34,358 nucleotides of DNA, taken from positions 1 through 34,358 of the forward strand of contig NZ_RAWB01000030.1 of NCBI RefSeq assembly GCF_003612055.1. The letters are read 5' to 3'. Positions 1 to 34,358 of this stretch are shown here, piece by piece. Both the position numbers and the translations under genes were made by a program. Source of the stretch: Corallococcus llansteffanensis. GTDB taxonomy: Bacteria; Myxococcota; Myxococcia; Myxococcales; Myxococcaceae. Under the pieces are notes generated by a model, which saw nothing but the letters and a program-made list of their open reading frames with translations, did not search any database and was not told where the DNA came from. The first letter of the stretch is position 1. Each line of letters begins with the position of its first letter.

Positions 1-14
1 CGGGGGAGGGGACG

Positions 15-60
15 GTGGGTCCTCCTGGCTTCGAACCAGGAGCCCATCGGTCATGGCTGG
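15..60 (-). pseudogene. tRNA-like 3' half (T-arm, CAT anticodon-like triplet)
   Basis: Read on the minus strand, this stretch has a CAT triplet, a short variable-loop-like segment, a T-stem CCTGG/CCAGG around the loop TTCGAAG, and a GG(A/G)CCCAC acceptor-like strand. That is the layout of the 3' half of a tRNA, most like a CAT-anticodon tRNA. No D-arm or 5' acceptor strand is found upstream, because the end of the neighbouring secreted-protein gene occupies that place. A second copy lies at 27049-27089 on the same strand and matches at 34 of 41 positions. It could be an old integration scar or a dispersed tRNA-derived repeat. It is unlikely to be a functional tRNA. Confidence 0.55.
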
Positions 61-924
61 TTAGAAAACCCAGTAGTTCACAGGGCCAAAATGGCCTTCG
101 GCGGCGTTGTAGGGGCCTGACCAGCCTGCCGGGCGCGGTGCATAGCTGAACGCCGCAAGGACGATGCGAGCAGCGCGGTTTGGAAAATAGGCAGGGCCAA
201 GGTTGTATTGGTTGTCAGGGGCCGCGGGGTGGCCGGCGATCCAGGTCCCATTGAGAAAGTAGTCCCAGCGCCACCCGCTCGAAGAGTTCCAGTATTGGAC
301 CTTCAAGGTGTATGCGTTTCCCAGGGGCGTCGACACATCCGTATGGACTGTCGGCGTATTGCTGGGTGCGCAGTTCGGCACACCGCTGGGCGGCGTTGCC
401 GTCGGATGCAGTGCCCCATCAAAGGCAGCCTCGTAGCACGGCCCCCACACATTGAAGTAGGACCGGCCAGAGTTGATGTCCTTTAGAATCCCGATCGCGC
501 GATAGTTGAACTCATTCTCATAGATGCCAAGGTTCCAGCCACAACCCGAGGCGCCAGCGACCTGGGTGCACGATGGCACCACCTGGACCTCCGCGATGAG
601 GCCGGTGGGGAATGAGATGGGATTCAGGGAGGCGAACAGGAAGCCATCTCCGTCTGGAAACTTCTTCTCGGCATGCAGATACAGCCGATTGTTGGACGTG
701 GCATAGCAGCCGTTGGGCCCCGCTGGCGCTGCGTTACAGTTCGGATCCCAGTTGTTGTAGACCCACCGCTGCGAGGCGTCCCAGATGGTATAGCCGGTAG
801 GGTAGTTGAACGTCCCGCCGACGCTGATTTGGGGGGCGCTCCAGTCCTCGAAGACAGCCGCGCTCGCGAGCGACGCGTACGTTGCGAAAGCTACGGCAGC
901 AAGTCTTGCATGAAGCTTTGACAT
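61..924 (-). CDS. secreted protein of unknown function, aromatic-rich beta fold
   Basis: 287 residues. I chose the ATG at 924 because it is followed by a clean Sec signal peptide (positive MSKLHAR start, hydrophobic core, cleavage after ASA near residue 22) and is preceded by GGAAGG. An in-frame ATG at 1080 would bury the signal peptide behind 52 odd residues. The mature protein is rich in Trp, Tyr, Phe, Asn and Gly and has several Cys (DPNCNA, NGCYA, SGCGW). This resembles secreted jelly-roll or laminin-G-like carbohydrate-binding folds, but I recognise no catalytic motif. It is a single gene followed directly by a tRNA-like fragment. The product is likely exported and may bind a polysaccharide; that is inference only. 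Confidence 0.75.
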   Translation of the reverse strand: MSKLHARLAAVAFATYASLASAAVFEDWSAPQISVGGTFNYPTGYTIWDASQRWVYNNWDPNCNAAPAGPNGCYATSNNRLYLHAEKKFPDGDGFLFASLNPISFPTGLIAEVQVVPSCTQVAGASGCGWNLGIYENEFNYRAIGILKDINSGRSYFNVWGPCYEAAFDGALHPTATPPSGVPNCAPSNTPTVHTDVSTPLGNAYTLKVQYWNSSSGWRWDYFLNGTWIAGHPAAPDNQYNLGPAYFPNRAARIVLAAFSYAPRPAGWSGPYNAAEGHFGPVNYWVF

Positions 925-1089
925 AGGCCTTCCGGGTTGACGTGTTTCGCTCAGTGCTCTGATTCCATGCGAAACAGGCTTTCCAGGATTCGACCCCTGG
1001 GTGAGGCCCCGAGTCAAACGGATACGTAGAGGGCGGAGGGAGCCCGGGACTTCTTCAGCCCGCCAGGTTGCTCCTGACACTCGAAGCCC

Positions 1090-1140
1090 GCCCCCTCCCG
1101 ACGTAGGGAGGGGGCTGTCCCCCTCCCAGCGGGAGCGGGG
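1090..1140 (-). terminator. two tandem GC hairpins after the PPC lipoprotein gene
   Basis: Positions 1090-1099 pair perfectly with 1106-1115 (10 bp, loop GACGTA). Next to it, 1119-1127 pairs with 1131-1140 with one bulged C. Both lie just beyond the stop of the minus-strand lipoprotein gene at 1143. There is no clear U-tract, so intrinsic termination is plausible but not certain. Confidence 0.5.
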
Positions 1141-1142
1141 CG

Positions 1143-1916
1143 CTACTTCGTGAGCGCGTCCACGCGGAGGTTGAAGGAGGTGACGTTGCCGACGCCCTCG
1201 ACCATCACGTAGGCCTTGCCCGCCACGGGGTTGATGATGGAGCAGACTGCGGGCAGCGTGGCGCTGTCCGCGGTGCAGTCCACCGCGCTCGGCACCGCTG
1301 GCGCGCTACCCTGGCGCACGTAGACCTTGAACGCGCCGCTTTGCCCGAACGACTGCGTGGCCGTGACCTGGAGCCGCTTCTTGCCCGCCGGCACGTCCAC
1401 CTCGTACACCGTCCGAGACAGTTGGTTGAGGTTCGGCGTCACCGTCGTCGCGAGCGCTAGCGGGTGGCTGTAGTACGCGTGCAGCGTGACGTTGGAGTAC
1501 GCCTCGTAGCCGTAGACGACGACGTAGTACGGCTGATCGTCCTCGACGCCGGTGGTGTAAACGCAGTTCTCCGTGTTGCCCACCGCGTCGCTCACGCAGT
1601 CGTAGTCGGTGAACGTGGGCTCGGCGTACCGCTTCACGTAGACGTCCGCGTCACCGGTCCCCCCGCGCAGCGTGAAGCTCAGCTTCTCCGCGGGCGCCGG
1701 GTTCACCAGGTAGAAGGTCTGCACCGAACCCAGCCCGCCCGACACCGTCACCGGATAGCCGTTGTAGATCGTCGTGCTGAGGGCGCTCGACTGCGACAGC
1801 AGCTCCGGGGCCACTTGCGGCGTCGCCTTGCCCTCGGCTCCGGGAAGGGGCTCGCCACAACCGATGCCGAACAGCGAGACCAGGGCCACTGCGGAAACCG
1901 CGCGGGTGAGGTTCAT
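1143..1916 (-). CDS. lipoprotein with two PPC (pre-peptidase C-terminal) domains
   Basis: 257 residues. The start at 1916 follows CGGAG six bases upstream and opens a lipoprotein signal peptide with lipobox LFGIGC (Cys20); the ATG at 1976 lacks this logic. Two PPC-type beta domains follow, about residues 45-150 and 155-256. The first shows GGTGDADVYVKR, a Cys pair and YYVVVYGYEAYSNVTLHAYY, which is the typical PPC ending; the second is more divergent. PPC domains usually sit at the C-terminus of secreted proteases and help secretion or binding. Here there is no catalytic domain, so this is a stand-alone surface PPC lipoprotein. Decayed PPC pieces lie at 5091-5193 and 13285-13439 on the same strand. 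Confidence 0.85.
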   Translation of the reverse strand: MNLTRAVSAVALVSLFGIGCGEPLPGAEGKATPQVAPELLSQSSALSTTIYNGYPVTVSGGLGSVQTFYLVNPAPAEKLSFTLRGGTGDADVYVKRYAEPTFTDYDCVSDAVGNTENCVYTTGVEDDQPYYVVVYGYEAYSNVTLHAYYSHPLALATTVTPNLNQLSRTVYEVDVPAGKKRLQVTATQSFGQSGAFKVYVRQGSAPAVPSAVDCTADSATLPAVCSIINPVAGKAYVMVEGVGNVTSFNLRVDALTK

Positions 1917-2061
1917 GGACGCTCCGTGTTGGGTGGAGCACGCAGGGTAGGGAGCGGCCGGTGCCGCGCGTGTCACAGTCCTGCAACTCGGTTTCTCGTT
2001 GGAAGGCCGTGACCTTCACGTTGCCGGGATGTTGCCGCTCGGAGGATGGCCACCGCCGCGT

Positions 2062-2811
2062 TCAGTTCGCGGCGGTGTTCCCGAGTCCCAGGAAGGCGCG
2101 GGTCCGCTCGTGCTGGGGGTGGGCTAGCACCTGGTCTGGCTTCCCCTCTTCGATGATGTGCCCGCCGTGCAGCACCAACACCCGGGAGGCCAGCGCCCGC
2201 GCGAAGCGCATCTCGTGCGTCACCGTCACCAGCGTCAGCCCGTCATCGCGCAGCCGCTCCAGCAGGGACACCAGGTCCGCCACCCGCTCCGGATCCAGCG
2301 CGCTCGTGGGCTCGTCCAGCAGCAGCGCCTCGGGCTCCATCGCCAGTGCCCGGGCAATGGCCACCCGCTGCTGCTCGCCTCCGGACAGCTCCGCGGGGTA
2401 CGCGCCCTCGCGGTGCGACATGCCCATCTTCGCCAGCAGCTCCCGGGCCCGCTCCGTCGCCTCCTTCACTCCCTGGCCCTTCACGTGGACCGGGGCTTCG
2501 ATGACGTTGCCCAGCGCCGTGCGGTGCGCGAACAGGTGCCACTGCTGGAACACGAAGCCCACCCGCCGCCGGATGTCCCACAGCCGCGAGGCCTGCGCCT
2601 GCCCGCGTCCGGGCTCGAGCGCGCAGTCCCCCACGCGCACCGAGCCTCCATCGAAGGACTCCAGCCCGTTGAGGCACCGCAGCAGCGTGCTCTTGCCGCC
2701 GCCCGAGGGCCCCACCAACGCCACCACCTCGCCCCGGGCGAAGGTGGCGCTGATGCCATCCAGCACCGTCCGGTCCGCGTAACGCTTGGTCAGCCCTCGC
2801 ACCTCGATCAT
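2062..2811 (-). CDS. polar amino-acid ABC transporter ATP-binding protein
   Basis: 249 residues, the normal size for the GlnQ/HisP family. Visible motifs are Walker A GPSGGGKST (34-42), Q-loop FQQ (88-90), signature LSGGEQQ (142-148), Walker B LLLDEP with Asp166/Glu167, D-loop SALD and switch His199 in VTHEM. The start at 2811 overlaps the stop of the upstream permease gene (ATGA), showing translational coupling. It energises the fused binding-protein/permease encoded next to it for import of an amino acid across the inner membrane. The exact substrate cannot be read from the sequence. Confidence 0.95.
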   Translation of the reverse strand: MIEVRGLTKRYADRTVLDGISATFARGEVVALVGPSGGGKSTLLRCLNGLESFDGGSVRVGDCALEPGRGQAQASRLWDIRRRVGFVFQQWHLFAHRTALGNVIEAPVHVKGQGVKEATERARELLAKMGMSHREGAYPAELSGGEQQRVAIARALAMEPEALLLDEPTSALDPERVADLVSLLERLRDDGLTLVTVTHEMRFARALASRVLVLHGGHIIEEGKPDQVLAHPQHERTRAFLGLGNTAAN

Positions 2812-4316
2812 GCCCGCTCCAACTTCGCCTCGAGCATTCGCGCGAGGCGGGACAAGGGGTAGCTCATCGCCAGGTACAGCACCGCGCACAGGGCTCCTGG
2901 CAACAACCAGCTCCGCACATCCACCGCGGTGATGGTCATGCGCTTGGTCAGCTCCACCACGGAGATCACCGACACCAGTGAGCTGTCCTTGAGCAAGGCG
3001 ATGAAGTCGTTGGTGGTTCCGGGCAGGGCCACGCGGAACGCCTGGGGAAGCACCACCCGCCTGAGCGCGAGCCGGGTCGGCATGCCCAGGGCCAGCGCCG
3101 CCTCCATCTGCCCCCGGGGCACCGCGAGCAGGCCCGCGCGATACACCTCCGCCTCGTAGGCCGCGTAGTTCAGCCCCAATCCCAGGATGGCCGCGCTGAG
3201 CGGACCCAGCCGCAGCACGCCCGCCAGTCCGTAATACAGGACATAGAGCTGCAAGAGCACCGGCGTGCCCCGGAGCAGCTCCACATAGGTCGTGGTGAAC
3301 ACACCCATCCACTTCGGCCCATACAGGCGCCCCAGCGCCAGCGCCATTCCCAGCGGGATGGCCAGGACCATGGCTCCCACCGAGACCCCCAGCGTCACCA
3401 GCGACGCCTGGAGAAAGAGCAGCACCTGGTTCCAGTCCAGGCGCGACGTGCTCGTATGGGACAGCACCTCGCGCGTCTGCGCCTCCGTCCACTCCACCAT
3501 GCGCTGCTCGGCGGCGGTGTCGATGCCCCAGCGGCGGAAGATCTCCCGCAGCTCCCCCGAGCGCGCGACGCGGCCCAGGGCCTCATCGAGCGCCTGGCGC
3601 AGGTCCTCCTCTCCAGGCCTCACGGCGATGGCGTAGTACCCCTCGGCCACGTCTCTGACGACTCGCAGGCCGGGGCGCTGCAGGCCGTAGCGCTGTGCGA
3701 TGATGTCGTCCATCAGCACGGCATCCAGCCGGCCCTGCTCCAGGTCGATGTATGGCTCCTGGACGCCCTCGTAGGGAATGGCCTGCGCCCCGCTGCCGCG
3801 CAGCAGCTCCCACGCCTGGGAGTTGGAGAGGGTGCCCACGCGGCGCCCGCGCAGCGACTCCAGCCCCGTCACGGTCGTGTCGTCCCGCCGTGCCATCAAT
3901 TGGAGATGGAAGAGATAGTAGGGGCGCGTGAAGAGCACCCGGCCCGCGCGCGTGGGGGTGATCTCCATGCCGTTCATCGCCACGTCGAAGGAGCCGCCCC
4001 GCTCCAGCGTGGGGATGAGGCTGGACCAGTCGTTCTGGACAAGCTCTGCGCGCACGCCCAGCTCGCGGCCCAGTGCGTCCGCCAGCTCCACCTCGAAGCC
4101 CCGGTACTGGCCCGGGTGTTCCGGGTCCTCCATGGCGTAGGGCTCTCCGCCCTGCGCATCCGCGCCCCAGCGGAGCACGCCCGCGCGCTGCACGCGTTCG
4201 AGCCCCGAACCCTCCTTCTGGCCGCAGGCCGTCAACCACACCAGCACGCCCGTTGCCAGGCAGGCGCGGGAGAACAGGGAGGCGCATCGCGGACGGAGGG
4301 GAGGTGGGTCGGTCAT
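2808..4316 (-). CDS. fused solute-binding protein/permease of amino-acid ABC importer
   Basis: 502 residues, the sum of two usual subunits. Residues 1-31 form a lipoprotein signal ending in LTAC (Cys31). Residues about 38-270 are a family-3 solute-binding domain (GVLRWGADAQGGEPY, GFEVELADALG, FDVAMNGMEITPTRA). Residues about 295-495 are a HisM/GlnP-type permease with several membrane helices, the ELLRGTPVLLQL motif and an EAA loop (EAALALGMPTRLALRRVVLPQ, 405-425) that contacts the ATPase. Such fusions are known in the GlnP type of Gram-positive bacteria. With the coupled ATPase gene this makes a compact two-gene importer. The Shine-Dalgarno is weak, so the exact start is less sure than the product. 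Confidence 0.93.
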   Translation of the reverse strand: MTDPPPLRPRCASLFSRACLATGVLVWLTACGQKEGSGLERVQRAGVLRWGADAQGGEPYAMEDPEHPGQYRGFEVELADALGRELGVRAELVQNDWSSLIPTLERGGSFDVAMNGMEITPTRAGRVLFTRPYYLFHLQLMARRDDTTVTGLESLRGRRVGTLSNSQAWELLRGSGAQAIPYEGVQEPYIDLEQGRLDAVLMDDIIAQRYGLQRPGLRVVRDVAEGYYAIAVRPGEEDLRQALDEALGRVARSGELREIFRRWGIDTAAEQRMVEWTEAQTREVLSHTSTSRLDWNQVLLFLQASLVTLGVSVGAMVLAIPLGMALALGRLYGPKWMGVFTTTYVELLRGTPVLLQLYVLYYGLAGVLRLGPLSAAILGLGLNYAAYEAEVYRAGLLAVPRGQMEAALALGMPTRLALRRVVLPQAFRVALPGTTNDFIALLKDSSLVSVISVVELTKRMTITAVDVRSWLLPGALCAVLYLAMSYPLSRLARMLEAKLERA

Positions 4317-4382
4317 GTCATGCAGGGCACAAGCAGCCTCACTCCCTCACTCCATAGAGCAGATGGGCCAGGTTCGGGTCAA

Positions 4383-4514
4383 TCAAGTGACGTCCCCGCC
4401 CACCAACCGACGGATGCCCTGGAGCTTGTCGGGATTGCGCGTGACGTAGATGGCGACGATGCGGTCCTCCTCGAAGGCGAACGCGGTGGCGGATCGAAGG
4501 CGTCCTCGGGAGTC
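4383..4514 (-). pseudogene. C-terminal remnant of an ECF41/SigJ-type sigma factor
   Basis: The minus-strand reading frame ending at the TGA at 4383-4385 encodes SATAFAFEEDRIVAIYVTRN followed by PDKLQGIRRLVGGDVT. The string I-x-A-I-Y-V-x-R-NPDKL is the hallmark end of the SnoaL-like C-terminal extension in ECF41 and SigJ-like sigma factors. No sigma-2 or sigma-4 region is present, so only about 35 residues survive. The remnant is in the same frame as the CMD gene upstream, beginning a few codons after that gene's stop. Since ECF41 sigma genes are typically linked to CMD genes, this looks like a deletion that removed most of the sigma gene. Confidence 0.75.
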
Positions 4515-4517
4515 ACC

Positions 4518-4979
4518 TCAGGCGGCTTCACTGCGCGGGGACACCGGATGGATGGACTGGAAGCCGATGGAGATCCGGTTCCAGATGTTGATCATCCCGA
4601 TGAGCAGGGTCAGCTTCACGCTCTCCTCCTCGCTGAAGTGCGCTCGCATCGCAGCATAATCCGCATCCGGCGCGTGCGTCTGGGAGACGAGCGTCAGGGC
4701 CTCGGTCCAGCCCAGGGCCGCCCGCTCGCGGTCGGTGAAGAGGGGCGACTCCCGCCAGGCGGACAGCAGGTAGATGCGCTCCTCGGTCTCCCCCTGCTTG
4801 CGGGCGTCGAGGGCGTGCATGTGGATGCAGAAGGCGCACCCATTGATCTGCGAGGCGCGGATCTTCACCAGCTCCGTCAGGCTCGCCTCGAGCCCGCTGC
4901 CCTGGACCTTCCCTGCGAAGTCGAGCATTTCCTTCATCACGGCCGGCGCGGCGGCAAAGGGATTCATCCTGGCCTTCAT
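4518..4979 (-). CDS. carboxymuconolactone decarboxylase family protein (AhpD-like)
   Basis: 153 residues from the ATG at 4979, which has GGAG about nine bases upstream; an in-frame ATG at 5060 adds 27 unlike residues. The CMD core is clear: an acidic residue in LTELVKIRASQINGC, then CAFCIHMH with redox Cys48/Cys51 and His55, and ARKQGETEERIYLLSAWRES. AhpD-like proteins reduce partners or peroxides through the CxxC pair; others are lyases. CMD proteins are common targets of ECF41 sigma factors, and a decayed ECF41 tail follows directly. The original regulator seems lost, so control here is unknown. Confidence 0.92.
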   Translation of the reverse strand: MKARMNPFAAAPAVMKEMLDFAGKVQGSGLEASLTELVKIRASQINGCAFCIHMHALDARKQGETEERIYLLSAWRESPLFTDRERAALGWTEALTLVSQTHAPDADYAAMRAHFSEEESVKLTLLIGMINIWNRISIGFQSIHPVSPRSEAA

Positions 4980-5090
4980 GGGTGCGGCTCCGTTTTTCGG
5001 GGCAGGAACATCCTGTCCGCCCCCAGGACGAATCACCCTCGCAGCCTGTGACATGGTCATTTCGGAAGGGATTTTCCCTCCTCGACACCT

Positions 5091-5193
5091 TCAGTAGGTC
5101 GCCTTCAGTGTCACGCCGGAATAGTCCGTGAAGCCCTTGATCATCACAGCGAGGCCTTCCCGGCCGGCACGGTGAGGGTCCAGTAGCGCGTGT
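5091..5193 (-). pseudogene. collapsed PPC-domain remnant
   Basis: Minus strand, reading downstream from the end of the 5203-5874 gene: a short frame gives RYWTLTVPAGKASL and stops. Shifted by one frame it continues VMIKGFTDYSGVTLKATY and stops at 5091. The first piece matches the opening strand of PPC domains (Y-T-x-x-VPAG). The second matches their closing strands (Y-V-M-x-x-G-x-x-x-YSGVTL). The central part of the domain is missing and the frames differ, so this is a deletion remnant and not a working gene. Confidence 0.6.
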
Positions 5194-5202
5194 CTGACAT
5201 TC

Positions 5203-5874
5203 TCAGGGCACCAGGAAGAGGCTGGCGCCGCTTGCCAGGCGCTTCCGGACCGCGCGCGCGTCGAGCTTGATGAGGACCTCGGGCTCCTCGTCCGTCTGTT
5301 CCTCCGCGGAGAGCGAATCCCACTCCTCCGTGTCGAGCACCTCCGGGACGACGAGCGTGCGCAGGTCAGGAGGCTTCTGCGACTTGATGACCTTGCGGCC
5401 GTTCATCACGTAGTGCGTGAGATGTTTCGCGTGCAGCTGGGACGCGTCGCCAAAGAGGGTGAGCCACGCGCCGGAGCCGGAGTCGACGAGCTCGGCCTCC
5501 ACCACGCCGGCCGCGTACGTCACGCTGTCCGCGGAGCGCGCGACCAGGGCCTCGCGCACGCGCAGCGTCCCGGTGCACACAAAGGAGAAGCCGACGCCCA
5601 CGAAGAGGTTCTGGCACGCGACGTCGCCGAACACGACGAGGACACCCTGGTCATGCCCGGCGAACTCGACGAGCATGTTGCCGTCGAGCTCCAGGGGCCC
5701 CTTCACGAGTGTGTAGGGATTAGGCGGCCGCCACGGCGCGGGGCCGGCCTGCTTCACCCCGTCGAGCTCGGCCCAGGGCTCCTCCACGTCGAGCGTGAGC
5801 AGGTCGTCGACGAACTCGCGGAGCGGCGCGGGAGCCGTCTGGAGCTGGGGCGGCGCGGTGGGCCTGGGAGGCAT
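5203..5874 (-). CDS. hypothetical protein with beta-repeat units
   Basis: 223 residues, no signal peptide and no membrane segment. The middle (about 58-150) has imperfect repeats of the form V-x-G-D-x-x-x-x-x-L-x-V (VLVVFGDVACQNLFVG, FVCTGTLRVREALV, AGVVEAELVD, WLTLFGDASQLHAKHL). This suggests a right-handed beta-solenoid, as in myxobacterial and streptomycete proteins made of 'GDL' turns. The C-terminus is acidic and then basic, with a hydrophobic end. I recognise no enzyme motif. Upstream is AAGGAA. It is a single gene, 130 bp after the secreted operon on the same strand. Confidence 0.8.
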   Translation of the reverse strand: MPPRPTAPPQLQTAPAPLREFVDDLLTLDVEEPWAELDGVKQAGPAPWRPPNPYTLVKGPLELDGNMLVEFAGHDQGVLVVFGDVACQNLFVGVGFSFVCTGTLRVREALVARSADSVTYAAGVVEAELVDSGSGAWLTLFGDASQLHAKHLTHYVMNGRKVIKSQKPPDLRTLVVPEVLDTEEWDSLSAEEQTDEEPEVLIKLDARAVRKRLASGASLFLVP

Positions 5875-6003
5875 GGTCGGGCTGTTCCTTCGAGGGAGGG
5901 TGCCGTTTCCTCCTGCCCGACATGCTCGGCGGGTGGCAATTCCTTTCTTCGGGGCTGCTCGCAGGTGGCCCGGGCCAATATGGCTTCTCTCCCGCCTCTA
6001 CGC

Positions 6004-6762
6004 CTACAGCCCCTCGTCCTTGCAGAGGTCTTCCTGCATCTCCGTCAGCGCCTTGTGCGCGCGCATCGGCTGGCAGGTGTTCGCCAGGTGGTAGGACGAA
6101 GCGCCCACCATCGCCGCCTTGAGCTTGGGACCCAGCGCGGACCAGCACGCGTCGAACGCCACCTTCTTCGCGCTGACCGCGCGCGGATCCGTCGCGGGCA
6201 ATCCGAGCGCGGCCACCACCGTCTCCGCGAGCCCGTCGTCCTTGCAGGCGCCGGCGTCCTTCTTGCCCCCCACGGCGGCGGCGAAGAGGGGCATTGGCAC
6301 GTAGGCGTGGTGTCCCTTGCGCACGGCGCGCGCGGCCTGGAGCGCTCCTTCGGAGCCCACGTCCGGGTTGAGCTCCAGGTACGTGTCGAGGCACTTGTCC
6401 CTGTCCAGGTCCAGGCAGTGCTCCAGGTCCTTCCGCGCGACCTCGTCCCGCGCGGTGGCGAAGCGCGGGGTCTGGGCGAGGAACGCGTACCGCTGTCCCA
6501 GCGTCCGAGCCTTCCGGGTGGCCGCGAACGGATCCTTGTCGTCGGAAGTGCCCGCCGCGGCCTGGGCGACCGCCGCGTCCGTGACCAGCGCCCGCCACGC
6601 GTCGGAGCGCGCGGCGGGAGCGACGTCCTCCGCGCGCTCCAGCAGCTCCGCCCACGCCTTCTGCGAGCCGAGGGCCTGGAGGTCTTCCAGGGTCGCGGGG
6701 GCGCGGGCCAGCGCCTCCGCCGAGCAGAGCGCCGCGAGCAGCACGATTCGCTGGAACCTCAT
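6004..6762 (-). CDS. secreted hypothetical protein, third gene of operon
   Basis: 252 residues. The start at 6762 overlaps the stop of the upstream gene (ATGA) and opens a signal peptide (MRFQRIVLLAALCSAEALA). The mature protein is mostly helical and Ala-rich, with an HCLDLDRDKCLDTYLELNP segment and paired Cys later (GACKDDG, FDACWSAL, ANTCQPM, DLCKD), consistent with disulfides outside the cytoplasm. I recognise no family. Coupled translation with the two upstream genes says the three products act together, probably in the periplasm or outside the cell. Confidence 0.85.
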   Translation of the reverse strand: MRFQRIVLLAALCSAEALARAPATLEDLQALGSQKAWAELLERAEDVAPAARSDAWRALVTDAAVAQAAAGTSDDKDPFAATRKARTLGQRYAFLAQTPRFATARDEVARKDLEHCLDLDRDKCLDTYLELNPDVGSEGALQAARAVRKGHHAYVPMPLFAAAVGGKKDAGACKDDGLAETVVAALGLPATDPRAVSAKKVAFDACWSALGPKLKAAMVGASSYHLANTCQPMRAHKALTEMQEDLCKDEGL

Positions 6763-7529
6763 GGGGAGAGCTTCCCGTCCAGGAACGCCGGCCCTTCGGC
6801 CGCGCCCTTGTTCGTGGTGGTGAAGGTGAGTGTGTCGCCCGCGCGCTCGAACCCGAGCGTCGGACCGAAGCGGCAGACCAGCGCCCTGGCGTCCTTCACC
6901 GAAGCGCAATGCTTCCCGGCCTGGGTCGCGAGCGGGGCGCAGGCGGCCCAGACGTCGAGCTCCGCCATCTGCTCGTCGCCGAAGCTCTTCCAGTCGAAGG
7001 TGAAGGAGGGCGCGACGCCGCAGCGCTTCTGGAGGGCGGCGACGGCCTCCGTGGCGCGCGCCGCGTACTTCTTCTCCAGATGGGGCCAGGGCTTCTTCTG
7101 GAACGCGGCGAGCTGGCCCGACTCTCGTTGCTGCTGGTGCGCGGCGAGCACTTCCCCGGCGGCGAACCTGTCCGTCGCCTCCTGGTTGAACTTCACGCGG
7201 AACGAGGGCGCCCCGGGAAGGGACGCCTCATGGACACCGTCCCGCTGGACGAGGACCGTGTAGTCGTCCCCGTGGTAGCGGGTCACGTAGTCGGCCCCGC
7301 GCGACAGCTTCTTCACGGTGCACTTCAGCGTGATGCCGTCGTGTTCGGAGTCGGTGCCGCGCACGCGGATCAAGGCTTCTGACGACGTGCGCGGCTCCAG
7401 GGTGACGACCTCCACGGTCTGGCCGTCATTGCCTCGGTAGACCTTGCTCGCCGCGGCCTCCAGGGACTGCGCCGCCGTCGTCGCGAGGACCGCCACCAGC
7501 GCCAGCGCGGCTGCAAGGGTCCGGGGCAT
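6759..7529 (-). CDS. secreted hypothetical protein with four-Cys domain, second gene of operon
   Basis: 256 residues from the ATG at 7529, two bases after the stop of the upstream gene. There is a signal peptide of about 20 residues (MPRTLAAALALVAVLATTAA). Residues about 25-130 form a beta-rich region. Residues about 150-256 repeat the domain of the first operon gene: Cys170, Cys197 and Cys208 have the same spacing (27 then 11) as Cys50, Cys77 and Cys88 there, with a shared CG-F-W-K-F block. The family is unknown. It looks like the same secreted domain with an added N-terminal module. Confidence 0.85.
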   Translation of the reverse strand: MPRTLAAALALVAVLATTAAQSLEAAASKVYRGNDGQTVEVVTLEPRTSSEALIRVRGTDSEHDGITLKCTVKKLSRGADYVTRYHGDDYTVLVQRDGVHEASLPGAPSFRVKFNQEATDRFAAGEVLAAHQQQRESGQLAAFQKKPWPHLEKKYAARATEAVAALQKRCGVAPSFTFDWKSFGDEQMAELDVWAACAPLATQAGKHCASVKDARALVCRFGPTLGFERAGDTLTFTTTNKGAAEGPAFLDGKLSP

Positions 7530-7531
7530 GG

Positions 7532-8011
7532 CTAGTTGAAGGCCTTCTCGAGGGTGGCCTTGGCGTTGTCGGTGATGTTCGCGTGGTCCTTGCCCAGGTG
7601 GTAGGTGAACACGCCCTTCTCCAGCGACATGTTGCGCAGCGTCGCGCCGTTGGAGCCGTCGTCCTTCTGGGTGGGCTTCACGCCCGAGAACAGGCACGCC
7701 ACGCTGGTCACCTTCTTGGAGATGGCCTTCTTGTACGCGGGGCGCTCACACATGGCCTCGATGCCCTGGAGGGCCCCCTCACAGTACGAACTGAAGCTCG
7801 TGCCGGACCACTCCTCCGACTTGAAGTTCTTGAAGTCGGACGTGACCGTGAGCTTGGTGCCGCACTTGTCGTTGGCGGCCTTCAAGGCGCCCTTGATATC
7901 CTCCTCGAACGAGGCCTTCGCCTCCTCCTGCGCGGGCTTGAGGTCTTCTTCCTCGGCGATGGCGGACGTCGACAGCAGGACCACGGCGGCGAAAACGTGC
8001 TTCAAACGCAT
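7532..8011 (-). CDS. secreted hypothetical protein with four-Cys domain, first gene of operon
   Basis: 159 residues. The start at 8011 has AAGGAAG eight bases upstream and opens a signal peptide ending in AIA-E (about residue 19). A charged helix (EEEDLKPAQEEAKASFEED) is followed by a compact domain with Cys50, Cys77, Cys88 and Cys106. It is paralogous to the C-terminal half of the next gene product. No known motif was found. Of the three operon genes it has the best ribosome binding site, so the promoter is probably in the 325 bp upstream. Confidence 0.87.
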   Translation of the reverse strand: MRLKHVFAAVVLLSTSAIAEEEDLKPAQEEAKASFEEDIKGALKAANDKCGTKLTVTSDFKNFKSEEWSGTSFSSYCEGALQGIEAMCERPAYKKAISKKVTSVACLFSGVKPTQKDDGSNGATLRNMSLEKGVFTYHLGKDHANITDNAKATLEKAFN

Positions 8012-8119
8012 GGAGAGCTTCCTTCTGGTTGGACAACGTCCAGAAGTCTCCATTTCGACACCCGGGAAAACAAGGGTGTCACGACTCTGGCCGCGTGTTG
8101 CCGCGCTGTGGCAATGAAC

Positions 8120-8293
8120 ACCGGGTGATGGGTGCACCGATTTGGAGCGGTAGCCGTCGGAATCCTCCGGTTCGCGGGAGCGATGCGCGAGCTGGAGGCT
8201 CTCGTCCTCGGCGAGCTGTTCCGTCTTGATGACGTTGCGGTCCGCCTTGAGTTGTTCCACCTGGCCTTCACGTAGGACGTGGAACTGGCCCAT
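8120..8293 (-). pseudogene. coding-like fragment, origin unknown
   Basis: In the 325-bp gap before the secreted operon, the minus strand encodes MGQFHVLREGQVEQLKADRN and continues with VIKTEQLAEDESLQLAHRSREPEDSDGYRS. G or C dominates third positions, as in real genes here, and the composition is like a folded charged protein. It then drifts into unlikely sequence and runs in frame into the secreted gene, which has its own start. It is probably a remnant of a lost gene. It may also hold the operon promoter. I do not recognise the family. Confidence 0.35.
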
Positions 8294-8336
8294 CTTCGGG
8301 GCCAGGCTCTGAAGCGGGCCCCGGCCCGGACACCCC

Positions 8337-9137
8337 ATGAGACTGCCGATATTCCAGATTGATGCCTTCACCGACAGGGTGTTTGGCGGCAACCCGGCCG
8401 CGGTCTGCCCGTTGGCAAGATGGCTGCCCGACACCGTGATGCAGCGAATCGCGATGGAGAACGCGGTCGCCGAAACCGCCTTCTTCGTCCCACGGGGGCA
8501 GGATTACGAGATCCGCTGGTTCACTCCCGAGATCGAGATGGACTTGTGCGGGCACGCCACGCTGGCCGCCGCGCATGTGATCGCGCGGCATCTCGATCCG
8601 TCCGTCGAATCGATCCGGTTCCATTCGAACAGCGGCGAGTTGTTCGTCCGCATCGACGCGGAGTCCATCACCCTGGATTTCCCGTCGCGCAAGCCGGAGC
8701 CTGCGCAGGCGCCGGCGATCATCCTGGAGGCGTTTCATTTCAAGCCGACCGAAGTTCTGAAATCCCGGGACTACGTCCTGGTGTTCGAGGACGAAGACAC
8801 CATCAGGCGCCTCACTCCCGACCGGAACCTGCTCGACCGCATCAACCTCGATCCGGGGGGTGTTGTTGCAACCGCCAGGGGACGCGCCGTCGATTTCGTA
8901 TCGCGATACTTCACGCCTCAGGCGAGCATCTTCGAAGACCCTGTCACCGGCTCCGCGCATTGTTCGCTCGTGCCCTACTGGGCCGAAAAGCTGGGCAAGG
9001 AATCGATGGTCGCGATGCAGTTGTCGCCGAGAACCGGCACGCTGCACTGCCGGCAACAGAACGACCGTGTGCTGCTGGCCGGCAAGGCCGTCACGTATCT
9101 CGAAGGGCACCTGACGATCCACCCTGACGCCTGGTGA
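8337..9137 (+). CDS. PhzF family isomerase/epimerase
   Basis: 266 residues, typical length. Conserved features: F-x-x-x-x-x-GNPAAV (16-23), the general acid/base Glu46 in NAVAETAFF, the DLCGHATLAAAH loop near 80-90, and EDPVTGSAHCSL near 200. PhzF enzymes isomerise a double bond in phenazine synthesis (trans-2,3-dihydro-3-hydroxyanthranilate). Most genomic relatives act on other small metabolites, and no phenazine genes are seen here. It is a cytosolic monocistronic gene with only a weak GGA before the start, converging on the M61 gene. Confidence 0.92.
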   Translation: MRLPIFQIDAFTDRVFGGNPAAVCPLARWLPDTVMQRIAMENAVAETAFFVPRGQDYEIRWFTPEIEMDLCGHATLAAAHVIARHLDPSVESIRFHSNSGELFVRIDAESITLDFPSRKPEPAQAPAIILEAFHFKPTEVLKSRDYVLVFEDEDTIRRLTPDRNLLDRINLDPGGVVATARGRAVDFVSRYFTPQASIFEDPVTGSAHCSLVPYWAEKLGKESMVAMQLSPRTGTLHCRQQNDRVLLAGKAVTYLEGHLTIHPDAW

Positions 9138-9202
9138 AGCGGGGCAGACCCTGGCGGGCCCACACAGGCCGGAGCGATACCGCTTGCCCGCGGGCAGGGG
9201 TG

Positions 9203-11182
9203 TCAGTCGCGTGGCTTCAGGATTTCATCCAGGATCGCCGGTGTGCCCTCGACCCGCCGCAGCCGGGGGTAGCGCAACCCCTCATGCCATGGAATGAGGG
9301 CGGAACGGGTGGCCGTGCCCTGGCGCCAGGAGAGCCGCAAGGGCTCCTGGTGCGCGGTGGCCTTGACGGCGTCCTTCAGTCGTTGCGCGTCGTAGGGGCT
9401 CCCGTTCACGGCCGTCACCACCGCGCCGGGCAGCAGGCCCACCTTGAAGGCAGGCCTTTCCCACTCCACCCGGAGCACCTTGCCGTCCTTCGCGAGCGTC
9501 ATTCCGAGGGAGTCGCCGAGGTCCACGTTCCCGCTCGCCGCCTCGGCCCGCCGGATGGCGTCCGTGGGTTCCTCGCTCCAGGCGAGCGTGTAGCCGCCTT
9601 GCGTGATTCCACCCAGGGGCGGGGCGTCGCGCGTCTCTTCAATCCGGGAGCGGAAGAAGCCTGACCAGTCATGGGGCAGGATGTCATTGAGCGTGGTGAC
9701 GATGTCTTCCAGCGTGTACGTCATCGTCACCTGGCTGCCCGCGCGTACGCCGAAGAACGCGCGAGCGAAGTCATCCAGCGACTTGCGGCCGCCACTGCGC
9801 TCCCGGAGCAGCGTGTCGACCTCCAGCCAGATCAACGCGCCCTCGGAGTAGGCATCGAACATGTCGCGCTGCCAGCCCCGCCAGGAGAGCGGCTTGCGGC
9901 GCTGCACGACGGCGTCGTTTGTCACGTCCCGGAGCGGGCGCCAGCTCCGGCCGGGGCGGCTGGCCATGGCCGCCGCGGTCGCGGCCCAGTCGTCGAGCGC
10001 GTCTTCCCGCGTCCACAACCCCGCCCGGGTGGTGAGCACGTCCTGCCAGTAGGACGTCAATCCCTCGAAGACCCAGAGCAGTGAGTCGCGCTCCGGCGTG
10101 TTGAAGTCCGGCGTCCACATCTCTGCGGGGCGGCGGAACAGGCCGTTCCACGAATGAACGAACCCATGCGCCAGACGTCCACGGTGTTCGGGCCTGTCCT
10201 TCCAGGTCGTGAAGAAGTCGGCGGGCAGGGCGTTCTCACCCGCGCGGAGGTGTTCGAAGTAGCTGGGGCCGAAGCCGTCCGCCAGCCAGACCATCAGGTC
10301 GTAATGGTCGTAGTGTTGCGAGCCGAAGAGCCGGTAGGCCTGTTGCACGAGTGCCTGGTAGCCCCGGACGAATCCGGGAGGTGGTTCGAGCCCCGCGGCG
10401 TCGTCGGCGACGATGTTCACGTGGACCGGGACGGGCTCGTCGCTCAACAGGATGCGTTTGAAGGCACGGCCGGCAATCACAGGTGAGTCGACCAGCGTGT
10501 CCAGCGTCACCGGCTGGAACCGGACCTCACCGCCATCCCGTTGGGCGACGGTCAGCGGCGAGGCGAACTCCCAGGTGGGCGGCAGCTTCACGCTGGCCAC
10601 ATAGGTGATGCGCCGGGCGTAATGGCCCGCGGGATACAGCACCAGGTGGTGCCATTGCAGGTCCAGCATCGTGGACGTGGCCACCACCGGGCCCACGCGT
10701 GGCTCCGTGGCGCCAAGGAACTGGGAGTGCACGTCGATGGACGTCACGCCCGCGGGGATGTCGATGTGGAAGGCCGCGACCTGGACGGCGTCGCGGGTCC
10801 AGGCAATGACTCTCTTTCCGGCCTGGACCTTCAGCCCCGCGAGTCCTTCCAGTTGACCGGTGGGCCCATGGTCCCCAGGAAGCCACTGCGGGAAGAACAG
10901 CGTCAACCGCCTTCCGGGCGCGACCGGGATGGTTTGCTTGACGCGGAAGAGCCCGCGCGCCGTGTCGGTGGCGTCGACGTGCAAGCGGATGGTGCCGGGG
11001 AAGGGCGTGTCACGCGGCGCCTCGATGGGCGGCGGCATGGGCGCGGGTTGGGGCAGCGGCCAGGACTGGGATGCGGAGGATGCCTGAGCGTGCGCCGCCG
11101 TCGAAACCATCCAGACGGCCACCGTGGCGACAACGCATGGCATGACCCTGACGCTTCGAGGATGGGCGGGAGAGGCCGGCAT
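9203..11182 (-). CDS. M61 glycyl-aminopeptidase-like protein with PDZ domain, catalytic Glu missing
   Basis: 659 residues, the usual M61 length. A signal sequence ends near AAHAQ (about residue 33); an internal ATG at residue 14 is an alternative start. An N-terminal beta domain is followed by the peptidase core and a C-terminal PDZ domain (about 545-640, SLGMTLAKDGKVLRVEW, AFKVGLLPGAVVTAVNG). The zinc site is normally HExxH-x-WN. Here it reads H339-G-F-V-H343-S-W-N, because codon 10163-10165 is GGG. The third ligand, Glu373 in FEGLTSYW, is kept. Zinc may still bind, but the general-base glutamate is absent, so the protein may be a pseudo-peptidase. It is divergent from a LysR gene 75 bp away. 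Confidence 0.9.
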   Translation of the reverse strand: MPASPAHPRSVRVMPCVVATVAVWMVSTAAHAQASSASQSWPLPQPAPMPPPIEAPRDTPFPGTIRLHVDATDTARGLFRVKQTIPVAPGRRLTLFFPQWLPGDHGPTGQLEGLAGLKVQAGKRVIAWTRDAVQVAAFHIDIPAGVTSIDVHSQFLGATEPRVGPVVATSTMLDLQWHHLVLYPAGHYARRITYVASVKLPPTWEFASPLTVAQRDGGEVRFQPVTLDTLVDSPVIAGRAFKRILLSDEPVPVHVNIVADDAAGLEPPPGFVRGYQALVQQAYRLFGSQHYDHYDLMVWLADGFGPSYFEHLRAGENALPADFFTTWKDRPEHRGRLAHGFVHSWNGLFRRPAEMWTPDFNTPERDSLLWVFEGLTSYWQDVLTTRAGLWTREDALDDWAATAAAMASRPGRSWRPLRDVTNDAVVQRRKPLSWRGWQRDMFDAYSEGALIWLEVDTLLRERSGGRKSLDDFARAFFGVRAGSQVTMTYTLEDIVTTLNDILPHDWSGFFRSRIEETRDAPPLGGITQGGYTLAWSEEPTDAIRRAEAASGNVDLGDSLGMTLAKDGKVLRVEWERPAFKVGLLPGAVVTAVNGSPYDAQRLKDAVKATAHQEPLRLSWRQGTATRSALIPWHEGLRYPRLRRVEGTPAILDEILKPRD

Positions 11183-11218
11183 GATCCGCGTCGTATCCCG
11201 GACCCGTCTTGCCGAAAA

Positions 11219-11233
11219 TTCCGAAGTCTGGAA
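11219..11233. promoter_or_regulatory. candidate LysR-type operator (TTCC-N7-GGAA)
   Basis: This 15-bp dyad, TTCCGAAGTCTGGAA, lies in the 75-bp gap between the divergent M61 and LysR genes. It contains a T-N11-A core at 11220/11232, the form bound by LysR-type regulators. Position and symmetry support the call; no second copy was found to confirm it. Confidence 0.4.
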
Positions 11234-11257
11234 GCCTGGGTTCGAGGAAATCGAACG

Positions 11258-12169
11258 ATGCTCCCCCGGATCAACCTGGACATGGATGTCTTGCGGACGT
11301 TCGTGACGGCCTTCGAGCTGGGCAGCTTCGCCCGGGCCGCCGCACGGGTGGGCCGGTCTCCGTCAGCGGTGAGCTCCCAGCTGCGCAAGCTGGAGGAGCA
11401 GGTGGGCCGCGCGCTGGTCGAACGCTCCGGGCGCGGGCTGGTCCTGACCGAAGCGGGAGAGGTGCTGCTGGGCTGCGCGCGGCGGATCCTCGAACTGAAT
11501 GATCAGACCGTGGACAGCTTGCGAGGCAGCGAGCTGGAGGGCGAGGTCCGCCTGGGGTTGCCGCAGGACTTCGCCGAAACCTGGCTGCCCCGGGTGCTCA
11601 GCACCTTCGCGCGCGCGCATCCGGCGGTGCGCATCGAGGTGCGCACCGAGCGCAACGCCCACCTCGTCAACCACGTGATGACGGGCAAGCTGGACCTCGC
11701 GCTTGCCTGGAGCGGTGGGGCTCGCGGCTGCAGTGAACGCATCGCTGAACTGCCGCTCGTGTGGATTGGTCAGCCTGGCTGGCAGGCTACGGGAAGCCGC
11801 AGCCAGCCGCTGCCGCTCATCGCCTTCGAAGCGCCCTGCGTGTTCCGGGAGGCCTGCACGACTGCCTTGGACCGGAAGGGGCTCGCCTGGCGGATCGCGT
11901 TCGCGAGCCCGAGCCTCGCGGGCCTGTGGGCGGCGGCCGAGGCGGGGCTGGGCGTGACGCTGCGAACGGCCTTCGGCCTGCCGAAGACGCTGGCCGTGCT
12001 GGAGCCCGGCGCCTCGGGCCTGCCCGTGCTCGGGAGCATTCCGGTGCACCTGCTCAGGGCTGAACGGGAGCCGAGCAAGACCGTGGCCCAACTGGCCGGC
12101 ATCCTGCGTGAATCGCTCGCGCAGGAGCTGACGACACCCCGGCGGGCGCGGCCGCGCGGCAGGGACTGA
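11258..12169 (+). CDS. LysR family transcriptional regulator
   Basis: 303 residues. The start at 11258 has GAGGAAA about eight bases upstream, and the protein begins in the typical LysR way (LDMDVLRTFVTAFELGSFARAAARV). The winged helix-turn-helix covers about residues 8-66 (SAVSSQLRKLEEQVG, LTEAGEVLL). The effector domain follows from about 92 (GEVRLGLPQDFAE). The C-terminus ends in an Arg-rich tail. LysR regulators often control the divergent gene and themselves, so the adjacent M61 gene is the likely target; the inducer is unknown. Confidence 0.95.
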   Translation: MLPRINLDMDVLRTFVTAFELGSFARAAARVGRSPSAVSSQLRKLEEQVGRALVERSGRGLVLTEAGEVLLGCARRILELNDQTVDSLRGSELEGEVRLGLPQDFAETWLPRVLSTFARAHPAVRIEVRTERNAHLVNHVMTGKLDLALAWSGGARGCSERIAELPLVWIGQPGWQATGSRSQPLPLIAFEAPCVFREACTTALDRKGLAWRIAFASPSLAGLWAAAEAGLGVTLRTAFGLPKTLAVLEPGASGLPVLGSIPVHLLRAEREPSKTVAQLAGILRESLAQELTTPRRARPRGRD

Positions 12170-12225
12170 CGCCCGTTCGCGCCGAGGCGGACCAGGAGAC
12201 GTTCGAGAAGCTGCTCAACAGGCTC

Positions 12226-13251
12226 TCAGGCCTTCACCGCCTCGATGATGCTGGCCCCGCTTCGGGTGGGGATGATGCGCTCCACCTTCCAGGAGGTGGC
12301 TGAGAGCAGCGCCCGGAACTCGTCCTCGGTGCGCTCGCGCCCGTCCGCGAGCACCAGCATGTTGAGGTCGATCAGGTGGGAGGAGTCTGGATTCCGGTTG
12401 TCCGGAATCACCAGCTCCAGCACGAAGAGCCGGGCGCCAGAAGGGGCCGAGGCGTGGAGCTGGCGCAGGAGGGTGGTGGAGGCCTCATCATCCCAGTCAT
12501 GGAGGATGTGCTTGAGCAGGTAGGCTTCGGCGGAGGGAATGCCGGGATCGAAGAAGCTCCCGGCGACCACGTCCACCCGGCTGGCGAGGCCTCGGGACTC
12601 CAGCACCGTCTTCGCGCCTTCAGCGACCTGGGGCAGGTCGAAGAGGATGCCCCGGCAGGAGGGATGGGCGCGCAGCACCTGCGCCAGCAGCTCGCCGTGG
12701 CTTCCTCCAATGTCCGCCACGCGGGCGAAGGGGGCGAAGTCGATGTGGTGCGTCAGTTCGCTGGCCACCAGTCCGGACACATTGCCCATGGCCTGGGCGA
12801 AGTGCTCCCCCTCCTCGGGATTCCGGGCGAAGTGCCCCCAGATGTCGGAGCCGAGGGCGGCTTGCACCGGGGACCTTCCCGTGCGAACCGCCTCGGAGAG
12901 CAGCCCCCAGGGCAACCAGTGCGACTTGTCGGTCAGGAGGATGGCCACCTCCCGCAGCGAGCCAGGGACGTTCGAGCGCAGCCCTTCGCCCATCGGAGTC
13001 AGGCAATAGGTCCGCTCGGAGACGGCCTCGAGGATGCCGGCGGTGACGCCGCCTCGCATCAGCCGGAACAAGGCGCCCGGGTGGACGCCGAGCTCGGCCG
13101 CCAGCGAGTCACTGTCGCGGGCCCCTCCCGCGAGCAGGTCCGCGATTCCCAGACGGGCCACGGTGCCAATGATCTGGGTGATGAAGAAGCCAGTGATGGC
13201 CGAATGAAGTTGCTGCGTGGGAGACGCATTCGTGTCGGAGATGATCTTCAT
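12226..13251 (-). CDS. SAM-dependent O-methyltransferase (Methyltransf_2 type)
   Basis: 341 residues, normal length. The N-terminal dimerisation/winged-helix part (about 10-105) carries FITQIIGTVARLGIADLLA and ELGVHPGALFRLMR. The SAM fold begins with ADIGGSHGE (179-187), then FDLPQV near 204, and the catalytic His in LKHILHDWDDE (His251). This family methylates hydroxyl groups of aromatic or polyketide compounds (acetylserotonin or tetracenomycin type). No biosynthetic cluster surrounds it, so the substrate is unknown. The Shine-Dalgarno is weak. Confidence 0.93.
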   Translation of the reverse strand: MKIISDTNASPTQQLHSAITGFFITQIIGTVARLGIADLLAGGARDSDSLAAELGVHPGALFRLMRGGVTAGILEAVSERTYCLTPMGEGLRSNVPGSLREVAILLTDKSHWLPWGLLSEAVRTGRSPVQAALGSDIWGHFARNPEEGEHFAQAMGNVSGLVASELTHHIDFAPFARVADIGGSHGELLAQVLRAHPSCRGILFDLPQVAEGAKTVLESRGLASRVDVVAGSFFDPGIPSAEAYLLKHILHDWDDEASTTLLRQLHASAPSGARLFVLELVIPDNRNPDSSHLIDLNMLVLADGRERTEDEFRALLSATSWKVERIIPTRSGASIIEAVKA

Positions 13252-13284
13252 GCCACGAGTCTAATCCGCGCAGCAGGCTGTGAA

Positions 13285-13439
13285 TCAGTAGAACGTGCGT
13301 CCAAGCACGGTGACGTCGTTGACAGCCGTTTCGCCATACACAGACACGTACCAGGTCCCCATGCGCGGGTAGAAGATGGAGCAATACTCAAGGAGGAGGG
13401 ACTGCTCTCCGACGTCCTCGGGGCCGGCCCGGCACGTGC
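13285..13439 (-). pseudogene. PPC-domain C-terminal remnant
   Basis: Between the two methyltransferase genes, the minus strand encodes EQSLLLEYCSIFYPRMGTWY followed by VSVYGETAVNDVTVLGRTFY and a stop at 13285. The C-S-I-F-Y-P-x-x-GTWYV-x-x-x-G-x-x-x-x-x-D-V-T-V pattern matches the last third of a PPC domain. The frame upstream is only the out-of-frame shadow of the neighbouring gene. It is therefore a tail cut off from a lost secreted protein, probably by rearrangement next to 13440. Confidence 0.5.
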
Positions 13440-14654
13440 TCAAGCGCTCCGCGACGCGATGAGCGCGAGATTGCGCGGAGACAGGCGTGGATCGAAGAGC
13501 TGGAGGAGCTCGACCTGGAAGCCCAGCTCCTCCAGGAGGATGGCGCGATCCAGCAGGAGCACGACCTCCAACGCCCTCGCGAAGCGGTCCCTCAGCAGAT
13601 GGCAGAGCAGGAGATCCCGTGTCTCGGCGCGAACGGACACCTCGAAGGCATCCAGCTCGGCGTCCGTCATGCCGGGGTCGAGGCCCAGGCGCTCCAGGCG
13701 GTCGCGCACGTAGACGGCGAAGCGTCCGGCATAAAGCGTCCGGGGCGCGTCTCCTGCCCTCACGAAGCCGCGCTCGGGAAAGCGCCGCCTCGACAGGAGA
13801 TCGAACGCGAAGCGCCACGCGTACACCTGCTTCATCCGCGCGAACTCCACCTCGGTCTTGTGATGCCGTCCCCGCGTCGTCAGCGCCAGGGCATGCGGGG
13901 TGAAGGGCAGCGGATGCGCGCCCCCGAAGCGGGAGACGGGGTAATCCCGCGGGGCCTCCAGCTTGTCGTAGCAGCAGCCGATGTTCAGGATGAAGCCCGC
14001 CCCCTGGCTCTTGCGGATCTGCGTGAGGGCGAGCGGCCCGCAGGTGTGCAGACCGAGCGAGGCCCGGTCCCGGCCGGAGAAGAGCGGATCGATCCGCGGT
14101 TGGAGCCCGTCCTCGACGGAGGCCTGGATGAAACACAGGGTGTCCCCGCCCGGAGGGTGGGTTCTCGTCAGCCACCGCCGGCCCTTGTCCTGCAGCGCGG
14201 CGTCCCGATCGATGCTGTGGAAGGTCCACCCGAACGTCCGCGCACAGAGGCGTGCGAGATGGCCCATGCCGCCGCCGATATCGACCGCCTGGCGGATGAA
14301 GCGCGTCCTTGGCGCGAGCAGGGCGAGCACCCGCTCGAGCTCGTGGGTCTTCTTGGCGCTCAGTCCCTGCGTCTCCGCGACCGTCAGCGCGTGAACGCCC
14401 TCGTGCCAGGGCAGCGCCGTCAGTTCCTGGAGCGCGCCCAGGAGCGCGCCCAGGGACGGAGGTGGGACGCCTACGAGCGCCCCCTGGTCCAGCCGCCGCT
14501 CGCCCGCTTCATCGAGCGACCGGGCATAGGCCAGCCAGTCCTCGGGATAGTCGGCGCCGGACCCGGGCCAGCCCTGGAGGATGGAGCGGGACCAGAGCGG
14601 GGACCAGGGCCGGAGTTGGTGCGTGAGCGCCTCGAGTCGCGCCTGGAAGTCCAT
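13440..14654 (-). CDS. METTL25/RRNAD1-like methyltransferase
   Basis: 404 residues, cytosolic. The motif order matches the eukaryote-type METTL25/RRNAD1 family: GLSAKKTHEL (97-105), SAM motif I VDIGGGMGHLAR (124-135), LGLHTCGPLA (200-209) and NIGCCYDKL (224-232), followed by a Pro-rich YPVSRFGG segment. The cysteine-rich N-x-G-CCY element is distinctive. Family members are predicted methyltransferases; the bacterial substrate is not known to me. A perfect hairpin with an AGG loop lies just before the start (14657-14675). It follows the beta-lactamase-like gene by 36 bp and may be co-transcribed with it. Confidence 0.85.
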   Translation of the reverse strand: MDFQARLEALTHQLRPWSPLWSRSILQGWPGSGADYPEDWLAYARSLDEAGERRLDQGALVGVPPPSLGALLGALQELTALPWHEGVHALTVAETQGLSAKKTHELERVLALLAPRTRFIRQAVDIGGGMGHLARLCARTFGWTFHSIDRDAALQDKGRRWLTRTHPPGGDTLCFIQASVEDGLQPRIDPLFSGRDRASLGLHTCGPLALTQIRKSQGAGFILNIGCCYDKLEAPRDYPVSRFGGAHPLPFTPHALALTTRGRHHKTEVEFARMKQVYAWRFAFDLLSRRRFPERGFVRAGDAPRTLYAGRFAVYVRDRLERLGLDPGMTDAELDAFEVSVRAETRDLLLCHLLRDRFARALEVVLLLDRAILLEELGFQVELLQLFDPRLSPRNLALIASRSA

Positions 14655-14656
14655 GT

Positions 14657-14675
14657 CGGCGCATCCTATGCGCCG
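14657..14675 (-). promoter_or_regulatory. hairpin holding the Shine-Dalgarno of the METTL25-like gene
   Basis: CGGCGCAT and ATGCGCCG (8 bp) form a perfect stem with a 3-nt loop that reads AGG on the minus strand. The loop is about ten bases from the ATG at 14654, so the likely ribosome-binding bases sit in the loop tip. Folding of this element could limit translation of the methyltransferase. Confidence 0.45.
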
Positions 14676-14690
14676 CCGCTCCGCCGGGTT

Positions 14691-16097
14691 TCAGTTCTCA
14701 GCCAGGCTGAAGTGGGTCACGCGGCCATCCGGGATGATGCTCACCTTGTAGCGCCAGGTCGCGGTCCCGAACTTCACCAGGTACGTGTAGACGCGGTCAT
14801 CGCCCAGCACCTCGCGCTTCGCCAGGACGAGCGGCCCCGCCGGCCCCAGGTCCTGCACCAGGTCCTGGTAGTACGGCACAGCCTCCGGGAAGAACCAGCT
14901 CGGGAGGTACGCGAAACCCGCCGGATCCAGCGTCCCGTCCCGGATCTGTTCGAGCATCGCCGTGAACCGGGCCGTCATCGCCGGCTCCCGGTCGGGAACG
15001 GGCGCCAGGGGTGGCACCGCGAGCGCGGGGTTCACGATGGCCGCGATCCCGTCCACGAACGTCGTGGGGTTCGCGGTGTTGGAGTTGATCAACACCACGA
15101 TGGACAGCTCGTCTCCGAGGAAACGGGAGTAGGCGCAGACGAAGCCCTGCCAGCCACCGGTGTGCTGATGCAGCGGCTTGCCCGCGCGCTCCTGGATCAT
15201 CCAGCCAAAGCCATACGGATAGGAGGCCCCGCTGTTGAGCTTCACGGGGGTGAGGATCTGCTGCCAGCTCCCCCGGCCCAGGATGGCCCGCTGGTCCACG
15301 GCGGCGTCCCAGGCCAGCACGTCCTTCAAGGAGAAGTAGAGCGAACCGTCCGCGTTGCGATTCAACGACGGCGAAACCCACTCCTGGTTCTTCACCACGC
15401 CGTCGACCACGCTGTAGCCGGCCGCGCGGTTCGGGATGACGTCCTCCTCACTGATGCCTCGCGCGGACGTCATGTGCGCGGGCCGGAAGACCTGCGACCC
15501 CAGGACGTTGACGTAGGAGGTGCCCGCGACCTGGTTCACCAGGATGCCCAGCAGGACGTAGCCGGTGTTGCTGTAGTTCCAGCGCAGGCCGGCGGGGAAC
15601 TGAAGGGGTCGCTCATAGGCGATCTGCAGGTAGTCCGCGTCGGTGTAGTCCTTCCGGAGGTCGAGCACGTCGTAGATGTCGCCGACGCCGGAGGTGTGCG
15701 TCAGCAGGTGACGCACCGTGATGGGCCGCCACGTCGCGGGCGCGTCGGGGAAGTACTTCGTGATGCTGTCGGACAGGGCCACCCTGCCGGCCTCCACCTG
15801 GAGCATCACCGTCATCGCGGTGAACATCTTCCCCACGGAGCCGGACTGGAAGAGGGTGTCCGTCTCCACGGGGACCTGGTGCTCCAGGTTCGCGAAGCCA
15901 TACCCCTTCGACAGCACGACCCGCCCGTGACTCACGACACCCACGGCGAGACCGGGCACGCGCTGCCGTTTCTGCTCCGCGCGCACGAAGGCTTCAATCC
16001 GCTCGCGCAGCGAATCATGCGCGGCGGCGGGGCCCCCCAGGAGCAGGCCCACGAGAAGGACAGCCACGACTGCGATGGATTTCGACGGGTTGCGCAT
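14691..16097 (-). CDS. secreted serine hydrolase, beta-lactamase/class C fold
   Basis: 468 residues. The ATG at 16097 has GGGAG six bases upstream and starts a signal peptide (MRNPSKSIAVVAVLLVGLLL, cleavage near AAA-HD). The beta-lactamase fold shows Ser87-x-x-Lys90 (SVGK), the Tyr175-Ser-Asn177 motif (YSN) and a late HTGG replacing KTG. About 110 extra C-terminal residues form a lipocalin-like or beta tail (VSIIPDGRVTHFSLAEN). Such proteins are esterases, D-aminopeptidases or penicillin-binding-like enzymes more often than true beta-lactamases. It is probably periplasmic. Confidence 0.93.
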   Translation of the reverse strand: MRNPSKSIAVVAVLLVGLLLGGPAAAHDSLRERIEAFVRAEQKRQRVPGLAVGVVSHGRVVLSKGYGFANLEHQVPVETDTLFQSGSVGKMFTAMTVMLQVEAGRVALSDSITKYFPDAPATWRPITVRHLLTHTSGVGDIYDVLDLRKDYTDADYLQIAYERPLQFPAGLRWNYSNTGYVLLGILVNQVAGTSYVNVLGSQVFRPAHMTSARGISEEDVIPNRAAGYSVVDGVVKNQEWVSPSLNRNADGSLYFSLKDVLAWDAAVDQRAILGRGSWQQILTPVKLNSGASYPYGFGWMIQERAGKPLHQHTGGWQGFVCAYSRFLGDELSIVVLINSNTANPTTFVDGIAAIVNPALAVPPLAPVPDREPAMTARFTAMLEQIRDGTLDPAGFAYLPSWFFPEAVPYYQDLVQDLGPAGPLVLAKREVLGDDRVYTYLVKFGTATWRYKVSIIPDGRVTHFSLAEN

Positions 16098-16481
16098 AGG
16101 GGCTCCCTGCGCCCGGAAGAGGGCATCTCCAGGAGTCCCCGGCCGCGCAAACGATGCAGGAGCCTGGCAGCCGGTCATCATCGGGCACGGACCAGGTCGC
16201 GAGCGGATGCGCGCCCTGGTCATGCGGCTGAGTGCCGCGGGGCACGGTGCCTCCCATAGGACGTACCCTGAAGCTGGCTGAGCAGCCGGTGCATCAATGT
16301 TAGCGCCGCTGGCGTCAGTGAGGCACCTCGAAGCCCAGGGGTTTGCCTGGCACAAGGTGAAGCTGACGATCAAGTTGTGGTACGGCGACGGAGTCCGTTT
16401 TGAACTGCTGCCGGTACCTCGCCACATGTGGCGCAAACAAGGGCAGCGCCTGCTCATCACCCTCCCCGGCAGCAATACGAC
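16098..16481. other. 384-bp divergent intergenic region
   Basis: Promoter region between the serine hydrolase (minus) and the D-2-hydroxyacid dehydrogenase (plus). The plus strand has a 62-codon open frame at 16297-16485 (GFAWHKVKLTIKLWYGDG and onward), but its codon third positions are not GC-biased like real genes here and no ribosome binding site is seen. I find no repeat, tRNA or recognisable gene remnant. Confidence 0.4.
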
Positions 16482-17444
16482 ATGAAGAAGCTGCGCTGCG
16501 CCATCCTTGATGACTACCAGGACATCTCAACGAAGATCGCCGACTGGACACCCCTGCGCGAGCAAGTCGAGGTGGTGGTGTTCTGCGAGCATTTCTCCCA
16601 GCAGGAGGCGCTGGTCGCCGCGGTCGCTGATTGCGAGGTGATCGTGATCATGCGCGAGCGCACCCCTTTCCCGAAGGCGCTCTTCGCGAAGCTGCCACGG
16701 TTGAGGCTGCTGGTGACGACGGGGATGAGGAACGCGTCCATCGACGTCGCTGCGGCGGTCGCGCATGGCGTGACGGTGTGCGGAACGGCGAGCTCCTCCG
16801 AGCCCCCCGCGGAGTTGACCTGGGCGCTCCTGCTGGCGCTCGCCCGCGACGTGGTGGGGGAGAACGTCGCGTTTCGCCGCTCCGGTCCCTGGCAGAGCTC
16901 CGTGGGGTTCGACCTCCAGGGCAAGCGGCTGGGCCTGCTCGGACTCGGAAAGATTGGCAGCAAGGTCGCGAAGGTGGGGGCCGCGTTCGGAATGGACGTG
17001 GTCGCATGGAGCCCGAATCTCACCGACGCACGGGCATCCGAGGTGGGGGTGACCCGCGCCGCGTCGAAGGAGGCCCTCCTGGAGACGAGCGACTTCGTTT
17101 CCATCCACCTCGTTCTCGGAGAGCGCTCGCGGGGGGTTATCGGCCGTGCCGAGTTCGAGCGGATGCGGCCGACGGCCTTCCTGATCAACACTTCGCGCGC
17201 CCAGATTGTCGACCAGGCCGCACTGGTTGAAGCGCTGCAGCGCGGGATGATCGCGGGTGCGGCGGTGGACGTCTTCGAGGTCGAGCCGGTGCCGGAGGGG
17301 GACGTGCTGCGGACCCTCCCGACACTGCTGGCGACCCCGCACCTGGGGTACGTCTCCCGGAACAACTACGCCACCTACTTCCGAGAGGCCGTCGAGGACA
17401 TCCAGGCGTTCCTGGCTGGGGCACCCATTCGCAAGCTGAGCTGA
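16482..17444 (+). CDS. D-isomer-specific 2-hydroxyacid dehydrogenase
   Basis: 320 residues. The Rossmann motif GLGKIG (154-159) lies inside LGLLGLGKIGSKVAK. The catalytic triad of the family is present: Arg239 (NTSRAQIVD), Glu266 (DVFEVEP) and His287 (TPHLGYV). These enzymes use NAD(P)H to interconvert 2-keto acids and D-2-hydroxy acids (SerA, glyoxylate reductase and others). The C-terminus lacks an ACT domain, so it is not a full SerA. It is a single gene; the start at 16482 has no strong Shine-Dalgarno. Confidence 0.94.
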   Translation: MKKLRCAILDDYQDISTKIADWTPLREQVEVVVFCEHFSQQEALVAAVADCEVIVIMRERTPFPKALFAKLPRLRLLVTTGMRNASIDVAAAVAHGVTVCGTASSSEPPAELTWALLLALARDVVGENVAFRRSGPWQSSVGFDLQGKRLGLLGLGKIGSKVAKVGAAFGMDVVAWSPNLTDARASEVGVTRAASKEALLETSDFVSIHLVLGERSRGVIGRAEFERMRPTAFLINTSRAQIVDQAALVEALQRGMIAGAAVDVFEVEPVPEGDVLRTLPTLLATPHLGYVSRNNYATYFREAVEDIQAFLAGAPIRKLS

Positions 17445-17566
17445 ACCGTGATGCTCTGAAGCAGCCCCCCGGTGTTCCGGACTTCGCCGTGGCCCTGCAC
17501 ACCGTTGCCACCGCCGCGGCGGGGACGGTGCCGCAGCCGCGCAGACGATCGTTCTGGGGAACGGTC

Positions 17567-17693
17567 GCCAGTCCATGACGGCTACCAAACGTTCAATGAC
17601 ATTGCGCTCGTGATCGAACTCCTGGCCCAGGAGTTCAACAGACCCGACTGGACCTCACGGCTCTACATTGTTGGGGGATGCCGATCCGGTTGA
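17567..17693 (+). pseudogene. coding-like fragment before the acidic hypothetical gene
   Basis: The plus strand encodes HDGYQTFNDIALVIELLAQE followed by FNRPDWTSRLYIVGGCRSG and a TGA at 17691-17693. The sequence reads like a folded protein, but there is no convincing start codon in frame. Its stop overlaps an ATG of the next gene (TGATG), so it may be the end of a truncated gene once coupled to that gene. I do not recognise the family. Confidence 0.35.
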
Positions 17694-18229
17694 TGATCCG
17701 GCCCATGGGCTTCGAATACGTGATTGCCGGTCGACGTGCGCTCCCACCTCACGAGGCGCCGTGGGTCTACGAACTCGAACAAGCTTACGAAGAGGACGAC
17801 GAGGACGAGGAGCGGTTCGACGAAGGCTCGCTGGATGCCTGCGAGATCCTGCCCGAGAACAACGAGGAGTTCTTCGCCGCGGTCGAGCGCCTGGTGGGCT
17901 TCGTCCCCGCGGTCGTGATCACGATCGATCCTGCGGCGTGGGAGGCGAGTACCCTGGTCGCGGAGGTGCTGGCGGACGCGCTCGACGGCGTCATGTACTG
18001 CGACGGCTTGGTGAACGAGCACGGTCTGGAATACGTGCCAACGGAGGGCGCGCCAGCGGCGACCACCATCGACGAGCTGGAGGCGCGCATCTTCGCCTCC
18101 TACAAGGATCCCGAACCGTACTTCACCCGCCGGGCGGCGCGACAGGCTGCCAGACTGGCCGAAGCCAATGCGCGCGATCCGGTCGGAGCCGCGAAACGAG
18201 CCGCGGAAAGCGACTGGGGAGATGTCTGA
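17678..18229 (+). CDS. acidic hypothetical protein
   Basis: 183 residues from the first ATG; ATGs at 17693 (overlapping a TGA) and 17705 are equally possible starts. The protein is strongly acidic, with EEDDEDEERFDEGSL near residue 38. It has an alpha/beta look (VGFVPAVVITIDPAAWEASTLVAEVL) and a basic, Ala-rich end. There is no signal peptide or known motif. It lies just before the WGR/SUKH-like gene on the same strand, 190 bp apart, and may belong with it. Confidence 0.75.
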   Translation: MPIRLMIRPMGFEYVIAGRRALPPHEAPWVYELEQAYEEDDEDEERFDEGSLDACEILPENNEEFFAAVERLVGFVPAVVITIDPAAWEASTLVAEVLADALDGVMYCDGLVNEHGLEYVPTEGAPAATTIDELEARIFASYKDPEPYFTRRAARQAARLAEANARDPVGAAKRAAESDWGDV

Positions 18230-18419
18230 TCGAACGCGAGGCGTGCGCCGCCTGAGCGAGAGCCAGGGCACATGCTACCGTCCGCCTCCCATGGGCTCCT
18301 GAAGAGGAGCGGAGCGAAAATCGTCCACTCCGCTGATGACTTCGTGGTGGTCGCCCGCATTCGCGGGGCTGCTCAATCGCCGATATACCGCTCACGATTC
18401 CCGTGCGAAAAATCGCGCC

Positions 18420-19721
18420 ATGCCCAACTGGAAGCACCTGCAGAAGCTCAATGGCGGCGAGGACATCTGGTACTCGGATCCCCAGCTCTCGCTGAAAGAT
18501 GAGGTCTGGCTCTATTCGGCGGGCGGCGAGCTCCGGGTCTGGAGCGCGGGAACCCTCCACAAGCCGGAGCCCGGGGCGCTGAAGCTCACCACGCCCGTGA
18601 AGGAGCGGTTCACGCTCTTCAAGCCGCTGTCGCTCCTCTTCGTCGACGTGGAAGTCCGAGGAACCCAGGCGGTGGTCCGCCGCGGCACCATGAACGGCGC
18701 ATATCTCCTCTCGCTCGTGGAGGCGGCGGACGTCGAAGCGCTGGTGGCGCGCTACCGGACGCTCGGCTTCCGAGACGGCAACCCTTGGAACGCGACGAAG
18801 AAGCGCGTGACGCTCCGTGAGTACCGCAAGGGCCTATCGACCGGTTGGGCCATCTCCGTCGATGGGGACCGAACCATCGAGCAGTATCGCGACGAAACCG
18901 TCACCGCGAGCCACGAGGAAGCCATCAAGCGGGCGGAGAAGCGCATTCGCGACAGGGAGAAGCAGGGCTTCATCCTGCACACCGTCGATCTCCGGGATGC
19001 GAAATATCCCAATCCCGAACCGAAGGCTCCGAAGGGCTCCCCGAAGAAGTCCCCCGCGCCCAGGGGCCCCTCCTTCGCGAAGCCCCAGGACGCCTGCGCG
19101 GCCGTCGACACGGCCATCGCGATGCTGAAGGACCTCCACGAGCGCTTCCCCAAGGCGCACTTCGTCGCGGAGCAGTTGGATTTGAAGAAGGAGCCCCGGC
19201 GCATGGACTCCCTCGACCAGCAGCTGTCCCTCTTCAAGCGCGAATACAAACACCGCATCGGGAGCTGGAACGGAGCGAAGGCGCTCAAGCCGAGGAAGAG
19301 CGAGTCGAGCTGGGACTACTTCCTGCGCGTGTACGGCTCCATCACCTGGATGGTGGACAACACCGTCGACAACGGCCTGCCCACGTTCCTGTGCGGCAAC
19401 GTCACGGGCGGCGGCTGGAGTTGCTTGGAGATTTCCGACGACCTCTACGAAATCGACGGGCTCGTGGAGGCCACCGGGAACGAGGACCTGGAGAACCTCT
19501 TCGTGTTCCACGGTGGGTGGCATGTCGGCAGGTCCTTCGCCTTTGACCACCGCACGGAGTCCCCGACGGGTGAGCACGCCGTCGTTCCGTTTGACGAAAG
19601 CGTGCAAGGGCTTCCCAGGAAGACATCTCCCGCGCGCATCCAGCCCTTCGGCACGTGGCTTTACAAGCACGTGTCACGACTCACGGCCATCGCGGAGGAG
19701 AACCTGCGCGAAGGACTCTGA
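18420..19721 (+). CDS. protein with WGR-like and SUKH-like (SMI1/KNR4) regions
   Basis: 433 residues from the ATG at 18420; an upstream in-frame ATG at 18336 is less likely, as the extra residues look non-coding. Residues about 141-188 (GWAISVDGDRTIEQYRDET, then EEAIKRAEKRIRDREKQGF) resemble the second half of a WGR domain but lack the W-G-R triad. A Pro/Lys linker (195-220) follows. Residues about 300-430 resemble a SUKH/SMI1 fold (FLCGNVTGGGWSCLEI, LFVFHGGWHVGRSFAFD, AVVPFDES, FGTWLYKHVSRL). SUKH proteins often neutralise toxins or act in peptide regulation. The domain calls are weak; the gene itself is secure. Confidence 0.85.
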   Translation: MPNWKHLQKLNGGEDIWYSDPQLSLKDEVWLYSAGGELRVWSAGTLHKPEPGALKLTTPVKERFTLFKPLSLLFVDVEVRGTQAVVRRGTMNGAYLLSLVEAADVEALVARYRTLGFRDGNPWNATKKRVTLREYRKGLSTGWAISVDGDRTIEQYRDETVTASHEEAIKRAEKRIRDREKQGFILHTVDLRDAKYPNPEPKAPKGSPKKSPAPRGPSFAKPQDACAAVDTAIAMLKDLHERFPKAHFVAEQLDLKKEPRRMDSLDQQLSLFKREYKHRIGSWNGAKALKPRKSESSWDYFLRVYGSITWMVDNTVDNGLPTFLCGNVTGGGWSCLEISDDLYEIDGLVEATGNEDLENLFVFHGGWHVGRSFAFDHRTESPTGEHAVVPFDESVQGLPRKTSPARIQPFGTWLYKHVSRLTAIAEENLREGL

Positions 19722-19799
19722 GCCAGTCTTCCGGGAGCGCTCAGGCCAGGGAGAAGAGAGTCCCTCTCCGTCTTATGCTCTTCCCCAGTCAGGACAGGC

Positions 19800-19816
19800 C
19801 CGGGCCACCGGCCCGG
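19800..19816. terminator. GC hairpin between convergent genes
   Basis: CCGGGCC and GGCCCGG (7 bp) with loop ACC, lying in the 130-bp gap between two genes that converge here. The position suits a bidirectional terminator. No U-tract is visible. Confidence 0.45.
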
Positions 19817-19851
19817 CTGGCACCCGGCAATTTCCCAAGCGCGGCCGTGCA

Positions 19852-20430
19852 TCACCACCGTCGGCGAACGGTCGCCTTGGCGCCGGTCACCAGGCTCGCC
19901 GCAGGCACGTCGTCGACGACGACCGCCCCGGCCGCGATCACGGCGTCGCGCCCAATACTGACCCCGGGCATGATCGTCGCGCCCGCGCCGATCCACACGT
20001 TCTCCGCCACGTCGATGGGTGCGCCCGTGAGGTACAGCCGCCGCTCGCCCGGGTCGACCGGATGGCTGACTGTGATGAACGTGGCCTTCGGGCCGACCAT
20101 CACACCTTTGCCCAGCCGAATGCCGGCGTAGTCGAGGAACGTGCAGCCCTGATTGATGAACACACGCTCGGAAAGCTCCAGATGGAGGCCGTGGTCCGTG
20201 TAGAAGGGCGGATAGATCGTGACCCTTCCCGGGAGCGGTCGGCCCAGGATTTGCTCGAACAGCGCTGCCTTGCCCACCTCGTCCTCGAAAGGCAGGACGT
20301 TGAGGCGCGACGTAAGCGCGGTGACCCGCAGCACCCTCTGGCTCATCGCCGTGAACTCGGGGCTGAGAACCCTCTCCCCGATCGCTTGGGACTCAGGGCT
20401 GTGGATGCGCATGAGACGGTCAATGGGCAT
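19852..20430 (-). CDS. maltose/sugar O-acetyltransferase-like protein (left-handed beta helix)
   Basis: 192 residues from the ATG at 20430. An N-terminal helical Mac-like segment (SQRVLRVTALTSRLNVLPFED) is followed by hexapeptide repeats of the MAT/LacA type: LELSERVFINQGCTFLDYAG, IRLGKGVMVGPKATFITVSH (the active His is in this stretch), and PIDVAENVWIGAGATIMPGV, IGRDAVIAAGAVVVDDV. Trimeric enzymes of this family move acetyl groups from acetyl-CoA to sugars. An upstream in-frame ATG at 20481 is less likely. It is divergent from the NAD(P)-binding gene. Confidence 0.92.
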   Translation of the reverse strand: MPIDRLMRIHSPESQAIGERVLSPEFTAMSQRVLRVTALTSRLNVLPFEDEVGKAALFEQILGRPLPGRVTIYPPFYTDHGLHLELSERVFINQGCTFLDYAGIRLGKGVMVGPKATFITVSHPVDPGERRLYLTGAPIDVAENVWIGAGATIMPGVSIGRDAVIAAGAVVVDDVPAASLVTGAKATVRRRW

Positions 20431-20568
20431 TCCACGAGCTTCGCGTTCTCCCCACACGCACGTCCAGCAGTGCCTACCCACCCGGCTCCTCGCCCTGTTG
20501 ATGGTGCCACCCGCGAGAAAATCGGCGGCCGTCGGTCACGTTCTGGCGCGCTGTCCGGTCTCCTCGCC

Positions 20569-21207
20569 ATGACACTGCGACTCCTCGTGCTCGGTGCGAC
20601 TGGCAACACCGGAACCCAGGTCCTCGACCTCGCGCTCGCTCGCGGGCATCACGTGACGGCGTTCGTCCGCTCACCTCAGAAAATCACGCGACGTCACCCT
20701 GCGCTTGCCATCGTCCAGGGCGACCCGCTGAGTGTGGATCCTCTTGCCCAGGCGCTCCCCGGGCATGACGCCGTCCTCTCCGCCATCGGCCCCTCGGGAC
20801 GAGAGGCCTTCCGGCCGAGCACGCTGCTGACCGAATGCGCGGCCAGCACGGTGGCGGCGATGGAGCGGGCGTCCGTCCATCGCCTCATCATGGTCTCCGC
20901 GGCCCTGCTGTTCCCGGGAGGGGGCCTGCGCTTCGCCTTCTTCCGCCGACTCATCCGACACCACCTCCGGGACCTCGTCGCCGCCGAAACCGTGATTCGA
21001 GCCACGCCCTTCGACTGGACGCTCGCGCGGCCGCCACAGCTGATTTCGTCGCCGGAGGAGGCCTACCGCACCGAGCGCGAACGGCTCCCCACCGGCGCGG
21101 GGTCGATGTCGTTCCGAGCAGTGGCGGCGTTCCTCCTCGATTGCGCGGAGCAGGGCACCCATGCGCGAGAGGTCGTCGGTCTCGCCCGGCGGGAGCAGGC
21201 CGCGTGA
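20569..21207 (+). CDS. NAD(P)-binding oxidoreductase/epimerase-like protein
   Basis: 212 residues. It opens with the Rossmann motif LVLGATGNTGTQV (GxxGxxG) and then VTAFVRSPQKI, a pattern of NmrA/BVR-B-like atypical short-chain dehydrogenases. ALPGHDAVLSAIG and HRLIMVSAALLFPGGG are further family segments. A classical YxxxK is not visible. Members act as NAD(P)-dependent reductases or redox sensors. It is 43 bp before the first ECF sigma gene, and such oxidoreductases are frequent targets of ECF41-type sigmas. It probably starts the cluster that ends at 24505. Confidence 0.9.
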   Translation: MTLRLLVLGATGNTGTQVLDLALARGHHVTAFVRSPQKITRRHPALAIVQGDPLSVDPLAQALPGHDAVLSAIGPSGREAFRPSTLLTECAASTVAAMERASVHRLIMVSAALLFPGGGLRFAFFRRLIRHHLRDLVAAETVIRATPFDWTLARPPQLISSPEEAYRTERERLPTGAGSMSFRAVAAFLLDCAEQGTHAREVVGLARREQAA

Positions 21208-21250
21208 ATTCCCCGCCCCGCATCGCGCTCTGGGACGTTAGGCTCCGCTG

Positions 21251-22216
21251 ATGGCAAGTCGCTCGTCGCTGGCGCGCCGCCTGGAGGCCTTCGAGTCGTG
21301 CCGGCACGAGCTCGTCGCGCTGTCGTACCGCATGCTCGGTGACTTCGGCCGCGCCGAGGACATGGTCCAGGAGGCCTGGCTGCGCTGGCAGGCCCACGAG
21401 GGCGAAGTGGAGTCGTCGCGAGCCTTCCTCGTCACCGTCGTCACCCGCCTCTGCCTGAATGAGCTTGGCTCCGCCCGAGCGCGGCGGGAGGAGAGCCGCC
21501 CCGACCGGCTGCCCGAGCCGGTCGACCTCGATGATGGCGGCTTCACTCGCGTCGAGCGCTTGGAGCAGCTCTCCATGGCCTTCCTCGTCGCGCTCCAGCG
21601 CCTGACGCCGGCCGAGCGGGCCGTCCTGCTGCTCCACGACGTCTTCGATTTCGGCCATCAGGAAATCGCCGAGCTCGTCGGCAACAGCGCGGCGGCGTGC
21701 CGCAAGCTGCTCGAACGCGCGCGCCGGAGCCTGACGTCCGAGCGGCGAATGCAGTCCGCCTCGCGCGAGGAACACCGTCGTCTGCTCGAAGCCTTCCTGA
21801 AGGCAGCCTCGGGCGGTGACCTCCAGGGGGTGGTCCAGCTCCTCGCGGAGAACGCGGTCATGGTGACCGACGGCGGGGCCGAGGGGCGCCGCTTCGCGGG
21901 CCAGCGCAATCTCCCGCAACCCCTGGAGGGAGCCGCGCGCATCGCCGCGTTCATCGTCGCGACCACGCAGCGCACCGCGGGCGCCCTGCGGGTGGAAGAG
22001 CACCTGCTGAACGGGCAGCCCGCCGCCGTGTTCTGGAACGGCGAGCAGCCCTTCGCGGCGCTGTTGCTCGCGGTCGCTGATGGGAAGGTCCAGCGCGTGT
22101 ACTTCCACGCCGACCTGCATCGGCTGAGCCGTCTCGGTCGCCAGGCCGACACGCGCTTCGACCTGGCGCGGTTGTGGCTGTCACCATCAGCCCAAATCCC
22201 GACCCACAAAGAATAG
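21251..22216 (+). CDS. ECF sigma factor, SigJ/ECF41-like with SnoaL-like C-terminal domain
   Basis: 321 residues, about 120 longer than a minimal ECF sigma. Region 2 spans about 12-80 (LVALSYRMLGDFGRAEDMVQ, AWLRW), and region 4 about 105-160 (LTPAERAVLLLHDVFDFGHQ, EIAELVGNSAAACRKLLERA). A SnoaL-like domain follows, about 172-295. The linker motif typical of ECF41 (DGGGK) appears degenerate as DGGAEG (207-212), and the final NPDKL motif is absent. In ECF41 the fused domain replaces an anti-sigma factor. It is tightly followed (39 bp) by a second ECF gene. Confidence 0.93.
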   Translation: MASRSSLARRLEAFESCRHELVALSYRMLGDFGRAEDMVQEAWLRWQAHEGEVESSRAFLVTVVTRLCLNELGSARARREESRPDRLPEPVDLDDGGFTRVERLEQLSMAFLVALQRLTPAERAVLLLHDVFDFGHQEIAELVGNSAAACRKLLERARRSLTSERRMQSASREEHRRLLEAFLKAASGGDLQGVVQLLAENAVMVTDGGAEGRRFAGQRNLPQPLEGAARIAAFIVATTQRTAGALRVEEHLLNGQPAAVFWNGEQPFAALLLAVADGKVQRVYFHADLHRLSRLGRQADTRFDLARLWLSPSAQIPTHKE

Positions 22217-22255
22217 AGTCCGTATCCTTTCTCAAGGGTCGCGTGTCTTCCGGTC

Positions 22256-23194
22256 ATGAGCACTCAGACAGATGAGCAGCCAAGCGGCGCCATCCAGGCG
22301 TCCTGGCGCCGCTTTCTCGATACCTACGAGCCGCTCCGGCCAGACCTCTACCGGTATTGCCGGAATCTGACGCGCAGTCCCTGGGATGCCGAGGACATGG
22401 CCCAGGAGACGATTGCGCGGGCGTTCGCGAGTCTCGCCATCATGGCGGACCCGCCGCGCAACCCACGGGCATGGCTCTTTCGCGTGGCCTCCAACCTGTG
22501 GCTCAACCGGATGCGGCAGGCGCGAGAACTTCCGGTCGGCTTCTCCCCCGAGCTTCCGGAACCAGCGACGAGCGCGGAACCCCGGTCGACCCGTGAGGCG
22601 GCCGGAACGCTGCTCGGCCAGCTCTCACCCCAGGAACGCGCCGCGCTCGTGCTCAAGGATGCCTTCGGGCTGTCGCTGGAAGAGGTCGCCGAGGCGCTCT
22701 CCACCACGACTGGCGCCATCAAGGCAGCCCTGCACAGGGGACGTGGCAGGCTGCTGACGCCCGATCCGGACCGGGACGCCCCGGTGGCTCCCGCCGTCCT
22801 CGACGCTTTCTGCGATGCCTTCAACGCGCGGGACCTCGATCGCCTCACGGCGCTGCTCCTCGATACGGCGACGCTGGAGTACCCAGGGTTCAAGATCGAG
22901 TCCGGGGCCGGAGCGGTCCGGGCGGGCTCATTGCAGGGGACACTCTTCGGCTGTCCCGAAGGCGGATATGATCTCGTGGCGCCCCCGCGGTGTGAGCTCC
23001 GTGCGCACCGGGGCGAATCGATCTTCCTCTGGTGGTCGGGGGAGGAAGTGCATGCCGTCGTGCGGGTCGAGGTGGACGGCGACCGGATCACGCGGCTGCG
23101 CAACTATTATCATGCGCCAGAGGTGCTCTCCGAGGTCTGTCGCGAGCTCGACGTCCCCTTCCGCACCCACGGCTACCGCCCGGGTTCTGCCTGA
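22256..23194 (+). CDS. ECF sigma factor with SnoaL-like C-terminal domain
   Basis: 312 residues. Region 2 is about 22-92 (RPDLYRYCRNLTRSPWDAED, MAQETIARAFASL, NPRAWLFRVASNLWLNRMRQ). Region 4 is about 118-168 (LSPQERAALVLKDAFGLSLE, EVAEALSTTTGAIKAALHRG). A SnoaL/NTF2-like domain of about 130 residues ends the protein (FCDAFNARDLDRLTALL, VRVEVDGDRITRLRNYYH). The sequence differs clearly from the ECF just upstream, so they are distinct groups and not a recent duplication. It ends 11 bp before the hydrolase gene, so these two are co-transcribed. Confidence 0.93.
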   Translation: MSTQTDEQPSGAIQASWRRFLDTYEPLRPDLYRYCRNLTRSPWDAEDMAQETIARAFASLAIMADPPRNPRAWLFRVASNLWLNRMRQARELPVGFSPELPEPATSAEPRSTREAAGTLLGQLSPQERAALVLKDAFGLSLEEVAEALSTTTGAIKAALHRGRGRLLTPDPDRDAPVAPAVLDAFCDAFNARDLDRLTALLLDTATLEYPGFKIESGAGAVRAGSLQGTLFGCPEGGYDLVAPPRCELRAHRGESIFLWWSGEEVHAVVRVEVDGDRITRLRNYYHAPEVLSEVCRELDVPFRTHGYRPGSA

Positions 23195-23205
23195 AAGAAG
23201 CCGCC

Positions 23206-24027
23206 ATGAAACTCGAGAGAGTCCAGTCTGCCGACGGCACCTCCGTCGCGTTCGAGAGGACGGGCAGGGGCCCTCCGCTCATCCTGGTTGGAGGCGCGTT
23301 CTGCGACCGTAAAGCTCCGACGTCGGGGACGCCGCTGGCGGCACTCCTGGCACATCGCTTCACCGTGTGGAGCTACGACCGGCGCGGCCGCGGAGACAGT
23401 GAGGACAGGGCGCCCTATGCGATCGATGAGGAGGTGCAGGACCTCTCGGCACTCATCACCGCGGCAGGCGGCTCGGCGTTCGTGTTCGGTAACTCGTCCG
23501 GCGGCCTCCTGGCCCTCGATGCAGCCGCTCAGGGACTCCCGATTCCGAAGCTCGTCCTCTACGAACCTCCGGTCATCCTCGATACGACCCGGGCGAAGCA
23601 CTTCGAGGCCCTTGCGAAGCAGCTCGACGAGGCCGCGGCGGGGGGACATCGTTCGGAGGCTGTCGAGCTCTACTTCACCCAGGTGATGCAGATGCCCGAG
23701 CCGGGCCTCGCCCGGATGCGAGCGTCGCCGATGTGGGAGGGGCTCGAGCGGCTCGCACACACTCTCAGCTACGACCTCCGCATCACGGCCCGTGGGGCCA
23801 CGAGGCTCGAGCAGATGCCAGCCGTGCGCTCGGAGACGCTCGTCATGGATGGAGGCGCAAGCCCGCCCTGGATGCGCGAGACGATCCAGACCCTGGCACG
23901 TGCCATTCCCCAGGCGCGGCACCAGACGCTGGAAGGACAGACACACGCAGTCGATCCCAGGGCCCTGGCTCGAGCGCTGGAGGAGTTCCTCGGAGAATGC
24001 TGGCGGGCCGACCATGTTGAAACGTGA
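23206..24027 (+). CDS. alpha/beta hydrolase
   Basis: 273 residues with start at 23206, preceded by GAAAGAAG. The fold shows the oxyanion region PPLILVGGAF, the YDRRGRGDSE strand, the nucleophile elbow FGNSSGG (G-N-S-S-G), the acid Asp in VMDGGASPP, and the base His in GQTHAVDP. The substrate is unknown; relatives hydrolyse esters or carry out dehalogenation-like reactions. It lies 11 bp after the second ECF sigma gene and is the most likely product under its control. It overlaps the next gene by 14 bp. Confidence 0.94.
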   Translation: MKLERVQSADGTSVAFERTGRGPPLILVGGAFCDRKAPTSGTPLAALLAHRFTVWSYDRRGRGDSEDRAPYAIDEEVQDLSALITAAGGSAFVFGNSSGGLLALDAAAQGLPIPKLVLYEPPVILDTTRAKHFEALAKQLDEAAAGGHRSEAVELYFTQVMQMPEPGLARMRASPMWEGLERLAHTLSYDLRITARGATRLEQMPAVRSETLVMDGGASPPWMRETIQTLARAIPQARHQTLEGQTHAVDPRALARALEEFLGECWRADHVET

Positions 24028-24505
24028 CGACGTCATCCACGGAATCGACCTCGCGTTCAAGGATGCGGCCATTCCACGAACCGAGGAAGAGCTTGCACCG
24101 CCGGGCATTGAGGCCAGGTACGTTATCGACCACTTCTTCGGTAAGACGCGGAACGATGTGGAATCCCAGCCCTTCCTTGGCTCGCTGTACATGGAAGACT
24201 TCTCGTACATGACGGACGCCGCCGTCCGGTACTACTTGCCGGCGGTTCTCCGCATCATGCTGGCGAATTCGACCGACTTCGAGCTGTGGATTCATCTCCA
24301 CGGCTTTCTTCGTCGCAGGGAGGGTGATTGTCCCGCCCCTGCGTTGACGGCTCTCAGCGTCGCGCAGCGCAAGGCGATTGCGGACTGGGCAGACACTCTC
24401 AGCCAAGAGTGGGCATCGTCGAAGTGGATGTCGCAGTTCTCCAAAAAGGCCGCCAGGCTGGCTCGGACTTATCGTTCAGTTGGAACCTCCCTTCCGTCGA
24501 CGTGA
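24014..24505 (+). CDS. DUF6714-like hypothetical protein, possibly truncated
   Basis: 163 residues; the ATG at 24014 overlaps the hydrolase end by 14 bp. The centre LGSLYMEDFSYMTDAAVRYY and LPAVLRIMLANS resembles the DUF6714 family, in which a middle 'F-x-T-x-x-A-x-x-Y-x-LP-A' segment is typical. The family has no assigned function. The last residues (GTSLPST) lie on the start of an IS701-type transposase remnant in another frame, so the natural C-terminus may have been replaced when that element inserted. Confidence 0.75.
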   Translation: MLKRDDVIHGIDLAFKDAAIPRTEEELAPPGIEARYVIDHFFGKTRNDVESQPFLGSLYMEDFSYMTDAAVRYYLPAVLRIMLANSTDFELWIHLHGFLRRREGDCPAPALTALSVAQRKAIADWADTLSQEWASSKWMSQFSKKAARLARTYRSVGTSLPST

Positions 24506-24584
24506 GGCGCATACCGCGGCGCTCGAGTACGTGGAGGCGCTGCTGGGACGAGCGCAGCGCAAGAATGCCTGGGGCCTGTCGGAG
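24483..24584 (+). mobile_element. IS701-type transposase N-terminal scrap
   Basis: This plus-strand frame gives PPFRRREAHTAALEYVEALL followed by GRAQRKNAWGLSE. The pattern F-x-R-x-E-x-x-x-x-A-x-x-Y-x-x-x-LL-x-x-x-x-RKN-x-W-x-L-x-E is the N-terminal signature of IS701-family transposases. The rest of the transposase (catalytic DDE part) is missing, and the frame then diverges into unrelated sequence. It is a decayed element and no terminal repeats were found. Confidence 0.6.
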
Positions 24585-24679
24585 AGCTCCCTCTTTGAGC
24601 TTGCCCTTCCCCGGGAGGCCCTTGTCTATTCAGGCCCCCTTGCGAGGCGCTCCGGCGTCAACACCCCAGAGGAACTTGA

Positions 24680-25726
24680 ATGCGCTCTGCTACGGCACCA
24701 ATCGTAGGTCTGTCGGTGGCTTTTCTCGTCTTGGGATGTTCGGGTGAGCCCTCCTCGCCAGACACCGCGGGGATTGACGCTGTGGGGCGTGGTGGCGGTG
24801 CCATCACCATCCTCCATGGCTCACAGCTCACCGTATCGGACGTCGGGCCGGCGGGGATTGGCATCTCCTCCTTCACGAACGTCTCCGGAGGGACTTTCAC
24901 TGGAACGGCGCTGAGCGGCTGGGGCTCTCTCGCGCGCACCCTCGGCACCGGGGGCGAGACAATCGACGGCTTCACCTTCTCGCAGGGCACCGTCGTCCTT
25001 CAGGGCGCGAACGTCACTTCGCTCATCACGGTCAACTCCGGATGGCTGGTGCTGCGAGGTTGCAAAGGCAGCATCCTCCTCAACCACCCGACGGGAAATG
25101 GAGGCGGCGCCGCGGCACTGTACAGTCAGCTCGGTTCGTTCAACGCGGCGGGGGCGAAAGACGGCAGGCAGCCCGCCAAGACGATTTGCCACCGCTGCTA
25201 CTTTCCGAACAGCGGGTTGGAAAACGTCTACTCCAACAACGTCACCATCACCGAGTCGTGGATTGCCGTGGCGCCTGGTGGTTCCGGCGATCATGTGGAT
25301 GGCATCCAGACCTGGGGCGGGCAGTCGTCCTTGAACTTCTCGCGCAATCGCCTGCAGTGGAATGGCTCCTGGAACAGCACGCAGTCCGGGTTGCTCGCGA
25401 TGTATTCCGACGGCTCGCAGAACGGGTTCGCCGGCTACAACCAGGTCGCCGTGCAGGACAATGACTTCGTGATTGGGTTGGGCGGGGGAATCGGTCTGCA
25501 CGCGCCAATGGGGGTGGCGACCACGAACATGGTTGTGACCGGAAACCGCTGGACGTGGAGCCCTGACTTCGACGACCCGGACTACACGCCGGCCATCTAC
25601 AGGGGCTCCGGGGCGGCGAACTACAAGACCGGTGGGAACGTCTGGTCGAACAATCGCTGGGCAGACGGTCCCTACGCGAACCAGTTCCTGCGTCCCGACA
25701 ACAGCACCGGCACGACGGACTACTGA
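24680..25726 (+). CDS. right-handed beta-helix lipoprotein
   Basis: 348 residues, preceded by GAGGAA. The signal peptide ends in a lipobox FLVLGC (Cys20), followed by a Ser/Gly linker. The rest is a repetitive beta-helix: short strands, Asn ladders (NNVTITESW, SRNRLQWNG, VAVQDNDF, MVVTGNRW) and a HVDGIQTWGG turn that clusters acidic residues as in polysaccharide lyase and epimerase active sites. It is probably a surface protein that binds or modifies a glycan; the substrate is unknown. It is paralogous in layout to the next gene (HxDGIQ and DGIQT turns). Confidence 0.85.
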   Translation: MRSATAPIVGLSVAFLVLGCSGEPSSPDTAGIDAVGRGGGAITILHGSQLTVSDVGPAGIGISSFTNVSGGTFTGTALSGWGSLARTLGTGGETIDGFTFSQGTVVLQGANVTSLITVNSGWLVLRGCKGSILLNHPTGNGGGAAALYSQLGSFNAAGAKDGRQPAKTICHRCYFPNSGLENVYSNNVTITESWIAVAPGGSGDHVDGIQTWGGQSSLNFSRNRLQWNGSWNSTQSGLLAMYSDGSQNGFAGYNQVAVQDNDFVIGLGGGIGLHAPMGVATTNMVVTGNRWTWSPDFDDPDYTPAIYRGSGAANYKTGGNVWSNNRWADGPYANQFLRPDNSTGTTDY

Positions 25727-25789
25727 AGGCACAAGTCTTCGGATTTCGGCAGATGTGATGTTCCATTCAATACCTGAAAGGAAGGAAGC

Positions 25790-26965
25790 ATGAGCCCCAG
25801 AGTCCATTCTTCGAGACGCTCCATCCGCGCTGCCTTCATGCTCGCCCTGTCGTGGCTTGCCATGAGCTGTGGAGGCGAAGTGTCGGAAGCGGAAGGTGAC
25901 GACGGCAGCCGGCGCGTGGGCCTCGCGACCTGCGACCGGCTCGCCACCAACGCGGCGACGCTGGCAAGCCAATGGAGCGCGGCGACCGCAGGGCAGACGA
26001 TCTGCCTGGCCAGTGGGAGCTACGGCACGTTCTCCGCGGGAGCAAAGCCCGGAGTGGTCACCGTCAAGCCCCAGAGCGGGGCCACCCCAACCCTGGCGCT
26101 CCGCTTCAACGGCGCGAACAACGTCCGCATCGAGGGACTCACCCTCACCTCGGCCGTGTTGCTGGGCTCCACCCGCAACGTGACGATCACCGGCAGCCGC
26201 TTCACGGGCGCCGCGATGATTGACGGGGTGGCCCAGTCCAACATCCTGTTCGACGGCAACACGCATCTCAACATCAACGCCCCCACGGGCGCCGTACCGG
26301 CACGCATTCACTTGCCCTACAGCAGCTCGACACACTCCGGCGTCACCATCCAGAACTCGCGTTTCGAGGGGGGCGACGCGGACGGCATCCAGACCGGGGT
26401 GGGGGTCAACATCCTCAACAATCAGTTCAAGGACATCCAGGAGAATGGCCCCAACCACACCGACGCGATCCAGCTGCTCGGAGCTCCGGGCGCGGTGGTT
26501 CGAGGGAATTATTTCCTCAACTGCGCTTCGGGCATCGTCGCCTACGACGGCGTCGAGCGCGCGGTCATCGAAGACAACGTGCTGGATCTGCGCGGTCGCC
26601 CGTGGGCCATCGAGCTCTACTCGGATGACGGTTCGATCGTTCGCCACAATACGCTGCAGCACGGGGCGTGCGACTGGAACCTCCCCTGCGGGATCATCGA
26701 CATCACTCGCAAGACAGCGGACGACGTCGGGCGGGGCACGGTGATCGTTGACAACGTGGCGACTGAAATCTCGGTGAACAACGGCTCCACCGTGGCGGAG
26801 CGCCACCACAACCTCCTCCGGCAATACGCCCAGAGCGGCGAGCTGACCGGAGTCCCGGTGTTCATGGGGGGAGCCGCTCCCACGGACTGGTCCGGCTTCC
26901 GCCTGGCTCCGGGTTCGCCCGGAAAGAGCGCGGCCTCGGACGGCACGGACATCGGGATTCGTTGA
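25790..26965 (+). CDS. right-handed beta-helix lipoprotein, second copy
   Basis: 391 residues; a strong Shine-Dalgarno AGGAAGGAAG precedes the ATG. The lipobox is WLAMSC (Cys27). A Gly/Asp-rich N-terminus leads into a parallel beta-helix (NNVRIEGLTLTS, STRNVTITGSRFTG, NSRFEGGDADGIQTG, VNILNNQFKDIQ, NHTDAIQLLG, AVVRGNYFLN). The NHTDAIQ and DADGIQT turns are the acidic catalytic-type loops seen in beta-helix lyases and mannuronan epimerases. The final GSPGKSAASDGTDIGIR end is the usual finish of such secreted beta-helix proteins. It follows the first beta-helix gene by 63 bp, so they likely form an operon. Confidence 0.88.
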   Translation: MSPRVHSSRRSIRAAFMLALSWLAMSCGGEVSEAEGDDGSRRVGLATCDRLATNAATLASQWSAATAGQTICLASGSYGTFSAGAKPGVVTVKPQSGATPTLALRFNGANNVRIEGLTLTSAVLLGSTRNVTITGSRFTGAAMIDGVAQSNILFDGNTHLNINAPTGAVPARIHLPYSSSTHSGVTIQNSRFEGGDADGIQTGVGVNILNNQFKDIQENGPNHTDAIQLLGAPGAVVRGNYFLNCASGIVAYDGVERAVIEDNVLDLRGRPWAIELYSDDGSIVRHNTLQHGACDWNLPCGIIDITRKTADDVGRGTVIVDNVATEISVNNGSTVAERHHNLLRQYAQSGELTGVPVFMGGAAPTDWSGFRLAPGSPGKSAASDGTDIGIR

Positions 26966-27048
26966 CGGCCCTCCTCAATCACGACCTGCGCCCCACCCTG
27001 GAGACACTGCTGCTCAAGACGCGGCTGCCGCTGGCGGAGGTGAGGGGA

Positions 27049-27094
27049 GTGGGCCCCCCTGGATTTGAACCAGGGCCCCATCGGTGATGAGCCG
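27049..27094 (-). pseudogene. tRNA-like 3' half, second copy
   Basis: On the minus strand the order is CTCATCA (an anticodon-loop-like 7-mer with CAT centre), CCG, GATGGGG, T-stem CCTGG/CCAGG around TTCAAAT, and an acceptor-like GGGGCCCAC. The anticodon stem can form only three pairs, and no D-arm or 5' acceptor strand is found upstream. It is related to the copy at 15-60 (34 of 41 positions alike over 27049-27089). Confidence 0.55.
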
Positions 27095-27203
27095 GGTGGG
27101 GCCGGTTGGCAGGGGTTTGCAGCCCCTGGCAGCGCCTTGCCACCTGCGGAAAAGGACTGAGGCTTCCTCGCGAGGAGGAAAGGGGACGCTGCGCTTGCGG
27201 TGA

Positions 27204-27226
27204 ACCTACCGCCCATATTGGTAGGT
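27204..27226. promoter_or_regulatory. inverted repeat ACCTACC-N9-GGTAGGT
   Basis: A 7-bp perfect dyad with an AT-rich 9-nt spacer (GCCCATATT), unusual in this GC-rich background and about 120 bp upstream of the cysteine-rich lipoprotein gene. It could be a repressor operator or a short hairpin; no other copy was noticed. Confidence 0.35.
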
Positions 27227-27348
27227 GTCAGCGCAATCCAAGAGGGGTGATGCGCCACCGGGTGCTGCGGTTGCTGGAAGCAACTCCGTGGCGAAATGAG
27301 CGCATCTTGTGATTCGATGCCGCTCAACCCCTCAAGGAGAGATACGCC

Positions 27349-27729
27349 ATGAAGAGCTTCCTGGGTGTGCTGACGGTGCTCGTCGTCCCGGTGCTGGTGG
27401 CCTGTGGTGGATTGGAACCTGTCGAGGCGCCGGAGCTGGGGCAGGAGTCGAGCGCCCTCGTCACGTGCTCACAGACCTGTCCGAATGGCTCGACGGTGTC
27501 TTGTGAGGGGAACACCTGTTCGGTGCAGGCGGACTCCGTCGAGTGCGATGGCCTCTACAATATCTGTTTTACATCCACCCCCATCTGTGGGCTGAACAAT
27601 CGCTGCAGCAAGCTCGCGGGGACCCCGTGTTCGCCCGTTGGCGCGTCGCGGAGTTGCTGTCTGACGGGCCACCCCAATCCCAATTGCTTCTGTACGCCCC
27701 TTGGCGTCTGGGCCTGCAGTGCGTTGTGA
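27349..27729 (+). CDS. cysteine-rich lipoprotein
   Basis: 126 residues; AAGGAGAG precedes the ATG. The signal peptide ends in a lipobox LVAC (Cys19). The mature part, about 108 residues, holds 14 more cysteines (for example SQTCPNGSTVSC, NTCSVQ, NRCSKL, SRSCC, FCTPLGVWAC), which suggests a disulfide-stabilised surface or extracellular domain. Length and cysteine content resemble small myxobacterial lipoproteins of unknown function. It follows the non-coding region and is separated from the transporter, so it is monocistronic. Confidence 0.85.
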   Translation: MKSFLGVLTVLVVPVLVACGGLEPVEAPELGQESSALVTCSQTCPNGSTVSCEGNTCSVQADSVECDGLYNICFTSTPICGLNNRCSKLAGTPCSPVGASRSCCLTGHPNPNCFCTPLGVWACSAL

Positions 27730-27784
27730 CACGCCCGGGGCCGAGGAGAGGGAACACTTCAGCCGGGAGATGATGCCCAGGGGA

Positions 27785-27800
27785 CGTGACGCGCGTCACG
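27785..27800. promoter_or_regulatory. 16-bp palindrome CGTGACGCGCGTCACG (CRP/FNR-like)
   Basis: A perfect palindrome of the form GTGA-N6-TCAC, the half-site pattern recognised by CRP/FNR-family regulators, ending 22 bp before the transporter start codon. At that distance it would overlap the promoter core, consistent with repression. The GC-rich centre differs from classic sites, so the regulator is uncertain. Confidence 0.45.
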
Positions 27801-27822
27801 CGGCCCGCTATGTCCCTGCTGC

Positions 27823-28695
27823 GTGAGCACTCCCCTCCTCACCCTGCTTGCCCTCCTGGGCTTCGCCGCGAACTCGCTGCTGTGCCGCGCTGCCCTCTCG
27901 GGCGGCGCGGCGCGCAGCATCGACGCGGGTTCGTTCACGCTGGTGCGGCTTGCGTCGGGAGCGCTGGCGCTCGCGCTGCTGCTGCGGCTCCGACGGGGCG
28001 GTCGCGGGGCGACGGGGCACGGGAGCTGGGCCTCGGCGCTTGCGCTCTTCGCCTATGCGGCCGGCTTCAGCTTCGCGTACGTGCGCATCGGGGCGGGCGT
28101 GGGCGCCCTGCTGCTCTTCGGCTGCGTGCAGCTCACCATGCTCGCGGCAGGGCTCGCGCACGGTGAGCGGCCGGGTGCGCTCGAGTGGGTGGGGCTCGCG
28201 GTGGCACTCGCAGGGCTCGCGGGGCTCACGCTTCCTGGAGCGAGCGCGCCGGATGCGCTCGGCGCGGGGCTCATGGCCGCGGCGGGCGTGGCGTGGGGTA
28301 TCTACAGCCTGCGGGGGCGTGGGAGCACGGACCCTCTCGCGGCGACGGCCGGCAACTTCGTGCGCAGCGTGCCGCTGGCCCTGGCACTCGTGATGCTTGC
28401 CCGCGCTCTGGACGCGGCCCCACACCCGTCGCCGAAGGGGCTGCTGCTCGCGGCCACGTCAGGCGCGCTCGCCTCGGGCGTGGGCTACAGCCTCTGGTAC
28501 GCAGCGCTGCCCCACCTGACCAGCGCGCGCGCGGCGGTGGTGCAGCTGTGCGTCCCGGTCATCGCAGCGGTGGGCGCGGTGCTGCTGCTCGGAGAGCCCC
28601 TCACCCAGCGGCTGCTACTGGGTGGCGCCGCGCTGCTTGCGGGCGTTCTGCTGAGCCTGCGTGCGAAGCAGCGTCCTATGGCGGCGAAACACTGA
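27823..28695 (+). CDS. EamA/DMT-family transporter
   Basis: 290 residues, the normal length for a 10-helix EamA protein with two internal repeats. Helices are evident throughout (for example SWASALALFAYAAGFSFAYV, GLMAAAGVAWGIYSL, AAVVQLCVPVIAAVGAVLLL, LLGGAALLAGVLLSL). The GEPL-TQRLLLGG end is typical. EamA proteins export amino acids or other small metabolites. The start is GTG at 27823 without a good Shine-Dalgarno, so the true start may lie elsewhere nearby. The gene's 3' end overlaps a minus-strand remnant. Confidence 0.9.
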   Translation: MSTPLLTLLALLGFAANSLLCRAALSGGAARSIDAGSFTLVRLASGALALALLLRLRRGGRGATGHGSWASALALFAYAAGFSFAYVRIGAGVGALLLFGCVQLTMLAAGLAHGERPGALEWVGLAVALAGLAGLTLPGASAPDALGAGLMAAAGVAWGIYSLRGRGSTDPLAATAGNFVRSVPLALALVMLARALDAAPHPSPKGLLLAATSGALASGVGYSLWYAALPHLTSARAAVVQLCVPVIAAVGAVLLLGEPLTQRLLLGGAALLAGVLLSLRAKQRPMAAKH

Positions 28696-28907
28696 CGGGC
28701 ACGCTGCGGACGGCGATCTCGTAGAGCGCCCAGAGGGTGACCTGGCTGTGGGGGTTGTCCGGCCACTCCCGTGGCAGGAGCGACTTCGCCAACACCGCAT
28801 CGGTGTAGCTCAGCGATCCGTACGGGTTCATCCGCTGGGTCAGGGGGGGCGAGCTGGCCCGTCCACGGCACCTCCGCTGCAGTCCTCACCCTCGACGTGG
28901 CTTCCAT
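28676..28907 (-). pseudogene. frameshifted gene remnant
   Basis: Minus strand: one frame reads VRTAAEVPWTGQLAPP up to a run of seven C's. The other continues LTQRMNPYGSLSYTDAVLAK, SLLPREWPDNPHSQVTLWAL, YEIAVRSVPVSVSPP and stops at 28676. Joined across the C-run they form one coherent protein end of about 75 residues. An ATG at 28831 would also give a 51-residue ORF on its own. The stop lies inside the transporter's 3' end. The family is not recognised. Confidence 0.45.
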
Positions 28908-29069
28908 CCCGCCTATGCGCCTCCGTTCCTGGCGAGGAGCTCAGGACGCAAAGACAACGCGGTCCCCTTCGCGACGGAGTGCCACCGGATGGTGGTGGTG
29001 GCCCGGTGGTGGGCATCTCCGGGGCGGATGCGACTTTTTGCGCGACGTCCGTACGAGGATTCTCAGGGC

Positions 29070-29549
29070 CTACGGCTCCGGCGGCAGCAGCGCATGGGCA
29101 ACATCCAGGACGTGCTGGAGCTGCGCCTCCGTCATCTTCAGGTGCACGGCCGCGGCGGCGACGTCCCCGGGCGGAAAGGCGCGCATGGAGCGCGGGGTGA
29201 ACCAGTTGAAGAGGGTGACGATGCCGCGCACCAGGGCCGAGCGGGTGAATACGGCCGTGGGCGGAATGGCGAAGCCCTTGGGCACCTTGTTGAGCGCCTG
29301 CTGGCGCTGGGAAGCATTGGGGCCAGACCCTTCCGCCAGCACGAGCTGCGCGGTGCCGGTGTCCTGGAAGGCGGCGATGAGCGCGCAGTAGTGCACCCAC
29401 TCGTCCTGGGCGGGAGGCAGGGAGTTGTGCGCCACCACCAGCACGGTGCCCACGATGGCCGTGCCCATCGTGCGGCCCTTGAAGGCGCCCTGCACATCCG
29501 GCGCGCGGAGCGCCGCCACGGAGTCACCCGGCCCAGGAGATGCGGTCAT
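29070..29549 (-). CDS. hypothetical protein
   Basis: 159 residues from the ATG at 29549; the longer in-frame start at 29672 adds residues that look non-coding. The centre has a hydrophobic stretch (GTAIVGTVLVVAHNSL) and later amphipathic helices (LFNWFTPRSMRAFPPGDVAA, HLKMTEAQLQHVLDVAHALL). There is no clear signal peptide, no known motif and no strong Shine-Dalgarno. I do not recognise the family. Confidence 0.65.
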   Translation of the reverse strand: MTASPGPGDSVAALRAPDVQGAFKGRTMGTAIVGTVLVVAHNSLPPAQDEWVHYCALIAAFQDTGTAQLVLAEGSGPNASQRQQALNKVPKGFAIPPTAVFTRSALVRGIVTLFNWFTPRSMRAFPPGDVAAAAVHLKMTEAQLQHVLDVAHALLPPEP

Positions 29550-29598
29550 GCGCGGAATGCTCACCTGGAAGCCGCGAGTGCCACCACTCACCGCCGGT

Positions 29599-29623
29599 GC
29601 GCCCCCGCGTGAATCGGGGGCGC
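29599..29623. terminator. GC hairpin
   Basis: GCGCCCCCG pairs with CGGGGGCGC (9 bp, loop CGTGAAT) in the gap between the decayed fragment and the hypothetical gene. It is a likely terminator for leftward transcription, though no U-run follows. Confidence 0.4.
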
Positions 29624-29661
29624 CCCACTTCCAGGGTGAAGGCCCACACCCTCGCTCCTGG

Positions 29662-29750
29662 CTACGGGGCATCCGTGCCGTAGCCGGGAACCCAGTCCTC
29701 GAAGTGCAGGTGCGGGCCTGTGCCGAGCAGCGCCGTAAAGTGATGGAGCG
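29662..29750 (-). pseudogene. possible M23-peptidase C-terminal fragment
   Basis: The minus strand encodes LHHFTALLGTGPHLHFEDWV followed by PGYGTDAP and a stop at 29662. G-T-G-P-H-L-H-F-E matches the last metal-binding motif of M23 lysostaphin-type endopeptidases (x-GPHLHFE). The rest of such a domain is absent, because the LysR gene's terminator lies directly upstream. It is probably a decayed tail; chance similarity is possible as the match is short. Confidence 0.35.
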
Positions 29751-29783
29751 GCAGGGGCGAGCTCGACGTCAGCTCGCCCCTGC
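29751..29783 (-). terminator. 13-bp perfect stem-loop at the end of the LysR gene
   Basis: GCAGGGGCGAGCT and AGCTCGCCCCTGC form a perfect 13-bp stem with a 7-nt loop. The structure spans the stop codon of the minus-strand LysR gene (29769-29771). It is the strongest hairpin in the window and is probably its terminator, although the bases after it are not U-rich. Confidence 0.6.
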
Positions 29784-30695
29784 CTTCCAGGCCTTGGTGG
29801 TCGCGCTCCACTGCTCGACCATCAGGTCGATGAAGCGCCGCACCTTCGCCGGCAGGTGACGTCTGCTCGGGTAGAGCGCCATGATCGGGACGTGCTCCGT
29901 CTCGCATGAGGGCAGCAGCGCCTTGAGCCGCCCGCTCGCCAGGTCTTCATCGACCAGGAAGCCGGGCAGATAGGCGATGCCCAGTCCCGCGATGGCCGCG
30001 TCCCGGAGCGCCTCCCCACTGTCGAGCCGCAGGCGGCTTCGTCCCTCCACCTTCACCAGGGGGCCGCCCTTCTCACGCAGACGCCAGTGCTGCCGTCGCG
30101 TCCGGCTGCTGAAGAGCAGACAGTCATGCGCCGCGAGATCCTCCAGTGTGCCGGGTTCGCCATGCGCCTTGAGATAGGAGGGCGCGGCGCAGATGAACAC
30201 CGGGTGTCGAGCCACGACCCGGGAGACCAGGCGCGTATCAGTGCTGGACGCATTGATGCGCACGGCCAGGTCGTAGCCCTCCTCGACGATGTCCGAGACG
30301 CGATCCGTGAAGCTCACCTCTGCCTGGAGCTCGGGCCAGGTGCGCAGGTAGTCCCGCAGCAAGGGAAGGACCTGCCGTCTGCCGAATGCGGCCGGAAGGG
30401 TGAGCCGGAGAACCCCCCGGGGAGTTCCCGCGCGCTGCCCGACGCTGGCTTCCGCGTCGTCCAGGGCCGCGAGAACCTGCAGGCAATGCTCGTGGAAGAC
30501 ACGGCCCTCATCGGTGAGGCTCAGCTGGCGTGTCGTGCGATTGAGCAGGCGCACCCCGAGGCGGGATTCCAACCGGGCCAATGCCTTGCCCGCCGCCGAG
30601 CGCGTCAGGCCGAGGGCCTGGCCGCCGCCCACGAAGCTGCCCGCGTCCACGACGGCCATGAAGGCGAAGATTTCATCCAGCTGGGCGCGTTTCAT
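29769..30695 (-). CDS. LysR family transcriptional regulator
   Basis: 308 residues from the ATG at 30695, with GGAG about eight bases upstream; the longer in-frame start is ruled out because it would overlap the promoter of the divergent gene. Residues 1-60 are the LysR winged helix (LDEIFAFMAVVDAGSFVGGG, RSAAGKALARLESRLGVRLL, TRQLSLTDEG). The effector domain shows FTDRVSDIVEEGYDLAVRI and LPGFLVDEDLASGRL, as in the CrgA/AaeR-like subgroup. The likely target is the divergent RidA gene, 106 bp away. Confidence 0.95.
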   Translation of the reverse strand: MKRAQLDEIFAFMAVVDAGSFVGGGQALGLTRSAAGKALARLESRLGVRLLNRTTRQLSLTDEGRVFHEHCLQVLAALDDAEASVGQRAGTPRGVLRLTLPAAFGRRQVLPLLRDYLRTWPELQAEVSFTDRVSDIVEEGYDLAVRINASSTDTRLVSRVVARHPVFICAAPSYLKAHGEPGTLEDLAAHDCLLFSSRTRRQHWRLREKGGPLVKVEGRSRLRLDSGEALRDAAIAGLGIAYLPGFLVDEDLASGRLKALLPSCETEHVPIMALYPSRRHLPAKVRRFIDLMVEQWSATTKAWKAGAS

Positions 30696-30712
30696 CGAGG
30701 GCGCTCCATTGT

Positions 30713-30727
30713 AGCGACCGCGTCGCT
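30713..30727. promoter_or_regulatory. candidate operator AGCGAC-N3-GTCGCT
   Basis: A perfect 6-bp inverted repeat with spacer CGC in the 106-bp divergent region between LysR and RidA genes, close to the LysR start. It may be the LysR autoregulatory site; it does not show the T-N11-A form exactly. Confidence 0.35.
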
Positions 30728-30801
30728 GAAGAGGGGAACGCCGTTCGTCAATGGGCCCGGTATACGAGCCCGGCATCCACCCATTCGTCTGGAGCGCCTC
30801 C

Positions 30802-31206
30802 ATGCCCGTGACCCTGATCAACCCCGATGGACTCATGAAGCCCGACGTGTACCGGCAGGTGGCGATCGCCACCGGCACCCGGCAGGTACACGTCGCAGGA
30901 CAGGTCGCGTACGACGCGGAGGGGCAGCTCGTCGCGCGGGGGGACCTGGCGGGACAGGTGGCGCAGGCCTACCGCAACGTCGCCATCGCCCTGGCGGCTG
31001 CCGGGGCGACGTTCAGCGACGTCGTCCGGCTGACGTTCTACGTGGTCGACTGGAAGCATGAATTGATGCCAGCCTTCCTCGCCGGCATCGAGCAGGTCTC
31101 CAAGGAGTTGCGGATCGTCCCGGCGCCGGCGTCGCTCATCGGGGTTTCCGTGCTCTTCGAGCCGGGCGTCCTCGTGGAGATCGAAGCCACCGCAGTCGTG
31201 GACTGA
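30802..31206 (+). CDS. RidA family protein, arginine replaced
   Basis: 134 residues from the ATG at 30802 (GGAG eight bases upstream). The fold is clear: YRQVAIATGTRQVHVAGQVA, GDLAGQVAQAYRNVAIALAA, FSDVVRLTFYVVDW and the end VLVEIEATAVV. RidA proteins are trimeric and hydrolyse reactive enamine/imine intermediates. The arginine that binds the substrate carboxylate (P-A-R in RidA) aligns with Ser111 here (P-A-S), so this belongs to a Rid subgroup without the standard imine deaminase arginine. It is divergently transcribed from a LysR gene, which probably senses a related metabolite. Confidence 0.92.
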   Translation: MPVTLINPDGLMKPDVYRQVAIATGTRQVHVAGQVAYDAEGQLVARGDLAGQVAQAYRNVAIALAAAGATFSDVVRLTFYVVDWKHELMPAFLAGIEQVSKELRIVPAPASLIGVSVLFEPGVLVEIEATAVVD

Positions 31207-31271
31207 GCTGTTTCGGTGAGTGTCAAAGCCGCCGCCGCCGCCCGGGGCACGTCACGCCGTGTGCCCCTGGC

Positions 31272-32249
31272 TCAGAACAGGTTGGCGATGTCCTTCACCG
31301 GCTGCGGCGCGGCCTCGGTGCTCCCCAGCGCGCCCATGACGCCTCCGAAGATCATGGACGCCGGGTTGGCGCGGCCCTTCGTGATGGACCCGACGACGCC
31401 CTCCGCGGCGCCCTTCAAGGTGTTGAAGTAGCCGGTCGCGGCGCCCTCGAGGACTCCCTTGAAGCCCCCTTCCGAGTTGCCGATCCCCGTCAGGACGTTG
31501 CTGACTCCCGGCAGGAACCACAGGGCCTTGCCCGCCTCGCCCGCGAACCACTGGAAGTTGTCCTTGTTGCTGCCGTCCGCCTTGACGTGGGTGTCCTTCG
31601 TGGTCGGCAACTGGTGGTCGCCCAGGAAGGAGTAGCCCTTCTCGGCGAAGTCCTTGAGCATGCCGGCCTCCGTGCCGTGGCGCGCATCGCCGTCCTTGGT
31701 GATGCCCTCGATGTTGCCGTCGCCCTGGCCGTTCTGGACCTTGCTCGCGCGGTCCCCACCCGTGGAGGCCTTGGCGCTGTCGATGAACTCCAGCACCTGG
31801 GTCAGCCGGTAGACGCCGTCGGCGTTCTGCTTCGGGTCCTTCAGGTCGAGCTTGGGGTCGACGCCGGTCTGCTTGCACAGCTGCTCGAACTTGATGTCCT
31901 TCTGGCGGCCCAGCTTCTTCAGCACGGGCGAGTCATCGACAATCTGCGCCGCCGTCCGGGTGTCGCCAGCCGGCCGCTTGTCGTTGGCGCTCGGGATGCC
32001 AGAGCCGGAGGACCGGGGAGCCGCGGCAGCCGGCTGGAGCTCCGGGGAGCGGGGCTGCCTCCGGTTGATGACCGCCGCGGGCTCGAAGGAATCCACCGGG
32101 CTGAAGCCCCGTGCGCCCTGGGGGCTTCGAGCCCGCACGTCCTGAACGGGTCCCGCCGACAGCAGCTGCTTCGGGTTGACGGGAGCGGACGGAGCCGTGC
32201 TTGGACGCAGCATGGAAGACGAGAGGGCCGTGGGCTTGGCGAGGATCAT
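31272..32249 (-). CDS. uncharacterised protein with disordered N-terminus
   Basis: 325 residues. Residues about 1-100 are low-complexity, rich in Pro, Ser, Ala and Arg. Residues about 100-215 look folded (AAQIVDDSPVLKKLGRQKDI, VYRLTQVLEFIDSAKA, GDGNIEGITKDGDARHGTEA, GMLKDFAEKGYSFLG). The last 100 are Gly- and Ala-rich amphipathic segments (GVLEGAATGYFNTLKGAAEG, ASMIFGGVMGALGS) as in membrane-active or secreted proteins. There is no signal peptide. GGTGA lies five bases before the start. I recognise no family. A type-III or type-VI-like effector is one possibility, unproven. Confidence 0.8.
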   Translation of the reverse strand: MILAKPTALSSSMLRPSTAPSAPVNPKQLLSAGPVQDVRARSPQGARGFSPVDSFEPAAVINRRQPRSPELQPAAAAPRSSGSGIPSANDKRPAGDTRTAAQIVDDSPVLKKLGRQKDIKFEQLCKQTGVDPKLDLKDPKQNADGVYRLTQVLEFIDSAKASTGGDRASKVQNGQGDGNIEGITKDGDARHGTEAGMLKDFAEKGYSFLGDHQLPTTKDTHVKADGSNKDNFQWFAGEAGKALWFLPGVSNVLTGIGNSEGGFKGVLEGAATGYFNTLKGAAEGVVGSITKGRANPASMIFGGVMGALGSTEAAPQPVKDIANLF

Positions 32250-32283
32250 GGGGTCACCGGGTTCGGGACATCGATGCGCCGTC

Positions 32284-32418
32284 TCATTGCAGCGCGGATG
32301 CCAACCCGGTGGGCTCCCGCAACCCGTCGATTTCCCAGGGTTCGGATGACTTCGGGGAACGCGCGTCAGGCCTCCAGCCGGTGACCGCGGTCACCAGGAG
32401 GATGGCGCCAGTCACCAT
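32284..32418 (-). CDS. candidate small membrane protein (44 aa)
   Basis: Read on the minus strand, this begins 24 bp after the M48 stop: MVTGAILLVTAVTGWRPDAR and then SPKSSEPWEIDGLREPTGLA, with a stop at 32284. One hydrophobic segment (residues 3-14) is followed by a polar tail. Third positions are GC-rich as in real genes. There is no good Shine-Dalgarno, so expression would depend on coupling with the M48 gene. Confidence 0.35.
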   Translation of the reverse strand: MVTGAILLVTAVTGWRPDARSPKSSEPWEIDGLREPTGLASALQ

Positions 32419-32442
32419 GGCGCCCGCGGGCGGAGCTCCCGC

Positions 32443-34320
32443 TCAGGCGGCCTGCGAGTCGGGACGGTGCGCCTTCATGAACCTGTGTCGTCCCAGGTAG
32501 CCCTGGAAGGCCTGGAGCACCGCATCCGGATCCTTGAGCTTGCTCAGGCAGATGGAGCGCCGGCGGGTGAAGCGGCCTTCTCCAATGACATCCAGGTCCA
32601 GGTACTTCTTGAACAGGCGCTCGGCGGTGGAGGCGGTAGCGACCTGGTCGAACAGGACGGGCTGCTCCCACTCCGTGCAGCTCACCTGCGCATGGTCCAT
32701 CCGCACCTCGTAGCCGTCCTCCTTGCTTTCGAAGACCTTCGGCGGGAAGTGCTTCTCCACGAGTTGCCGCTCCTCGTCCGTGGCCGGTTCGTAGCGGCAG
32801 GCGAGTGCCAGGTCATGGGCCTGGGCGAAGCGCTCCTCGTAGACGCCCCACAGCCGCGCCTCGATGGCCTCCGCGTCCACGATGGCGTCCACCCACGAGG
32901 ACGCCACGGGCTCCAGAAGCGCCTGCGACATGTCCGCGGGCTTGAGGTGGACGCCCACGTTCTCCATGCGCGCGGCCAGGGGCGGATGGGAGTCGAAGGG
33001 ATGGGGTGTCACGGCACGCTGCAAGTCGTCGTGCACCGCCTCGGACCGGGCATACTCGGAGAAGCCGTGCGCGACCCGCTGCGCGATGGCCACCGAGTGG
33101 TGCCGCGCATCCTCGGCGAAGAGCTTCTCCTCCACGCGCGCACGGAAGCTTGCGTACGCGCCCACCTTCACCAGCGAGCGGGCGATGTCCTGCCCCGACG
33201 TCACCCCCGCCGCCAGCCGGTCCGCCGCGAGCTCACTGGCGCGCTGGCCGCGGCCCAGCGACAGCTCGAACAGCACGCGATAGGCCCTCATGAAATAGAA
33301 GATGGGCAGCGTCATGCCGCCCTCGTGCAGCGTCTGCAGGTAGTGGCCGAAGTGCGACAGCACGGGCGCCAGCCGCTTGCTGTGCCCCGTGTCGCCTCCC
33401 AGGAGGTGCCCCATCTCGTGCGCCAGCACCGCCTCCGCCTCGGAGCGCTCCAGCATGCGCAGCAGGGACAGGCTCACGAAGAGCGTGCGGCCCGAGAGCA
33501 TGCGCCCGCCTACGCGCACTTCATGCTCGGTGACGAAGAAGTTGGTGTCGATGCCCGCGAGGATGTGGTCGGGCGGGGACGTCTTCAGCCGCTCGCACAG
33601 CCGGCGCACGCAGGCCCACAGCTCCGGGGCCCGCTCCTCGGTGACTTCCTCCGCCTCCACCTCGAAGTCCGTGGGCGGGCGATGGAAGATGGCCACGACC
33701 ACCACGAACACGGCGATCAAAGCCACGCCGGCCATGAGGAGGATGAGCTTCGGGTAGTAGCTGTGGAACCACAGCGCGGTCGTCCAGTAGGAGAGCCACA
33801 CCAGCAGGGCGCCCTGTCCCAGCACCTGGAGCGCGCTGGAGATGCGGAGCACGTGCCAGCCGACCACGAAGCCGCCGTACTGGAAGGGGCGTGAGATGAA
33901 CGCCGCCAGGCCGCACAGGAGCGCGATCCCCGTGGAGGCAAGCCCGAGCGCCAGCAGGATCCAGGAGGCAAGACGGGCCCACTGGAACTGCTTCAGGTCC
34001 GAGCACGCGTCGCCCAGGCTGTTGCGGTAGCGCGTCAGCTCCACGTCGTCGCCCAGACAGGCCGCCGACGCAGGGACCGCGCGGTAGAAGGCGAACGCCT
34101 CCTGACGGTCCGCGTCGCTCAACGACATGTCCTGGTCCAGCTGCCTCTTGATGGCTTCGAGCACATCCGCGTCGAAGCGGTCGGAGGCATGACCGGAGAA
34201 CCAGAGCCCGAACAGCGGCAGGGCAAAGAGCAGCAGCGCAGGCGGCACGAGGCCGCGGACGAAACCTGGGGATTTCCGAGAGGAGGCCATGGGAGCTGGC
34301 GAACCAGCATAGCGCGCCAC
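32443..34320 (-). CDS. membrane M48-family metalloprotease
   Basis: 625 residues with a GTG start at 34320, supported by GGAG eight bases upstream; an ATG at 34290 is the alternative. Membrane helices lie near 23-42, 117-140, 150-180 and 190-212. The zinc site is LAHEMGHLLGGD (His301, Glu302, His305) with the third ligand Glu363 in ASELAADRLA. FDSHPPLAARMENV is the usual M48 strand. A further 200 residues follow. M48 enzymes (HtpX/Ste24/BepA-like) process membrane or outer-membrane proteins. The four N-terminal helices and the long tail set it apart from HtpX. Confidence 0.93.
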   Translation of the reverse strand: MARYAGSPAPMASSRKSPGFVRGLVPPALLLFALPLFGLWFSGHASDRFDADVLEAIKRQLDQDMSLSDADRQEAFAFYRAVPASAACLGDDVELTRYRNSLGDACSDLKQFQWARLASWILLALGLASTGIALLCGLAAFISRPFQYGGFVVGWHVLRISSALQVLGQGALLVWLSYWTTALWFHSYYPKLILLMAGVALIAVFVVVVAIFHRPPTDFEVEAEEVTEERAPELWACVRRLCERLKTSPPDHILAGIDTNFFVTEHEVRVGGRMLSGRTLFVSLSLLRMLERSEAEAVLAHEMGHLLGGDTGHSKRLAPVLSHFGHYLQTLHEGGMTLPIFYFMRAYRVLFELSLGRGQRASELAADRLAAGVTSGQDIARSLVKVGAYASFRARVEEKLFAEDARHHSVAIAQRVAHGFSEYARSEAVHDDLQRAVTPHPFDSHPPLAARMENVGVHLKPADMSQALLEPVASSWVDAIVDAEAIEARLWGVYEERFAQAHDLALACRYEPATDEERQLVEKHFPPKVFESKEDGYEVRMDHAQVSCTEWEQPVLFDQVATASTAERLFKKYLDLDVIGEGRFTRRRSICLSKLKDPDAVLQAFQGYLGRHRFMKAHRPDSQAA

Positions 34321-34358
34321 GCGACCGCTCCAGCCCCCACCCTCAACATGGCTTCTCT

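What the first reader, a model, noticed from the sequence alone, without database searches (positions are those of the whole stretch)
15..60. Two related tRNA 3'-half copies 27 kb apart on the same strand
Blocks 15-55 and 27049-27089 agree at 34 of 41 positions and share a CAT triplet, a T-arm and an acceptor-like strand, but neither has a 5' half. tRNA 3' ends are classic integration sites, so the intervening accessory DNA could be an old island. The divergence between copies argues for an ancient event or a dispersed tRNA-derived repeat.
Basis: partly seen in the sequence, partly recalled or inferred. Interest (0 to 1): 0.55.

Follow-up and report, generated by a model that had tools for sequence, protein, structure and literature searches.

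The report
Relic tRNA integration-site copies
The two blocks are decayed, displaced halves of one tRNA gene, most likely left behind when mobile DNA elements inserted into that gene long ago in an ancestor of this bacterium; such landing sites are a known kind.

Summary
In detail: 15-55 and 27049-27089 agree at 34 of 41 positions and neither is a tRNA gene. Both are 3' halves, on the - strand, of one CAT-anticodon tRNA, tRNA-Ile2, whose intact copy lies on contig C1014. Block 1 abuts a conserved chromosomal anchor at the distal end of the tRNA-Ile2 locus. Block 2 has an integrase relic on its left (26980-27042) and an element arm on its right (to 27167): the order seen at the inner junction of tandem elements in Archangium violaceum Cb vi76. 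So this is an ancient tRNA insertion hotspot with at least two relic attachment sites, not a dispersed repeat. That the 27 kb between them ever moved as one element is doubtful: no mobility gene was detected and its genes are scattered in relatives. By-product: in related elements the integrase frame runs through the tRNA-derived core into an excisionase-like domain, as in phage Mx9 Int; insertion would split this predicted fusion. Known kind; modest interest.

The parts
15..60 (-). Block 1: displaced, decayed 3' half of tRNA-Ile2(CAT); distal attachment relic next to the chromosomal anchor (anchor on own contig C842)
   Evidence: 34 of 44 identical to the intact own tRNA over 16-59; ortholog beside the anchor in G002; 13-base overlap of C842 with window bases 1-13
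61..26976 (.). Accessory DNA between the two relics; ordinary genes, no mobility gene detected
   Evidence: Pfam on 17 ORFs of this stretch; homologs inside the tRNA-anchor stretch of relatives for 16689 of the 27048 bases left of block 2
26977..27045 (+). Relic of a tyrosine-recombinase (integrase) active-site box, reading NHDLRPTLETLLLKTRLPLAEVR
   Evidence: Best HMM match of the window, E 6e-4, 0.015 with another model; 26980-27037 86% over 58 nt to an integrase gene, E 7.6e-13
27049..27093 (-). Block 2: displaced 3' half of tRNA-Ile2(CAT), inner attachment core
   Evidence: 39 of 44 identical to the intact own tRNA over 27050-27093
27094..27167 (+). Relic of the element arm that lies between core and excisionase gene in intact elements
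   Evidence: 27041-27167 87.5% to the G012 inner copy; aligned with 11 other copies
27168..34358 (.). DNA on the tRNA side of block 2; origin mixed, 31215-34358 not found inside the locus of any relative examined
   Evidence: 3441 of 7265 bases right of block 2 with homologs in the locus of relatives

Best explanation
tRNA-Ile2(CAT) is an insertion hotspot. Elements with a tyrosine recombinase (Int) carry a copy of the tRNA 3' half at the attachment site in the int gene. Int recombines that copy with the chromosomal tRNA; the element's copy restores the tRNA, and the old 3' half is displaced downstream as a fragment. Shown here: both blocks are such fragments of this tRNA, block 1 sits at the distal chromosomal anchor, block 2 is flanked by an integrase relic and an element arm, and intact and tandem versions of this layout exist in relatives. 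Inferred: two successive insertions (an older one displaced block 1, a later one in tandem displaced block 2), then loss of int, xis and most element DNA and long gene turnover. Inferred also: C842, the window and C1014 belong to one locus, in the order C842 - window - gap - C1014.
For: Identity to one intact own tRNA. Anchor beside block 1 in G002 and, by a 13-base overlap, in the own genome. Integrase relic at 26980-27042 touching block 2. Arm on the other side. The same int-core-arm order at the inner junction of a tandem in G062, and an intact 5.4-kb element in G061. In 26 of 96 family genomes tRNA 3' fragments end at the same boundary; 20 rows in 19 genomes share a contig with the intact tRNA and all 20 are on its strand and 3' side (read by eye).
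Against: No contig joins the window to C1014. Block 1 lacks an arm on its right. No intact integrase or excisionase gene remains in the window. The integrase relic is short (23 residues). Intact elements found here are a few kb long, not 27 kb. 31215-34358 has no counterpart inside the locus of the relatives examined. Block 2 is not found as a junction in the other genus genomes.
Confidence: 0.85

Rival explanations
1. One simple island: block 1 and block 2 are the two ends of a single 27-kb element that entered once.
For: Direct repeats 27 kb apart with an integrase relic at the inner side of block 2; genes of the stretch vary in position among relatives.
Against: No intact tRNA at either end; arm right of block 2 points to a second element on the tRNA side; no mobility gene in the 27 kb among the proteins tested; window genes turn up in different orders in the loci of G002 and G005.
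Confidence: 0.12
2. A dispersed tRNA-derived repeat family with many copies.
For: Two similar partial tRNA copies without 5' halves.
Against: Three places in the genome at up to 3 mismatches, one the intact tRNA; both copies at one locus; flanks explained by integration. Strongly decayed copies would be missed by this pattern.
Confidence: 0.02
3. A structured RNA, such as COG3610-DE, that only resembles a tRNA arm.
For: Weak Rfam match of block 1 to RF03066, 18.2 bits.
Against: The gathering score is 73.5 bits; no match over it in the genome; identity to this one tRNA and the flanking layout explain more.
Confidence: 0.01

Closest known systems
Genomic islands in tRNA genes (Islander, PMC4383910, abstract and passages seen)
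   Same: An intact tRNA, its displaced 3' fragment on the same strand and 3' side, boundary near the anticodon, tandem arrays
   Different: Here no integrase gene remains, the intact tRNA is on another contig, and the fragments are decayed
Temperate Myxococcus phages Mx8 and Mx9 (review PMC6070905, passages; records)
   Same: Attachment site inside the integrase gene; Mx9 Int is the closest listed phage integrase family (32.8% over 72% of the query) and carries an excisionase-like domain
   Different: Other tRNA target; related elements are a few kb long with no phage structural gene noticed; Mx8 Int shows no such domain
Mobile elements carrying SitA toxin genes in myxobacteria (PMC5562445, passages)
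   Same: Three tRNA-Ile2 elements in relatives carry a SitA5-family gene
   Different: None found among the window proteins tested; SitA5 genes are common in the family (64 of 96 genomes), so a specific link is unproven

Membership tests
tRNA-gene integration hotspot / genomic island | Fragment of a tRNA gene that exists intact in the same genome | tested here: met
tRNA-gene integration hotspot / genomic island | Fragment on the same strand and 3' side of the intact tRNA, on one replicon | tested here: inconclusive
   Different contigs in the own genome; met in 19 of 19 relatives where both share a contig
tRNA-gene integration hotspot / genomic island | Integrase gene in the island | tested here: not met
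   Only a 23-residue relic at 26977-27045; no integrase among the proteins tested
tRNA-gene integration hotspot / genomic island | Stretch occupied variably among relatives | tested here: met
   Anchor-to-tRNA distance from about 1.1 kb to 62 kb
Mx8/Mx9-type integration (attachment site inside int) | int frame runs through the tRNA-derived core | tested here: met
   In relatives; in the window only a relic
Mx8/Mx9-type integration (attachment site inside int) | Integration and excision observed | not testable with these tools
   Needs an experiment
COG3610-DE RNA (RF03066) | Score above the gathering cut-off | tested here: not met
   18.2 against 73.5 bits; none over cut-off in the genome

The most novel reading that the evidence does not exclude
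In this element family the circular form encodes an integrase-linker-excisionase fusion whose linker is the tRNA-derived attachment core plus arm. Insertion splits the fusion: Int keeps a short tail read from the tRNA antisense strand, and the excisionase part is stranded at the far end. Insertion would thus switch the direction of the recombinase by cutting its own gene, at several tRNA targets (Ile2 and Arg here, Gly in phage Mx9).
Probability: 0.45. Interest if true: 0.6.

Novelty: new member of a known kind. Interest (0 to 1): 0.38.

Why it matters
It turns an odd pair of tRNA-like blocks into a record of mobile DNA entering one tRNA gene, and it shows that tRNA-Ile2 is a recurrent landing site in this bacterial family, with some compact elements intact enough to test. 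The predicted split of an integrase-excisionase fusion on insertion would be a simple, testable way to control the direction of integration.

Tried and rejected
COG3610-DE RNA: far below cut-off. Dispersed repeat. Phage records similar to the att regions: the listed matches with annotation were mostly tRNA genes. The integrase C-terminal fragment found nothing in phages; the full integrase found Mx4, Mx9 and others. Tail matches of the integrase model next to intact tRNAs were discarded, because that tail is the antisense of the tRNA itself; so C1014 gives no independent integrase relic. The position-wise identity of the G002 block 1 (20 of 44) is an artefact of an indel; the gapped match to the tRNA is 82% over 62. 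tblastn of integrases against the window also gave weak matches elsewhere at E 4e-5 to 1, with low identity in GC-rich reading frames; I set them aside because none has DNA-level support in the same call. A defence-system search of ten window proteins gave one weak match.

The genus is not settled: G010 is a single contig of 10080619 bases, which I recall as the size of Corallococcus coralloides DSM 2259; no call confirmed it.

Literature: searches listed no paper that I recognised as describing this hotspot or the fusion; that is absence in this library and for these words only. The 1996 Mx8 and 2003 Mx9 papers were not held and the 1999 one was not looked up; they are known here through reference lists and the review.

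Full report
1. Observation. Blocks 15-55 and 27049-27089 match at 34 of 41 positions; the best chance match in 200 simulated windows was 27, and no other place in the window exceeds 24. No tRNA gene is called in the window. Both blocks read as the 3' half of a CAT-anticodon tRNA on the - strand. The window is the whole contig C478 of a 10.5-Mb draft in 1244 contigs; a 25-nt pattern with up to 3 mismatches finds only these two blocks and one intact tRNA, on C1014. That tRNA is 34 of 44 identical to block 1 and 39 of 44 to block 2. ARAGORN calls it tRNA-Met, but the best E. coli matches are annotated tRNA-Ile (all 8 rows shown, of 6185 records); with a CAT anticodon that is tRNA-Ile2.

2. The distal end. 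In relative G002, contig C677 carries the ortholog of block 1 and the flank that the window lacks: genes that look like a cupin, a cold-shock protein and an LTXXQ-like protein (names recalled from the sequences, not from a call). This anchor has a match at E 0 in all 16 genus genomes, the own contig C842 included. C842 begins with 13 bases that overlap the start of the window. In 8 of 16 genus genomes (G001, G005, G006, G010, G011, G012, G014, G015) anchor and tRNA lie on one contig, about 41 to 62 kb apart; in the other 8 they lie on different contigs. Outside the genus the distance is about 1.1 kb in G039, 2.3 in G063, 2.4 in G045, 5.4 in G061, 5.9 in G022, 9.9 in G062 and 29 in G071. In G022, G061, G063 and G045 a copy of the tRNA 3' half lies just past the cupin gene, the place that block 1 has in G002. 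So block 1 marks the distal chromosomal end of the locus.

3. The inner relic. Left of block 2, 26977-27045 reads NHDLRPTLETLLLKTRLPLAEVR, the best match of the whole window to a model of 11 integrases (E 6e-4; 0.015 with a narrower model and more sequence). In DNA, 26980-27037 is 86% identical over 58 nt to an integrase gene of G091 (E 7.6e-13), and 79-82.5% over 62-63 nt to five others; apart from this stretch and the two blocks, nothing in the window matches these seven loci at E 1e-3. Right of block 2, 27094-27167 aligns with the arm of 11 other copies, one of them a relic on the own contig C578. G071 has two extra cores.

4. Intact relatives. G061 has a 5.4-kb element: core, arm, xis, other genes, and int reading into the tRNA. 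Two full integrases (G071, G062) score as PF00589 and one of them (G071) as phrog_1; the G012 xis product scores as TIGR01764 and HTH_17. Copies of the core within one genome share an exact stretch of 31 to 70 nt in 7 of 8 pairs; in 6 of these 7 the identity ends at the anticodon stem, in G045 earlier; the 8.5-kb copy of G071 shares no 25-mer. Across the family, 28 fragment rows in 26 of 96 genomes end at query positions 84-90; 20 rows in 19 genomes share a contig with the intact tRNA, and all 20 are on its strand and its 3' side (table read by eye; E limit 1e-8, so a lower bound, and block 2 itself is not listed at that limit).

5. The DNA around the relics. Of the 27048 bases left of block 2, 16689, and of the 7265 right of it, 3441, have homologs of at least 80% identity inside the tRNA-anchor stretch of at least one of 8 relatives; for G006, G010, G012 and G014 only part of that stretch was fetched. 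Pfam on 20 window proteins gives ordinary genes (an ABC transporter, PhzF-like, M61 peptidase, methyltransferases, a beta-lactamase-fold protein, sigma factors, LysR, EamA) and no integrase; NCBIfam on 10 gives nothing. Not every ORF was tested. In G010 the modules lie at many separate loci. I take the 27 kb as an old accretion zone rather than one mobile unit.

6. A by-product. At the element-side attachment copy the int frame runs through core and arm into the excisionase-like HTH. Of 9 copies with core and xis recognisable, 7 have both in one frame, and 6 of these have no stop between (G012, G062, G022, G071 at 11 kb, and G091 and G060 at tRNA-Arg); G061 has one stop; G045 and the 8.5-kb copy of G071 are out of frame. 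G063 has no xis there, and two more arms without a recognised core (G012, G062) were left out of this count. These copies are related, so they are not independent events, and GC-rich DNA has few stops. The predicted fusion in G062 is 563 residues. Phage Mx9 Int is one protein of 548 residues with PF00589 and, at 489-537, HTH_17 (TIGR01764 at 489-536); between them, at about residues 464-478, its DNA is 97.6% identical over 42 nt to a tRNA-Gly gene. Mx8 Int shows no such domain. The review says that attP of Mx8 lies inside int and that integration gives int a new 3' end (PMC6070905, passages); Islander notes integrases that extend across attP (PMC4383910, passages).

7. Verdict. Relic attachment sites at a tRNA hotspot: well supported. 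Two successive insertions: inferred. One 27-kb mobile island: doubtful. Split integrase-excisionase fusion: a sequence prediction, untested.

Noticed in passing
L020 7900-7985 (own contig C578): A relic of the same element arm, with only the last bases of the core, elsewhere in the own genome.
   Followed up: partly
L019 6645-8135; L110 634-1956; L114 11451-12944: Between tRNA-Ile2 and the anchor in G022, G063 and G045 lies a gene that scores as SitA5-family polymorphic toxin, with TreTu_C or AHH C-terminal domains in two of them.
   Followed up: partly
L078, L080, L109, L118; L099 and L102: Related integrases end at tRNA-Arg(GCG) in G060 and G091, and weaker relatives lie near tRNA-Pro(GGG) in two genomes.
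   Followed up: partly
window 61-34358: Most genes of the window have 80-97% relatives at many separate chromosomal loci in other species of the genus, singly or in small groups, as if the locus collects and sheds genes.
   Followed up: partly
L131 2707-4353 (phage Mx9): The deposited Mx9 integrase holds an excisionase-like HTH at its C-terminus, with a tRNA-Gly-like stretch between it and the catalytic domain.
   Followed up: partly
L117 14664-15146: An ORF in the G062 element holds near-identical tandem repeats of about 20 residues.
   Followed up: no

Follow-up and report, generated by a model that had tools for sequence, protein, structure and literature searches.

Does a zinc peptidase that has lost its catalytic glutamate still have a job? 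The window that we analyzed, a stretch of 34,358 nucleotides from Corallococcus llansteffanensis (NZ_RAWB01000030.1), whose genus comprises predatory bacteria of the soil, encodes an M61-family protein with HGFVH in place of HEFVH at its zinc-binding motif (positions 10168–10163 on the minus strand read CATGGG). The glycine might be an error in the assembly, a sign that the gene is decaying, or a fixed feature of a protein that is retained for another reason. We refer to this protein as the HG protein, and to relatives with the usual motif as HE proteins.

A member of peptidase family M61 with glycine at the catalytic position

The features of the gene, all on the minus strand, are as follows.

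9203–11182, minus strand: M61-family protein with an HGFVH motif, 659 amino acids (stop codon included in the coordinates); from the open reading frame, Pfam PF17899 and PF05299, and alignment with PDB 8j9c/8j9d
11087–11182, minus strand: probable signal peptide, about residues 1–32, ending ...AHA-Q, as judged from the sequence
10466–10984, minus strand: peptidase M61 N-terminal domain, residues 67–239 (Pfam)
9830–10177, minus strand: peptidase M61 catalytic-domain match, residues 336–451 (Pfam)
10163–10168, minus strand: codons CAT GGG for His339 and Gly340, a zinc histidine followed by the glycine that replaces the catalytic glutamate
10154–10156, minus strand: His343, the second zinc ligand, invariant across the HG clade
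10064–10066, minus strand: Glu373 (in VFEGLT), which is the third zinc ligand and invariant, with Phe372 in place of the tyrosine before it
9848–9850, minus strand: Tyr445 (DAYSEG), invariant; by analogy with M1 enzymes, presumably the catalytic tyrosine
9206–9547, minus strand: C-terminal PDZ-like region, about residues 546–659, as suggested by end-to-end alignment with 8j9c

Both Pfam matches are above the cutoff (Peptidase_M61_N, PF17899, 107 bits, 1.1e-30; Peptidase_M61, PF05299, 105 bits, 3.7e-30), and residues 48–658 align with 8j9c and 8j9d, solved chains described as “putative glycyl aminopeptidase” (E = 3.5e-159) that have HE intact at the motif position. With both domain models and the His/His/Glu ligands in place, the protein is by homology a member of peptidase family M61. 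The initial annotation had described a GGG codon for glycine at the position of the catalytic glutamate, along with both zinc histidines, Glu373, and a WN motif. All of these are present: His343 and Glu373 have the numbers it gave, the WN motif occurs as SWNG, and the same glycine is found in nine separate assemblies (see below). It had also described a PDZ domain, which stands in part. No Pfam PDZ model scored in the HG protein, and we call the C-terminal region PDZ-like because the protein aligns from end to end with the M61 chains 8j9c and 8j9d. Given the probable signal peptide, the protein is probably located outside the cytoplasm (in the periplasm or beyond the cell). An AlphaFold2 model built from eight sequences had a pLDDT of just 32.6 and was set aside.

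Several other genes were of some interest. The window encodes an HtpX-like M48 protein (32443–34248, minus strand) whose HEMGH motif, unlike that of the HG protein nearby, is intact. A single frame at 2808–4247 (minus strand) fuses a family-3 solute-binding domain to an ABC permease domain and adjoins the gene for its ATPase (2062–2811). The protein at 14691–16052 (minus strand) has a beta-lactamase fold, and its top NCBIfam match is to D-aminopeptidase, at a score below the curated cutoff. Elsewhere in the genome, a third and weak match to the M61 models (L050, G000:C505) has the motif HELAH and lies in a different, larger frame.

The glycine is found in all nine orthologs

We found a full-length ortholog in nine of 16 Corallococcus genomes, and the gene is absent from the other seven. 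All nine genes are open frames, they are 83–97% identical to the window copy, and all nine have glycine at position 340. Thus, the HExxH glutamate of active M61 enzymes is missing from 9/9 of these proteins. The codon is GGG in eight of them and GGC, which is two changes away from either glutamate codon, in the ninth. The named relatives that have the gene comprise mainly Corallococcus species and one metagenome-assembled genome of the Myxococcaceae. (Our alignment has 16 rows with glycine; these are the nine genes, seven of which were counted twice because they reappear, with the same residues, in the collection of named relatives.) The comparison of orthologs had been set beforehand as the test, with conservation of the glycine in a clade to be read as a functional loss, and it came out that way.

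The other 34 M61 rows all have glutamate at this motif, including the nearest outsiders (47–48% identity). Across 96 genomes from the family and 195 from the phylum, homologs of this M61 type were 34–48% identical and had glutamate wherever the motif was readable. The rows from outside Myxococcota are few, namely the PDB chains and six plasmid-borne homologs (from Sphingomonas, Eleftheria, Xanthomonas, Tsukamurella, and Granulicella), and all six of the latter have glutamate. We also searched the DNA of the phylum with a pattern for the glycine motif (HG, a Phe/Tyr-type residue, any residue, H, any residue, WN). The matches were the nine genes and one site in another genome (G125), which we rejected because it sits in an unrelated frame of 116 codons. 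Pattern scans of viral contigs returned three matches of HG type and two of HE type.

In a maximum-likelihood tree, the nine HG proteins form a single clade with 100/100 support. The simplest reading is that a single E340G replacement preceded the divergence of the known Corallococcus copies. In a rough tree built from the M61 paralog of the same genomes, the Corallococcus that have the HG gene are intermingled with those that do not, so the gene must have been lost or transferred on occasion.

The gene is under purifying selection and its active site was probably remodeled

For the HG gene, the median pairwise dN/dS is 0.27 (range 0.21–0.36), or 0.21 if we consider the catalytic domain, and the HE-type M61 paralog from the same genomes has a dN/dS of 0.23. 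Within the HG clade, 13% of positions in residues 335–380, which include the motif, are variable, as compared to 31% over the full length; this level of conservation is matched by about 3% of 46-residue windows. Conservation of a single codon over such a small divergence is weak evidence, so our argument rests on the gene as a whole and on the region around the motif. Also, 13 HE relatives share 64 invariant alignment columns, and 54 of these are retained across all HG rows, among them His339, His343, and Glu373.

The initial annotation considered the protein to be a single G/A change away from an active site. This understates the difference, since the lineage also acquired replacements at several other positions near the motif. 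The clade-fixed changes that are near the active site in the sequence are E340G, K348L (valine in one protein), and Y372F. G380Q and T420V are fixed at positions that are otherwise nearly invariant, and residue 444, which is tyrosine in most relatives, is alanine in the HG clade, with Tyr445 kept. The clade also gained four acidic residues (Asp322, Glu364, Asp398, and Asp440) that are absent, or nearly so, outside of it. We infer that these changes look like remodeling with the zinc site preserved, and not like erosion. By sequence, the protein is a probable pseudoenzyme: the catalytic residue was lost by a fixed substitution, the fold is apparently kept (judging from homology to 8j9c), and the gene, with its open frames and low dN/dS, is being retained by selection instead of decaying.

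A divergent LysR-type regulator accompanies the gene

Upstream of the M61 gene are two more features.

11258–12169, plus strand: LysR-type regulator, divergent from the M61 gene (Pfam HTH_1 and LysR_substrate)
11241–11255, plus strand: TTCGAGGAAATCGAA, an inverted repeat of LysR-box form (T-N11-A) between the M61 and LysR genes

The LysR gene starts 75 bases upstream of the M61 gene, and going by this layout the two are a divergent pair with a T-N11-A box between them. The palindrome TTCGAGGAAATCGAA has the form TTCGA-N5-TCGAA, is the sole match to its pattern in the window (0.03 matches expected), and is conserved in all of the orthologous intergenic regions that we examined. Wherever an orthologous locus has sufficient flanking sequence, the regulator adjoins the M61 gene, even though the neighboring genes differ, and among the 16 Corallococcus genomes, both genes are present in nine and both are absent from seven. 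The dN/dS of the regulator is 0.16. The M61 gene is probably expressed under the control of this LysR via the TTCGA-N5-TCGAA box.

More distant relatives of the regulator from the family (53% identity) had no M61 gene beside them in the two loci that we read (L084 and L086), and no LysR gene was recognized in the stretches that we read around two HE relatives (L081 and L082), so the pairing apparently arose together with the HG lineage. One genome (G007) has an intact LysR/M61 pair and also a fragmentary second copy of the LysR and the M61 N-terminal region (G007:C648:29706-29963, L018 / L083; 81% identity over residues 25–110), which is probably a relic of duplication or transfer.

What might the protein do?

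On balance, we believe that the HG protein is a fixed, regulated, and secreted M61 pseudo-peptidase that is specific to a lineage within Corallococcus, and we hold this with somewhat better than even confidence. The comparisons show E340G as a replacement of single origin in an otherwise intact M61 protein, which purifying selection has kept and which forms a two-gene unit with the divergent LysR. We propose that the protein is secreted and still binds zinc via His339, His343, and Glu373. The role of the HExxH glutamate in M61 and related gluzincins is to polarize the zinc-bound water. Glycine cannot do this, so the water would not be activated for attack on a peptide bond, and we would expect little or no peptide hydrolysis. 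The peptide cleft and the PDZ-like tail would in that case most likely hold a partner, either a peptide or a protein, and the HG protein might act as a sensor, a sequestering protein, a chaperone, or a competitor of an active peptidase. Because selection has kept the zinc ligands, the cleft, and the C-terminal region, binding is the simplest function to have been retained, and because the gene has been kept whole together with a regulator of its own, its product probably binds peptides and is no longer an enzyme. A binding or chaperone pseudo-peptidase was one of the initial annotation's suggestions, and fixation of the glycine across the clade supports it; the loss of catalysis and the particular role are what we infer. 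Against this reading, seven of the 16 Corallococcus genomes manage without the gene. A bolder proposal, which is speculative and to our minds doubtful, is that the M61 zinc site was put to new use, either in a secreted receptor or sequesterer of signal or prey peptides or in a zinc enzyme that is not a peptidase, carried in a LysR-controlled unit that is horizontally mobile or was lost repeatedly.

Two other explanations for the glycine fare poorly. One base (GGG versus GAG) is all that an error in sequencing or assembly, or a mutation found solely in this strain, would take, but nine independent assemblies agree, one of them with the GGC codon, and we give this explanation next to no weight. 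Gene decay, in which a dead enzyme without a function is being lost, would fit the patchy occurrence of the gene (9/16 genomes) and the truncated copy in G007. It is hard to reconcile with nine full-length open genes that have dN/dS near 0.27 and are separated from the window copy by dS of up to ~0.39, with a motif region that is among the most constrained stretches of the protein, or with the conservation of the partner LysR and the palindrome, so we consider decay to be improbable. The orthologs and the dN/dS thus reject both sequencing error and recent decay, and with them the alternative in the initial annotation of a very recent inactivation or an error.

It is also possible, though we think unlikely, that the HG protein is still an enzyme, with one of the newly acquired acids (Glu364, Asp322, Asp398, or Asp440) serving as a substitute base or with a different reaction at the zinc site for which the HExxH glutamate is dispensable. 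What counts against this idea is that enzymes of this clan normally have no peptidase activity once the HExxH glutamate is gone. Conversely, Tyr445 and all of the zinc ligands are still in place, few stretches of the protein are as conserved as the motif region, and the four clade-fixed acids would make a substitute base possible. However, none of these acids is within the motif, and Glu364 is nine residues before Glu373, so an acid at the water site seems improbable. There is a precedent for versatility: in LTA4H, one gluzincin zinc site hosts two overlapping activities (PMC5648829).

If the HG protein is indeed a pseudo-peptidase, then it is a compact bacterial case: with nine orthologs, active-type relatives, a solved homolog, and a linked regulator, the fate of a zinc peptidase after the loss of its cutting residue is directly testable. 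It is also a warning for annotation, as profile scores call these genes M61 glycyl aminopeptidases despite the clade-wide loss of the catalytic residue.

Comparison with known systems

The HG protein has the domains of the M61 glycyl aminopeptidase family (PF05299/PF17899; 8j9c, 8j9d) and keeps the zinc ligands, the WN motif, and the C-terminal region, but it has glycine for the catalytic glutamate and is changed at positions 348, 372, 380, 420, and 444. The closest relatives that we found are M61 proteins from other myxobacteria (L034 and L039), which are 47–48% identical over their length; these have HEYVHSWDG at the motif, and no LysR gene was recognized beside them in the stretches that we read. 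The second M61 protein of the same genomes (G000:C908) is in the same family but is just ~22% identical to the HG protein, has an intact HExxH (HEYFHLWN), and was found in all 16 of the Corallococcus genomes that we searched.

In the literature that we searched, we found no paper dedicated to the structure and function of M61. Both the M61 family and pseudo-peptidases are known, and the latter occur in several metallopeptidase families, mostly in eukaryotes (PMC11266112). That review covers pseudoenzymes from M1, M12, M13, M14, M15, M16, M24, and M41, and M61 is not among them, but absence from one review is not proof of novelty. Two precedents agree with our reading of the HG protein: for the M1 enzyme LTA4H, the structure of the inactive E296Q mutant was solved with a tripeptide bound (PMC5648829), and the N-domain of Sonic hedgehog, which is M15-like, keeps three zinc ligands with alanine in place of the general base (PMC11266112). 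Inactive ADAMs, for example ADAM7 and ADAM29, are a further parallel (PMC11266112). In Sonic hedgehog and these ADAMs, as in the HG protein, the zinc ligands are kept and the general base is lost, but they belong to other peptidase families and are found in animals.
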